Source of the DNA: Alicyclobacillus sendaiensis NBRC 100866
GTDB lineage: Bacteria > Bacillota > Bacilli > Alicyclobacillales > Alicyclobacillaceae
Direction of reading: 5' to 3'
Length of the DNA: 47,254 bases
NCBI RefSeq assembly: GCF_001552675.1
Contig: NZ_BCRQ01000015.1
Location: forward strand, 1 to 47,254
In this document: positions 1 to 47,254 of the stretch, one piece after another
How positions within the stretch are numbered: the stretch's first letter is position 1
How the letters are laid out: each line of letters opens with the position of its first letter
Program-made: the position numbers and the translations under genes
The notes under the pieces: generated by a model
What the model was told of the DNA's origin: nothing
The model's input: only the letters and a program-made list of their open reading frames with translations
Databases searched by the model: none

Positions 1-13
1 TTATAGGTTTTAG
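1..13 (+). CDS. 3' end of the serine integrase gene if the molecule is circular
   Basis: The last two bases of the window (AA) joined to base 1 give an Asn codon. They are followed in frame by Tyr, Arg, Phe and a TAG stop at 11-13, so the integrase open at the right edge would end here as a protein of about 501 residues. This is an inference from frame continuity, and a chance match of a short tail is possible. Confidence 0.65.
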
Positions 14-21
14 CGAGTTTT

Positions 22-43
22 GGGGCGGTCAAATTGCCGCCCC
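22..43. terminator. GC-rich hairpin between convergent integrase and holin genes
   Basis: GGGGCGG (22-28) pairs perfectly with CCGCCCC (37-43) across an 8-base loop. It sits between the apparent integrase stop (13) and the holin stop (84), which converge on the circle, so it could serve both directions. There is no run of T directly after the stem on either strand, so a classical intrinsic terminator is only moderately supported. Confidence 0.5.
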
Positions 44-83
44 ATCACGCGGTTTTGTAGTTCATCTATGTGTCACTTCAAGA

Positions 84-470
84 TTATTCCTTCTTCGACG
101 CCACCGCCTGCTCGATGAGCGTCGAGACGAGCTCCGGCACATCCCCGACAACCTTCTGCGCCAGTTTCACCAGGTTCGCGCCCTGTGACAGGACAGCTTT
201 GACCGCGTCCTGTTTGACTTTCGCGGCGAGTGCGGCGTTCCACACGCCTTTCGCTTTGGCATCAGCGACGATGGTCTGATTGAATTGTGCCACGACACTT
301 TCGGCGATGGACGCGAGCCCGTCAATGGCGTTCTGTGCAGCCTGCGAATGGATGTACTTCGGCACAACTTTGGTCGTCAGATACGTCAGCGCGGCGCCGA
401 CAGCGAGCCCGAAGGCGCTCAGCACGTCCTCGAGGATTTGGACCTCGACACTGGTGATGGGTGCAGCCAT
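84..470 (-). CDS. LLH-type phage holin
   Basis: A 128-residue protein starting at ATG 470, preceded by a strong GGGAGG ribosome site; longer in-frame starts upstream lack one. An N-terminal hydrophobic stretch (about residues 12-32) would form a single membrane helix. After it comes a long amphipathic, Ala/Val-rich helical region ending in basic residues. This layout matches LLH-family holins (Phage_holin_6_1), which form the inner-membrane lesion that releases or activates the endolysin. It is the last gene of the late operon, downstream of the large endolysin, which fits a lysis role. The family call rests on length, topology and position, not on a catalytic motif. Confidence 0.7.
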   Translation of the reverse strand: MAAPITSVEVQILEDVLSAFGLAVGAALTYLTTKVVPKYIHSQAAQNAIDGLASIAESVVAQFNQTIVADAKAKGVWNAALAAKVKQDAVKAVLSQGANLVKLAQKVVGDVPELVSTLIEQAVASKKE

Positions 471-519
471 CGTAATCCCTCCCCAAAATGATGAAGCCCC
501 ACGCTGGTCTGCGCAGGGC

Positions 520-609
520 CGGTTTACACAAATCATCGATTGTTGTGTTACGGTTTACACTTTTTATGACAACCGTAAGGTAAAAAATCGAGAAAAGTGA
601 CAACCGTAA
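520..609. repeat. Cluster of 31-bp-spaced repeats forming a large dyad
   Basis: CGGTTTACAC occurs at 520-529 and 551-560. TGACAACCGTAA occurs at 567-578 and 598-609. Each pair is 31 bp apart, and the two motifs are inverted versions of one half-site (TTACGGTT/AACCGTAA). The arms 548-564 and 593-609 form an inverted repeat matching at 15 of 17 positions, centred near 578. The cluster fills the 139-bp gap between the endolysin stop and the holin start. It could be a regulator or recombinase binding site, including attP; the function is not determined from sequence. Confidence 0.6.
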
Positions 610-2751
610 TTACAGCAGCGCCTTCGCTGCGTTCAGTGCCGACTCTAGCGCATTGATGAGCGCTTGCACCTTGCCCTTGTCCACGGTGACGGTGCTGCCT
701 TTGTTCGCGAGCGCCAACAGCGCCTCGTACATGGCCTGCGCGGTCTGTGGACCGTAGATGCCGTCCACGGTGAGGCCATGTTGAAGCTGGAACGACTTGA
801 CCGCCGCTTGCGTGGCCGGGCCGAAGATACCGTCCACGGCGAGATGGAGACCCAGGATCTTGTTCAGGTCCTCTTGCAACTGCTTCACGGCAGGCCCCGT
901 GCTCCCGAGTTGGAGAATCGTCACGGTGTCACCTCCGTTGTTCGGTGATGGCGATGGCGACGGACTAGGCGCAGGTGTCGCAGACGGTGCCCAGAAGCCG
1001 GGGTCTGCGTACACATCGCTCACGTCCACCTGCACGCCGCCGACCACGACATCGTAGGTGTGCTGGTACATATCGTTGTGCGCGTTCGTTTGGCCGTATG
1101 ACCATGCGCTCGTCTGCCAGTACCAGAGCTTGTTTCCGTAGGTGTTGGCGAGTGCGTCTATCACGATGACATCGCCATAGGCACCGACCTTGTAGTCCGT
1201 GACCTTGCTCAAGAGGACGCCGAAGTACGCGATGATAGCGTCCATGTCTGCGACGGCGGCGTCATAATCCACGGTGAAGGCGATAGCCGTGCCCTTGGGT
1301 GCGCCGATGGCCTGTGCAGAAGCCATCGCCGCAATGGCGTCATTCGCCGCCTGCGACGTCGTAAAGTAGCCCACATAGGTCGGGTCACTCTCCCAGATGA
1401 GGCCGAGTTTCAGGCCGCTCGCACGGATAGTCGCAACTTCATCGGCAGTGATAGACTTCGCCCAATTCCCCAGATACCGCATGACGGCCTTGTACCCGGC
1501 GTCGTAGATGGACTTGGCCGTGGCCTCCGTGAGCCTCGTCGCGCAGTCCACGGCTTGATATAGGACCTTGTTCGACGGCTGCGGTGTCGGGTTAGGCGCG
1601 GGCTTGGGTTGAGGCGACGGGGTTGGTTTCGGCGTAGGCGTCGGTGTAGGCGTAGGTGCTGGCGCGGGCTGTGGTTGTGCCTGCTCCACGGTGATGGTCG
1701 TGCTGGCGGTTAGATGCGCCCACGTCGCCGTGAAGGTGTACGTCCCCGGATTCGAGGCCGACCACGGGAAGCCGTTCCACCCGTCGAACGAGATGGGGAT
1801 GGACGACGGAGACTGGCCGTTGATGGTGATGTCCACGTACTGATTGAGTAGCGTCTGGCCGTTGTTGGTCAGGATCACGCCAATGCCGATGTTCTCATTC
1901 ACGCTGAACGTGGACTTGACGTTGCCGTTCTCATCCGTCGCACGAATCTGGAGCGAAAGATTCGGTTGGACAGGTTGTGTAGGCTTCTGCGGGATGTCCA
2001 TCGTCGCTGCATCGAGCATGTACTTTTGCAAAAACGCCTCACTGAAGTACGCGAAGCCTCCGTTCCCATAACCTGTCCCCCACGAGTTCTGGAACTTGTA
2101 CAGGTAGCCGTATGTCGGGTCCGGTTGATAACCAACTACGATGATTTCGTGACCGACGCCCTGCTCCACAGTGCCACCGTCCACCACGTACAGGCCGTTA
2201 TACACCGTGGGCTGATAGAGCGCGCTGGTCACTTGAATAGCGATACCGACCGGCTTGCCACTATCAAGCATCGCGCGCAATGAGGCTGTCGTGGGGCTGA
2301 TGACTGTGCAGGACGACGCCTGCATCACGACGTCCGACCACTGCGGCTGGACGTAGAGCGTGTTTTCACTGAGTGGGTCCACGCTCGACGGCACGACGCC
2401 CCAGACCATTGCGCCAGTCGCCACGGCCTCGAAGGTCGAGCCTCTGTCTTGCGTCAGGTCGCCTGTGATGAGCCGTCCCCAGTAGTACAGGCCATTGACC
2501 GACGGGTCCACGGGTTGCGGATAGCCATATTTGTTCTGTAGCCACCAGATGTAGTCTCGCACGGTGCACGCCGTGCAGGAGCCTTCCGCAAGCTGATTGA
2601 TGACGGGGCCGCAATACTGCGATAGGTCTACGCCATTGCCGGAAGACTCCGCTTGCACCGTGAAATCGATGAGCTTCTGGCGTCTCTTGATACGATTGAG
2701 ATAGTCGTCAGTCAAACGAAACGTGTTGTACTTGAGTGCCGCTTCAGGCAT
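610..2751 (-). CDS. Multi-domain endolysin: papain-like peptidase, DUF1906 and PG-binding domain
   Basis: A 713-residue protein with an AAGGAGG ribosome site 9 bases before ATG 2751. Residues about 40-255 are a papain-fold (C1) domain with oxyanion Gln53, catalytic Cys59 (GSC), His201 and Asn222 in an NSWG motif. Residues about 262-355 look like a beta-sandwich spacer, then comes a Pro/Thr linker (about 359-393). Residues about 397-595 match the Rv2525c-like glycoside-hydrolase family DUF1906, and about 612-690 form a PG_binding_1 repeat (GSTGPAVKQLQ...DGIFGP). No signal peptide is visible, so release probably depends on a holin. Its neighbours are an LLH holin and a PLD-type nuclease. The domain calls are firm; which domain cuts the wall, and which bond, is inferred. 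Confidence 0.85.
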   Translation of the reverse strand: MPEAALKYNTFRLTDDYLNRIKRRQKLIDFTVQAESSGNGVDLSQYCGPVINQLAEGSCTACTVRDYIWWLQNKYGYPQPVDPSVNGLYYWGRLITGDLTQDRGSTFEAVATGAMVWGVVPSSVDPLSENTLYVQPQWSDVVMQASSCTVISPTTASLRAMLDSGKPVGIAIQVTSALYQPTVYNGLYVVDGGTVEQGVGHEIIVVGYQPDPTYGYLYKFQNSWGTGYGNGGFAYFSEAFLQKYMLDAATMDIPQKPTQPVQPNLSLQIRATDENGNVKSTFSVNENIGIGVILTNNGQTLLNQYVDITINGQSPSSIPISFDGWNGFPWSASNPGTYTFTATWAHLTASTTITVEQAQPQPAPAPTPTPTPTPKPTPSPQPKPAPNPTPQPSNKVLYQAVDCATRLTEATAKSIYDAGYKAVMRYLGNWAKSITADEVATIRASGLKLGLIWESDPTYVGYFTTSQAANDAIAAMASAQAIGAPKGTAIAFTVDYDAAVADMDAIIAYFGVLLSKVTDYKVGAYGDVIVIDALANTYGNKLWYWQTSAWSYGQTNAHNDMYQHTYDVVVGGVQVDVSDVYADPGFWAPSATPAPSPSPSPSPNNGGDTVTILQLGSTGPAVKQLQEDLNKILGLHLAVDGIFGPATQAAVKSFQLQHGLTVDGIYGPQTAQAMYEALLALANKGSTVTVDKGKVQALINALESALNAAKALL

Positions 2752-2791
2752 TCGCCTGCGCCTCCTTCATGATGAGCTTGCCGTTTCTTTA

Positions 2792-3319
2792 TCAAGAAGA
2801 CGTGGTGCGCAAATTCACTGGTGCCCGCGCCACCGCCATCTCTTGATATTCAGGTTCATTGGTTCTGATCCAATCCCACATCTCTTTCCATTTCGATAAG
2901 AAAAGAGCCGCACGTTCAGACGACTCCACGATGTCGAAGTAGTTATTCTCCAGGCTGGCCGATTCGCTGAAGTTCCAGGAACCAGAGAGCACAGTCGTCT
3001 TATCTCGCACTGCGAACTTATGATGCATGATCCTGTGTTTCTGGCTCGTTCCTTCTACAAGAGGAATGCCTGCCGAAATGAGTTGCAAAACATCTGGATG
3101 TTCCGCTTTACCGTGCGCTTGAGTGTGGTCAATGACCAAGGCTACATCGACGCCTCGTTTGTGTAACTCAATTAGTTCGTCGATGAGAGAAGGTAGATGC
3201 AGACTGTAGACGGCAATCCGAAGGTGTTTATTCGTTCCTCGAATAAAGTTGAGAAAGACTGACTGCGTGTCGTCATCGGGCGAGAAGTACGTCGCCATTT
3301 TGAACCCCATTTCAAACAT
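2792..3319 (-). CDS. Phospholipase D-like nuclease (single HKD motif)
   Basis: A 175-residue protein. ATG 3319 follows AGGGGTGG at good spacing; the TTG just upstream is less well placed. The C-terminal half carries the PLD motif His-x-Lys-x4-Asp (HHKFAVRD), followed by GSWNFSESASLENN, the usual phosphate-binding continuation. The N-terminal half has the alpha/beta pattern of PLDc_2 domains. With one HKD motif it should act as a dimer, as Nuc-type endonucleases do. It lies between the holin-like genes and the endolysin, so host DNA breakdown or membrane phospholipid attack at lysis are both conceivable. The family is clear; the substrate is unknown. Confidence 0.8.
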   Translation of the reverse strand: MFEMGFKMATYFSPDDDTQSVFLNFIRGTNKHLRIAVYSLHLPSLIDELIELHKRGVDVALVIDHTQAHGKAEHPDVLQLISAGIPLVEGTSQKHRIMHHKFAVRDKTTVLSGSWNFSESASLENNYFDIVESSERAALFLSKWKEMWDWIRTNEPEYQEMAVARAPVNLRTTSS

Positions 3320-3355
3320 CAAACCACCCCTTTAGGATGCTCCTCCACGACGCGC

Positions 3356-3733
3356 TTATCGTTCATGCGCACGCCTCCCTAGTTTCGCTTCGAGTTCGCG
3401 ATGGATGGCTTTGAGTTCTGCGATTTCGGCGGCTTGGCTCTCGTTCAATTTTCGAAGCTCGGACAGTTCAGCCATGACAGCATCGTGTGTCTCCTGTGCT
3501 CGCTTTTCGGAGGCCCACCCCATCACGGCTTGCCCAACCATGATCACAGGCAGGAGAACGAGCTGGATGTAGTCTTGGCTGACGTATGCCACGAGGTTCT
3601 GCAAGCGCGGGAACACGAGCGGGAGTAACGCCCATGCGGAAAAAAGATACGCAGTGGTCATCGTCCCGACCGACTGCGTGACTTTGATGGCAAGCCAGCG
3701 GTTGAATTGCTTGATGGCGTTCAGAACTTTCAC
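3356..3733 (-). CDS. Two-helix membrane protein with C-terminal coiled coil, holin-like
   Basis: A 125-residue protein. GTG 3733 overlaps the TGA of the XhlA-like gene (GTGA) and has a GGTGGTGGGAA ribosome site, so translational coupling decides this start. Two hydrophobic segments are visible (about residues 25-45 and 58-80), the second being IQLVLLPVIMVGQAVMG. A charged Leu/Glu-rich coiled coil follows to the C terminus. The layout resembles DUF1003-like or actinophage holin-like membrane proteins, but that match is from memory of the pattern only. Its position between XhlA and the endolysin supports a role in membrane permeabilisation or lysis timing. Confidence 0.65.
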   Translation of the reverse strand: MKVLNAIKQFNRWLAIKVTQSVGTMTTAYLFSAWALLPLVFPRLQNLVAYVSQDYIQLVLLPVIMVGQAVMGWASEKRAQETHDAVMAELSELRKLNESQAAEIAELKAIHRELEAKLGRRAHER

Positions 3734-4023
3734 TTCCCACCACCCCAATAAATCCACTGGTGCAAGTATTCAAACCCGAGAATAAACAGGCCCACAAGCG
3801 TCCCGACCGCGCCTGTGAGCCATGACCGCCAATGCGTGAGCTTATCCACCTTGCGCACAAGTTCCTCGTGTTCTTCCCTTGTCACGAACTTGTCCATCGT
3901 TCGGTCCTGCCTTTTGAGGTGATCCGATATGTCCTCGATTTTATCCTTGATTTCGACGAGCGTAGCCTTAATCCACTCGTTGTCCGTCTCCAGAGAAGCG
4001 AGCTTTGCTTCGTTCTCGCCCAT
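3730..4023 (-). CDS. XhlA-like haemolysin/holin partner
   Basis: A 97-residue protein from ATG 4023, with GGGTGG nine bases upstream; a GTG at 4032 is the alternative start. Residues 1-65 are a charged heptad-rich coiled coil. A single transmembrane helix follows near the C terminus (about 70-88, LTGAVGTLVGLFILGF), with a short WIYWGGGK tail. This is the typical XhlA arrangement, a membrane-associated protein of PBSX-type lysis cassettes that works with a holin and an endolysin. The gene overlaps the YiiX-like gene upstream and the two-helix membrane gene downstream, so the three are translated together. Confidence 0.75.
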   Translation of the reverse strand: MGENEAKLASLETDNEWIKATLVEIKDKIEDISDHLKRQDRTMDKFVTREEHEELVRKVDKLTHWRSWLTGAVGTLVGLFILGFEYLHQWIYWGGGK

Positions 4024-4028
4024 TCGGA

Positions 4029-4535
4029 TCACCCACCCTTACCAACAACTTCGATATGGATACGCGGGTCAAGCGCAAGCGTCGATGGCGTCTCGTCGTT
4101 GACCACAATCCCCGCCTGCCTCAGCGCCCATCCCACATACGTTGAGCAGTACCGCGTCTTGTGCTCCTCGTACTTCTTGCTGTATCCCGTCAGCGCCTTG
4201 ACTGCGAGCCAGAAGATGCCCACCCAGTCGTATGGATAGCCGTTCTCCTTCGTCAGCGCGTGCAGGAACTGCTGGCGCTGGTCATACGTCATGCCGACCA
4301 CATGGCCGATGTCGTAGTCGCCTGCATATTGGCCGATGGTGCCCGTGCCGGACACGCGCAAGCCTTGCGCCTCTGCAATCCGATTGCCGCCGAGGTACAC
4401 GGCCACATGGGTATAGAGACGAGCGACGGGCTCCTTCTCCTCGCGGGAGATGAGGTATTCACCGAGCTGAATGGCGTCGGACACTGGCGACCACCAGTGC
4501 CCACGCACAAAAATGAGATCACCGACATTGAGCAT
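4029..4535 (-). CDS. YiiX/NlpC-P60-type permuted cysteine hydrolase
   Basis: A 168-residue protein. ATG 4535 overlaps the stop of the papain-like gene (TGATG) and has an AAGAAGGTG ribosome site; the longer frame upstream is a shadow. It begins with GDLIFVRG, carries a THVAVYLGG strand with His43 and an EAQG strand. Near the C terminus is RYCSTYVGWALRQAG with Cys130. The His-before-Cys order is that of the circularly permuted YiiX/YebB branch of the NlpC/P60 superfamily, which hydrolyses amide or thioester bonds. Inside a lysis cassette a cell-wall amidase or peptidase role is likely but inferred. Confidence 0.72.
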   Translation of the reverse strand: MLNVGDLIFVRGHWWSPVSDAIQLGEYLISREEKEPVARLYTHVAVYLGGNRIAEAQGLRVSGTGTIGQYAGDYDIGHVVGMTYDQRQQFLHALTKENGYPYDWVGIFWLAVKALTGYSKKYEEHKTRYCSTYVGWALRQAGIVVNDETPSTLALDPRIHIEVVGKGG

Positions 4536-5278
4536 CAAGACACCTTCTTTGCAGCCAAATCGTCGATGACATACGCCTCGCTCACGAAGTCCTGCCAATA
4601 CTCGAACGGCATCCAGAAGTAGCCGCCTAGGCCCCAGTCCGCGCCCCACGAGTTGCGAATCAAGAACAGGCGTTTACCGACGTCCATCCCGACTGCCACC
4701 ATCGCATGACCGCCAATGGGTTGCTCATACGGAGCAGGCATGGAAAGATAGCCTGTCTCCGCCGTGACTTCGGATTCGAGTTCTGAGAAGACAGCCGCGC
4801 CGAAGAGGATGGGCATGTCATTGGACAATGCATCCATCGCATAATCGACTAGGCGTGAGAGCGGCAGGCGACGGACGAGGTGAAGTGGCAACTGGGAGCC
4901 TGGGATGAAGTCCTTGTCGCTCGGGATGCGGTTGAAGTCCTGGTCGTTGTACGGGTCCTTGTTCTCCGGCACGACGCCTTTTGTCGCGAGGACAAGTACG
5001 GCGTCCCAAATCGTCGCGCCCGAATCCTGTGGGAAGGTGCCTTCGTTCAGGCGTTCCTCGACGTACTGCGCGTCCTCGCTGTACTCAACCCACGGATACC
5101 CATGCTTGACACGCCAAGCACTGTACCAAGCCGTAGACGCGAACGCAGAACACGCGCCTTTGTCTCCCTGGTTGTACACTGGACCGAAAAACTTCCGCAG
5201 GTCCACTTCGACCTTTCCATTCCCGTGCGGCTGATAGTACGGCACGGTCGCGGTCTGGAGGTAGCGGTACTTTGGCAT
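4535..5278 (-). CDS. Stand-alone papain-like (C1) cysteine peptidase
   Basis: A 247-residue protein with AAAGGAG before ATG 5278. The papain fold signature is complete: Gln37 and Cys43 in YNQGDKGACSAF, His191 in GGHAMVAVGM, and Asn209 in RNSWGADWGLGGYFWM. No signal peptide or propeptide is visible. It is related in layout to the N-terminal domain of the 713-residue endolysin (shared GPVxNQ and NSWG blocks), so one may derive from the other by duplication. It is the first gene after an intrinsic terminator and is coupled to the YiiX-like gene. Possible roles are peptidoglycan peptide cleavage or processing of a phage or host protein. Confidence 0.83.
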   Translation of the reverse strand: MPKYRYLQTATVPYYQPHGNGKVEVDLRKFFGPVYNQGDKGACSAFASTAWYSAWRVKHGYPWVEYSEDAQYVEERLNEGTFPQDSGATIWDAVLVLATKGVVPENKDPYNDQDFNRIPSDKDFIPGSQLPLHLVRRLPLSRLVDYAMDALSNDMPILFGAAVFSELESEVTAETGYLSMPAPYEQPIGGHAMVAVGMDVGKRLFLIRNSWGADWGLGGYFWMPFEYWQDFVSEAYVIDDLAAKKVS

Positions 5279-5302
5279 GATGGCACTCTCCTTTCAAGCA
5301 TG

Positions 5303-5327
5303 AAAAAAGCGCCCCCGAAGGAGCGCT
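5303..5327 (-). terminator. Intrinsic terminator just upstream of the lysis operon
   Basis: Read on the minus strand, AGCGCTCC pairs with GGGGCGCT (one G-U) around a TTCG tetraloop and is followed by six T. It lies between the fibre accessory gene (stop 5347) and the papain-like gene (start 5278). There is no room for a promoter after it, so lysis genes would need read-through or antitermination. Confidence 0.82.
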
Positions 5328-5346
5328 GAGGAAACGGGATATGCAG

Positions 5347-5853
5347 TTATTCGAGGCCAGGAATCGTCTCAAGGTCTTGCGCGTAACTCTCGTATGCCTT
5401 GAACGTGCTTGATAGGCCAGCGAGATAATCTGCGTACTGCAATTGTTTAGTGCCGCCGGATGGATAGGCATTGTTGAGTGTCGTGTACAGATTCGGCAAT
5501 GCATTGGCCTTGATGTCGTTGTAGGCGTTCTGTTGGTTGGCATTCAGTGTCGGATTCACTGCTGGGAATAGCACGTTGAACACTGCGTCGGTCAGAAGAC
5601 TGATGACCGTTCCGATGTCGGCTAGGTACGTTTCGAGTGAACCAGCAGAAAGCGAGTAATATGCCGCAAGAAAACTCTTTGATCCTGGTCCGACAGGCGC
5701 AATCATCGGCGTGCTTGTTCCTGATGGTGTGAATACCTGGATTCCGATGGGCAGTGGTTGCGTCCCGCCAATCGTCGCCGACGCCCCTACACATCCCGTC
5801 GCAGATACGGACACAGGCACCGCATACGATGCGAGTGATGGATGCAACTGCAC
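5347..5853 (-). CDS. 3' part of a frameshifted tail-fibre accessory protein
   Basis: The GTG at 5853 gives 168 residues, but the same frame stays open and protein-like back to a stop near 6079. It reads DAYQHPERYLIQNDELV and then a beta-rich domain, without any usable start codon. The upstream frame (5787-6212) supplies the missing N-terminal part, so these are most likely one gene broken by a single-base change near 6064-6070. The C-terminal part is Ala/Leu/Tyr-rich and probably helical, with several ASYAVPVSVSATG-type strands before it. It lies after the fibre gene and before the lysis terminator, as small fibre accessory genes do. No enzymatic motif was seen. Confidence 0.55.
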   Translation of the reverse strand: MQLHPSLASYAVPVSVSATGCVGASATIGGTQPLPIGIQVFTPSGTSTPMIAPVGPGSKSFLAAYYSLSAGSLETYLADIGTVISLLTDAVFNVLFPAVNPTLNANQQNAYNDIKANALPNLYTTLNNAYPSGGTKQLQYADYLAGLSSTFKAYESYAQDLETIPGLE

Positions 5854-6212
5854 CGTGATGCTGGCCTCGTTGTTTGTGAGGCTTTCGGTTTGCGTCCATG
5901 AGCCAATCGTGAATGTGACGCTAGACGGTGGCGTAGATGGCGGATTGTTGAGGGTTGCGGTGACGGTGTATTCGCCGTTTGACTCTGATGCAGTGACCGT
6001 GAGGTACGGCTGGAGGACAAGTTCGTCGTTTTGAATGAGATACCGTTCTGGGTGCTGATAAGCATCGCTGCAGTAGGGTCAGATTGAGGAATCGGGCCGA
6101 TGACACCGCAACCTTCTGGAATGTTGGTCCACTCGGTGGCTGTACCGAGATATGGCCGCTCATAGATTGCCCCTGTTGATAGGAGATATAGAATCCAATA
6201 ATTCATACGCAC
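5787..6212 (-). CDS. 5' part of a frameshifted tail-fibre accessory protein
   Basis: Starts at GTG 6212 (AAGGGG six bases upstream) or ATG 6206. The first ~58 residues (MNYWILYLLSTGAIYERPYL...EWTNIPEGCGVIGPIPQSDP) look like the small proteins found after phage fibre genes. After about SDPTAA the frame turns into Arg/Ser/His-rich sequence typical of a wrong frame. The -1 frame at the same point gives a sensible continuation (DAYQHPERYLIQN), so adding one base in 6064-6070 would restore a protein of about 290 residues. The cause may be mutation, sequencing error or recoding; no canonical slippery heptamer is visible. Confidence 0.5.
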   Translation of the reverse strand: MRMNYWILYLLSTGAIYERPYLGTATEWTNIPEGCGVIGPIPQSDPTAAMLISTQNGISFKTTNLSSSRTSRSLHQSQTANTPSPQPSTIRHLRHRLASHSRLAHGRKPKASQTTRPASRCSCIHHSHRMRCLCPYLRRDV

Positions 6213-6221
6213 TCTATCCCC

Positions 6222-7037
6222 TTATGATCCGATTGCTATCCAACTAAATACCGGTTGACCGGTATATTGGACTCCATATGCTAGCACAATAGTAAATCCC
6301 GTAGTGCTAATGTTTTCAAAAGAGATGTCACAATATCCAGTTGTTGTCCCGCCTCCTGTATTCCCGTTGTTCATGGCCCCCACTACGATTGGTGTCGTCG
6401 TAAAAGCTGTAGGGAATGTGATCGATTGTTTGTAAAACGTACTAGAGGAATAGGTTTGGTTTGGATAACTGTACTGACCACTCTGAACCTTATACCCCCC
6501 GCTAAGGGACTCAACAAGGTTGTAAACCCCTCCACCACCGGCGGACTGAATAACCCCATTCTCGTTTATAAGCAAATACGAAGTTCCGCCTTGTTCTATA
6601 TACAATTGGTTTCCATTGTAATTATTAGATGTTCCAATATACCAATCTGCGGAAGCTGTTTTAACGTGAATACGTGACCATGAATTTGTTCCACCACTAG
6701 ATTGGACATAGAAATCTGTACTTCCAGAGCCATAAACGGTTGTTCCTGATGCCAAATCAATTGGATTCGCCACCGTCTGCGGATTCGGCGCATTTGCATC
6801 CGTCCGCAGATAACTCATACGAACCCACGTTCCAGGTGTCCCGCCTGACTGACATACCCACACCACAAGGTTGTTCAGGTCAAGTACCACGTCGCCTGTC
6901 TGATAGGTTCCGGTTGTCGGTGGTCCTCCGTTGATCGTGCCCACGAATCGGAGACTACCGAGACCGTTGATACCGCCCGCTGTTAATGCTGGCGCACCAA
7001 ACGGTACTGCTGAAGGTGGAACAATTGCTTGACTCAT
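6222..7037 (-). CDS. Tail fibre / receptor-binding protein
   Basis: A 271-residue protein. The N-terminal ~90 residues (LRFVGTINGGPPTTGTYQTGDVVLDLNNLVVWVCQSGG) look like a fibre attachment domain. The middle is Gly/Ser/Tyr-rich beta structure. The C-terminal ~70 residues have the fibre-tip pattern ITFPTAFTTTPIVVGAMNN...TGFTIVLAYGV...VFSWIAIGS, as in gp53-like or H-type lectin fibre tips that bind surface glycans. The DNA of the C-terminal two thirds (about 6230-6760) is clearly more AT-rich than the flanking baseplate genes, which suggests a swapped receptor-binding module. It sits between the collar-fibre-like gene and the broken accessory gene. Confidence 0.72.
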   Translation of the reverse strand: MSQAIVPPSAVPFGAPALTAGGINGLGSLRFVGTINGGPPTTGTYQTGDVVLDLNNLVVWVCQSGGTPGTWVRMSYLRTDANAPNPQTVANPIDLASGTTVYGSGSTDFYVQSSGGTNSWSRIHVKTASADWYIGTSNNYNGNQLYIEQGGTSYLLINENGVIQSAGGGGVYNLVESLSGGYKVQSGQYSYPNQTYSSSTFYKQSITFPTAFTTTPIVVGAMNNGNTGGGTTTGYCDISFENISTTGFTIVLAYGVQYTGQPVFSWIAIGS

Positions 7038-7040
7038 GTA

Positions 7041-8204
7041 TTACACCGCCTCCAATACTGCGGAGATTGTCACGTTGTTTGCTGTGCCTGCCGTTGCTGT
7101 AAGCGTGATGGCGCTTGTGGTAGCCTCGAACGTTGTTGCCGTGATGGTGTAGTCGCCAACGGCCAAGGTGTACTGCGGAACAAGCGTAATCGACTGCGAA
7201 CCCGATGGACTGGTGTACGTAAGCGTGACTGTGACGCTTGTCGCGGCGTTGGCTATGCGCAGATACCCGCTCACCTTGAACTGACCTGTAGCGGCTGGCG
7301 TATAGGTGAGCACGGTCGTAGCTGATGTGGATGTGAGGGTCATGTCTTTGACGCTGACGGGGCGATACACGGCGACCGGGTTGGTGGGCGTGCCGGCTGA
7401 GGGTGGTAACTGAATAAGCCCCAACGCCGTTGATGACGCCGTTCCCGGCTTTGGCACGTTTCCGAGCTGTGATAACGGCACATTGCCGGTGCCATCGAGG
7501 GTCGCTACGCCATTCGGTACCCCCATCTGTGACACCGGGATCCAGGTACCGGTCGGGACATTGGCCGTCACTTCTGTCGCGTTCCCGATGGCAATTGCCA
7601 GCTGAAACTGCCGCGAGTACGGCCCGGCTGAGTACGGCGGAAAAGTATCACCTTGAGCCCCAGCATTGGCGTAGGCGTATAGGATCTCACCCGCCTGCGG
7701 GTCTTGCGCGAATAGCCCGATCTCGCACGTGTACGTGGGTTGCTGGAGTTTCGTGTTCTGGTAGATAGCGAGGATATTCGCTGTATTGCCGTTTGTCGAG
7801 ATTGAGTTAATCGGCACCCAGTCGATCGGACTGAGCAACCCCGTGAGCGTGGTCGGGTCGGAAACCAACGTCACCGTGGTGCCCGCAGGATAGTTCGCGT
7901 TCGCAGTAAATGACGCAACCGGGATGCTCGTGGCTCCGATGGACACCGCGGCACTTGCCGTGACTGTTTGCGTCGTGCTACCTGTGCCGATTGTGATCGT
8001 CTGACCACTCGCGACAGGAGATGTGAGCGCCTGTACGGGTATGGAAGTGTAGGACGTCCCCGAGGTTAGGGCACTGCTCAGCTGCGTCGTGAGTTGCCCG
8101 CTACCAATTTGGAGCCGGGTAAACTGCATTGGAGTACCCGCTTGCACTTTGGCATACAGCGCCTGGCCTTGTTTGGTGACGACCATGTTGCCGTAAACGG
8201 CCAT
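7041..8204 (-). CDS. Phage tail-collar fibre protein
   Basis: A 387-residue protein. It opens with MAVYGNMVVTKQGQALYAKVQAG and an LQIGSGQL block, the usual start of the tail-collar fibre family (PF12571-like), which links the baseplate to the distal fibre. A central ~100 residues are Ser/Thr/Ala-rich beta repeats (TITIGTGSTTQTVTASA). An EIGLFAQDP...GEILYAYANAG block follows, and the C terminus is again Thr-rich beta structure ending at EAV. The gene directly follows the DUF2612 baseplate gene and precedes the fibre tip gene, the normal fibre order. Confidence 0.78.
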   Translation of the reverse strand: MAVYGNMVVTKQGQALYAKVQAGTPMQFTRLQIGSGQLTTQLSSALTSGTSYTSIPVQALTSPVASGQTITIGTGSTTQTVTASAAVSIGATSIPVASFTANANYPAGTTVTLVSDPTTLTGLLSPIDWVPINSISTNGNTANILAIYQNTKLQQPTYTCEIGLFAQDPQAGEILYAYANAGAQGDTFPPYSAGPYSRQFQLAIAIGNATEVTANVPTGTWIPVSQMGVPNGVATLDGTGNVPLSQLGNVPKPGTASSTALGLIQLPPSAGTPTNPVAVYRPVSVKDMTLTSTSATTVLTYTPAATGQFKVSGYLRIANAATSVTVTLTYTSPSGSQSITLVPQYTLAVGDYTITATTFEATTSAITLTATAGTANNVTISAVLEAV

Positions 8205-8219
8205 CTTTCCACCTCCTCG

Positions 8220-8780
8220 TCAATGGGTCGCAAGCTGTACGATGTCTCCTCCACTCACAAGACCTCCGATGAACACTTGGTCAACGACTCCAGTATTCGC
8301 CATGATATTGAGCAGGACGCCCATCGGTCTCGGAATGATCAGACCTGCTGTCACGAGCTCCGCAGATAGGTTATCCTCGAGATTCGTGATGTTGGCCGTC
8401 ATCGTCATATCCTGGTTGTCGACCAGTGCAAGCTGCGTGCCTGGAAAAGCCGCGTTCCAGATATCATAAATCTCTCCGACCGTGCCGTCCCATTGGTTGC
8501 GGACAATCCTGGATCGCAAAACCATACGATAATGCGCGTCGTCGAGAATCGATGAGCTGTTCGTCAACGGGATGCCGATGTCCCGCGGCTGACCGATCAG
8601 TTGGCCTAAGATGTCCAGTTGGACACCTTCGGCCGTATCTAGGTCAAAAGCGCTCGGTATCGAATTCGATGCGGACATGCCATCGTCGACCTTTTGCAGG
8701 AGCGCCGACAACCAAGCCATGTAGTTGGGCTTGTCCGAGTGCTCAGAGGTGATGAGCGACAAATAGGGTGCGATCGACAT
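8220..8780 (-). CDS. DUF2612-type baseplate protein
   Basis: A 186-residue protein. It contains the family pattern LSALLQKVDDGM...AFDLDTAEGVQLDILGQLIGQPRDIG...LDDAHYRMVLRSRIVRNQWDGTVGEIYDIWNAAFPG, seen in DUF2612 proteins downstream of gpJ in contractile phages. These occupy the place of P2 gpI or Mu gp48 and probably join the baseplate wedge to the fibres. It lies 17 bp after the gpJ-like gene and 15 bp before the collar fibre gene. No enzymatic motif was seen; the role is inferred from family and position. Confidence 0.8.
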   Translation of the reverse strand: MSIAPYLSLITSEHSDKPNYMAWLSALLQKVDDGMSASNSIPSAFDLDTAEGVQLDILGQLIGQPRDIGIPLTNSSSILDDAHYRMVLRSRIVRNQWDGTVGEIYDIWNAAFPGTQLALVDNQDMTMTANITNLEDNLSAELVTAGLIIPRPMGVLLNIMANTGVVDQVFIGGLVSGGDIVQLATH

Positions 8781-8797
8781 GCTCTCACCTCACTGCC

Positions 8798-9973
8798 TTA
8801 GCTCGCGTTGACCGTGATGTATGACAGATTTCCGCGTGCGACTTGATTCAGGGCGATGGGAATATCGGAGGTGCTTTGTGTCTGCCCATGTACGGCTGCG
8901 GTGACGCTTGTAACGGAGAAGGTCGGGTTATTTGGTGTCGGGTTCGCCGACAGCGCAGCACCCCACAGGGCGGAGTTATACACAGGTACGCCGATCTCCG
9001 AGTTATTCAGATACGCGTACACCGCGTTCGCGATGGCGGTTTGCGTGTCCTGCGTGAATCCTTGTAGCTTCTTCACGTTGATCGTGACGTCGATGTCGAC
9101 ATACTGAGGGACATCGTAGTAGATCGTGTTGACGACGCCCTGTGAGTCTGTGACCTGGACTGCTGTGCTGCCATACGTGCCGCAGCCGATGCCTTTACGC
9201 AGCCAAATCACATTGGCGACGTCTTGTGCATCGCCACCCTCCACCACACACCAAATCGAATGCGGCGGTATGTCGTTTGCATCCGTCTGGCTCGTGTAGT
9301 TCTCGTACACGCGGAAGCGGCCAATGCCTGGGATAGCCGAAAGCCCGGCGATGAGGCTATCGACCATGTTCTGACTGGGTTGCGCAGTCGACACCGCTTG
9401 ACGGGCACGTAACTCGGAATCGGTCTCCACGGGCGTGCCAGGGATTGCGGCGACCTGATTCGTGACCGAGTTCCAACCAAGCTGCGGCGTGACAATGGTG
9501 TTGATATCCCCAGGGTTCGCCGTGATGGCGCCAGGTGTTTGGCATGTCGCAGTCACGGTCACCGTGCCGTTTGAGCCAATCACAGTTGGCGTCGGCAACG
9601 ACCAGTTGTAGCCATTCACGTCACTAACGACGCCGTTCTCGATCATCGTGCCCGGTGTGCCGGATATGGTCACTTGGCACGTGGAATAAGTCGCAGGCTT
9701 GCGCACAAGCCCGTTGACCGCGACGATGGCGTCCAACGCGCTCCCGAGCGCCGTGGACGGGGAACGACTGTTGTACGCAGCTTGAGCCGCGAGGAACGAG
9801 TCATAGATCATGCGTGCAAACACGCTGATCATCTGGTAGTCCTGGCTGTCGTAGCCGAGATAGATATCTTGGCCAAAGATATTCTGTGCATCCGCCACCA
9901 GTTGGTCGACGATATCCTGATACGTAGGCATGTGGAATCCGGCAGCGTCGATGTACGGCGCGAAATAACTCAC
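8798..9973 (-). CDS. Baseplate J-like wedge protein
   Basis: A 391-residue protein. GTG 9973 overlaps the stop of the gp25-like gene (GTGA) and follows GAAGGGGGTG, so the longer frame is rejected. The sequence has the gpJ/Mu gp47 pattern: an N-terminal YIDAAGFHMPTYQDIVDQLVADAQNIFG, a GSALDAIVAVNGLVRKPAT segment, a beta-rich core with PGTPVETDSELRARQAV, and a C-terminal helical-beta portion. Such proteins form the wedge around the hub and carry the fibres. Order gp25-gpJ-DUF2612 is standard for Mu-like baseplates. Confidence 0.88.
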   Translation of the reverse strand: MSYFAPYIDAAGFHMPTYQDIVDQLVADAQNIFGQDIYLGYDSQDYQMISVFARMIYDSFLAAQAAYNSRSPSTALGSALDAIVAVNGLVRKPATYSTCQVTISGTPGTMIENGVVSDVNGYNWSLPTPTVIGSNGTVTVTATCQTPGAITANPGDINTIVTPQLGWNSVTNQVAAIPGTPVETDSELRARQAVSTAQPSQNMVDSLIAGLSAIPGIGRFRVYENYTSQTDANDIPPHSIWCVVEGGDAQDVANVIWLRKGIGCGTYGSTAVQVTDSQGVVNTIYYDVPQYVDIDVTINVKKLQGFTQDTQTAIANAVYAYLNNSEIGVPVYNSALWGAALSANPTPNNPTFSVTSVTAAVHGQTQSTSDIPIALNQVARGNLSYITVNAS

Positions 9974-10341
9974 GGCGAGAACGTCACCCCCTTCACAGTG
10001 ACCTCCCCAAACACCGTTTCCACGGTGCAAGTCTCGATGGTGTACGTTCGTGTCGTATTGTCATACGCACTCGAGAAGTTCGTGATGGCCTGGACATTTG
10101 AGACATTTAAGATAGCCTCTTGAACGACCATATCGATCCCTCGTATATGTTCGGGAGAGCCCGGCGTATCGAGCACAACTTGGAAGAGCGGGAAGCCAGC
10201 CGATGTATCTTCCCACCACTCACCCTGCAGGAGCTTGAGACTCGTATAGATCGCCTGTGCAACGGCGTCAGCGTCCGTCCAGAATTCGTTGGGTCTACCA
10301 AGCACGTAGTCACCTGTCGGGGACAGCTTGCGATAGATCAA
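9970..10341 (-). CDS. gp25-like baseplate wedge protein (gpW/XkdS type)
   Basis: A 123-residue protein. The TTG at 10341 overlaps the stop of the spike gene (TTGA) and is the only start matching the family N terminus (YRKLSPTGDYVLG). It has the gp25 pattern: FWTDADAVAQAIYTSLKLLQGEWWEDTSAGFPLFQ near the N terminus and a C-terminal EVTVKGVTFSP strand. gp25-like proteins join sheath and wedge and trigger contraction. The short length, the TTG start and coupling on both sides fit a tightly packed baseplate operon. Confidence 0.83.
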   Translation of the reverse strand: MIYRKLSPTGDYVLGRPNEFWTDADAVAQAIYTSLKLLQGEWWEDTSAGFPLFQVVLDTPGSPEHIRGIDMVVQEAILNVSNVQAITNFSSAYDNTTRTYTIETCTVETVFGEVTVKGVTFSP

Positions 10342-10886
10342 GACGAGATCACCGTCCCGTTGACCTTCACGGTGGCTGCAACAATATCAATCTCACCAGG
10401 TCGAATGCTGATGTACGTCTGCCCATCGTCGGTGCGCAGCTGCGCCGCGTCAGTTGCGTAGTTGGACAACACTCGCGGCTGCGACCACGTACCCAGAATC
10501 GCAAAGCCATCGCTTAGATCATGACGCCGCTTGTCGGGCTGATTCTGAATGCCCCCATACTTCCACCATCCGTCGATACACATGTCCCCAAAGACGATCA
10601 GGCACTCGTCCCCCTGCTTCGGCGGGAGCGTCAGCGCAAAGCCGCCCGCGCGCGGAACGACGATGGGCACATCGAGCAAGATGGGGAGTTTAACCCATGA
10701 GTAACTCAAGTCAGGGTTGCGAATGCGCTCGCGGACGGCCGGCTGAACGGATACGATTTGCTCAACAGGGTCAAACGCTTGAATGATGCCGGGGATGGCG
10801 ACACGGATGTTCGCAGATATCGTGTCCATGAGCGTCCGGTAGACCTCTTCTTGATTGTTTGGCAAGATGTCGTTGATGGTGAGCAT
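10338..10886 (-). CDS. Baseplate spike protein (gp138-N / gpV type)
   Basis: A 182-residue protein. It carries an OB-like N-terminal domain (MDTISANIRVAIPGIIQAFDPVEQIVSVQPAVRER), a conserved LPPKQGDECLIVFGD block, and DKRRHDLSDGFAILG. It ends in a short repetitive beta tail (TDDGQTYISIRPGEIDIVAATVKVNGTVI) suited to a trimeric needle. This matches the Gp138_N/Mu gp45 class of membrane-piercing spikes attached to the hub. It lies between the hub gene and the gp25-like gene. A metal-binding tip domain is not obvious, so the tip may be another protein or absent. Confidence 0.82.
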   Translation of the reverse strand: MLTINDILPNNQEEVYRTLMDTISANIRVAIPGIIQAFDPVEQIVSVQPAVRERIRNPDLSYSWVKLPILLDVPIVVPRAGGFALTLPPKQGDECLIVFGDMCIDGWWKYGGIQNQPDKRRHDLSDGFAILGTWSQPRVLSNYATDAAQLRTDDGQTYISIRPGEIDIVAATVKVNGTVISS

Positions 10887-10904
10887 CCCATCACCTCCGC
10901 CTTG

Positions 10905-12368
10905 TCACCAGGGCCCATAAGCGCTCGATGCGATCATGTTCGGAATGCCGCCAGCCTGACTAACCGTGACGCAATTGGTGTACCAGTCATCCCCGCGTGT
11001 ATCTCCGACGTGCTCCACTCCGACCACGCGGTAAATCCCTTGTGCGTCCAGTGGCCGCGGAACCTGCCCAATTTGGTAGGTCTGCGCCTGAATCAAACTG
11101 CTGTCGATATGCACCATTGTCCCGATTTGGATGGCTGGGTTAAGCAGACACCGGAACGAGACCCCTAGATCTTGCTGTGTAGGTTGACCGATAAGCCCGC
11201 TCTCCGGGGTAAGGTCAAGGATTTCGCCTTTCGGCGGATCGCTTGCGTGTATGAGATTGATCTCGCCGCTCTTGGTATAGAAGGCGAGGTTGCTTGCCTG
11301 GGCAATCTGGCGTATGTAGTCGCGCGTCAACCCGAACACCGCTTTGGCACGCGGCAGCTGTGCCGTGCTTAGTTGTGGCGAAAGCTCTCCAATCGGTGAT
11401 GGATGCGTGGCCATGCTTGCGAGATTCTGCACAAGGCTCCGCGCAGATTGACCGCGATTCAGTGTGAAGTTCACGAAGGACTGATTGAGCAGTGAGTTTC
11501 CGGCCAGCGCGTTGATCGTAAGGCGATAGGTCACGTTATCCTCTTTATCTCGAATGGGTTCAACGACTTCTCCGTCGAAGATCACCCCATACTGGTTGCC
11601 TTCGTAGCCCGCCTCCACGATAACGCGGTCTCCGTAGTTCAGGATGAAGTCTTCAGTGGCCGGGTTCAGGTTGTAGATGACGATGGTGCTGAATGGGGGT
11701 TGCTGATTGACCACGTACTGGATGTCGAATGTGCAGTGCAGATCCGAAACGTCGAGCGCTATGCCGCCGGAATTCGCCACGATAACGCGATAGCGACGTC
11801 CGTAGAGAACATTGCCGGTACGTTGGCTGTTCGCCACCACGCTGTAGTTGGTAGGCGGAAAGGTTACCTGATTCGCGATGCCGGATGTCGAGGCCGAGTC
11901 TGTAGGGAACGCATAATTATTGGTGTTCGTGTTGTTGACGAGCTGGATATGCTGTCCCGTGATCTCGTTGTAGGCGGTCAGGAGATGGTTGTATCCATAC
12001 TCCATGTAGTGACCCGAGTCCCACGGGCTAGCCACGATGGCCTGAATCTCGGTGATCGGATTCCCGGTTTGGATAGCCGCCCGAATACCCGCGTAATTCG
12101 GATCGGTCTTGATGAGGAGTCCATACGCCTGGGCACCCGCGGCAGGAGTAGGAAATATCAAGAACCCGTGTGCATTGACGCCGATGGATAATTTATCGAC
12201 GTTTGGGTTCCCCGGCGTGATGCCGGCCGGGTTATTACTGGGCCAGTTCGCGCTTGCGATGCCTTCTTCACACTGCCAATGCGCGAGGATGACATTCACG
12301 TCGAGCCCACAAATCTGAGATGCCATTTGCGCGAGCTGCATGACGTACGAATCCACTTGAATCGCCAT
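10905..12368 (-). CDS. Baseplate hub protein fused to an N-terminal cell-wall hydrolase domain
   Basis: A 487-residue protein. Residues 1-~140 resemble glucosaminidase/lysozyme-type wall hydrolases. There is an acidic pair Glu34-Glu35 in HWQCEEG, then SNNPAGITPGN, and a GFLIFPTPAAGAQAYGLLI segment like the NLFGIK and repeat-walking parts of those enzymes. Residues ~165-487 match phage hub proteins (Mu gp44 / gpD-like): DVSDLHCTFDIQYV, FDGEVVEPIRDKEDN, NRGQSARSLVQNLA and a C-terminal VVGVEHVGDTRGDDWYTNC barrel. The fusion would place a murein hydrolase on the tail tip for entry, analogous to the T4 gp5 lysozyme. The hydrolase chemistry is inferred. Confidence 0.8.
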   Translation of the reverse strand: MAIQVDSYVMQLAQMASQICGLDVNVILAHWQCEEGIASANWPSNNPAGITPGNPNVDKLSIGVNAHGFLIFPTPAAGAQAYGLLIKTDPNYAGIRAAIQTGNPITEIQAIVASPWDSGHYMEYGYNHLLTAYNEITGQHIQLVNNTNTNNYAFPTDSASTSGIANQVTFPPTNYSVVANSQRTGNVLYGRRYRVIVANSGGIALDVSDLHCTFDIQYVVNQQPPFSTIVIYNLNPATEDFILNYGDRVIVEAGYEGNQYGVIFDGEVVEPIRDKEDNVTYRLTINALAGNSLLNQSFVNFTLNRGQSARSLVQNLASMATHPSPIGELSPQLSTAQLPRAKAVFGLTRDYIRQIAQASNLAFYTKSGEINLIHASDPPKGEILDLTPESGLIGQPTQQDLGVSFRCLLNPAIQIGTMVHIDSSLIQAQTYQIGQVPRPLDAQGIYRVVGVEHVGDTRGDDWYTNCVTVSQAGGIPNMIASSAYGPW

Positions 12369-12372
12369 GGTC

Positions 12373-12732
12373 TCACGCTCCTATGCTGAGATAACCCTCG
12401 TTGTCTGTCCACACCAGCAAATAATCGCTCCCGAGGTCGTCGAACGACGGGTTGTCGGGCAACCCTGCGGAAGCAGGGACAAGATAGGCACTTCCGATGT
12501 TCAGGTATTGGTATTGGCGTAAGATGTCCGCTGCCGGATACTGGCCCGTGATGACTGGGATGGCGTCAAGGAGCAGATTCCCGTTGTTGTCCGTGATCGA
12601 CATGAACCAGTAGTCGCCGACGTCGTTCCACGTGAACGAGAAGGTGAGCGTGACGTTGCCCCCGTTCACCGGCAAGGTACACGTGACCGTTTGGTTGGTC
12701 CCAGACGTGATGGGCACGACGACACTGGGCAA
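12373..12732 (-). CDS. Baseplate plug-like protein
   Basis: A 119-residue protein. TTG 12732 follows GGAGGTG by six bases and begins the sensible sequence (LPSVVVPITSGTNQTVTCTLPVNGG). The frame upstream of it is unlike protein and crosses a terminator hairpin. It is all-beta, with FSFTWNDVGDYWFMSITDNNGNLLLDAIPVITGQY, the pattern of the short plug proteins of Pam3-like contractile phages. It lies directly before the hub gene, where the plug gene is normally found, and would close the tube end above the spike. The family call is from memory of the pattern. Confidence 0.72.
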   Translation of the reverse strand: MPSVVVPITSGTNQTVTCTLPVNGGNVTLTFSFTWNDVGDYWFMSITDNNGNLLLDAIPVITGQYPAADILRQYQYLNIGSAYLVPASAGLPDNPSFDDLGSDYLLVWTDNEGYLSIGA

Positions 12733-12749
12733 CGCGATCACCTCCAAAC

Positions 12750-12771
12750 AAAAAAGCCGCCAAGATGGCAA
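12750..12771 (-). terminator. Short hairpin with T-run after the DUF4352 gene
   Basis: On the minus strand TTGCCA pairs with TGGCGG (two G-U pairs) around TCT, followed by C and six T. It lies between the DUF4352 gene stop (12791) and the plug gene start (12732). The stem is weak, so termination is probably partial. Confidence 0.55.
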
Positions 12772-12790
12772 CTGAACGTTCTGCTTTGTC

Positions 12791-13537
12791 CTACGGAAGA
12801 GCATACGTCGTTTCATCTGACCCGAAGAAACCCATGGAAGCGACAAGTGAGTAATGCTGCCCGATGTGGCCATATGTCATAAAATCCGGCATATCAAATA
12901 CCAGATTCGTCGTCATGGACACACCAGGGTTGAGATCGGTCGGAATCGTTCCTGAATTCGTATTTGCATATATCTCAGCAGTAGAATCAGGCTGATAAAC
13001 GTTCCCGTTTAAGTCCTGCAAATGGAATAAGCCATCAACGATACCCATGGGAGTAGACCCGTCATTTTTTATGGTGACATTGATAACCCAAAACGCACCA
13101 TTTGCGGTTTCACCCATCCCATCGTAACCCACACTCTTAACTTGCTGCAGGGAGTTAACCCTAATTTCCAAGTCTCCTGCCTTCCCAAACGTTTGAAACG
13201 GGATATATCGTAACTTCGACTGAGAAGATGATGTCGTAGTCGCTTGATATTGCGCATGCTGCAATGAGTTCGTAGTCTTATGAACTGGAGGCGTACTCGA
13301 GTTTTGCTCTTGCTTTGCTACCTGTGAACTATTCGTCGAATTAACCAAAGAAGTTGTAGCACTTACCGTTGATGAGCTCCGTGATGTGTTTCCTCGAATT
13401 ACATACACCGTATTAGCAAAGATGATTAATGCCCATAACGAACCGGCAAAACGCAGAATTCTGTTCATTCGTCCCCACTGAATAAACAGCATGATATACG
13501 GTACCAGAATCCATCCCAAAACTTTCATTATTCGCAC
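12791..13537 (-). CDS. DUF4352-like membrane-anchored protein, probable cargo gene
   Basis: A 248-residue protein. GTG 13537 follows GGGGGG by seven bases; ATG 13528 is the alternative. Hydrophobic segments at about residues 5-20 and 28-47 anchor the N terminus. A Ser/Thr/Gln-rich linker runs to ~110. The C-terminal ~130 residues have the telokin-like DUF4352 pattern: GDLEIRVNSLQQVKSV, FWVINVTIKNDGSTPM, DLNGNVYQPDSTAE, LNPGVSMTTNLVFDMP. Such exported domains often come from prophages and act in envelope functions or superinfection exclusion. It interrupts the baseplate genes, is more AT-rich than them, and has its own promoter-like and terminator-like signals, so it is probably a lysogenic cargo (moron). 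Confidence 0.75.
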   Translation of the reverse strand: MRIMKVLGWILVPYIMLFIQWGRMNRILRFAGSLWALIIFANTVYVIRGNTSRSSSTVSATTSLVNSTNSSQVAKQEQNSSTPPVHKTTNSLQHAQYQATTTSSSQSKLRYIPFQTFGKAGDLEIRVNSLQQVKSVGYDGMGETANGAFWVINVTIKNDGSTPMGIVDGLFHLQDLNGNVYQPDSTAEIYANTNSGTIPTDLNPGVSMTTNLVFDMPDFMTYGHIGQHYSLVASMGFFGSDETTYALP

Positions 13538-13558
13538 TAGTCATCCCCCCATGCGCCC

Positions 13559-13564
13559 AATATA
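13559..13564 (-). promoter_or_regulatory. Extended -10 promoter candidate for the DUF4352 gene
   Basis: On the minus strand TGTGCTATATT gives a -10 TATATT preceded by TG, the extended -10 form. It lies 22 bases before the GTG start at 13537, in the gap after the Dit-like gene. No good -35 is visible at 16-18 bases. The call is moderate. Confidence 0.45.
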
Positions 13565-13596
13565 GCACACAGGAGAAATATATGGATGTCGTCACT

Positions 13597-14172
13597 TCAA
13601 CTCGCTTTACCGTTCAACAGTTGGGACAGCGTCTCCAAGATAGACTGCGGCACTTGTTTTGCCTGCTGCTTTCCCTTGTTCGCCGAGCTTGTGACGGACG
13701 GTTTCGAGCTAATCTTGACCGTTTGGACCGTCGCGACGAGCACTTCGGACATGTCCACTGTGCACCGTAACCCGTGTGTGGTCGTGTTGTCGTCCTGCAC
13801 TGTCAGCGTCTCAATGAGCATGTTCTGGTACAAGCCAAGTCTCGTATAGACCTGCACAGGGATACGCATTTGCTGTAACTGTAGGAGCACTTGATACGCC
13901 TGCACAGACCGCGACTTGCCGCCGCTGAACTGACCTGGGATGAAACTCTTCGCCACGTCGGACATCCCGATCGTTAGCGAAAGCGTCCTCGGCTGCATGT
14001 AGGCATAGTCAGTGATAGACGAACCGGATTGCACTGGGTGCTGCGTGATGGTCAGCGTGCTCGTATGCGTAGCCTGCAGCACCGCGTCAAAGAACCACCC
14101 GCCGATGTTCGTCTTCGCGTACACCCAGCTCTTAATCGGGGCTTTCGTGAGATCGAGAATGGGCGATGCCAT
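13597..14172 (-). CDS. Dit-like baseplate protein
   Basis: A 191-residue protein. The core has the Dit-like pattern seen in short contractile-phage proteins: FFDAVLQATHTSTLTITQHPVQSGSSITDYAYMQPRTLSLTIGMSD, then YQVLLQLQQMRIPVQVYTRLGLYQNMLIETLTVQDDNTT and LRCTVDMSEVLVA. These bind the tail tube end and start the baseplate. The C-terminal ~40 residues are a basic, Ser/Gln-rich tail. Its start overlaps the tape-measure stop region, and the normal downstream partner (plug) is displaced by the DUF4352 insertion. Confidence 0.75.
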   Translation of the reverse strand: MASPILDLTKAPIKSWVYAKTNIGGWFFDAVLQATHTSTLTITQHPVQSGSSITDYAYMQPRTLSLTIGMSDVAKSFIPGQFSGGKSRSVQAYQVLLQLQQMRIPVQVYTRLGLYQNMLIETLTVQDDNTTTHGLRCTVDMSEVLVATVQTVKISSKPSVTSSANKGKQQAKQVPQSILETLSQLLNGKAS

Positions 14173-15947
14173 CAGTTGATCACCCCGCGTATGTTGTGCA
14201 GGTTACGATTGAAGGACCGCGTGACAGCGTTCGCCGTCGCTTGGGGGCTGCTCCCGTGGATATGATTGGTTTGACTTACGTTCACCGTGACGTGCTTCGT
14301 CGTGGTGGACGATCCTTGGAACATATACGGATACGCGTTCTTTGAGTTTGTGGTTTGCGCTGCGGTCGAGTTGCTTCTGTTTTGGTGCATCTCTACATAT
14401 TGCGCAACTGTTGGACCTGATAAGATATGGTTCTTGATAAAATCCCACGCCGCGCTCCACTTTAGCTGTAGGATGTCGCCTACGATTTGCACAACATCAG
14501 CGAGGCCTTCAACGAGCTTGGCTACGATGTTAATTGCGCCAATCGCCATGTCGGTGATCATCTGAAAGAAGTTTTGCAGACCGCTCTTATTGCTTGAGTT
14601 CGTAACTTTGCCATATAAAGTCCCGAGACCTGTTACGACACTTAAGATCGCTGCACCAAGATCCGCAAAGGCATTGAATAACGACCGTATCGCTGCAGTC
14701 ATGGCCTTGATCGTTCCGTTTTGCTGGAATCGATCATAAAGTTTCGCGAAGAAGTTCGCGGCCTTGTCCACTTGTTGATTGAGCCACGACAATACGTTTT
14801 GCAGATCTTGAAGCACGCCTTGAGTTTTCTTCCCTGTCCTGCTAGTTAGATTTAAACGAGCGAGGAATGCGCCAATAGCGAGACCGATCAACGTGAGAGC
14901 AGTAACGAGGGGGCTAGCCTTAAATATAGAAAACAATCCCACAAAAGCATCTCGAACAAGCTTCAAGATCGGTATTACACTACGCAAAACCCTAGCGCCC
15001 AAGATGGCTGTAATCACCGCCAGCACAGCATCCTTGAGCGTCTTCAGACCGTGTGCACTCTTCGACAACTTATCAAAGAAATCGATGAGCTTTTGCCAGA
15101 ACGACCCAAACATTGCTTTGCCGCCATGTAGATAAGTCTCAAAATCGTCAAAGAGAAGTAGGACCATCGTGAGAGCGGTGATGATCCGAAAAAACGGGTT
15201 CGAGATCGCAAGTGCCGCAAGCGCCATCCCCACAACCTTCGCCCATTGCGGTACGTACTGGGCCAAGTTTCGCAGCCAGTTCCACACGGACGTCAAGGCT
15301 TGGACGATGTACTGCCCCGCCTGAACAAAGCTCACCATCACCTGCGCAACCTGCTTCGTCCACGTGGGCATGTTTTTTACGATGGCGTCGTTGATCGCCT
15401 GAAGAACATTGGTCACGCGTGTAATGGGACCGCTCATGTACTTGATGAAGTAGTAACCAACCCACTGCAGGGAGTAGTACGCTTCAAGCCGCAACTGACG
15501 GAATTGCAGCTGCAAGTCCTGGACCATCTGGATCTGTTGCTGATAGTCCCCCGGCGTCTGCATCTGCTCGGCCACGGCGTGCAGCTTTTCATATTGCTGC
15601 ATCAGGGTGGGCGACAAGTACAGCTCTTGCAGGTTCGCGCCGAGCGCTTTGAGCGTCGCGTTAAAGGCCATGGCCTGCTGTTGGGTCGTCCACAACTGAC
15701 GAGACAGGATCTCCATCTGGATCTCTTGATTACCGAGACCCGCCAGGAACTTCGTCATACCCACTGCGGCTGTGGTCGCAAACGCCGCCATCGCCATCGA
15801 CGCTTGCCCGAAAATCCGCATAGCCCCTGTCGCAAAGTTATTGACGACCTTCCCAATCCCCTCGATGGCCTTCTCCGCGTTGTCGTAAGACGGCTTATCG
15901 ACGGAAAAGCCCAGAGAGACGAGATACTCCTTGATGGTTTCGATCAT
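14172..15947 (-). CDS. Tail tape measure protein
   Basis: A 591-residue protein. ATG 15947 follows GAGGAG nine bases upstream and overlaps the stop of the chaperone extension (ATGA); the ORF 14 codons longer lacks such a site. N-terminal helices (IKEYLVSLGFSVDKPSYDNAEKAIEGIGKVVNNF) lead into long hydrophobic helical stretches (QWAKVVGMALAALAISNPFFRIITALTMVLLLF, PLVTALTLIGLAIGAFLA). The C-terminal part is Asn/Ser/Thr-rich. At about 0.15 nm per residue this predicts a tail near 90 nm. Position directly after the tail chaperone is diagnostic. Confidence 0.88.
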   Translation of the reverse strand: MIETIKEYLVSLGFSVDKPSYDNAEKAIEGIGKVVNNFATGAMRIFGQASMAMAAFATTAAVGMTKFLAGLGNQEIQMEILSRQLWTTQQQAMAFNATLKALGANLQELYLSPTLMQQYEKLHAVAEQMQTPGDYQQQIQMVQDLQLQFRQLRLEAYYSLQWVGYYFIKYMSGPITRVTNVLQAINDAIVKNMPTWTKQVAQVMVSFVQAGQYIVQALTSVWNWLRNLAQYVPQWAKVVGMALAALAISNPFFRIITALTMVLLLFDDFETYLHGGKAMFGSFWQKLIDFFDKLSKSAHGLKTLKDAVLAVITAILGARVLRSVIPILKLVRDAFVGLFSIFKASPLVTALTLIGLAIGAFLARLNLTSRTGKKTQGVLQDLQNVLSWLNQQVDKAANFFAKLYDRFQQNGTIKAMTAAIRSLFNAFADLGAAILSVVTGLGTLYGKVTNSSNKSGLQNFFQMITDMAIGAINIVAKLVEGLADVVQIVGDILQLKWSAAWDFIKNHILSGPTVAQYVEMHQNRSNSTAAQTTNSKNAYPYMFQGSSTTTKHVTVNVSQTNHIHGSSPQATANAVTRSFNRNLHNIRGVIN

Positions 15948-16599
15948 GGCATCTCGCTCCTCTCCCGTAGATACTCGGCGTAACGCCATTCATTCTCGGC
16001 GCGCACCTGCAAGATCTCATGGGCATCAAGTAAGTCGTCCAGCGTGAACACATCCTCAATTAAGTCGCGATGGCTCCAGAAGCCCGCGACCACTGGCGCA
16101 TACAAGAATGGATCGATGTTAGTCAGGTTGCAGAGCTCGTAGCCTGGATAGCGCCAAACAACCCCATCAAGGGGCTTCCGTCGAAAAAACCCGCCAAGTT
16201 GTGAATGATGACATGGACCATCAACGTTAACAGGAGCATCCCGTCTTCCTCGAGGTCTTGGAGGGCGAATGAGCCGTTGTCATTCACCACATCGATCCAC
16301 CCAGCCGGTAACTTAACCTGCACGACTTTGAGGCACTTGTCCTGCAAGTAGAGAAAATCCGCCTCCGGGATGGAAGCGAGCGGCTGGAACATGGACGCGA
16401 TATCGACATTTTGCAAGTCGATATCTGACGGCGCCTTCGCGTTCAACGCTTTATTCACATCCATGCCCTTCAGTAAGGGCGCAAACACCGGCGCCAGGAG
16501 TCCAGCCAATTTGGTCACGATGTACACGCCCTCGCGCGCCGACCACTTGCCGATCCGATATTCGCGCTCCTTGACCTTCACGACCTTGTACCGTTCCAT
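15944..16599 (-). CDS. Tail assembly chaperone, -1 frameshift fusion product
   Basis: If ribosomes slip -1 at T_TTT_TTC (16189-16183), the chaperone frame continues without a stop for 78 more residues to TGA 15944-15946. The product has 218 residues. The extension reads WRYPGYELCNLTNIDPFLYAPVV, then a helical acidic tail FTLDDLLDAHEILQVRAENE, the kind of sequence normally found in chaperone extensions. The extension has no start codon or ribosome site of its own and ends in ATGA overlap with the tape measure start, the standard arrangement for gpG/gpGT-like pairs that load the tape measure. The protein is inferred, the open frame is seen. Confidence 0.85.
16123..16599 (-). CDS. Tail assembly chaperone, short form
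   Basis: A 158-residue protein from ATG 16599 with GAGGAG upstream. It is mostly alpha-helical with a hydrophobic core (VYIVTKLAGLLAPVFAPLLKG, GMLLLTLMVHVIIHNLAGFF). It lies between the tube gene and the tape measure gene, where the short chaperone is always found in contractile and siphophage tails. The slippery heptamer lies about 22 codons before its stop. Both short and fused forms should be made, at a ratio set by the frameshift signal. Confidence 0.83.
   Translation of the reverse strand: MERYKVVKVKEREYRIGKWSAREGVYIVTKLAGLLAPVFAPLLKGMDVNKALNAKAPSDIDLQNVDIASMFQPLASIPEADFLYLQDKCLKVVQVKLPAGWIDVVNDNGSFALQDLEEDGMLLLTLMVHVIIHNLAGFFDGSPLMGLFGAIQATSSAT
16160..16189 (-). promoter_or_regulatory. 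Programmed -1 frameshift signal (slippery heptamer plus stem-loop)
   Basis: T TTT TTC in the chaperone frame spans 16189-16183. A six-base spacer follows, then a hairpin with AGCCCC (16176-16171) pairing with GGGGTT (16165-16160) around a five-base loop. Heptamer, spacer and stem match the classical -1 frameshift geometry, and the shifted frame is open and protein-like. Confidence 0.85.
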
Positions 16600-16616
16600 T
16601 CAAGCTACTCCTCTCG

Positions 16617-17057
16617 TCAAGCCGCGGTCTCCGTGATACTCGCCGCCATGAGGTTCCAGGTCCGTTGTTGTCCCTGCGCCTGCAGCGATAGCTCTGCACG
16701 GTTCTGGAACGATACACCTGTCGCGTTGATGAGGCTGCCCGACGAAACAGACCGGATGGTCACGGCCATCTGCGCCCATTGCGACGGATCCGCAGTGATG
16801 AGGTAGTCAAAAGCGCGGACTAGCCATGCGTTGAAGCCGGAGGTCTGCTGGATTTGGAACGAGATCGTCCCGTTGTTCCCTTCGATCTTGCTAATCAGCA
16901 CCGAACCGTCGGCCGCCACGTCGTGTGCCGTTCGGTCCGTGGACATCGTAACCGTGATGCTCCCGATGCCCGTCCCTTGAGCGGAGTACTGGCCGAGGGC
17001 GGGATGCGAGATAACCACGATGCAATCCGCGAAACTATAAGTCGTGGTGGTTGGCAT
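16617..17057 (-). CDS. Tail tube protein (DUF3277 type)
   Basis: A 146-residue protein. It has the contractile tube pattern TYSFADCIVVISHPALGQYSAQGTGIGSITVTMSTDRTAHDVAADGSVLISKIEGNNGTISFQIQQTSGFNAWLVRAFDYL, a split beta-barrel that stacks as hexameric rings. The VAADG...SKIEGNNGTISFQIQQTS segment is the most recognisable part of the DUF3277 family. It follows the sheath gene by 14 bases, the normal sheath-tube order. The C terminus (TWNLMAASITETAA) is short, without extra domains. Confidence 0.85.
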   Translation of the reverse strand: MPTTTTYSFADCIVVISHPALGQYSAQGTGIGSITVTMSTDRTAHDVAADGSVLISKIEGNNGTISFQIQQTSGFNAWLVRAFDYLITADPSQWAQMAVTIRSVSSGSLINATGVSFQNRAELSLQAQGQQRTWNLMAASITETAA

Positions 17058-17071
17058 GCCGTCATCCCTCC

Positions 17072-18184
17072 TTACAGACTCACTTGCACGCCGATGATGG
17101 CATGCTCAATGGCGCCCGCAAGCTTCACGCACACGTAAATCGGAGGCGCTTGCCGCTGCTGAATTTGCTCCTGGGTAAGGGTGGACACTTTCTCAGCAAG
17201 AATCTGGTAGCCCTTGGACAGGTTTGCCCCCGGCGAAAGCGTCAAAATCTGCGGCCCGTTCCAGACACCCGGCGCCAAGAAACCGGTCTCGACGGCCTGA
17301 TCGCAGACGACGCCGATGACATTCATCAATGTCGTAACGCCGGAGTCAGTCAGTGGGATCTTTGGCGCCGACACAAGTGCGTTCATGACAGCCGTCTGGA
17401 TATCGACCGTGAGCACATCAAGGTACAAGACTTGGTCCAGCGGTGTCCCGTCAGCCATGCGACCTTGTACGAGCAACTCATAACCGTTGCCATAAATCGT
17501 ATAAACGTTGCCGTTCCACCCGAGAATGTTGTTCACCTGTTGCGTAGTCAGGTTATCTGGCTGGACACCCACCAGCGACTTGTACGCCATGGTGAAGGCG
17601 CTGTTCGCAAGCCCCGTATTCGACCCCATGGCAAGCCCCATAGCCGCAGCACCCGAATACTGCTCCGTCGCGGAATACACGCCGAAGGACCGACTATACT
17701 TCGCCCCTTGCAACGCAGACATGATGTTGGGGGTGGTACCGGAAGCGACGGCTGTATCCGACGTATCGTAGAAGAACATCGTCTGCGGCTGCGCGCTTTG
17801 CACGTACTGTGCGATCGCTTCGATGTCGCTATCAGCCGCCCCGCAAACGTACACCCCGTACCATCCGTTGCTCGCGGCACGGCATGCCTGTACAGCCTCT
17901 AGCGCGGTCTCAGGTACGGTGGCGTCCTGGCGACCGATCATGACTTTGGTGGGCGCAGGTGACTGTGAAAAATAGACCTCTGCCGCCAGAAACTCAGGCT
18001 CTGTGCCTTTCCATCCGCTACCGAGCATATCTGTGGTGCTGCTATACGTGGCAATACGCTGCGATGTCGGAATGACCGTCGACGTACCGACGATCAATCC
18101 CACATTGAGCGACGGTGCCGCGGGTAAGGACGGCGAAACGCTCACGGTCACATTGACGATATTGCTTAGCGATTGTGCCGTCAC
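17072..18184 (-). CDS. Tail sheath protein (DUF3383 type)
   Basis: A 370-residue protein. GTG 18184 follows GGTAGGTG by six bases and gives the family-like start TAQSLSNIVNVTVSVSP; GTG 18193 is too close to the ribosome site. The sequence has the DUF3383 pattern: AEVYFSQSPAPTKVMIGRQ, a YDTSDTAVASGTTPNIMSALQGAKYSRSF core, and a C terminus PPIYVCVKLAGAIEHAIIGVQVSL. DUF3383 sheaths are shorter than P2 or T4 sheaths and occur in Pam3-like contractile tails. The sheath contracts to drive the tube through the envelope. Its order before the tube gene supports the call. Confidence 0.88.
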   Translation of the reverse strand: MTAQSLSNIVNVTVSVSPSLPAAPSLNVGLIVGTSTVIPTSQRIATYSSTTDMLGSGWKGTEPEFLAAEVYFSQSPAPTKVMIGRQDATVPETALEAVQACRAASNGWYGVYVCGAADSDIEAIAQYVQSAQPQTMFFYDTSDTAVASGTTPNIMSALQGAKYSRSFGVYSATEQYSGAAAMGLAMGSNTGLANSAFTMAYKSLVGVQPDNLTTQQVNNILGWNGNVYTIYGNGYELLVQGRMADGTPLDQVLYLDVLTVDIQTAVMNALVSAPKIPLTDSGVTTLMNVIGVVCDQAVETGFLAPGVWNGPQILTLSPGANLSKGYQILAEKVSTLTQEQIQQRQAPPIYVCVKLAGAIEHAIIGVQVSL

Positions 18185-18193
18185 ATAAAGCAC

Positions 18194-18757
18194 CTACCCT
18201 TCGATGATTTGGACGCCTTCGCTTTCGTCCTCTGATGCTACCGTGACGTCGACTTCCGCGATGTACGGCACGCTTGTCTGGCGGATAACCAGCTCATAGA
18301 AGTCAGCGAAGAACGTCACGCGATTCCACCACTGACCGTTAAACAGTTCCGGCACCCTGACAGGCATTGGGACATCAGGGATGAGGGACAGATTGTTGGC
18401 GGCAAGCATCTGCGTCGTCGCGTCACGATAGAGCGACGCACGGACCAGATCGGCATTCGACCACGCATTCGGTCCGTAAAACGTCCACGTGGCTCGAATT
18501 CCCACCGTGTAGACCTGACTGACTTGTGCGTTCGCAGCGTCCAACGGGTCGTATTCCGTTTGGATCTGACGCGTGTACGAGTTGTCTGTGTACTGCACCA
18601 TCAGGAAACAAACATCGTCTGCGACCTGCCACCCTGGCGACCCGTCCGTCGGCCAGCCGATGCGCACTGCAGATGGATCGGTCGTGCCGAGTGCTTGACC
18701 TGTCCATGATTGAAAAAAGTCTTCGAGTTGTTCGAGGGACAACACAGTATCCGCCAT
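18194..18757 (-). CDS. Tail terminator / neck protein (LIC_12616 type)
   Basis: A 187-residue protein. ATG 18757 overlaps the TAA of the upstream gene (TAATG); the much longer frame upstream is Arg/His-rich shadow. It begins SLEQLEDFFQSWTGQALG, and has VRIGWPTDGSPGWQVADDVCFLMVQYTDN and ATWTFYGPNAWSNADLVRASLYRDATTQMLAANNLSLIP with a C-terminal beta sheet. This is the pattern of the neck/tail terminator found before DUF3383 sheaths. It would cap the tail and join it to the head connector. Confidence 0.78.
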   Translation of the reverse strand: MADTVLSLEQLEDFFQSWTGQALGTTDPSAVRIGWPTDGSPGWQVADDVCFLMVQYTDNSYTRQIQTEYDPLDAANAQVSQVYTVGIRATWTFYGPNAWSNADLVRASLYRDATTQMLAANNLSLIPDVPMPVRVPELFNGQWWNRVTFFADFYELVIRQTSVPYIAEVDVTVASEDESEGVQIIEG

Positions 18758-19116
18758 TACGGCGTCACCTCTGAAGATGGATCCATCTTGACGGCGATCG
18801 CCTTGTAGTAGCCGTAGTCCGCGTAAGGCACCACCTGCATCACGCGATAACGATTCCCGCGCCACAGGATCTCGTCCGAGGTGCCGGACGTGGACGTGAT
18901 CAGGATAGGCGCTGTCGTGTGCAGTCGTATCGCGCCGCGCTGGCGGTCGCCCTCGGGGATTTGCTCCAACTCCGTCGGGTCTGGCATGTCTACAACCCCG
19001 CGTACCGTGAGCGCTGTTTCGCTCGCGACCCAACGTCCGCTGACCCAACTACCCGACTTCCGATAGATCGTGACGTCCTGCGCTAACCGCCCAGTAACCA
19101 CTCGTCCTACGTTCAC
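18757..19116 (-). CDS. Head closure / head-tail connector protein
   Basis: A 119-residue beta-rich protein. It has VTGRLAQDVTIYRKSGSWVSGRWVASETALTVRGVVDMPDPTELEQIPEGDRQRGAIRLHT and then EILWRGNRYRVMQVVPYADYGYYKAIAVKMD. That is the SPP1 gp16/HK97 gp10-neighbour stopper pattern with an OB-like barrel and a WRGxRYRV strand. Overlapping starts and stops (ATG/TAA at 18757; stop and start within 19113-19116) show translational coupling on both sides. The role is inferred from pattern and position between the connector and tail terminator. Confidence 0.7.
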   Translation of the reverse strand: MNVGRVVTGRLAQDVTIYRKSGSWVSGRWVASETALTVRGVVDMPDPTELEQIPEGDRQRGAIRLHTTAPILITSTSGTSDEILWRGNRYRVMQVVPYADYGYYKAIAVKMDPSSEVTP

Positions 19117-19781
19117 GGCGCATTCGCCACCACATAGGTGATTGAGTTGCGGAGATTGCCGGTGTCGATGTTCGGCTGGTCGCTCCCTTTCCCCTCGATG
19201 AATTTTCGGCCGCGCTTATCGGGCTTGCTCCCGTGAATGGTCACTGGCGAGTTTGGCGGCCACATGTTGAGCGGATTCACGAACCAATCTTTAGCTGCTT
19301 CGACACCGAGTTCGCCAGCTCGATGAAGCGCAGGCATTGGATCACCACCATCCAATGCGTTAACAGCTGCTTGTCGAAGCGGTTTTGCAATAATGTCCTT
19401 GTAATGGTTAATTGCTGGCTCCAAAATTGGCCGCGGGGGTATGCGCCAGAGCGGAGACCCGTGTTCGTAGAGATAGAGTTGGTAGGCGGCGCTGTACGGC
19501 ATCGTCTCCATGTTGGTTAGGAAGCGCTCGAAGTCACGCATGATGGGCATGCCACCGGGTGTCAGCCCCATGTATTCATCCATGGCATCGCGCATTTCCT
19601 TCCGTCGTACACCGTGAGTCAAGACGTACATCAGCTGAGCGTTCGTTATGTTGGGGTGGTTGCCGTCTTGGCCTTCAGGAATACCAACATACACATCGGT
19701 CTTCTCAAGCGACCGCAGCGACTGTCGCACCTGTTTGGTCAAGTCCTTCGAACTTGTCACCTTCGCGAGAGCCTTGAGCAC
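19113..19781 (-). CDS. HK97 gp10-like head-tail joining protein
   Basis: A 222-residue protein. GTG 19781 has GAGGGAG upstream; the ORF extending to 20045 is rejected because its extra sequence is Arg/Cys-rich and overlaps the upstream gene. It contains SLRSLEKTDVYVGIPEG, NAQLMYVLTHGVRR, IPPRPILEPAINHYKDIIAKPL, AGELGVEAAKDWF and a C-terminal NIDTGNLRNSITYVV, the hallmark DTGxLRxSI ending of gp10-like and phage virion morphogenesis proteins. It probably contributes to the head-tail interface. The family call is good; the exact ring position is uncertain. Confidence 0.75.
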   Translation of the reverse strand: MLKALAKVTSSKDLTKQVRQSLRSLEKTDVYVGIPEGQDGNHPNITNAQLMYVLTHGVRRKEMRDAMDEYMGLTPGGMPIMRDFERFLTNMETMPYSAAYQLYLYEHGSPLWRIPPRPILEPAINHYKDIIAKPLRQAAVNALDGGDPMPALHRAGELGVEAAKDWFVNPLNMWPPNSPVTIHGSKPDKRGRKFIEGKGSDQPNIDTGNLRNSITYVVANAP

Positions 19782-19797
19782 GCGCCACCACTCCCTC

Positions 19798-20295
19798 TCA
19801 CCACACGTACATGCCGCCCTTCCCGATGAGCTTGCCGTACGTGACCAACTGCTGACCGTAACTCGTGAGATTCCACGCCGCCCATCCGTCAACCGTAGCC
19901 AGCGACAAATCGGCTGAGTAGGAGACGTCGCCAACCGATTCACCGGTGATGACGCCTTGGGCTCGCCCTGCCTCGAGCACGGCAGCGGCGCCCCCGTTGG
20001 GATCGGCCTGGCTCTGCAGCCAAAGCGTGCAGAAGTGCGCCACAAACCAGCCCATCGCCAAGGGCCAGACGCTACGCCATCTGGCTTGCTGGAGACAGGC
20101 GTTCGCCATGCTGATGAACGTCTGGATCACGGATGGAGGCACGACATAGTTCCCATTCGAGTCCGGACCAAATTGAGGGAACATCGAGAGGAAATCAGAC
20201 ACGCCGTAGGGCGGGTTGGACCCGTTCCGCAGATTGGAGCCGTCGCCGAACGCATAAAAGCCGTAGGCATCCATGAACGTCGGATTGATGCTCAT
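19798..20295 (-). CDS. DUF4054 head-tail connector protein
   Basis: A 165-residue protein. It has the DUF4054 pattern SDFLSMFPQFGPDSNGNYVVPPSVIQTFISMANACLQQARW at the N terminus, an AMGWFVAHFCTLWLQSQ helix, and the ending AAWNLTSYGQQLVTYGKLIGKGGMYVW. DUF4054 proteins form the gp6-like adaptor ring under the portal in Pam3-like phages. It lies after a Rho-N-like small protein and before the gp10-like gene, as in related genomes. The N-terminal TFMDAYGFYAFGDGSNLRNG stretch looks like an added segment. Confidence 0.82.
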   Translation of the reverse strand: MSINPTFMDAYGFYAFGDGSNLRNGSNPPYGVSDFLSMFPQFGPDSNGNYVVPPSVIQTFISMANACLQQARWRSVWPLAMGWFVAHFCTLWLQSQADPNGGAAAVLEAGRAQGVITGESVGDVSYSADLSLATVDGWAAWNLTSYGQQLVTYGKLIGKGGMYVW

Positions 20296-20312
20296 CGCCC
20301 ATCACCCGCGAT

Positions 20313-20627
20313 TCACGATGCCTTTGCGGCTTCGATCGCTTGCGTCAGCTGCTCCTTGCTCATCTTGGTGTAACCCGGAATACCGAGCTCTTTCGCTGTA
20401 GCCCGCAGTGCCTTGAGCTCCGGATCAGCGGCTGCATTCTCAGCCTTCACCTCATCAGCTTTGGAATCGACGCGCATGACCGTTCCTTCTTCTTCGGCCC
20501 ACTTGAACATCGTCGATTCCGCGACCCAATCCGGCACATCCGAAAAATCGAGCGCCCGCACGAAAACGGGCGCCTCCGCCTTCTGGGGATGGTCGAACCG
20601 CAACGCCTGCCGCGCGAAGATACGCAT
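20313..20627 (-). CDS. YqbF-like small structural protein with Rho-N/SAP-like C terminus
   Basis: A 104-residue protein from ATG 20627 with GGGAGG seven bases upstream. The N-terminal half (VFVRALDFSDVPDWVAESTMFKWAEEEGTVMRVD) resembles the YqbF-type domain of PBSX-like phages. The C-terminal ~35 residues (ELKALRATAKELGIPGYTKMSKEQLTQAIEAA) match the Rho N-terminal / SAP-like helix-extension-helix that binds nucleic acid. It lies between the capsid and connector genes. The role is unknown; a connector-associated or DNA-contacting protein is plausible. Confidence 0.65.
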   Translation of the reverse strand: MRIFARQALRFDHPQKAEAPVFVRALDFSDVPDWVAESTMFKWAEEEGTVMRVDSKADEVKAENAAADPELKALRATAKELGIPGYTKMSKEQLTQAIEAAKAS

Positions 20628-20641
20628 GATGTCGCCTCCCA

Positions 20642-21649
20642 TCAGATACCGTCCATGTAGACCATCGTCTGCGTGTAGAGGACCTTGACCTGCGAGAACT
20701 GCACCGCATATGCCGTCATATACGCCATCTCGGTCACCATTGGCTGCGTCATGACACGCGACAGCGGCACCGTCAGGTCGAAATTCACGCGATCCTCGTC
20801 GTTAACGTAGGCCACCAAACGGTCCTTACCGCCGACGCCCGCGCCGATGCACCAACGGGATGGATAGATATACAGGTCCACGCCCTGGTTGTGGGCGAGG
20901 TTGTTCTCGAGCACGTAGTCCAAGATCGAGCGATTGCCGGCCTGAGACACCAGTTCCGTCGCGATGTAACCGTACTGTGCCGGCGGAATCAAGATGTGGT
21001 TGGCCATGCCCGTCAAGTCGTACTGGCTGTTCGCCCAGGTTGTCTCAATGACCGTATTGATGTCAGCCAGGATTTCTTGTGGCGTCTTATTGGCCCAAGC
21101 CGACTGACCGCTCGCACCGTTCGGAGCGGCCATCGCCGTGATCGACGGGTTGTTGACCAGTCCGTAGATGCTTTGCGACGGCAGACCGACGTACACGATG
21201 TTGTCGATGGACTTGTTGTAGTTCAAGCGGATACCCTTGTCGAGAATCTCATCGAGTGAGCGACCGATCCCCTGCAGTTTCGCTTGGTCCACAAACGGGA
21301 CCTTCAGGATGTTCGAGAAGGTGAACACCTTCCAGATATCCTTGGAGATATTGGCTTGCATCACGGGGATGTCGTTCGTCTCGCCGCCGATGATGCCGCC
21401 GTCCGAACCGCCCGTCGTGGCGTAATCGACGAAGTACTGGCCGCTGTACTCGACCCAGCCGCCGCCCGTGCGGGCCACGATATCCCGCGGCCACGTGACA
21501 CTTTGCAGAGGTTCGAGCAGTCGGGGATCCCGCTTTTCGAGCTCAGCATTCAAAAACGCCAAGCCGCTCGCAATGGCGGCGTCATTCGTGACCACACCGC
21601 CACCGAGACCATCCACGGTGTATGTCTTCAAGCCAGACACAACTGCCAT
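20642..21649 (-). CDS. Major capsid protein (DUF2184 type)
   Basis: A 335-residue protein with GGGAGG before ATG 21649. It has the DUF2184 pattern: AFLNAELEKRDPRLLEPLQSVTWPRDI, GGWVEYSGQYFVDYATTGGSDGG, DIPVMQANISKDIWKVFTFSNILKVPFVDQAKLQGIGRSLDEILDKGIRLNYNKSIDNIVYVGLP, and a C-terminal MTEMAYMTAYAVQFSQVKVLYTQTMVYMDGI. This family forms HK97-fold capsids in DUF1073-portal phages. Head maturation would be driven by the protease-scaffold protein encoded just upstream. The call rests on family pattern and position. Confidence 0.88.
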   Translation of the reverse strand: MAVVSGLKTYTVDGLGGGVVTNDAAIASGLAFLNAELEKRDPRLLEPLQSVTWPRDIVARTGGGWVEYSGQYFVDYATTGGSDGGIIGGETNDIPVMQANISKDIWKVFTFSNILKVPFVDQAKLQGIGRSLDEILDKGIRLNYNKSIDNIVYVGLPSQSIYGLVNNPSITAMAAPNGASGQSAWANKTPQEILADINTVIETTWANSQYDLTGMANHILIPPAQYGYIATELVSQAGNRSILDYVLENNLAHNQGVDLYIYPSRWCIGAGVGGKDRLVAYVNDEDRVNFDLTVPLSRVMTQPMVTEMAYMTAYAVQFSQVKVLYTQTMVYMDGI

Positions 21650-21695
21650 GCGTGAATACCTCCCTTAGTTGACCAACTCGCGACAATGGCTATCG

Positions 21696-22220
21696 TTACG
21701 GCTTGTTGCGGTTCAGGATTGTGATTTCCGCCGTGTTATTGCCGTCGATCTTGCCGGTCTTCCACACGGCATTCGGGATCAGGATGTTGTTCGTACCATC
21801 CGCCTGAGCCTCAAATCCGCCGACCACCGCATTCGGATACGAAGCATTCGCTGCGACGCGGATGTAAACAGCCCCTCCAGCGGTGGGCGTACCGAGCTGG
21901 CAGGTCACCGTGACGCTACCGCGCTCGATGACGTCGCACGGGTCGCCGGGGTTGTACTGCGTGATCCCATACGGCGCACCCAGATAACTCGTCGCCTGCT
22001 TGACCTCGCGAATGGCGACACCCGCGAAATCCGCGGCAGTATTCGACGCGCCGAACAGGGAATACGTATTGTCCGCATTCAGCACCACAGGCGCGCCAAA
22101 GGGGATAGGGTTCGTATCCGTCGGCCGCACCGGACGATTCACGATCACTGCGTCTTCGCTGCGCGACACGTTGCCCGGATAGCCTAAATTCAGCGTCTTG
22201 CCAATCACACTGCCCGGCAT
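21696..22220 (-). CDS. Capsid cement / decoration protein (Gp24 or DUF2190 type)
   Basis: A 174-residue protein from ATG 22220, ten bases after AGGAGG; ATG 22229 is too close to that site. It is all-beta with VNRPVRPTDTNPIPFGAPVVLNADNTYSLFGASNTAADFAGVAIREVKQ and a C-terminal TGKIDGNNTAEITILNR. This is the pattern of capsid structural cement proteins that bind between capsomers and stabilise the head. Position between the scaffold-protease gene and the capsid gene fits. It lacks any enzymatic motif. Confidence 0.78.
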   Translation of the reverse strand: MPGSVIGKTLNLGYPGNVSRSEDAVIVNRPVRPTDTNPIPFGAPVVLNADNTYSLFGASNTAADFAGVAIREVKQATSYLGAPYGITQYNPGDPCDVIERGSVTVTCQLGTPTAGGAVYIRVAANASYPNAVVGGFEAQADGTNNILIPNAVWKTGKIDGNNTAEITILNRNKP

Positions 22221-22277
22221 AGTGTGCATACCTCCTCTGTTGGGTAAACAAATAGGGCGCCTAATGCCTTCGCGACA

Positions 22278-23903
22278 TCACTGCGCCCGATTCTTGTAAT
22301 GCGGATTGTACTTCTTCGCCCATTCACGGCCGAGATTCGGGTCCACCGCAAAACTCGGAGCTTGCTTCTGAGCGGCGTCCTGCGCAGCCCGCTTCCGCGC
22401 GCGTTCAATCTGCGCATACGTATTGGTCTTCGGCTTGCCTTTGATGGCCTTGATTGCGGCATCCGCAGCACGCTTGCGCTCCGCAGGATCCGGGATGGCC
22501 GCAATGATGGGCTTGATGGCTCGAAGCGCCGCAATCTTATACGCCGTGTCGAGCGTCGCAAACCCGTTTTGCGGCCGATCTTCCTTGGGTGCCACAGGAC
22601 CTTCGTCCGGATTTCCGTCCTGAATCATCTCAGGGTCGATCGTGTGGCTCTCCTCGTTCTCGTCCTCGCGCGGAGGCGTATCTTCGGGATCCTCCATCTG
22701 CGCGATGGCGTCATCGATGAGCTCTTCCGCAGACTTCTCTTCGGTGTTCTCGTCCTTTGCCAGCGCTTGCTTCAGCATCTCCTCAAGCGCAGCGAAGCGT
22801 TGCTCAAATTGCGACTTCAGCTCTTCGATGGCCTTCACGTCCTCGGGGGTGTCTTCGTCGTTTGTCGCTGCTGGGTCCTCAGCCTTCTCTTCGGCCATCG
22901 CATCCACGGCTTCCATGATGTCTTCGGGTTCCGCGTCCTGTGCAAAGTGCTTCAGGCCCATGGCCGCCAAGAAATCCGTCACACGCGAGCGCTTGCGCGC
23001 CGGCAACTTCAGCTTCGTGCTCATACGATCTTGTGCCTCCTTCTTGTCGTTTGGCGTAATAATCTTGCCGTCCTTGTACTCATATCCCTCGCTCAGCAGC
23101 CGATTCGCGGCAGATGCTATCCGCTTGCCGATAATAGACCACTCTTCTGGCGTGTACTCACCATCCTCGCGCTGGCCGGCCCGATTGAAGTACTGGACAG
23201 CTGGTTCGATGTGCTCCCGGTCGATGGGATATTTATAGTTCACGGGATCGCCGTACTTCTCGCGGTCCTCCGGGTAGCCTTTGGGCGGCGAGCGATGCCC
23301 GTCGCTCTTCGGCGCAATCCCATATTTCCGGGACGCCTCTGTCGTTTCGTCGTCTACATCCGGCTTCTGGTCCAGGATTCGCACCCTATCACCAGCTCTG
23401 CCGGCATACACCACAGCCACATGGTTGCCGACGATATTGCGCTGCGAGTAGGTGCCGTCGCCGTTGTCAACGTAATCACACTCGTACCCGGCCGACACCT
23501 CGCGCTTACCGGCCCGAATCTCCTGGATGAGTTGCTCGTCATAGATGACAAGGTCGGCCAGTAAGAGGTCACTGTTCTCGCCAGATCCGCGCCGCACATT
23601 TTGCACTGCGCCTTTGGCGTAGAGGTGGGCGTTCTCGGGTGTCACCACGGATGGAGGATGGTCGTCCGTCACAGGTTTGCCCTCGAAACTTGCCATGGCT
23701 GCAGGTGCAAACACCTCTTCAGGAGACCGATAAACTTTCACGACCCGATCTCCATTCGATGTGTCCGCGCCGATCTCGCTCGCCCAGTACTCATACCATC
23801 CCGTACGGGCGATGGGGACGTTGTGCGCGACCAAAAATCCTTCTGGCGTCATGGTCTGGTTGGGCGAAAAGCGCGAACCATAGTACGCCCTAGCCGTACG
23901 CAT
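22278..23903 (-). CDS. Prohead protease-scaffold fusion (DUF2213 and DUF6582-like)
   Basis: A 541-residue protein from ATG 23903. Numbered from the upstream GTG, residues 20-180 carry the DUF2213 protease pattern, with a histidine in VTDDHPPSVV (83), a serine in KREVSAGYEC (138) and a histidine in GNHVAVVYAGRAG (162). These are candidate catalytic residues. Residues ~195-295 match a DUF6582-like insert (YKYPIDREHIEPAVQYFNRAGQ...IGKRIASAANRLL). The C-terminal half is a Glu/Asp-rich coiled coil, then a basic Ala-rich tail, as in scaffolds. Fused protease and scaffold would direct capsid assembly and be cut out in maturation. It lies between the minor head gene and the cement gene. Confidence 0.84.
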   Translation of the reverse strand: MRTARAYYGSRFSPNQTMTPEGFLVAHNVPIARTGWYEYWASEIGADTSNGDRVVKVYRSPEEVFAPAAMASFEGKPVTDDHPPSVVTPENAHLYAKGAVQNVRRGSGENSDLLLADLVIYDEQLIQEIRAGKREVSAGYECDYVDNGDGTYSQRNIVGNHVAVVYAGRAGDRVRILDQKPDVDDETTEASRKYGIAPKSDGHRSPPKGYPEDREKYGDPVNYKYPIDREHIEPAVQYFNRAGQREDGEYTPEEWSIIGKRIASAANRLLSEGYEYKDGKIITPNDKKEAQDRMSTKLKLPARKRSRVTDFLAAMGLKHFAQDAEPEDIMEAVDAMAEEKAEDPAATNDEDTPEDVKAIEELKSQFEQRFAALEEMLKQALAKDENTEEKSAEELIDDAIAQMEDPEDTPPREDENEESHTIDPEMIQDGNPDEGPVAPKEDRPQNGFATLDTAYKIAALRAIKPIIAAIPDPAERKRAADAAIKAIKGKPKTNTYAQIERARKRAAQDAAQKQAPSFAVDPNLGREWAKKYNPHYKNRAQ

Positions 23904-23924
23904 CACCTCCCTTCAACGGACCCT

Positions 23925-24791
23925 TTACCCAGCCATGCTCGGCGACCAAATCGCTTCAAACTCCTTCCGCGTCATCAGACGAATCGCGCCATTTCGGTAC
24001 ACCTTGCACGGCCACTGCACAAAGTCGAGGTCAATCAGCGGTTCGGGATAGCAGCGGCAGTTGAAGATACAACCTGCGTGATAATGCCCGTAGCTGCGCT
24101 CATGCGCCAACTCCTCCGGGCTCGGAGGGTCATCCCACGCAACCAGCACCTTGTCCATGATACGGTGGCTCTCGCGCACACGCGCGTCCTCCGACGTCCG
24201 CCAGCGATACCATCGGATCCCGAGGATTTCGCTCCGAGACTGCGTGAGCGCCGTCGCCGTCTTGTTGGTCTCGGTACGCGCGATGAGGTTCGCTTTGACT
24301 TCGGAGATGTGGGGGTAAAGCGAGAGGAGCTCCTGCGCGATATCGGACGCCCGGAGGCCCTCGAATGACCGTCGCATGATGTGCTCCGTCATTTCGCGCG
24401 CAATGTCCGCAGGGACGGAACGGATGAGCTCCGCATTCCTGCGCACCTGCGCCACGACTGCACCGCCTAGCGGGCCCTGCAGCTCGCGTTGAAGCGCCTC
24501 ATAGATCATGCGACCTTGGCTGTTCACCTTCGCCGCTTGTCGCCACGTCCGGCCTGCGTCCGTGAAGAGATGCGTGACCATCTTCATCGCAGCGGCTTCG
24601 GCATACCGGACGAACCACGCTTCGTTCATGGCAGACTTCAAGCGCTCAATGATCTCGCTTGGATCCTCTAAGCCAGTCAACAAACTTCCGAGCTGCCGTA
24701 GCGCCGCTCGAATCGCCCTGCGGTACTCCATCTCGATGCGCATTTTCGGCGCCCACAGCGGATAATGCCGAGGATAGCGGCGAGAAGGCAT
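23925..24791 (-). CDS. Minor head protein (Mu gpF / SPP1 gp7 type)
   Basis: A 288-residue protein. The C-terminal ~110 residues have the F-like minor head domain: AELIARTETNKTATALTQSRSEILGIRWYRWRTSEDARVRESHRIMDKVLVAWDDPP, and a Cys/His-rich YGHYHAGCIFNCRCYPEPL. The N terminus (YPRHYPLWAPKMRIEMEYRRAIRAALRQL) resembles the usual entry into this family, which argues for the early ATG at 24791; ATG 24743 is an alternative. It is helical in the middle. It overlaps the portal C terminus by 146 bases, unusually long for this packed genome. The protein joins portal and capsid during head assembly. Confidence 0.83.
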   Translation of the reverse strand: MPSRRYPRHYPLWAPKMRIEMEYRRAIRAALRQLGSLLTGLEDPSEIIERLKSAMNEAWFVRYAEAAAMKMVTHLFTDAGRTWRQAAKVNSQGRMIYEALQRELQGPLGGAVVAQVRRNAELIRSVPADIAREMTEHIMRRSFEGLRASDIAQELLSLYPHISEVKANLIARTETNKTATALTQSRSEILGIRWYRWRTSEDARVRESHRIMDKVLVAWDDPPSPEELAHERSYGHYHAGCIFNCRCYPEPLIDLDFVQWPCKVYRNGAIRLMTRKEFEAIWSPSMAG

Positions 24792-26196
24792 CGTCCGGGA
24801 TCACCTCACCTGGCGACGTGCCTTCGTCGGCCGCCGCGATCTGTTCATCCGTGATGTTCGTGAACATGCCCGTCGTATCCGACATCTGACGCAGCTCTTG
24901 CAGCGCCGTTTTCTGCGAAATGATGCCGGCGTTGTACAGGTTGACGAGCGCATTCGTCTTTTGTTCGACGAGGTCCGCCATGTCCTTGTCCGACGGATTG
25001 CGAATGGGGTTGAACGAGTAGTCCAGGTCGTCCGGGATCGCGCCAAACTCCGACATGCACATCACAGGCAACAGTTTATCGAGCACCGGCGCCAGGTACG
25101 TCTCCTGCGCCTGCTGCACCGTCTCGTAGTAGTGCTGCAAGTCGCTCTCGCCAGTTGCGTTCATCCCGGCCGGCGACCGCCCGAAGAGGCGCGTGACAGG
25201 GATTTGACACGCGCCGGACACGTCCATCATGAACGACTCGTAGATCTCGTTGAGGCCAGCAAACGTGTATTGAAATTGCTGGAACTCGTCGTCTTTATCC
25301 ATCACGTAAATACCCATGTTGGACATGAGCCAGTTCTGGGCCTGCAGGACGTTGTACAGGTCCGTCTGCGCTTGCTGGTCGCCCAGCGCCAGCGTCTGCC
25401 CCAAATCGGCCATTTTCATCACGCGCAGATTCGCAAGGAAGATGAGCGACGCGATGTTATAGGACGTGTTGTCGCGCTTGCGCAGCTCCTCATAGACCAC
25501 CTCGACCTCGGACAATCCCCAATGAACCTCGGCAAGCCGCTCCCAATACGGCAGGTCGCGACCCGTGAAGCGGAGGATACGGCTGTGGTGAATCCGAAGC
25601 ACCCGCCCATCCTCGAGCGTCATCAGGTAGTACATCGGCAAACCGAATTCGAGGTCGTTGATGTCCTCAACGAGTTCCTCGCTCGGATACACGCCTGTCC
25701 AACGATCCACGATCTGCAGGCCTTTGAACGACCCAGGCATGATGGTGTCATAGTCAAGCGGCTCATCGAGGATATCCTCGTGCCCTTCGATGAGCATGAG
25801 GCCCGCAGCACCCCCGTACAGGCGCCCCCACTTGAGCCCTTGCAGGATCTTCTGCTTCAAGTGTTTCGCACGCCACATGCGATTGAGCTTGTCGAGCGCT
25901 TCCGGAGGGATCTGCGTATGGAGGGTGATCCAGTTGCGGCACATATCCTCGGGGATGATGTCGACCACGCGCCGCACAATCCAGTTATTGCGATATAGGC
26001 TGTTGAGCAACTGATAGTTTTGCGTCAAACGCGTCAGCGGGTATTCCGTTCCCTCGATGAGGTTCGGGGTACCGTAGCCGAGGCGCGCAAGAGGGTTGCT
26101 AAAGGCATCCATCGTGACCACGCGCGAAAGCACCTTCGCAAATTCATCGAGCGTAAGGCCTTCGGGTTCACTGGATGGGGCCTTCAGTGTTCGCAT
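24646..26196 (-). CDS. Portal protein (DUF1073 type)
   Basis: A 516-residue protein from ATG 26196 with GGGGGGTG six bases upstream; the frame 62 codons longer is Arg-rich and lacks a site. It has the DUF1073 pattern NNWIVRRVVDIIPEDMCRNWITL, QGLKWGRLYGGAAGLMLIEG, HWGLSEVEVVYEELRKRDNTSYNIASLIF and LFGRSPAGMNATGESDLQHYYETVQQAQE. It forms the dodecameric portal at one capsid vertex. Databases sometimes name such proteins after the anti-CBASS Acb1 family, but the position after terminase shows a portal. The last ~50 residues overlap the next gene in another frame. Confidence 0.87.
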   Translation of the reverse strand: MRTLKAPSSEPEGLTLDEFAKVLSRVVTMDAFSNPLARLGYGTPNLIEGTEYPLTRLTQNYQLLNSLYRNNWIVRRVVDIIPEDMCRNWITLHTQIPPEALDKLNRMWRAKHLKQKILQGLKWGRLYGGAAGLMLIEGHEDILDEPLDYDTIMPGSFKGLQIVDRWTGVYPSEELVEDINDLEFGLPMYYLMTLEDGRVLRIHHSRILRFTGRDLPYWERLAEVHWGLSEVEVVYEELRKRDNTSYNIASLIFLANLRVMKMADLGQTLALGDQQAQTDLYNVLQAQNWLMSNMGIYVMDKDDEFQQFQYTFAGLNEIYESFMMDVSGACQIPVTRLFGRSPAGMNATGESDLQHYYETVQQAQETYLAPVLDKLLPVMCMSEFGAIPDDLDYSFNPIRNPSDKDMADLVEQKTNALVNLYNAGIISQKTALQELRQMSDTTGMFTNITDEQIAAADEGTSPGEVIPDDAFSPLSSALSAVGAENAHRDGVPQGDSSGATAARKFVDWLRGSKRDH

Positions 26197-26215
26197 AGAT
26201 TTCACCCCCCTCGCC

Positions 26216-27433
26216 TCAGATTGCATGGAGTCGCCGCGGACTGACCACCGTCGCAACGAGATAGCGCATGGCGTCAACTGCATGGTCGTTCTGCTTGACC
26301 GGTTTCTCCTGACCGCGTTCGGCCGCCTTCTCGTCCCACACGTAGCCCGAAATTTCTTTGATGAGGTTCTTGCATCGGTCACGATTCACGCGCAATTTCC
26401 GCTTCGCGATCATCGTCGACGTCATGCGGATACCTTCCAGCACGTCGTTTTCAGCGCTCTTGACCAAGAAGCCGCGGCGCCGCAGCGCTACTTTGAAGCT
26501 CGCCGCCGACGGGTCGACGATGACAAAGCGCGGACGGTCTGCTCCGACAAAGCGGATAAGGTCGTCCGCGTACTCCGCATCCTCTTTCTGCCGCCCGTGC
26601 TCACGCCCGCTGTGGTAGTACTCATTGACGACCCACAACGTGTCACCATCATCCAGGCAGTCGAGAAACACCGTGGCGTTCTGCGTGCCATAGTCCACCG
26701 ACACGTATCGACGCGCTACTGTCTTCAGCCCCGGCGGCATGTCATCATCCGCGAATGTATTAAGCGTGTCATCCCACATGTCGTACACAGCGCCTTCCGC
26801 CATGACCCACAGCCCGAGGATGAATCGCTTGTACCAGAGACCCGTGTATTCGCGTTTCAGTGACTCCACGTACGCCGGATCGAGGTTCGGGTTATCGTCA
26901 AGCGTGAAGCTCCAGGACGTCATATCGAGTTCCGCGTTGTCGAGATATTGCTCCTTGAGCCAGTGGTATGGGCTATCAGGGTTCGTTGTCCCAAACAGTT
27001 TGGCACCAGGCACAGACAGACGCGATAGGAGCATCTTGAAGAAGTTCTCCGGCCAAAGCGTCAGCTCATCGCCGTACGCGCCGGCCAACGTCATGCCTCG
27101 GATTTTGCCCTCCGCTCGCTCATCGTTGGCCCCGGCGACGTAGATTTTGCGACCGCAAATGTAGACCTCGCCCTCACCCTTGTTGTAGCGGTACAGTCGC
27201 GGCCCGAGGATCTGCTCGAGCACGTCGAGGATGTTGCGCTTCAGGGTTCGCTCGGTCTTGCCGACCATAAGCAGGTCTCCAGGCGGACCTGTGGCAATGT
27301 AGTCCAACCAGCGCACCATACTGGCGATCGTTTTGCCGCTTCGCACAGCGCCTTCCCAGATGTTCAGCCGCGCCGTCGAATCGCGAATTGAGGCCATCTG
27401 TTTGTCGCTAAATCGCCCCCAGGTAAAGCTCAT
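26216..27433 (-). CDS. terL: Terminase large subunit
   Basis: A 405-residue protein. Walker A GAVRSGKT is at residues 28-35, Walker B at LAGAYGDELT with Asp122-Glu123, and a coupling motif TTNPDSP at 149-155. The RNase H-like nuclease has Asp247 in SVDYGT, Asp307 in IVDPSA and Asp383/Asp387 in NDHAVDAMRY. All key residues are present, so both packaging ATPase and DNA-cutting functions should work. The size and pattern match PBSX/SPP1-type large subunits of headful-packaging phages. It overlaps the small subunit gene by four bases (ATGA) and precedes the portal. Confidence 0.93.
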   Translation of the reverse strand: MSFTWGRFSDKQMASIRDSTARLNIWEGAVRSGKTIASMVRWLDYIATGPPGDLLMVGKTERTLKRNILDVLEQILGPRLYRYNKGEGEVYICGRKIYVAGANDERAEGKIRGMTLAGAYGDELTLWPENFFKMLLSRLSVPGAKLFGTTNPDSPYHWLKEQYLDNAELDMTSWSFTLDDNPNLDPAYVESLKREYTGLWYKRFILGLWVMAEGAVYDMWDDTLNTFADDDMPPGLKTVARRYVSVDYGTQNATVFLDCLDDGDTLWVVNEYYHSGREHGRQKEDAEYADDLIRFVGADRPRFVIVDPSAASFKVALRRRGFLVKSAENDVLEGIRMTSTMIAKRKLRVNRDRCKNLIKEISGYVWDEKAAERGQEKPVKQNDHAVDAMRYLVATVVSPRRLHAI

Positions 27434-27984
27434 GGCCTCGAGCTCTCCCGAATCGCCTCGACAAGCCCGCTCAAGCTATCGAGATCACGTCCGTCTCCGG
27501 ACAGCAGACGGTGTTTCAACTCGATGAGCTTCAGCTTGCGCTCTTGCACGCGCGTGAGCGCCTCCTCGATGCGCTGAATGGTGTTCAATACGGGCTGCAT
27601 GACGACGGTCTCTGACGTCTTCGTGCCGGTCTCGTCCGCAGACTCGCTACGGACGAGCTGCTCTACGCCGAGATCTTCGCTTTGCCGTAATCGCTGAATC
27701 CGTTGAAGCATGCGCCGTTCTCGAATCTCGGTTAGACGGATTTCGTTATCCAGTTGCACGAGTGCATCGATGTCGATCGCGTGAAAAAGTACGCGTTCCG
27801 CGTCGTCCAGCGTGTCCAGCCATATCGTTTCATACTCGCCTGTCGTGACCGCGTTTTTGTTACCCCGCAACTTTTCCGGCGGCGCGCCAGTCGACTTACC
27901 GCCATGCATGCGGCATCGCCCATTCGCCATCGCGTTGCTTTGACACGGTGTCCCTTTACGCGTCTTCGCACCACACTTTGCCAT
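27430..27984 (-). CDS. Terminase small subunit-like DNA-binding protein (HGGK type)
   Basis: A 184-residue protein with GAAGGTGG before ATG 27984. It begins with a Cys/His knuckle CGAKTRKGTPCQSNAMANGRCRMHGGKSTGAPPEKLRGNKNAV, which is common in small terminase or packaging proteins that bind cos/pac DNA. The middle and C terminus are a long charged helix or coiled coil (ERRMLQRIQRLRQS..., IEEALTRVQERKLKLIELKHRLLSG) suited to an oligomeric ring. It is coupled to the large subunit (ATGA). The small-subunit role is inferred from position and the HGGK motif. Confidence 0.8.
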   Translation of the reverse strand: MAKCGAKTRKGTPCQSNAMANGRCRMHGGKSTGAPPEKLRGNKNAVTTGEYETIWLDTLDDAERVLFHAIDIDALVQLDNEIRLTEIRERRMLQRIQRLRQSEDLGVEQLVRSESADETGTKTSETVVMQPVLNTIQRIEEALTRVQERKLKLIELKHRLLSGDGRDLDSLSGLVEAIRESSRP

Positions 27985-27996
27985 TTCACCACCTTC

Positions 27997-28242
27997 TTAC
28001 ACGCATGAGGTTCGTTTCGCGCGTAGTTGTCGTTGCCGTTCGCGTTTCACGTATTCCCAATTCGTCGTTTCGTCGCCTGTCTCGCGTATCGGTTGCGCCA
28101 CATAGCGCGTTACCCGGTCGGTCATCGTGTCATGCACAAAGTTCCCGTAGCGCTCCATCACGCACCGGGGCAAGGCGCATTTCGCACGACTCCCGGATAG
28201 CCGCGTCATGTACACACACGGGTAACCCTCCTGGCATAACAC
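27997..28242 (-). CDS. Four-cysteine small protein upstream of the terminase
   Basis: An 81-residue protein. GTG 28242 follows GGAGGAGG by eight bases, one of the strongest ribosome sites in the window. Cys3, Cys9, Cys22 and Cys27 (VLCQEGYPCVY...AKCALPRCV) could bind one zinc ion; the rest is basic and Gln/Arg-rich. It is the first gene after the leader terminator and directly precedes the terminase genes. The function is unknown; a DNA- or RNA-binding role in packaging or late transcription is possible. Confidence 0.7.
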   Translation of the reverse strand: MLCQEGYPCVYMTRLSGSRAKCALPRCVMERYGNFVHDTMTDRVTRYVAQPIRETGDETTNWEYVKRERQRQLRAKRTSCV

Positions 28243-28267
28243 GATTCCGACCTCCTCCGCGTCAACG

Positions 28268-28292
28268 AAAAAGGCCGCCCCGTAGGGCAGCC
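28268..28292 (-). terminator. Leader terminator ahead of the late (terminase) operon
   Basis: On the minus strand GGCTGCCC pairs with GGGCGGCC (one G-U) around TACG and is followed by five T. It lies 26 bases before the GTG of the Cys-rich gene and about 40 bases after the candidate late promoter. It is similar in design to the hairpin at 5303-5327. Confidence 0.83.
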
Positions 28293-28333
28293 GAATCGCT
28301 CATCTCGAATTTTGGGTGCACTTCTCCAAGGGC

Positions 28334-28378
28334 ATTGTAACATGGGGTTTCCGCACGAAATCCGCATAATTTCCGCAC
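28334..28378 (-). promoter_or_regulatory. Candidate late promoter with three phased activator-type repeats
   Basis: On the minus strand GTGCGGAAA (28378-28370), ATGCGGATT (28367-28359) and GTGCGGAAA (28356-28348) recur at exactly 11-bp steps. They are followed by an extended -10, TGTTACAAT, with TACAAT at 28339-28334. No good -35 is present, as in activator-dependent promoters. Transcription would start near 28327 and meet the terminator at 28292-28268 first. Confidence 0.7.
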
Positions 28379-28381
28379 ACT

Positions 28382-28546
28382 TCACTGGGAATTTTCCAGA
28401 TATAGAGTGAGACCAAGTAAGTCCGCTACGGCCATAAGCGCTTCCGACCGCTGTTTTTCGAAATATCGCATGCCGTAGCACCACCGCGAATCCGCACGCA
28501 ACAACGCCTCATACGTCTCCTCATTCGTCAGTTGCTCGCGCCCCAT
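28382..28546 (-). CDS. C-terminal piece of a split small protein, possible late regulator
   Basis: A 54-residue product from ATG 28546, ten bases after AGGAGG. The sequence (REQLTNEETYEALLRADSRWCYGMRYFEKQRSEALMAVADLLGL) is helical. Its ending resembles the last helix of RinA/ArpU-type late regulators. It overlaps the preceding ORF (stop 28528) by 19 bases in the -1 frame. One extra G in the GGGG run near 28541-28544 would join both into one protein of about 150 residues. It may be a genuine coupled gene, a mutated gene or a sequencing error. Confidence 0.5.
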   Translation of the reverse strand: MGREQLTNEETYEALLRADSRWCYGMRYFEKQRSEALMAVADLLGLTLYLENSQ

Positions 28547-28842
28547 ATACTGATCGCCTCCTGATACCGTGGCAAGCCGGCTACCACACGCTCGACGTCC
28601 CGAACAAACCACTGCATGTACCGCAGCTTTCCGTCGATTTTCTCGACCAACGGCCAGGTCGATCGAAACCCCGGCGCGTGGATGGTATCTGGGTGCTGTG
28701 CATGCTCGTAGCCTGGCACGGGCTGCAGCTCTTCACGCGGAACCGTACCCGCGTTAAGCAACTGCACGAAGCGTCGATACACCGCGAAATACGCTTGCAC
28801 CGCTTGGCGAGTGCGTGCCTTATCCACCACGTACGTCGTCAA
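28528..28842 (-). CDS. N-terminal piece of a split small protein, possible late regulator
   Basis: A 104-residue ORF that follows the SNF2 gene by only a few bases. The sequence is helical (KARTRQAVQAYFAVYRRFVQLLNAG) with a KLRYMQWFVRDVERVVAGLPRYQEAISIWGAS ending that resembles the middle of RinA/ArpU-type regulators, where GLPxxYQ blocks are usual. Its frame closes right after ISIW, while the -1 frame continues sensibly. It is the last early gene, directly upstream of the phased repeats, the normal place for a late activator. The regulator call is an inference. Confidence 0.5.
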   Translation of the reverse strand: MTTYVVDKARTRQAVQAYFAVYRRFVQLLNAGTVPREELQPVPGYEHAQHPDTIHAPGFRSTWPLVEKIDGKLRYMQWFVRDVERVVAGLPRYQEAISIWGASN

Positions 28843-28845
28843 CGC

Positions 28846-30237
28846 TCACACCCCCACGACCGCGGACTCGGAACGCACGCGCTCAATGCGCGCCTTCAAG
28901 GCCTCAATCAGCCGCTCTTGCGCATCCGCTTTGCCTTCCAAGGCCTCCATCACGTCCTCGTCCACACTGTCCTCGACCACCAGGTGATGCACGATCACGC
29001 GTTCCGTTTGCCCTTGACGGTGCAGGCGCTTATTGGCCTGCTGGTACAACTCCAAGTTCCACGTCAAGCCGAACCAGATCACATGATTGCCGCCTTGCTG
29101 AAGATTCAGGCCAAACGCCGCGCTGGCCGGATGCGCCAGCAAGACGTCGATCTGCCCGGCGTTCCAGTCGTCCTCGTCTTGCGGCCCACGCAACTGTCGC
29201 ACACGAAGACCGGTCTTCGCCAGCGCCGCCTGTAAACGCGCCGCGTCGTGCTGAAAGCCGTAGAACACGAGCGCCGGTTTACCGTTCAAGGCTTCGACGA
29301 GTTCCAAGAAAGCCTCCAGCTTGCAGTCATGAATCGGCACGACTTGACGCTCCTCGTCGTACACCGCGCCGTTACACAGCTGCAGCAGTTTCCCGGTCAA
29401 GACGCCTGCGCTGCCAGCATCTATCGTGTTCTCGTCCACCCGCAACAACATGTCTCGCTCCAACGTCTGATAAGCCCTTCGCGCCTTCGCATCAAGGGCC
29501 ACCGGCACCGTGACATACGTGATCTCCGGCAGCTCGAGATAATCCTCCGCCTTCATGCTGATGGCGATGTCGCCGATGAGACGCCGGATGACCTCATCCG
29601 CGCCCGGCTTCGGCGCGTAGCTCCAGATGTGCTCTCGGTCCCGCTGATCCGGGTCGAAGTATCGCTCGCGAAACCCAACGAACGACTTGCCCAAGCGCTC
29701 GCCCTGGTCCAGCAGGTAGACCTGCGCCCACAGGTCCTCAAGCCCGTTCGGCGCGGGGGTGCCGGTCAGTTCTACAATGCGCTTGATATGGCCCCGCACC
29801 AGCTTCAACGCGCGAAACCGCTTCGATTTCGGGTTCTTGAACGACGTCGACTCGTCGATGACCACCATGTCGAACGGCCACGCGTTGCGATAATACTCGA
29901 CTAGCCACGGAACATTCTCGCGATTGATCACGTAGATATCAGCCGGCGTATTCAGCGCCCGAATCCGCTTCGTCTGTGACCCAAGCACCGGGACGATTCG
30001 CAACAAGCGCAAATGATCCCACTTCCGCGCCTCACGAATCCATGTCGACTCGGCCACCTTCTTCGGGGCGATAACGAGGACCTTCGATACGGCGAACCGG
30101 TTGTACTTCAGGTCGTTAATCGCGGTTAGCGTGATCACCGTCTTGCCAAGGCCCATATCAAGCATGAGAATTAGCGCCTCGTCCCGAATCACGCGTTCGA
30201 TGCAGTAGCGCTGATAGCTATGCGGCTCGAACTTCAC
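28846..30237 (-). CDS. SNF2-family DNA helicase/translocase
   Basis: A 463-residue protein. Motif I is DMGLGKT (Walker A, residues 28-33), motif II VVIDESTSFKN (Asp128-Glu129), motif III ELTGTPAPNGLEDLWAQVYLL. The C-terminal lobe carries PALVFYGFQHDAARLQ, AHPASAAFGLNLQ and the arginine-finger motif QANKRLHRQGQ. This is the short SNF2 helicase common in phage replication modules, lacking accessory domains. Its start overlaps the VRR-NUC stop by four bases, a standard pair. It probably translocates on duplex DNA in replication or recombination. Confidence 0.9.
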   Translation of the reverse strand: MKFEPHSYQRYCIERVIRDEALILMLDMGLGKTVITLTAINDLKYNRFAVSKVLVIAPKKVAESTWIREARKWDHLRLLRIVPVLGSQTKRIRALNTPADIYVINRENVPWLVEYYRNAWPFDMVVIDESTSFKNPKSKRFRALKLVRGHIKRIVELTGTPAPNGLEDLWAQVYLLDQGERLGKSFVGFRERYFDPDQRDREHIWSYAPKPGADEVIRRLIGDIAISMKAEDYLELPEITYVTVPVALDAKARRAYQTLERDMLLRVDENTIDAGSAGVLTGKLLQLCNGAVYDEERQVVPIHDCKLEAFLELVEALNGKPALVFYGFQHDAARLQAALAKTGLRVRQLRGPQDEDDWNAGQIDVLLAHPASAAFGLNLQQGGNHVIWFGLTWNLELYQQANKRLHRQGQTERVIVHHLVVEDSVDEDVMEALEGKADAQERLIEALKARIERVRSESAVVGV

Positions 30238-30518
30238 GTGCCTTGCACCTCCTCGATGAACGCGTCCACGCGCTCCTTGCTGTCCAGGACGTACACCGCA
30301 AAGCCCAACGCTCGAATCCGTTCCTGCTGCACCCGCTGGAGCGGCGTCGGCCGCCGCCCCGGCGCCTTCAGCTCCACGAACACCGCCCTGCCGCCAGGCA
30401 AAAGGACCAGTCGGTCAGGCACACCGGCATTGCCCGGCGACACGAATTTATAGGCTCGTCCACCCAACGCAGCCACGCGCTTGCGCAGGTAGGCCTCGAT
30501 GTCGCGTTCTCTTACCAT
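30234..30518 (-). CDS. VRR-NUC domain nuclease
   Basis: A 94-residue protein. ATG 30518 overlaps the stop of the preceding gene and follows AAGGAG; the longer frame is rejected for lack of a site. It has the PD-(D/E)XK variant seen in VRR-NUC proteins: N-terminal REARDIEAYL-type helix (RERDIEAYLRKRV), Gly-Val-Pro-Asp35-Arg, then Phe-Val-Glu49-Leu-Lys51, then TPLQRVQQERIRALG. Phage VRR-NUC proteins act as structure-specific endonucleases, possibly on Holliday junctions. It is encoded directly before the SNF2 helicase, with which it commonly pairs. Confidence 0.9.
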   Translation of the reverse strand: MVRERDIEAYLRKRVAALGGRAYKFVSPGNAGVPDRLVLLPGGRAVFVELKAPGRRPTPLQRVQQERIRALGFAVYVLDSKERVDAFIEEVQGT

Positions 30519-30817
30519 CGTCGCAAAATCTCCTTGCATACGTTTCGAACCTTCTGCACTCTCCAGGGAGGGCATCGGTCGTTATAAAACCAAATCATGT
30601 CGCGTACGCCGTCTTTGGGGACGACTCCTCGAAAAACGTGAAGTCCTCGTTTCCTCATCGGTACGACCCATACTGAAGAATCCAACGGTTTACGAGAATA
30701 GATCGGCTCGTAGTCGCGGTTAAACAATTGCATAGTGCCGTCTTCAAAGATCGTTACTCCATACGGCAACTCTTTCCACAGAAATTGGATGAAATCGTTC
30801 TTGGACATACGACCCAT
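30512..30817 (-). CDS. Hypothetical early protein
   Basis: A 101-residue protein. ATG 30817 follows GGGGTGG by five bases; ATG 30808 is the alternative. The sequence is mixed alpha/beta (FIQFLWKELPYGVTIFEDGTMQLFNRDYEPIYS, GLHVFRGVVPKDGVRDMIWFYND, CPPWRVQKVRNVCKEILRRW) without a motif I recognise. It is the first gene after the AT-rich intergenic region of palindromes and is coupled to VRR-NUC. It is less GC-rich than the helicase, so it may be a recent addition. The function is unknown. Confidence 0.6.
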   Translation of the reverse strand: MGRMSKNDFIQFLWKELPYGVTIFEDGTMQLFNRDYEPIYSRKPLDSSVWVVPMRKRGLHVFRGVVPKDGVRDMIWFYNDRCPPWRVQKVRNVCKEILRRW

Positions 30818-30904
30818 TTATTCCACCCCGCCTCTCTCCCTCACGACTTAAACAATCTAACTAACATTCGTAGGGGGAGCTTAATAGTAAAAAAGATAAC
30901 CCGT

Positions 30905-30952
30905 AAAGGATTTATAGACTTTTTTGCAGGTTATAAAGTCTATAAATCCTTT
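30905..30952. repeat. Perfect 18-bp inverted repeat
   Basis: AAAGGATTTATAGACTTT (30905-30922) is repeated in inverted orientation at 30935-30952 around a 12-base loop. The perfect match over 18 bp in an AT-rich spacer is not expected by chance. No strong T-run follows immediately on either strand, so a protein site or origin hairpin is as likely as a terminator. Confidence 0.85.
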
Positions 30953-31086
30953 AATTTTATGTTTCTCTAAACCCTATTGTTGTTGTTGTTTAACTTCATA
31001 ATCCTTGATATATAAAGGATTTCTACTCTTAAACTCATAACATCTTAAACATTCCCAGACTTACCCTCCTCACCTTTTAAGCTGTC

Positions 31087-31112
31087 GTTAAAGGTCTTCT
31101 ATAACCTTTAAC
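31087..31112. repeat. Perfect 9-bp inverted repeat
   Basis: GTTAAAGGT (31087-31095) pairs with ACCTTTAAC (31104-31112) over an 8-base loop, just downstream of the primase-helicase stop on the minus strand. It shares AAAGG with the other repeats in this gap. A terminator role on the minus strand is possible but there is no T-run. Confidence 0.7.
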
Positions 31113-31115
31113 CTG

Positions 31116-33695
31116 CTATTTTTCCGTTATAGATCTGTATAGCATGGAATCTTTTTCTTTGCGCTTCAACGCAACCTCCTTATCTTGGGTTTCGCTCCCG
31201 TTGTGTTCCCTGGAAACTACGTGTAGGGATGAGTTGCGTCGAAACCCTCGTTGCGTTCCATATAATGGTCCAAACCACAGAGTTGTTCCTCTGTCCCACC
31301 CTTCTAAACTTTGCAAGATGGAGTTGATTCGGGCGGCGTCAGCCTTTGTCATGGCACGCCTCTCCCCTAGGCACTCCCGCCATATCTCTAAGGCGCATAC
31401 GCGGTCACGTGGAACGAGTTTGAGGCTCTCGGTTTGCATTTCGCCGCCCCAATACATTAACCGTCGACCCAGGCTCCACTTCGACCAATCTTCCGGGACG
31501 GGTTTCTGAAGAAACTCCTCGATGATGCCTTGCAATGGGTCACGCTCCAGATGAATTTCGCGGCGCCGGTCGGCTTCCGCCTCCAATTCCTTCGGTAGCG
31601 TCAAAGGTTCACCGAGGCGCCAGCGCATCACGGCCTCTGCCCAGATCTGGTCGACAACGTGGTCGTGCAAATCGTCATAAGAGGACAGCTTTGGTTCTTG
31701 GACTAAAATATCCACGGGCCAAAAACGGCGATTACCTGTCTGATCGCGTAGATACTCATGGTCGTTCGTCGTGCCGAAAAAGATACAGCGACGAATCTGA
31801 CTTTTGACGGTTCGAGCGTACGCCGGTCGATATTGGTCCTCCTCTTTACTTAAGAACTGCTTAATGCGATTGACGTCGCTTTTGTTGAACGCCTGAAGTT
31901 CAGCGATTTCGACAATCCACTTTCCTGCGATGAGCTCTTCTGCTTCCTTGCCTTCGAAGCTTTTGATACTATCCGTAAACCACTGTCGCCCAAGACGACG
32001 GAATAACGTGCTTTTTCCCTTGTTCTGCGGCCCGCTCAAAACGGTCATAACGTCAAATTTCACGGGCTTATCACTCATGGCACGCGCCACAGCTGCAACT
32101 AATGCTTTACGCGCAACCGCCCGCGTGTATGGGCAGTCTTCTGCGCCCAAATAGTCGATATAAATGGTGTCGAGTCGCGGTACGCCGTCCCATTTCAGGC
32201 TCATGAGATACTCTCGGACCGGATTGCGTGCATGTCGCGCAGCGTGTTCATATACAGCTGCTTCAATGATCCGACTCGGCTTCATCCCAAGAAGAGAGTC
32301 TAAATACACACTGAATCCCGCGTCGTCTTGCGGTCCCCAAGGCTGTTCTTCCGTCTCGTGCATGCGTGTTCCCCACGGCAATGGTGGAACCACCATCAGT
32401 CGATCCGCAAACGTGTCCAAATAGATGCGCCCCTTGAGTGCCGGGTCGTTCTCAAGGACCACTTGCACGTTATACGCGCTCTTCTCCGGCGCGCCGGTGT
32501 TCGGGTTGCGCTTTAGCTTCCTCAGCCAACTGAGGTCGGTCCCCGTAGACGCCGTCTCCGCAGCTGCTCCCGAAACGCCGACGTCTGCCGCCGGCGCTTC
32601 CGAGGTCGCGGTGATTTCGTCCGCAAACGCCTCGCGCACTTGCGCGTAACGCTCGGCATCGAGCACGGCCATGACGTCCGGGTCCTGGATGGCGAGTTGC
32701 CGCATGGCGGACCAGCTGGGCAGCTTTGCGGGCGGCGTGCCGGGTGCGGCGTCGTCATCGAGGTCGCCGAATTTGTGTAACCGCACCAGGTCCCATGCGT
32801 TCACGAGCCGCCCGCTGACTGGATCCGTGGCGTGGTGCGAGTACAGGTACAATCCGTTGTCGTACACGATGGCGCCACCGGTCGTCGTGCCACCTGTGTA
32901 GGTATAACGGTCCGGGTGTTCGGTCGGCTCATACACGCCGGGCAGGTATTTGTCCATCGCGCGATAGATGTCGTAGACCTTGCAGAACGCCCCGACGATC
33001 CCCGTCTTAGTGGTCGGGTCGGCTTGTTTCGTCGCGCGCTTGACCTGCGCGTCATGTACGCCTGGCACTTGCGGCCACTCCGACACGTCTCGCCAGTTGA
33101 CGTACATCGCCAGGAGGCCGTCCGTGTCGACGAACGGCTTGTCTCCGTAGTGGAAGACGTACTGGCTGTCGGCGCAACAGGATGGCCAGTACATGAGCCG
33201 TGAGGCCTCGAACGTCGTCGGGTCGCATAGCTCGATACCGAGAATAGATGCGAGCTTCCGCGCGACCGGCTCATATTCATCTGCCGTCGCCGTGCGGCTG
33301 AGTGGGAAGAGCGCGCGTAGCCGTGGTTTCGCCGGTTCGTGCTTGCGGGTGCTGTAGACGACGTACGCGCACCCGAGGGCCTCCAGCCGGCGCAGGACGT
33401 CATCCGTGGCGCCTGCGGGAATGTGGTCGAGGTCGAGGGTGATGAGATCCCGCCCCGCTACGTTCGCGGCCTTGCGGCGGTCTCCGTGGAACCAACCGCC
33501 GACAAAGCCGCCCACGTCCTTCAGATCGTCCTGTTGCGCCTTAGGGAGCTGGAGGTATTGCTCGAGCGTCTCCGTGCCTCGCACCGGCACGCGCAGGCGT
33601 TCGACGAGCTCCGACCAGTAGATTTGCTGGGCCGGCCAATGCGTGGCCTTACGACTGCCTGCCGCTGCGATGGTGAGAAGTTTGTCGTATTGCAT
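31116..33695 (-). CDS. Primase-helicase (AEP-like primase plus VirE/SF3-type helicase)
   Basis: An 859-residue protein. ATG 33695 follows GAGGAT; the ORF beginning 19 codons earlier overlaps the DUF4406 gene. Residues ~80-130 carry an archaeo-eukaryotic-primase-like pattern with an acidic Asp88-x-Asp90 (TLDLDH), then YVVYSTRKHEPAKPRLRALFPLSR. The C-terminal half is a VirE/VapE-type P-loop helicase with Walker A SGPQNKGKST, then KWIVEIAELQAFNKSD and a FFGTTNDHEYLRDQTGNRRFWPV block. Phage VapE-type proteins prime and unwind DNA at the phage origin. The final ~120 residues are more AT-rich at DNA level, close to the AT-rich repeats at 30.9-31.1 kb. Confidence 0.87.
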   Translation of the reverse strand: MQYDKLLTIAAAGSRKATHWPAQQIYWSELVERLRVPVRGTETLEQYLQLPKAQQDDLKDVGGFVGGWFHGDRRKAANVAGRDLITLDLDHIPAGATDDVLRRLEALGCAYVVYSTRKHEPAKPRLRALFPLSRTATADEYEPVARKLASILGIELCDPTTFEASRLMYWPSCCADSQYVFHYGDKPFVDTDGLLAMYVNWRDVSEWPQVPGVHDAQVKRATKQADPTTKTGIVGAFCKVYDIYRAMDKYLPGVYEPTEHPDRYTYTGGTTTGGAIVYDNGLYLYSHHATDPVSGRLVNAWDLVRLHKFGDLDDDAAPGTPPAKLPSWSAMRQLAIQDPDVMAVLDAERYAQVREAFADEITATSEAPAADVGVSGAAAETASTGTDLSWLRKLKRNPNTGAPEKSAYNVQVVLENDPALKGRIYLDTFADRLMVVPPLPWGTRMHETEEQPWGPQDDAGFSVYLDSLLGMKPSRIIEAAVYEHAARHARNPVREYLMSLKWDGVPRLDTIYIDYLGAEDCPYTRAVARKALVAAVARAMSDKPVKFDVMTVLSGPQNKGKSTLFRRLGRQWFTDSIKSFEGKEAEELIAGKWIVEIAELQAFNKSDVNRIKQFLSKEEDQYRPAYARTVKSQIRRCIFFGTTNDHEYLRDQTGNRRFWPVDILVQEPKLSSYDDLHDHVVDQIWAEAVMRWRLGEPLTLPKELEAEADRRREIHLERDPLQGIIEEFLQKPVPEDWSKWSLGRRLMYWGGEMQTESLKLVPRDRVCALEIWRECLGERRAMTKADAARINSILQSLEGWDRGTTLWFGPLYGTQRGFRRNSSLHVVSREHNGSETQDKEVALKRKEKDSMLYRSITEK

Positions 33696-33708
33696 CGTCA
33701 CCACATCC

Positions 33709-33999
33709 TCATTCGTCCAGTTCGATGACGGGCATGCCGAGCTGTTGGGCAATCACATACTCAAGCCGCGCGCCGCGGGAAGACTCCCAGCCCGGTAGCA
33801 TCGCTACAGCGTCTGCGTCGAGTAGCATCCGGAGCGCCCGACGCATGTACCAGGCCCACGGTTGATGCAGGTCGGTCACGCCTTCCGCGGGGTTCAGCGG
33901 CTCACCCCCCAGGGCGCGGATGACCTCCGCGGCGCGAAAGAACGCAGGATAGTTGTAGTCGGGTAGCCCGGTCATGGGACCCGCTATGTAGACTTTCAT
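33709..33999 (-). CDS. DUF4406 protein (nucleoside deoxyribosyltransferase-like)
   Basis: A 96-residue protein. It has the full DUF4406 pattern: MKVYIAGPMTGLPDYNYPAFFRAAEVIRALGGEPLNPAEG, an YMRRALRMLLDADAVAMLPGWESSRGARLEYVIAQQLGMPV and an acidic end. The fold is that of nucleoside 2-deoxyribosyltransferases, with the GPMTG loop and the SRGARLE block at the active site. It probably hydrolyses or salvages a nucleotide, or makes a signalling molecule; the substrate is unknown. It lies just before the primase-helicase in the replication module. Confidence 0.85.
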   Translation of the reverse strand: MKVYIAGPMTGLPDYNYPAFFRAAEVIRALGGEPLNPAEGVTDLHQPWAWYMRRALRMLLDADAVAMLPGWESSRGARLEYVIAQQLGMPVIELDE

Positions 34000-34076
34000 T
34001 CGGTCTCACTCCTACATAGAGCCGCCAACAGTTCAGCGCTGACGGCTCGTGTCATGTTGTGCGAACATGCTCTCGG

Positions 34077-34340
34077 CTACTCGTCAATTTCTATTTGTGA
34101 CGCGCGCGGGCAGTAGTACAACCACACGTTGAATGATGGGCGTACTTCTACGAGATATCGGTCCACCTTCGCCATGTTTTTGGCCTTGAGAAAGTGTTCC
34201 GGCGTTCCCTTTGGTGCGTACGCGAGTGCCGAATGTCCTGCCGGCACGAACGCAATGACGGTGCCCGTCATCTGCATTCGCTCGCCGCGGCGTCGGATGA
34301 ACCATCGAACCCTTGTACCAGGCCCTAGTTGTTCATTCAT
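34077..34340 (-). CDS. Small early protein with SH3-like fold
   Basis: An 87-residue protein. ATG 34340 follows GAGGTG by nine bases, a good ribosome site, although the frame is open much further upstream. It has a beta-barrel pattern (GTRVRWFIRRRGERMQMTGTVIAFVPAGHSALAYAPKG...DRYLVEVRPSFNVWLYYCPRASQIE) like small phage proteins in replication modules. It is likely a separate gene and not a C-terminal domain of the methyltransferase fragment upstream in frame. The function is unknown. Confidence 0.65.
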   Translation of the reverse strand: MNEQLGPGTRVRWFIRRRGERMQMTGTVIAFVPAGHSALAYAPKGTPEHFLKAKNMAKVDRYLVEVRPSFNVWLYYCPRASQIEIDE

Positions 34341-34694
34341 GTTTCTAGTCACCTCACATCCATTCCAGAAGCGTGGAAGAAGTGTCGTGCCGTCTTGGCC
34401 TCCATAACACCCACGCATAATCCGCGCTGTCAGTGCCTCGACCTGTAAAGCTCGGGCGTTTGGACAACACGTACACAACTTGAAGTCAGTCCCGGCTTGT
34501 ATGTCGAAGGCTGTCACCACTGCGCCGCGGTCTTGAAGCGCCCGAGCGATTTCACCCGCTCCGGCGCACGGCTCGAGTACCGTCTTGCCGTGCACCAGCG
34601 GTCCGATCTTGTCCAACAGAGCTTCAATGACCCATCTTGGCGTTTGATACGCGTCATATTCGTGTCGTGCTGTGCCGCGGTTCGTTGCGCTCAT
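34077..34694 (-). pseudogene. Truncated DNA methyltransferase reading into the SH3-like gene
   Basis: The frame from ATG 34694 has 205 residues. Residues 1-70 look like the start of a DNA methyltransferase: DAYQTPRWVIEALLDKI and the SAM motif I TVLEPCAGAGEIARAL, followed by AVVTAFDIQAGTDF. The catalytic NPPY/DPPY-type motif IV is missing. Instead the frame reads a Cys-rich segment (LCTCCPNARALQVEAL...) and then an SH3-like protein with its own ribosome site at 34340. A deletion that removed most of the enzyme and fused the frame is the simplest reading. Methylation activity is not expected. Confidence 0.6.
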
Positions 34695-34715
34695 GTTGAG
34701 TAGGCCTCTCTCCTG

Positions 34716-35519
34716 TTAGTACTTCCGGCCGCCGTGGCGGTACGCCCGTGCCTTGTTCCGCGCCATTTTGGTTAAAAGCGCATCCGCGAGATTCAGTCCA
34801 TGTGCGGCGGCAGTGTCGAATGTGCGGATGACGACATCGGCCAGTTCCTCGGCCACTTGCTCCATGCCATAACCTTTGCGGTCCGCTTCAAGCGCTTCGC
34901 TGACTTCGGAGTGGATGAGCGCGAGGTGCACCGGCAATGGTGTTTCAGTGTCGTGCCAGCCTTTGCTGCGCGCGGTGACGTGTACGTCTTCGATGAGCGC
35001 CTCGAGCACCGTTCGTGCTACGTCCTCGTGGCACACGAGGGTGAAGGTGAGCGACGGTTCGAATTCGGATTCACTAGTGGCCTTCTCGTCCGGCTCATCG
35101 TGCGCGGTATCTTGTGCAGGATCTTGTGCGTCCGTGACCTCCGTATCGGCAACTGGTGCGACCTCGACTGTGTGGACAGAGAGTTGACGACGTAGCTCGT
35201 CAAGCGCGGCTGCCTCCGCGTGCATATCTCTAATGCCCCACCGTTCAAGGGCTTGGTAGCCCTGACTGTGCGAGTTGAAGAGCTCTCGAATGGCCTGGGC
35301 TCGACCTCGACCATTCAATCGCAACGTGAGGTACGCCTCCTGCGTCGGTTCGGGCTTGTCCTTGCGCTTGTTCCCATATCGCTCCTCGAGGTACGCTTCC
35401 ATTTCGGCTTTGCTCATGTGATACACCACCATTTCGCTGGATTGCTCCGCCGCGCGCTCCCGGTCCGCGTGTGGGACCGGGGTGCCGGCGAGCGTGCGGT
35501 GATAATTCCGATACGTCAC
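34716..35519 (-). CDS. MazG-like protein with N-terminal accessory domain
   Basis: A 267-residue protein. GTG 35519 overlaps the stop of the preceding gene (GTGA). The C-terminal ~80 residues carry a MazG/NTP-PPase helical pattern: LPVHLALIHSEVSEALEADRKG, then VAEELADVVIRTFDTAAAHGLNL, giving the ExxE and ExxD acidic pairs that bind metal and nucleotide. Such enzymes hydrolyse dNTP or NTP and adjust pools. The N-terminal ~110 residues are a separate, basic, helical domain (DRERAAEQSSEMVVYHMSKAEMEAYLEERYGNKRK), followed by an acidic linker. The role of the N-terminal part is unknown. Confidence 0.78.
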   Translation of the reverse strand: MTYRNYHRTLAGTPVPHADRERAAEQSSEMVVYHMSKAEMEAYLEERYGNKRKDKPEPTQEAYLTLRLNGRGRAQAIRELFNSHSQGYQALERWGIRDMHAEAAALDELRRQLSVHTVEVAPVADTEVTDAQDPAQDTAHDEPDEKATSESEFEPSLTFTLVCHEDVARTVLEALIEDVHVTARSKGWHDTETPLPVHLALIHSEVSEALEADRKGYGMEQVAEELADVVIRTFDTAAAHGLNLADALLTKMARNKARAYRHGGRKY

Positions 35520-35704
35520 GACTTGTCCACCTCGCGTTTGCGAGGTCGGGCTTTGCCCTGGTCAGGGTGACGCAGGATGTAGTCGAGCACGCGGACCTGT
35601 TGACCGACGACATACGTGAGCTCAATGACCGTGGGCAAGCCCTTGTGCATTTTTAGCGGACGCGCTTCGACGATGACGACATCGGAAGTGACGGGAGTGC
35701 CCAT
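35516..35704 (-). CDS. Small early protein of unknown function
   Basis: A 62-residue protein from ATG 35704, nine bases after GAGG. The sequence (TSDVVIVEARPLKMHKGLPTVIELTYVVGQQVRVLDYILRHPDQGKARPRKREVDKS) is beta-rich and ends in a basic tail. Coupling to the MazG-like gene by a GTGA overlap shows it is translated in the early operon. No family is recognised. Confidence 0.55.
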   Translation of the reverse strand: MGTPVTSDVVIVEARPLKMHKGLPTVIELTYVVGQQVRVLDYILRHPDQGKARPRKREVDKS

Positions 35705-35715
35705 TCCGCCCCACC

Positions 35716-36804
35716 TCACTTGGTCATGACCGCAAGTAAGACTTTGCGGTGCCCGTTTCGTTGGGAAAGTAGAAACGGCGTCTCTGAACCGTAGAATTCA
35801 AATTCGACTTCGTTGCTGTCATCCAACTGTTGCAGCGCCTGATGGAGCAGCTGCGCGTTGAGCCGTAGCCAGAAGGACATGCTGGCCTGACACGGTACAT
35901 CCTGTTGCAGTTCGTGCCCCTCCGCGCGCGCAGAGATGACGGCTTTTTCGATGAACCCCTCGATTGTCATCCGGAATTCGAGATCACGGCGTTTGACTAA
36001 TTTGTAAAGCGAGATCACAGATTCGAGTGCTTGCATCCAGGCCTTGCGATCAAGCGTGCCGCTCGCAATAGGTGTCGACCGCGGAAAAACCCGTTCCACG
36101 TCGGGGTAATGCCGCCCATCTACATGGTGTACAAGCGGCCGAATGGCAATCTTATGCCCGTTGTCCCAATACCAGATGTGGCTATCATTCCAGGCCATGT
36201 AGGCCCCTGAGTACCCGAACAGTTTTCCGAGTGTCGCCGCGTAGGAGGCGGGTAGGACGAGATCTTGAGGCCAAGACTTGTTTGTTTTCGCCCAATATGC
36301 AGACAAGCCGTCCGATGCAAACAGCGAATCGCCGCGATGGCAGATGTTCTGCAGGATCGGTCGTGCTTCCGACTTCGCTGCCGAGAGCGCCGCATGTTCA
36401 AGCGCATCAAAGTAGTCCCTGTCACAATTGATGGCCTCGCTTGTCGGCTCCGGCGGAGCTTTCGGGAAGTCCTCGGGCAAGATTTCAGGATTGAGCACCA
36501 TCGGGCCCAGGCGTGGCCGGTCGCCGAATTGCAAAGCGGTCGGCGCCTTGATGTTTAGGATTACGTCACGATGAAGTACCGCGGCCGCCGACGTAGACAC
36601 CGTCACGTCAGGTAGGAAGACGGTTCGTTGATAGTACACATCGCTGTTTGCCGCTTCGATGATCAGGTCGTTGCCTTCTGCGGTGATGCGGATGTGCTCG
36701 AATGTACGGACAGGGTGTTTCTTCGGGGCAAGCCGCGCGGCGGCCTTCATGGCAGCGAGAATGGGTTGCGTAATTTCAACGGTCAAATCAGTGGTCGTTG
36801 TCAT
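35716..36804 (-). CDS. DnaN-like DNA polymerase sliding clamp
   Basis: A 362-residue protein from ATG 36804, with AGGAG nine bases upstream; it overlaps the DUF3310 stop. It shows three repeats of the beta-clamp fold, including TVEITQPILAAMKAAARLAPKKHPVRTFEHIRITAEGNDLIIEAANSD at the N terminus and a FEFYGSETPFLLSQRNGHRKVLLAVMTK C terminus like bacterial DnaN. Such a phage clamp would tether the family A polymerase or host replicase. It sits in the replication module between DUF3310 and MazG genes. The pattern is clear though diverged. Confidence 0.78.
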   Translation of the reverse strand: MTTTTDLTVEITQPILAAMKAAARLAPKKHPVRTFEHIRITAEGNDLIIEAANSDVYYQRTVFLPDVTVSTSAAAVLHRDVILNIKAPTALQFGDRPRLGPMVLNPEILPEDFPKAPPEPTSEAINCDRDYFDALEHAALSAAKSEARPILQNICHRGDSLFASDGLSAYWAKTNKSWPQDLVLPASYAATLGKLFGYSGAYMAWNDSHIWYWDNGHKIAIRPLVHHVDGRHYPDVERVFPRSTPIASGTLDRKAWMQALESVISLYKLVKRRDLEFRMTIEGFIEKAVISARAEGHELQQDVPCQASMSFWLRLNAQLLHQALQQLDDSNEVEFEFYGSETPFLLSQRNGHRKVLLAVMTK

Positions 36805-37139
36805 GCTTCTTGACTCCTTTCGATGATGCGGTTGAGGTACCAAACGGCCTTTTCAAGGTCTTCCTTGCCGCCTTTGTGCTGATAACGCGAGAGATACTTG
36901 ATGGCGTTGCCGATGCAGTAACCTTCAAACCGTTCCGGTCCGAGCTTTGCCTCGATGAAGTCGATCGTCTCGATGCCGCCGGTTACGTAGTGACGGGGAT
37001 GGTTGACCGGGTCGTATGTAGGGGATTCTGGATGTAGGATGGTATCGGTCAACCGTGTAACGACGTCTTCAGGGTCGAGTTCGCCGGCATCGACGCGCGC
37101 CTTTAAGGCGCGTAAAGCGCGTTCCCACAGTTCTCCCAT
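36801..37139 (-). CDS. DUF3310 protein
   Basis: A 112-residue protein. ATG 37139 follows GGAGGAGG by six bases; the 190-residue frame upstream is rejected as a shadow. The C-terminal half matches DUF3310 (YDPVNHPRHYVTGGIETIDFIEAKLGPERFEGYCIGNAIKYLSRYQHKGGKEDLEKAVWYLNRIIE), a small helical domain of phage nucleotide metabolism genes. The N-terminal part is a short acidic helix. It overlaps the beta-clamp gene. The biochemical role is not settled for the family. Confidence 0.83.
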   Translation of the reverse strand: MGELWERALRALKARVDAGELDPEDVVTRLTDTILHPESPTYDPVNHPRHYVTGGIETIDFIEAKLGPERFEGYCIGNAIKYLSRYQHKGGKEDLEKAVWYLNRIIERSQEA

Positions 37140-37333
37140 GGTGTCGCCTCCTCCATAGGCTCGAGTTCTTCCAGCCAGAAGCACTCCCGGTATCCAAAGT
37201 CGAGCATTACGGTTGCCCAGCCTCGAGGAGAGATGTACTCGATGGTGCCGTCCACGTAGCGATGTCCAATGCGCATGCCGAGTCGGTCGAGAGCCGTGAC
37301 GCGTTGGCCCACTGTGAGTGCGGTGTCTCGCAT
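37103..37333 (-). CDS. Small SH3-like early protein
   Basis: A 76-residue protein from ATG 37333, with GGAGG seven bases upstream. The pattern (VGQRVTALDRLGMRIGHRYVDGTIEYISPRGWATVMLDFGYRECFWLEELEP) is that of short phage SH3-barrel proteins. It overlaps both the zinc-ribbon ORF upstream and the DUF3310 gene downstream. No enzymatic motif is visible, and the function is unknown. Confidence 0.68.
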   Translation of the reverse strand: MRDTALTVGQRVTALDRLGMRIGHRYVDGTIEYISPRGWATVMLDFGYRECFWLEELEPMEEATPWENCGNALYAP

Positions 37334-37437
37334 GTGTCGTCCTCCTGTTCATAGCAGCAATAGTCGTGTACACCGTATCGATTCAGAGGCTCTTCAGTCG
37401 TGCGGCCGCAGTAGAAGCAGGTTTCATGCAAGGCCAT
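37207..37437 (-). CDS. Small zinc-ribbon-like early ORF
   Basis: A 76-residue ORF; ATG 37437 overlaps the polymerase stop (TGATG). The N-terminal ~45 residues look genuine, with ETCFYCGRTTEE and HDYCCYEQED giving CxxC plus CC pairs for a zinc ion. The C-terminal part overlaps the SH3-like gene by 127 bases and is less protein-like. The gene may be real in its first half only, or the end may be changed by a frameshift. Confidence 0.45.
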   Translation of the reverse strand: MALHETCFYCGRTTEEPLNRYGVHDYCCYEQEDDTCETPHSQWANASRLSTDSACALDIATWTAPSSTSLLEAGQP

Positions 37438-39404
37438 CAATCCTTTCGGTAGTACTCGCAGACAAAGCCCTCGGCTTTCAGCGGTAGCCCTGGCGCCCAG
37501 TCGATGGGTTGGCCCATGATGTTCGTCACCGCATCGATGTCTGCGTGTTCAGCCGGGACGTCAAGCACGATCTCGTCATGCACGTGAAACGCGATTTTGT
37601 AGCCCGCCTCAGCAAGGCGCATGAGCGATACCGCCAAACAGTCGCGGGCGATGGCCTGCACCAGGTTCTCGACGAGCTTCCCGCCCCACGTGGACGTCCG
37701 CTCCGGTTTGCCGCTTTTCATCGCGGTGCCTTGATAACTCAACTGTTCGTTCCCACGGTCGTTGAACTCGATGGCAGGTCTCGCGTAATAGAGCTTGCGC
37801 CCGCTTGGTAGCCGCACGGTGAGCCAATCCTGTTGACCATCGCCCTCTCGTGCGAAGATGAGCCCCCGCACGCCGATGGCTTGTCCCGTGCGCATCACCT
37901 CAAGTGCGGCGTTTTCGACGGTGTACCAGAGGTCAACGATACGTCGGTTGGCGGCGCGCCAGCGCTGCACGATTTCAGGCAGTTCATCCTCTGTGAGACC
38001 TTGTTTCAACGCGCCCATGTTGATGAGCGCCCCTGAACCGCCGCCGTATCCAAGCGCAAGCGTTGCGACCTTACCTTTCTGCCTCAGCTCGTACTCCGGG
38101 TTGCCCTTGACGATCCGCTCGAGCGGCACGCCGAACATCTGTGCAGCCGCGGCTTCGTAGATCTTGCCGTGGGTTCGGAAGACCTCGAGCACCCATTCTT
38201 CTCCCGCCAGCCATGCCGTGATGCGCGCTTCAATCGCGGAGAAGTCGGCGACGACGAAGAGATGTCCCGGAGAAGGGATGAGCGCAGTCCTCGTCAGCTG
38301 CGAGAGTGTGTCCGCCAGGTTGCCGTAGATCACCCGGATGGCATCGAGCTTGCGCGCCTTGACGAGGTCTCGTGCGAAGGACATGCAATCCAAGTGATTT
38401 CTTGGAAGATTTTGAGGTTGAATGAGTCGCCCCGACCATCTCCCCGTTCGATTGGCCCCATAGAACTGGAGCAATCCGCGCGCGCGACCGTCTGCGCAGG
38501 TAGCTTCTCGCATGGCCACGTACTTTTTGACCGAAGCTTTCGACAGTTCCTGGCGAATTTCTAGGATTCTCCTTACTTTCGTGTCGTCTGTCGTCTGTAG
38601 GAGGGCCTCGACGGTGTCCTTGCGGACGTTGTCGATGTCCTCCTCGAGCGCCTCACTCAGCCACTGCGTGAGCTGTTTCGTGCTGTTGGGATTGTTGAGT
38701 CCCGACAGCTGAACGGCCTCTTCCATAAGAGCCTGATTGATGCTCTCGCTTAGGCTGATGGCACCGTTCACGAGGTCCGTGTCAATGCCTACTCCGTACG
38801 CGTTGATGCGCTGATCAAGCACCCACAGCTGCTGCTCTTCTGCGGGCACCGGGAAGGCCGCCAGACGTCGTGCAACCTCCATCTCAACCTCGACGTCGCG
38901 TCGGCAGTACTCCTTGAAGAGCGCCCACTTTTCGGGCTCGTGATACGGAAGCGTCCGTGTGCGACCTCCGTTTGCCTTGGTCGGCTTACACGGCATACAG
39001 AACGTTCGGATCAGCGCAGCGCCGACGCTCATCTTCTGCTTGTCTTCCTCGAGTTGGAGCGCTTTGGCGACATTGGCGAGACCCATCGGATATCCGCAGT
39101 ACAAGCCGTGCACCATGGTGCAGCGCCACTGCTCGATCGGAGATGGCCAGAACCGATTGATGCAGTACCACTCAAAGGCCGCGTTGTAGGCGTGTTTAAT
39201 CACGCCCGGGTCTTGCAGCGCCGACAGAATGTCTGCCGGCAGCTGCTCGCCCTGAGCCAGGTCGACGACCTCAACGGGCCCTCCGTCAAACGAGTACGCA
39301 AACAGCAGGATCTCGAAGTCAGGACTTTGCGCGTACTTGTACAGGCCGCTTTTCTTGATGTCGACGCTGGAGAACGTCTCGATGTCCACGCTCAAATGTC
39401 GCAT
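37437..39404 (-). CDS. Family A DNA polymerase with 3'-5' exonuclease
   Basis: A 655-residue protein. Exonuclease motif I is SVDIETFS (Asp7, Glu9). Polymerase motif A is VVADFSAIEARITAWLAG (Asp387), motif B is RQKGKVATLALGYGGG (Arg441, Lys445) and motif C is HVHDEIV (His609-Asp610-Glu611), so it should be active. The length and layout match phage PolA-like enzymes without a 5' nuclease domain. It is encoded between the DUF2815 ssDNA-binding gene and small early genes, the standard replication cluster. It synthesises phage DNA, probably with the phage clamp. Confidence 0.93.
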   Translation of the reverse strand: MRHLSVDIETFSSVDIKKSGLYKYAQSPDFEILLFAYSFDGGPVEVVDLAQGEQLPADILSALQDPGVIKHAYNAAFEWYCINRFWPSPIEQWRCTMVHGLYCGYPMGLANVAKALQLEEDKQKMSVGAALIRTFCMPCKPTKANGGRTRTLPYHEPEKWALFKEYCRRDVEVEMEVARRLAAFPVPAEEQQLWVLDQRINAYGVGIDTDLVNGAISLSESINQALMEEAVQLSGLNNPNSTKQLTQWLSEALEEDIDNVRKDTVEALLQTTDDTKVRRILEIRQELSKASVKKYVAMREATCADGRARGLLQFYGANRTGRWSGRLIQPQNLPRNHLDCMSFARDLVKARKLDAIRVIYGNLADTLSQLTRTALIPSPGHLFVVADFSAIEARITAWLAGEEWVLEVFRTHGKIYEAAAAQMFGVPLERIVKGNPEYELRQKGKVATLALGYGGGSGALINMGALKQGLTEDELPEIVQRWRAANRRIVDLWYTVENAALEVMRTGQAIGVRGLIFAREGDGQQDWLTVRLPSGRKLYYARPAIEFNDRGNEQLSYQGTAMKSGKPERTSTWGGKLVENLVQAIARDCLAVSLMRLAEAGYKIAFHVHDEIVLDVPAEHADIDAVTNIMGQPIDWAPGLPLKAEGFVCEYYRKD

Positions 39405-39407
39405 CGC

Positions 39408-40046
39408 TCACAACCCCATCACGCCTCCGCTCAGCGGTTGGCCAGTAATCGGATCGATGGCAGGTTTCGTAGCCGTTGGCGGCGCAGTTGGTGTGGTAGT
39501 CGTAGCTGGCGTGAAACCATCACCGAAGGCCTGCGCGGCACTGATTCGTCCGCCGAGTGGTTCACCATCTGCGACCTTTTGCACTGCGTTCAAGCCGCAT
39601 CCGATACCGCGGTTGCCGTTCGTATTGAAGGCGAAGAAGGTGATCGACACGCGCCCGTACATGCCGCTGTAGATTTGCGTTTGGTCGAGAATCGGGCTCA
39701 GATTGAGGTCGACCACTTCGACCGGCTGTTTGCTGGAGGCGGTGACTACCCAGTGACCCTTACATTCAGGTCCAAATGGTTCGCCGTTCGGGCGCACGCC
39801 GTCTCCGTCGTGGACCGGGATCTTGAGTACCGGGGGCCGCACGCCTCCCCACTTCGAGAGGACGCCTTCTTGGATGGCTGCTTCGATAGCCGCATCGATA
39901 CGTTGCTTCGTTTGCACGTCGGATTTCGGGATGAGAAGCGTCACGCTGTACTTCGGCTCCTGTCCGGGATTCGCGGCATACGGTTTCGTCAGATGAACGT
40001 AGCTCAGACGCACTTGTCCAGTAGTCACGGCGGTCGGTTTTGTCAT
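39408..40046 (-). CDS. DUF2815 ssDNA-binding protein
   Basis: A 212-residue protein. It has the DUF2815 pattern TTGQVRLSYVHLTKPYAANPGQEPKYSVTLLIPKSDVQTKQRIDAAIEAAIQEG, PVHDGDGVRPNGEPFGPECKGHWVVTASSKQPVEVVD, and SGMYGRVSITFFAFNTNGNRGIGCGLNAVQKVADGEPLGGR. This family acts as a phage SSB or recombination mediator. The C-terminal ~45 residues are a Thr/Pro/Ala-rich linker with a short hydrophobic end. It overlaps the DUF2800 nuclease stop by four bases and precedes the polymerase by three bases. Confidence 0.88.
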   Translation of the reverse strand: MTKPTAVTTGQVRLSYVHLTKPYAANPGQEPKYSVTLLIPKSDVQTKQRIDAAIEAAIQEGVLSKWGGVRPPVLKIPVHDGDGVRPNGEPFGPECKGHWVVTASSKQPVEVVDLNLSPILDQTQIYSGMYGRVSITFFAFNTNGNRGIGCGLNAVQKVADGEPLGGRISAAQAFGDGFTPATTTTPTAPPTATKPAIDPITGQPLSGGVMGL

Positions 40047-41227
40047 CCTTCGTCTCCTCCAAAGGCCTCTTGGGCCGTAATTTTCGCGGTGATCGCGGGA
40101 CGCTTGTCCGATTCAGGCACGAGTGTCGGTTTGCCAGGTTCCTTCCTCACGAGTCCCGGTTCCTCAAGCAGTTGACGATACTGCGCTTTGCCGAGTACCT
40201 TTTCGAGTTGCGCGACGCTTAACGGTTTGCGCTCATAGAGCACCGCTTCATCGATGCCGGCGTCGATGAGCGCCTTGAACGCGGCGTCTAGGTCGACGTA
40301 TTGCCGCGAACCGCGACCTTCGACGGCTTTCCAGCCGGGGATCTCGTTGCCGGCCAAACACTGCTGCAGCGCGTACTCTTCGAGATCCGCCACCCACTCT
40401 GCCAATGCTTTGGCTCGACGCAGAATTTCCCCGACCTCGCTGTCGGTGATGAGCGGAGGCTTCGCTTGTCCGAACTCCTCAAGCGCCAGGTACTGCTCAG
40501 CACGAGCCCGGCAGACGGACTTCGCGCGACAGAAGCGACAGTGTTCGCCCGCCTTGAACTCACCCTCGCCTCGATACGCCATTTCGGCGATAGGCTTGAT
40601 AGATGCGCCCCATGCGAGCAGATCGTCGACGGAGATCGTCTCTTCGCTGATGCTGTCGAGACGAGGTTGAACGATGGCTGTGTGAATTTGCGCGATCGGG
40701 TACAGGAAACCGTACTCCTGCAAGGCGCCGAGCGCGTAAAGACGCATTTGTGGGTTGCCTTCTCCGCTCACTCGCACGCCTTTCCCGTATTTCAGGTCGA
40801 TGATGTGTAAGGTTTCGCCGCCGATCACGATGCAGTCGCCGGTCCCAAAGCCCTCAGGTGCGTAGGTGCTGTAGTCAATCTGCTTCTCTACCGTCACGTA
40901 AGGTGGCACGCGATAGCTGTGCACGATACCAAGGACGTAGTCGACATAGCTATCCGTGTAAGTGTCCATTTCAGCACTGTAGAGCGGATGCGACTCGAGT
41001 TCTTTGCGGCGTTTGTTGAATTCTCGAGTGTTGAGATCGCCCAGCTTCAGCGCCTTGCGCAGCTTCAACTCGGCGAGCTCGTGCGCAAGTGTCCCCTCGG
41101 CCGCGTACTCGCTTGTCGTGTCTGGAAACTGTTCACACAGTCGCGCACTCGGTGGACAAGCCAACCATCGATGTGCAGCGGACGCGCTGAGCAGTGCGTG
41201 GGGTCGCTCTGCGTGTATCCCGACCAC
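40043..41227 (-). CDS. DUF2800 RecB/Cas4-type nuclease
   Basis: A 394-residue protein; GTG 41227 overlaps the stop of the gene upstream. It has the DUF2800 pattern with a PD-(D/E)XK core, including GFGTGDCIVIGGETLHIIDLKYGKGVRVSG (Asp and Lys active-site residues) and a C-terminal iron-sulfur-like cysteine set, EHCRFCRAKSVCRARAEQ. Such nucleases resemble RecB and Cas4 and act in phage recombination with the ssDNA-binding partner. It precedes DUF2815, the usual gene pair. The start is weakly supported because the ribosome site is poor. Confidence 0.88.
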   Translation of the reverse strand: MVGIHAERPHALLSASAAHRWLACPPSARLCEQFPDTTSEYAAEGTLAHELAELKLRKALKLGDLNTREFNKRRKELESHPLYSAEMDTYTDSYVDYVLGIVHSYRVPPYVTVEKQIDYSTYAPEGFGTGDCIVIGGETLHIIDLKYGKGVRVSGEGNPQMRLYALGALQEYGFLYPIAQIHTAIVQPRLDSISEETISVDDLLAWGASIKPIAEMAYRGEGEFKAGEHCRFCRAKSVCRARAEQYLALEEFGQAKPPLITDSEVGEILRRAKALAEWVADLEEYALQQCLAGNEIPGWKAVEGRGSRQYVDLDAAFKALIDAGIDEAVLYERKPLSVAQLEKVLGKAQYRQLLEEPGLVRKEPGKPTLVPESDKRPAITAKITAQEAFGGDEG

Positions 41228-41670
41228 TAGAGCTTCGCCCCCATCTCGCGTAGCTTTGTCGCGAACGCACCGTAGTGTTCAGGCGCCAATGCGGTAAGTG
41301 CTTGTGCGCCGAACGACTGGAGCAGTTGGATGAGCTCGTCCCGTCGGCCGGCGTCGACGAGCTGTGTCGCGGCGACCGCAAGCTGCTCCAACGTATAGGT
41401 CGGCGCGGCTGTCGGCACGGCAGCTGTGGGCGCGGACGACGGCGTGGGTGCCGCAGATTGGGTTGTTGTCGCGACCGGCGCCGTTGCCGGAGTCGCCGTG
41501 GGTTGAGGGCTCGGCGGTGGCGGAGTCTGTGCAGTCACCTCGGATACGGCCCGCTCATGCGCCAGCGAGGCCTTGGCCGCCTCCGCGGAGACGCCCATGG
41601 CGAGGACGGAGGCGAGCTCGAGAATGGCGTGCGTCAGTTCGGGCGCTTCGATGCGTACGGTCAGCTCCAT
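41227..41670 (-). CDS. Phage early protein with Pro/Ala-rich linker
   Basis: A 147-residue protein. The N-terminal helix (IEAPELTHAILELASVLAMG) and the C-terminal ~55 residues (YTLEQLAVAATQLVDAGRRDELIQLLQSFGAQALTALAPEHYGAFATKLREMGAKL) are separated by a ~45-residue Pro/Thr/Ala linker. The C-terminal part is the kind often found beside DUF2800 nucleases in phage recombination clusters, possibly an interaction module. It overlaps both neighbours slightly (stop at 41227 with the DUF2800 start). No enzymatic motif is seen. Confidence 0.6.
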   Translation of the reverse strand: MELTVRIEAPELTHAILELASVLAMGVSAEAAKASLAHERAVSEVTAQTPPPPSPQPTATPATAPVATTTQSAAPTPSSAPTAAVPTAAPTYTLEQLAVAATQLVDAGRRDELIQLLQSFGAQALTALAPEHYGAFATKLREMGAKL

Positions 41671-41942
41671 GTCGTCTTCACCTCCTCCGCGGCGATCGCC
41701 GCCTTTGCTTCAGCCAGGAGTTTGTCCAACGCGCGCTGCAGCGCCCGTTCCGGATGCAGTGCGTGGCTGTCCGACGGTGCCAGCGTACGGGCGTCAAAGG
41801 TGCTGAGATAGTTGCCTCGCGTTGTGGTGATGCGGACATCGCACATCCGTCCGCGGATTCGCTCAATGCGGCCTTGACAGCCTACCGAGTGCTCGGCGTG
41901 TGGGCCGACGATGACGGGTTGTCCGACGTAGAACTTGTGCAT
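41661..41942 (-). CDS. Small SH3-like early protein
   Basis: A 93-residue protein. ATG 41942 follows GGAGGG six bases upstream; the longer frame is rejected. The N-terminal half is a KOW/SH3-type barrel (FYVGQPVIVGPHAEHSVGCQGRIERIRGRMCDVRITTTRGNYLSTFDARTL). The C-terminal half is a charged helix (ERALQRALDKLLAEAKAAIAAEEVKTTWS). It overlaps the next gene by ten bases. The function is unknown; such proteins may bind nucleic acid or polymerase. Confidence 0.65.
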   Translation of the reverse strand: MHKFYVGQPVIVGPHAEHSVGCQGRIERIRGRMCDVRITTTRGNYLSTFDARTLAPSDSHALHPERALQRALDKLLAEAKAAIAAEEVKTTWS

Positions 41943-42208
41943 GCCTGTCCCTCCAGTCGCTCGATCTCGTCGAGCAGTTTGATGACCACTTTGGCGGGGA
42001 ACCGCAGTCCCCAATGGCCGTAGCGGCGTACCAGCTCTCGCACGTCCGCCACGGTCACGCTGTCCCAGATGTCGGGCTCAGCAGGGGCTGGCGGAGACAC
42101 AGGCACGTCTGGTACACTTATGGCGGTGGTTTGTGTCAGACGTGCTGTGCCTGGGTTCCCGTTGCCGCGGGAACCCTTTTTCCGTTTGCCCCTGCGTCTG
42201 TTGCCCAT
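41882..42208 (-). CDS. Hypothetical early protein with basic N terminus
   Basis: A 108-residue protein from ATG 42208, preceded by AAGGAGG eight bases upstream. The N terminus is highly basic (GNRRRGKRKKGSRGNGNPGTAR), then a Pro/Ala-rich linker and a helical segment (DSVTVADVRELVRRYGHWGLRFPAKVVIKLLDEIERLEGQA). It overlaps the SH3-like gene by 61 bases. It is the first minus-strand gene left of the plus-strand zinc-ribbon gene. No family is recognised; nucleic-acid binding is possible. Confidence 0.55.
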   Translation of the reverse strand: MGNRRRGKRKKGSRGNGNPGTARLTQTTAISVPDVPVSPPAPAEPDIWDSVTVADVRELVRRYGHWGLRFPAKVVIKLLDEIERLEGQACTSSTSDNPSSSAHTPSTR

Positions 42209-42303
42209 GCGGGTCACCTCCTTTCAGGTACTTCGTTTATGCAGGAATTTCCGTCTACACATCGAAACTGTCACCAGGGGAGCGGAAGTCCTGGAGGCAC
42301 GTT

Positions 42304-42543
42304 ATGGAACCAAAAGACTTTTTCAAGGGTGATTCAGCAGACCTGAAATGCCCGGGTTGTCGGAACAAATTCTCAGTGGCAGCTGAGAGTTTGTTCATAC
42401 CAGACACTGTCGTGCGTTGCCCTCTCTGCAACGCTGAGATCCGTTTGGACAATCGCGAAGCGATCGACACGGTGCAGCGGACACTGGACGACTTATCCAA
42501 GTTGCTTAGGAAGCAAACGACGCATATCAATCTGAAACTTTAA
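42304..42543 (+). CDS. Small zinc-ribbon protein on the opposite strand
   Basis: A 79-residue protein. ATG 42304 follows GGAGG by six bases. The pattern LKCPGCRNKFSVAAESLFIPDTVVRCPLCNAEIRLDNREAIDTVQRTLDDLSKLL gives two CPxC knuckles, a classical zinc ribbon, then a helical tail. It is the only plus-strand gene in the early region and ends tail-to-tail with the 118-residue minus-strand gene (17-base overlap). It may be expressed from the prophage as cargo or be a regulator. The function is unknown. Confidence 0.75.
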   Translation: MEPKDFFKGDSADLKCPGCRNKFSVAAESLFIPDTVVRCPLCNAEIRLDNREAIDTVQRTLDDLSKLLRKQTTHINLKL

Positions 42544-42883
42544 GCAGCGAACCGTTCCCCTCCCCGTTTTGGGGGCTCAAAATGTCTGCCAGTTCTCGCA
42601 GTTGATTAGCTAGCTCACTCCTGTCGAGCGCAACTTTGATGGTGTATAGGTTTCCACGGTTCGTGGCATCCGTTTTACTCTCAGTTACGTCTGACACCCA
42701 GAAGGGCCGAGGGCAGTATCGCTTTTCAATTCGAATGTGAGCTACTTGAGAGAGGTCAAATTCAGGGTGCAGGCGGAACTTGTCCAAGTCGGCTTCCGCC
42801 TGCTCGTAGCATTGATGCACGACAGGCGCTTCAATCTGTTCACCGTTTTGCAGGGTGTAAATCCGGACGTAGTAAGCGTCCAT
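42527..42883 (-). CDS. Hypothetical early protein
   Basis: A 118-residue protein. ATG 42883 follows AAGGAGG nine bases upstream; the stop of the 53-residue gene overlaps this ribosome site. Mixed alpha/beta sequence (YYVRIYTLQNGEQIEAPVVHQCYEQAEADLDKFRLHPEFDLSQVAHIRIEKRYCPRPFWVSDVTESKTDATNRGNLYTIKVALDRSELANQLRELADILS) with no motif I can name. It belongs to the early operon. Its tail overlaps the plus-strand zinc-ribbon gene. Confidence 0.6.
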   Translation of the reverse strand: MDAYYVRIYTLQNGEQIEAPVVHQCYEQAEADLDKFRLHPEFDLSQVAHIRIEKRYCPRPFWVSDVTESKTDATNRGNLYTIKVALDRSELANQLRELADILSPQNGEGNGSLLKVSD

Positions 42884-42900
42884 TGTGATAAGCCCTCCTT

Positions 42901-43062
42901 TCAGAACCATTGCTTCCAGATGAGCCACGCCGCATCGACGAGATCGGGATACTCGTGTTGCAAGAACTCAAGAAACATAGGGAAATCGTTGGGATGTGGG
43001 TCTTCAAAGCCGGTCTTGTCGCAAAACTCCATCAAGACGTCGTCACTGTCGATGGTGTTCAT
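42901..43062 (-). CDS. Short acidic early protein (53 residues)
   Basis: ATG 43062 follows GGAGGG six bases upstream; the reading frame is open for 53 codons to TGA at 42901-42903, which overlaps the ribosome site of the next gene. The sequence begins MNTIDSDDVLMEFCDKTGFEDP and ends DAAWLIWKQWF, with many acidic and aromatic residues. Good spacing on both sides makes a real gene likely. The function is unknown; short acidic phage proteins sometimes mimic DNA or inhibit host enzymes, but nothing specific supports that here. Confidence 0.62.
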   Translation of the reverse strand: MNTIDSDDVLMEFCDKTGFEDPHPNDFPMFLEFLQHEYPDLVDAAWLIWKQWF

Positions 43063-43076
43063 ATGAAGCCCTCCTC

Positions 43077-43745
43077 TCACGCGATTCGTTTCCTTTGTAT
43101 TCGCACGTAATGCTCTTGAAGCAGCTGTTTGCGTCGCTGATAATCCGGTACGGCCACCAGCAATCCAATGTCCACCCGCTGGAGGGCTTCGATGGCTTGT
43201 ATTTGTTCAACCGTCAAGTACGGGCGAATGACAGCGTCCTTGTCCAGCCCGTGCAGTTGCCTGAAGGCTTTCGCGTCCATGCCGAGCACGATGCGATAGA
43301 TCATGTTGATCTCGTTACTGAAGTGGTAATGCTTCGGCTCTTCATGCGCGTTCATCACGGCTTCCGTGAACGCCGGAAATTCCATCTTGGCGGCTTGCAG
43401 CGAGCGGATGAAGGCTTCCATCGCGTTGAATCGGGCGATGTAGGCTTCTTTGAAGGCTCTTGCCTTCGGACCCTTGAAGTCCATGACCGTCATTACGAAA
43501 CCGTCTTTGGTCAAAAGAAACTCTCGGTTCCACCGCCCAGATGCGTCTTTGTATCTGGACTCCTCAAAGTTGAGGAGCCGAAATTGTTCACTCACCCCAC
43601 TTGTGGGGGCAGTGATTTCGTCGATCGTACGCAGCACGTGGTCGTGCCGCCTTCCAAATTCCTCGGCAATTTGGCGACTGCTGCAAAACGCTTGCCCGTT
43701 ACGCTCGTACAGTCGGTATTCAGGGTTGAGTATGAGCTTGGCCAT
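43077..43745 (-). CDS. Rha-family phage regulatory protein
   Basis: A 222-residue protein from ATG 43745, with AAGGAGG nearby. The N-terminal ~100 residues match the Rha domain: YERNGQAFCSSRQIAEEFGRRHDHVLRTIDEI, then FLLTKDGFVMTVMDFKGPKARAFKEAYIARFNAMEAFI. The C-terminal half is a separate helical domain (YLTVEQIQAIEALQRVDIGLLVAVPDYQRRKQLLQEHYVRIQRK), possibly a KilA-C-like or regulator-specific module. Rha proteins are phage regulators whose timing interferes with infection when misplaced. It is the first well-supported gene of the early operon. Confidence 0.87.
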   Translation of the reverse strand: MAKLILNPEYRLYERNGQAFCSSRQIAEEFGRRHDHVLRTIDEITAPTSGVSEQFRLLNFEESRYKDASGRWNREFLLTKDGFVMTVMDFKGPKARAFKEAYIARFNAMEAFIRSLQAAKMEFPAFTEAVMNAHEEPKHYHFSNEINMIYRIVLGMDAKAFRQLHGLDKDAVIRPYLTVEQIQAIEALQRVDIGLLVAVPDYQRRKQLLQEHYVRIQRKRIA

Positions 43746-43938
43746 CCATACGGCCTCCTTCCTTGATGGCACGAATGCTCTCCAACTCTGAAGTCACGCC
43801 TAGTTCCTCCATCACGATGGGGTAGAAGAACTGCGCCAAAACCTCGGCAAGCCGCTCTGGCTCGGGGTGTGGTACCTCTTCTACCGTGATCCGAATTCCT
43901 TTAGCGCGCTTGATTGGTGTCAGCCCCTTCCGCGTGAT
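43720..43938 (-). CDS. Probable short early gene without a standard start codon
   Basis: A frame open from about 43944 to TGA 43720-43722 encodes a protein-like sequence (RKGLTPIKRAKGIRITVEEVPHPEPERLAEVLAQFFYPIVMEELG). It ends inside the Rha start region. No ATG, GTG or TTG lies at the right position; an ATC at 43938 follows AGGTGTG at good spacing. Either a start codon was lost, a frameshift separates it, or translation begins at a non-standard codon. The sequence resembles small phage proteins with a PHPEPERLAE segment. It is listed as probable, not certain. Confidence 0.4.
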   Translation of the reverse strand: MTRKGLTPIKRAKGIRITVEEVPHPEPERLAEVLAQFFYPIVMEELGVTSELESIRAIKEGGRMDGQAHTQP

Positions 43939-43993
43939 GGCCGTTCACACCTGGACCGGTCTTCGTGAGTTGACATTTGGCCCAAGGATAAAG

Positions 43994-44009
43994 TTAAGTT
44001 TCGCTTAAG
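43994..44009. promoter_or_regulatory. Operator-like site, copy 1
   Basis: TTAAGTTTCGCTTAAG at 43994-44009 matches copy 2 (TTAAGTATCGCTTAAG, 44384-44399) at 15 of 16 positions. Each contains palindromic TTAAG half-sites about one helical turn apart. Copy 1 lies 37 bases upstream of the plus-strand promoter 44047-44075. The two copies flank the Cro-like gene, as expected for repressor sites of a lysogeny switch. Confidence 0.75.
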
Positions 44010-44046
44010 TAGAAGGCATAAGACGGCCCTTCACCGTAAGCGTCAC

Positions 44047-44075
44047 TTGCGCAAGTTCAATTGATGCTTTATAAT
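44047..44075 (+). promoter_or_regulatory. Strong plus-strand promoter running antisense to the Cro-like gene
   Basis: TTGCGC (44047-44052), a 17-base spacer and TATAAT (44070-44075) form a near-consensus promoter. It would transcribe rightward, antisense to the Cro-like gene, toward the CI-like gene at 44443, as lambda PRE does. It has no ribosome site or gene directly after it on the plus strand. Confidence 0.7.
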
Positions 44076-44097
44076 AGGCGTCGACAACAAGTTTCCC

Positions 44098-44346
44098 TTA
44101 ACTATCAGACAAATAAAAACTAGGGTCGTTCAACTCAGGAAAGAGCTCGTCCAGAGGAACACCAAAATAGTGCTCCATCCGTTTCATGATACGAATGCTT
44201 GGCAAGTAAGTACCATGTTCGATAGCTCGAAGGTATGTCTCTGTAATCCCGAGATCCGCTGCGACTTTGCGCTGCGTCCCTTTTTGCTTGCGGGCTTCCC
44301 GCAATCGAGCGCGCAAAGGCGTTGAGGATGATGTTTGCGTGACCAT
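44098..44346 (-). CDS. Cro-like HTH (XRE) regulator
   Basis: An 82-residue protein from ATG 44346. The helix-turn-helix is clear: LREARKQKGTQRKVAADLGITETYLRAIEHGTYLPSIRIMKRMEHYFGVPLDELF, the XRE-type pattern of small phage repressors. It is transcribed from the divergent promoter that carries operator copy 2 and is expected to start the lytic program as Cro does. An additional operator lies after its stop. It diverges from the CI-like gene, which is standard for the immunity region of temperate phages. Confidence 0.85.
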   Translation of the reverse strand: MVTQTSSSTPLRARLREARKQKGTQRKVAADLGITETYLRAIEHGTYLPSIRIMKRMEHYFGVPLDELFPELNDPSFYLSDS

Positions 44347-44373
44347 TTCGGGGCCTCACCTCCTTGTGCCTCG

Positions 44374-44402
44374 AATATAGCACTTAAGTATCGCTTAAGC
44401 AA
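44374..44402 (-). promoter_or_regulatory. Lytic (Cro-side) promoter overlapping operator copy 2
   Basis: Minus-strand TTGCTT (44402-44397), 17-base spacer, TATATT (44379-44374) with TG one base upstream of the -10. The operator TTAAGTATCGCTTAAG (44384-44399) fills the spacer, so a bound repressor would block RNA polymerase directly. The promoter feeds the Cro-like gene and probably the early operon beyond it. Confidence 0.85.
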
Positions 44403-44442
44403 GGGGGTGAATCGAAAATTTTATTTAAGGACGGTGAAGTAC

Positions 44443-44808
44443 ATGACGTTGGGGCAACGCATTCGGCAGACGCGCATCCGGCGAGGTTTAACTCAAAGTC
44501 AGATCGCAATGGCTTTAGGAGTCACCGAGGCAAACATTTCAAATTACGAACGGGATAAATCCATACCGCCAAGTGAGCGATTACAAAAACTTGCTGAAGT
44601 GTTGGGGGTTTCGGTAGACTATTTACTCGGGCGTACTAATGACCCGCACGGGTATTCCCAAGATGCGGGTGAAGACGAACAATTGAGGGACGCAATTGAA
44701 TTTATTACTCGAGCCCGGGATGAGCTCTCGGAGGAAGCGTATACACGGTTCCTTGAACTCACGAAGAAACTCGCGGAGGCGATGAGGGACGGAAACAAGC
44801 ACAAATAA
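44443..44808 (+). CDS. CI-like XRE-family repressor
   Basis: A 121-residue protein from ATG 44443. The N-terminal HTH is LGQRIRQTRIRRGLTQSQIAMALGVTEANISNYERDKSIPPSERLQKLAEVLGVSVDYLLG, a well-formed XRE domain with the SNYERDKSIPP turn. The C-terminal half is a short helical segment (QLRDAIEFITRARDELSEEAYTRFLELTKKLAEAMRD) without a LexA-like autocleavage domain. Induction is therefore likely to depend on the ImmA/IrrE-type protease encoded next. It diverges from the Cro-like gene and would bind the TTAAG operators. Confidence 0.88.
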   Translation: MTLGQRIRQTRIRRGLTQSQIAMALGVTEANISNYERDKSIPPSERLQKLAEVLGVSVDYLLGRTNDPHGYSQDAGEDEQLRDAIEFITRARDELSEEAYTRFLELTKKLAEAMRDGNKHK

Positions 44809-44821
44809 CGACCATCCAGTA

Positions 44822-45406
44822 TTGTCTTCTCCTCGATTTAATGAAATGGAACAGATCGCCTGTGTCGCTCTTGCGGAGATTGGAAACCCTAAACCACCAA
44901 TTGATCTCGCACCTCTAGCTCGAATATTTGATTGCGACATACAATTCACTTATTTAAATGGCCCAGAAGGCTACACCGTTAGAACGGGTACAGGGTATCA
45001 CATATACATAGCGACTGATTTAGAAGGCGACCCGCAAACCGTACATCGTAGACAAAGATGGACGTTGGCACATGAACTTAGTCATGTCATCGCTCATTGG
45101 AATCTGCCTTGGAATACGACCAAAACTTTGGACAGGGTTTCAAGGGGATTACTCAATATTCTTGAAGTCGAAGCAAATTGGTGTGCATCTCGACTTCTTA
45201 TTCCTGATTATTGTTTTGAAACTCTTGAAGACCTTATCCCAAGTTATTTGGCAGAGAAGTGCGATGTTAATTTTACGCCGGCCTCAAAACGTATAGAACA
45301 CTTGAGTTGGAGAGTTCGTAACCGACTACAAGCGCTTATTCCGGTACCGCTCGAAAGAGCAGCCGCATATTTGTTTTTTAAGGACACAGGCTCTTTCTCC
45401 TCCTAA
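44822..45406 (+). CDS. ImmA/IrrE-family metallopeptidase
   Basis: A 194-residue protein. TTG 44822 is the reported start; ATG 44846 is another choice, and neither has a clear ribosome site, so coupling to the CI-like stop (44808) is likely. The zinc motif LAHELSHVIAHW (His84-Glu85-x-x-His88) and a later EVEANWCASRLLIP helix give the M78 peptidase signature. ImmA-type proteins cleave the CI-like repressor to trigger induction after DNA damage or competition. The gene order repressor-ImmA matches ICEBs1 and many Bacillota prophages. Confidence 0.88.
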   Translation: MSSPRFNEMEQIACVALAEIGNPKPPIDLAPLARIFDCDIQFTYLNGPEGYTVRTGTGYHIYIATDLEGDPQTVHRRQRWTLAHELSHVIAHWNLPWNTTKTLDRVSRGLLNILEVEANWCASRLLIPDYCFETLEDLIPSYLAEKCDVNFTPASKRIEHLSWRVRNRLQALIPVPLERAAAYLFFKDTGSFSS

Positions 45407-45428
45407 GAAATGAAATGGAGGTCTAATT

Positions 45429-45707
45429 ATGTCTTTATTTGAACAAGCCATTCAACAGATGAAGGAAGAAATGCTTGTAGAACTTGAACGGCGCCTGTGG
45501 GAACGACTTGAGCCGCGCATTGAACAAGCTCTGTTGGCGCGACACATGTCTATTGCGGAGCTTGCCGAATATTTGCACGTTTCCGAACCCACTGTACGCC
45601 GACTGATTCGAGAACGTGCTATTCCGTCCTTTCGAGTGCGAGGGCAAATCTTCGTTCGACAGGTGGATGTTGACGAGTGGATTCGACAGCAAGTGGAAAA
45701 TAAATAA
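45429..45707 (+). CDS. Excisionase-like HTH protein
   Basis: A 92-residue protein with GGAGG seven bases before ATG 45429. A helical N terminus (QAIQQMKEEMLVELERRLWERLEPRIEQ) leads into a MerR/excisionase HTH: HMSIAELAEYLHVSEPTVRRLIRERAIPSFRVRGQIFVRQVDVDEWIRQQ. That is the excisionase-family DNA-binding pattern. It lies just upstream of the serine integrase, so it may be the recombination directionality factor or a regulator of integrase expression. RDF activity is inferred from position. Confidence 0.78.
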   Translation: MSLFEQAIQQMKEEMLVELERRLWERLEPRIEQALLARHMSIAELAEYLHVSEPTVRRLIRERAIPSFRVRGQIFVRQVDVDEWIRQQVENK

Positions 45708-45761
45708 GATATGGTAATATAAAGTTTTATTTATATATTTTGCAAGAAGGGATGGGGTTGT

Positions 45762-47254
45762 TTGGCTAAAAAGAGCGCGGTCCGAGCTGTTGCTTACCCC
45801 CGCTATAGCTCCGATAACCAACGCGAAGAGTCGATTGATGCCCAGATGCGCGCGATCGAGGAATACTGTAGACAGAAGGGCTACGAACTAGTTGGGGTTT
45901 ACCCAGACGAGGCACGGTCGGCGACGACCGATGATCGACCGAACTTTCAACGGATGATCCAAGATAGCGCAAAAGGACTCTTTGATGTGGTTGTCGTGCA
46001 TAAATTAGATCGCTTTGCGCGCAATCGTTACGACAGCGCGTATTACAAACGCATTCTGAAGCGGAACGGTGTACGTCTTGAAAGCGTCCTGGAGCACTTG
46101 GACGATTCACCGGAAAGTGTTATTTTGGAATCAGTATTAGAGGGTTTGGCCGAGTACTACTCCAAAAACCTCGCAAGGGAAAGCCGTAAAGGATTGAAGG
46201 AAAACGCCCTAAAGGGCATGACAACAGGTGGACGGCCGCCTTATGGCTATCGAGTCAATCCAGAGACCAAGCGTTTGGAAATCGATGAACGTGCCGCAGA
46301 AGCCGTCCGAATCTTCTTTACCCGTATTGCCGAGGGGAAAAACAAGTCGGAGATCGCTGCAGAGCTCAATGAACGCGGCTTCCGTACCCAACGCGGGCGG
46401 CCTTTCACCATCAATAGTTTTGACGGTTGGCACTGCAACAAGAAATACATCGGCATTTATACTTGGGACGTACGGTCTTCAAAGCGAGAAGATGGAACAC
46501 GGAATAATCATGATTTCAAACCAAGAGATGAGCAGGTTGCTGTGGAGGGTGTAGTCCCTCCCATCATTGACCGTGAACTCTTTGAGAGGGTGAATCAGAT
46601 CATGGCCACACGGAAATTCAAACCGAGCTATTACAAAGGCGATGCGACGTATCTGTTGAGCGATAAGTTGTACTGCGGTCAATGCGGTGCTCGTTGTAAC
46701 GGGAACAGCTATACCAACAAAGGAAGTCAGTATCAGTACTACACATGTTCTGCGAAGTGTGGTCTTCCGAGCATTCGTAAGTCTGACATCGAGAATGCGA
46801 TCATCAAGCTTTTAGTTGACACCTATTTCACAGACGAATCCATCCAAATGATGGTGAAGAACACCCAAGCACTGTACGCAGAACAGCGTACGCAATTGAA
46901 ACAAAACGAAGAAGCGCTGCGACGCGAGCTTTCGGAAATTAACCAGGACATTCAAGCCTGGATGAATTCGTTAAGAGGTATTAAAGATCAGGAGCTTGTC
47001 TGGTCGTACATCAATGAAGCTAAGGACCGGAAGGATGAAATCGAAAAAGCGCTTGTTCGTCTTGAAGTCATGAAAAAACGGGATTATCTGGACGACACGG
47101 CGATTGAGGCTGTGATCCGTGAAAAGAAGTACCAGCTCCTCCACGGAGACGACGCGGCAAAGAAGGCCGTCATACAAGAATTCGTCGACTCCGTCATCCT
47201 AACCTTCGACAACGGAACCGACGAATTCGACTGCAACTTGCGAGTTCGGGTTAA
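45762..47254 (+). CDS. Large serine integrase, running off the right edge
   Basis: TTG 45762 after AAGGGATGGGG begins a frame open for 497 codons to the end of the window. The catalytic domain starts PRYSSDNQREESIDAQ with Ser16, then VVVVHKLDRFARNRYDS and the E-helix region. The recombinase domain reads GGRPPYGYRVNPETKRL, and a zinc ribbon YCGQCGARC...YYTCSAKCG is followed by a coiled coil (LKQNEEALRRELSEINQDIQAW). This is the standard large serine recombinase layout that joins attP and attB. On a circular map it ends at base 13. The attachment site was not identified. Confidence 0.92.
   Translation, partial: MAKKSAVRAVAYPRYSSDNQREESIDAQMRAIEEYCRQKGYELVGVYPDEARSATTDDRPNFQRMIQDSAKGLFDVVVVHKLDRFARNRYDSAYYKRILKRNGVRLESVLEHLDDSPESVILESVLEGLAEYYSKNLARESRKGLKENALKGMTTGGRPPYGYRVNPETKRLEIDERAAEAVRIFFTRIAEGKNKSEIAAELNERGFRTQRGRPFTINSFDGWHCNKKYIGIYTWDVRSSKREDGTRNNHDFKPRDEQVAVEGVVPPIIDRELFERVNQIMATRKFKPSYYKGDATYLLSDKLYCGQCGARCNGNSYTNKGSQYQYYTCSAKCGLPSIRKSDIENAIIKLLVDTYFTDESIQMMVKNTQALYAEQRTQLKQNEEALRRELSEINQDIQAWMNSLRGIKDQELVWSYINEAKDRKDEIEKALVRLEVMKKRDYLDDTAIEAVIREKKYQLLHGDDAAKKAVIQEFVDSVILTFDNGTDEFDCNLRVRV

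Follow-up and report, generated by a model that had tools for sequence, protein, structure and literature searches.

A predicted activator-dependent late promoter with a leader terminator in an Alicyclobacillus phage, and recurrence of the layout at ArpU-type loci

The sequence of the window (the whole stretch of 47,254 nucleotides analysed here) marks its switch as one for the late genes of an ArpU/Ltr-type phage, and it is very probable that the late promoter depends on an activator and is followed by a leader terminator. Activation from direct repeats is the known aspect of such a switch; the less known and apparently little-noticed aspect is that the leader terminator recurs in ArpU phages. 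From the repeats, the promoter shape, the terminator, the activator family, its linked divergence and the recurrence, all read in the sequence, we infer steps of binding, activation, termination and read-through as follows. An ArpU/Ltr-type activator, encoded just upstream, would bind phased 11-bp repeats via a helix-turn-helix predicted to resemble sigma region 4, and the bound activator would recruit host RNA polymerase to an extended -10 promoter that has no -35; this binding and recruitment are strongly indicated. The transcript would begin near position 28327 and reach an intrinsic terminator after ~60 nt, which would shield the late operon from basal transcripts and from early read-through, and polymerase started by the activator would pass this terminator, most likely after modification at the promoter, as with lambda Q. 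We lean slightly towards polymerase modification over plain partial read-through, and antitermination as the way past the leader terminator is credible while falling somewhat short of probable. The explanation as a whole, an activator-driven early-to-late switch with a leader terminator that is passed by polymerase modified at the promoter, is in our judgement modestly probable.

Promoter, leader and late operon of the window phage

The window is the entire contig NZ_BCRQ01000015.1 of a 2.79-Mb genome and matches IMG/VR virus record L011. By its large terminase, the closest relative is the virus contig L012 (91% identity); among named relatives, an Alicyclobacillus macrosporangiidus prophage comes nearest (L091, 86% identity). 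According to our reading of the translations, the minus strand, on which all of the features below lie, carries the replication, packaging, structural and lysis genes; family searches covered part of these, and the designation of lysis genes is itself a reading of translations. The late operon includes the genes of the terminase small subunit (27430..27984; phrog_1889, E 1.9e-36) and large subunit (26216..27433; TIGR01547, E 7.4e-47). Searches of phage records with the window DNA (near mode) and with the activator of L008 returned no useful match, nor did scans of viral contigs queried with the L008, L009 and L231 activators.

Three 11-bp direct repeats, the putative activator sites, occupy positions 28345..28377 and read, on the minus strand, TGCGGAAATTA (28377-28367), TGCGGATTTCG (28366-28356) and TGCGGAAACCC (28355-28345). 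They are directly followed by the 11-mer CATGTTACAAT (28344-28334), which holds the extended -10, so that there are four consecutive 11-mers in all. The hexamer TGCGGA thereby occurs three times, with an exact spacing of 11 bp, immediately before TGTTACAAT. In a scan of fixed spacings from 7 to 16, this triplet at 28377 was the only one of a repeated hexamer in the whole window, and 20 windows simulated with an order-2 Markov model contained no hexamer triplet at spacing 10 or 11. Thus, the three exactly spaced repeats reported in the preliminary description are present and are the single such triplet in the window, while their designation as GTGCGGAAA-type strictly applies to copies 1 and 3, the middle copy being ATGCGGATT. 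Single copies of GTGCGGAAA are unremarkable, since four occurrences per strand were found at up to one mismatch against 5.6 expected; it is their phasing that is remarkable. A phased 11-bp sequence is found at the same position in several relatives, and L012 has three repeats at 11-bp steps with another sequence.

The extended -10 TGTTACAAT (28334..28342) has a predicted start near 28327. No -35-like hexamer was visible by eye at 16-18 nt from it, and a sigma-70 scan of positions 20000-36000 called no promoter at the late-switch site, both of which bear out the earlier view of a promoter that lacks a -35. L012 retains the extended -10 as TGATACAAT, and related hexamers occur at other Alicyclobacillaceae loci. 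The predicted transcript starts with GGAGAAGTGCACCC (28314..28327), a GGA...CCC 14-mer of a form common to the relatives, which have a similar 14-15-mer. Such a GGACA-N4-TGTCC-like element opens the leader in the window (28327-28314) and in L003, L006, L007, L009, L123, L128 and L124, in a comparison of eight sequences, about seven of them independent, aligned by hand; by eye, it sits at a near-constant distance from the -10.

The leader ends in an intrinsic terminator, GGCTGCCCTACGGGGCGGCC followed by TTTTT (28292-28268, -15.6 kcal/mol), which begins 41 nt past the -10, in agreement with the strong terminator previously placed about 40 bases past the promoter; the T run ends the leader ~60 nt from the predicted start. 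None of 200 shuffles folded as well as the 37-nt hairpin (z -4.0), while for the whole 63-nt leader the z-score was only -1.8 and 13 of 200 shuffles were as good. A leader this discrete and short, with a start that is similar across Alicyclobacillaceae loci, could itself be the product, either as a small RNA of ~60 nt, for which lambda 6S RNA offers a parallel, or as a hairpin protecting or processing the late mRNA. We consider this improbable: by eye, the part of the leader between the start element and the terminator is not conserved across loci, and no Rfam family reached the gathering threshold anywhere in the window.

A second intrinsic terminator lies inside the late operon at 5303..5327, just before the presumed lysis genes, as had been described, and is conserved in the L012 phage, in which the bases immediately before it differ. 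The presumed lysis genes begin ~24 nt past it, which is too close for a promoter in between, and neither repeats nor a promoter were seen by eye beside this terminator, which also has no phased triplet.

The first open reading frame past the leader terminator encodes an 81-aa four-cysteine protein (27997..28242) that matched nothing in Pfam or PHROGs. The motif C-x(2-5)-C-x-W/Y-...-C-x4-C, a pattern composed after examples had been seen, was found in 13 of 41 late loci that were picked by hand and in none of the 41 on the antisense strand. In these 13 loci (the window, L003, L006, L007, L009, L010, L128, L019, L193, L218, L224, L244 and L256), the gene of the small protein lies 150-570 nt after the activator stop. 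The protein also occurs at 3 of 72 other ArpU loci, one of which is L012 and one a repeat of L224, and three of the eight four-cysteine proteins tested matched phrog_32677 weakly.

The activator gene and its divergence together with the repeats

The open reading frames 28528-28842 and 28382-28612 together represent one activator gene, as they match one continuous frame in nine relatives, each of which has a single open frame of 152-189 aa. The N-terminal part of this ArpU/Ltr-type late activator occupies a 104-aa frame (28528..28842), and the C-terminal helix-turn-helix part lies in a different frame (28382..28612), which aligns over 56 residues with the C-terminal third of the L012 protein at 80% aa identity. 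The window gene is without 10 bp that are present in L012, which results in a frameshift. A programmed frameshift was also considered and rejected, as the L012 gene is a single frame from which the window differs by the loss of 10 bp.

The late-switch layout that had been proposed is supported, and with a frameshift in its activator gene this copy of the switch may be dead. Is the region then a dead remnant, with a broken activator and a layout that is merely inherited? The 10-bp loss and a recognition half that differs from that of L012 would fit such a history, but the promoter, the leader and both terminase genes look intact, and the C-terminal frame stays open with a GGAGG ~10 nt before an in-frame ATG (window 28528-28612), so that a two-piece activator is conceivable in the window phage. 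We regard a non-working remnant as very improbable.

Assignment to the family comes mainly from the relatives, as the two half-frames of the window alone match weakly or not at all (28382..28612 matched phrog_248 with an E of 0.2). Seven of the eight intact relatives matched phrog_248, annotated as a transcriptional activator (E 1.7e-14 to 3.2e-5), and seven of eight matched TIGR01637 ArpU, every match being under the curated cut-off; a profile built from canonical ArpU proteins recovered L012 at 7e-11 and L008 at 1.4e-17. The C-terminal domain bears a modest predicted resemblance to sigma region 4: 11 of the 27 members of the alignment matched Pfam Sigma70_r4_2 when E values of up to 5 were admitted (the best being 7.9e-5), a fold search against the PDB gave weak results, all with E above 1 (6onu_D at a probability of 0.60), and a fold search against viral regulators performed better (best E 3.4e-4).

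The activator stop lies ~0.4 kb from terS in both the window and L012, and the distance is larger in L013 (~3 kb) and L170 (~4 kb); by tblastn, terS was not found in most of the other fetched activator regions. At some loci (for example, L257, L259, L278, L181, L182, L186 and L198), an ArpU-type gene is directly followed by an open reading frame labelled integrase-like, a label that is a reading of its start, and no late promoter lies between the two.

One additional piece of evidence was provided by the comparison of the window with L012, a single phage pair. Within the activator gene, the identity is 96.8% in the N-terminal part; in the C-terminal part it is 92.9% over the first 70 bases and 70.7% over the recognition half. 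From the stop codon to the extended -10, the stretch of the repeats, it is 61.5%, and it rises to 98.5% in the leader and 96.0% in the next 600 bp. The recognition half and the repeats appear to have changed together while their surroundings were kept, as a protein and its site would when paired; recombination that swapped a single contiguous block would leave the same trace. The two phages amount to a natural experiment for matching residues to the repeats that they read.

Recurrence of leader terminators at ArpU-type loci

Among 69 regions downstream of activators, the best repeat lag was 11 bp in 16 (8.3% in shuffles), followed by 12 bp in 12 (8.0% in shuffles), and lag 11 stood at the 99th percentile of shuffles in 10. 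Leader terminators were then counted under a fixed rule, in which the promoter is a strict extended -10 located 20-160 nt after the activator stop, one per locus, and the terminator is a hairpin of -9 kcal/mol or better with a T run within the next 110 nt; an earlier terminator finder that missed several hairpins had been replaced. Similarity reduction left 47 of 60 loci in the first set and 37 of 80 in the fresh set. In the first set, which is exploratory as the rule was fixed after its inspection and in which the window has the same leader as L012, L197 is related to L204 and L123 to L128, a leader terminator was found at 15 of 32 loci in the sense orientation, at 4 of 32 in antisense and in 3.4% of shuffles. 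With the rule unchanged, the fresh virus-contig loci yielded 9 of 21 in sense (two of the nine, L242 and L243, repeat L216 and L224), 1 of 21 in antisense and 1.9% in shuffles.

The rule has its misses: phi11 and L124 were counted as negative though each has a later hairpin, and L247 was dropped, having no strict extended -10, though a hairpin with a T run is readable there. L125, L129 and L130 were also dropped from the first set, and L248, with an internal stop, was kept out of the alignment. A leader terminator is absent in Harrison, in A118 and, within 110 nt, in TP901-1, and none lies near the promoter in Sitara.

A wider count took every extended -10 in L180-L321 on both strands. After removal of near-duplicates, a terminator followed 18 of the 36 distinct sites with 11-bp repeats and 54 of the 657 without them (n=693; Fisher P 5e-10, a value made too small by residual relatedness, in a count that pools the first and fresh sets and hence is not independent of them). 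With duplicates kept, the figures were 46 of 85 repeat-type sites and 88 of 1146 others.

Another important question is whether such a terminator belongs to the late leader or is simply the end of the early operon. In the latter case, the promoter would be an ordinary activator-dependent one, crowding by the repeats would have displaced the early terminator past it, and excess late RNA would partly read through. The repeats do begin immediately past the stop codon of the activator gene, no leader terminator was scored at half of the repeat-type sites (18 of 36), and most loci allow this interpretation, including L202, L185 and L232, in which a terminator is found only before the candidate promoter. 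On the other hand, terminators are enriched after repeat-type promoters, as counted above, and the promoter is flanked by terminators on both sides in at least four loci, amounting to about three independent cases (the related L197 and L204, Geobacillus phage PK5.2 and Virgibacillus phage Mimir87), where the second terminator meets mainly late RNA. These four loci make it probable that the leader terminator is more than an early-operon end, and we treat the displaced early terminator as a serious possibility that nonetheless stays well below an even chance.

The recurrence of leader terminators and the four loci with a second terminator also make the idea in the preliminary description, that one factor both starts late transcription and lets it pass terminators, better founded. 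In its general form, the ArpU/Ltr activators of Bacilli phages would be dual factors that load on polymerase at 11-bp repeats, often with a second -10-like element, and make it terminator-resistant; we advance this tentatively, as less likely than the alternative outcomes taken together. The second -10-like hexamer was seen at 26 ArpU promoters outside Alicyclobacillaceae, picked by hand, with T in 25, A in 26 and T in 24 of the 26 at three positions, and it follows 19 of the 36 distinct repeat-type sites and 23 of the 657 others; it is absent from the window. This hexamer, TAnTRT, whose first base lies 8 bp past that of the first -10, is found, among others, in L191, L019, L209, L216, L218, L222, L224, L244, L250, L251, L178 (TP901-1) and L341 (PK5.2). 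It may serve as an alternative -10 or as a site of sigma-dependent pausing. A long hairpin with no T run stands right after the extended -10 in L013 (~1795-1860), the A. macrosporangiidus prophage.

If terminators regularly follow ArpU promoters and in some phages are not just early-operon ends, how late polymerase passes them becomes an easily tested question, one that bears on the control of leakage in lysogens, phage satellites, transduction and phage engineering in Gram-positive hosts. If the activators are indeed dual factors, processive antitermination would govern late control in many Gram-positive temperate phages and would have evolved independently of the lambda Q families.

Comparison with known late regulators

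The preliminary description did not recognise the arrangement as one already described. For activators acting at direct repeats this does not stand, as Alt and Ltr are known to do so according to the part of PMC13123087 drawn on here; the leader terminator is the less known element. In the same part of that source, ArpU/Ltr-type regulators are treated as promoter activators (PMC13123087). Among the papers listed in our literature search, none deals with leader terminators or antitermination in ArpU/Ltr phages; an earlier description may exist.

In the Lactococcus phage TP901-1, the binding sites of Alt are four imperfect direct repeats between -76 and -32, as stated in the portion of PMC13123087 used. 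The likeness to the window lies in an activator gene upstream and in repeats that can be read as 11-bp steps, followed by the extended -10 TGATATACT. The repeats of TP901-1 are, however, further from the -10 than those of the window, and Alt matches PF05263 (DUF722), unlike the families matched by the window group. Two tRNA genes, for tRNA-Lys and tRNA-Ala, lie in the TP901-1 leader that separates the late promoter from terS (L178 4135-4376), with no terminator in the first 110 nt and a hairpin with a T run only just before terS.

The Staphylococcus phages phi13 and phi11, of the Ltr superfamily of regulators, share with the window a small activator (Ltr and RinA, respectively) encoded just upstream of the late promoter. 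Within the part of PMC13123087 considered, Ltr requires its repeats for activity, these are 18 bp long versus 11 bp in the window, and the reporter that needs Ltr carries only 50 bp past the start; with so little sequence after the start, Ltr acts on initiation in phi13, and antitermination would be an extra function. In the phi13 stretch examined, a search for the ltr frame revealed no frame over 90 aa. In phi11, too, the stretch from rinA to terS contains a terminator, and RinA is related to the window family only via weak DUF1492 and sigma-4 matches.

The analogy with lambda PR'-tR' and Q that had been drawn applies to the layout and not to ancestry. Lambda and HK97 have a regulator gene, an extended -10 promoter and a short leader, and in HK97 a hairpin with a T run stands close after the promoter, in the matching place; lambda under the same scan had a later hairpin only. 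The HK97 Q protein belongs to PF03589 and not to ArpU, no 11-bp repeats were seen in lambda or HK97, and the -10-like pause element that Q systems have in the first transcribed bases is absent in the window. Homology of ArpU to Q82-type antiterminators was considered and rejected, as the ArpU and PF06530 profiles do not align (hhalign against seven PF06530 proteins, probability 0.31-0.45%), and neither PF03589 nor PF06530 was among the matches of the 27 alignment members. A PF06530 search also gave matches in the control genomes of E. coli and Lactococcus lactis, in one of them over the cut-off. Leader hairpins were looked for at eight PF06530-type loci as well, which were left uncounted as their promoters are not known.

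What the layouts may share is the way past the terminator. Lambda Q modifies polymerase at the promoter and thereby makes it terminator-resistant. In the Caulobacter gene transfer agent, GafYZ both activates transcription and antiterminates it at a late promoter that is phage-like and whose -35 is degenerate, as described in the portion of PMC11150451 used, and differs from the window in employing two proteins plus IHF and in having its terminator after the first gene. AlpA of Pseudomonas aeruginosa is, in the portion of PMC7969949 used, an antiterminator rather than an activator and passes terminators starting 54 and 26 nt after the start; with a binding element located between the -35 and -10 in a Gram-negative host, it resembles the switch proposed here in that a regulator at the promoter lets polymerase pass terminators.
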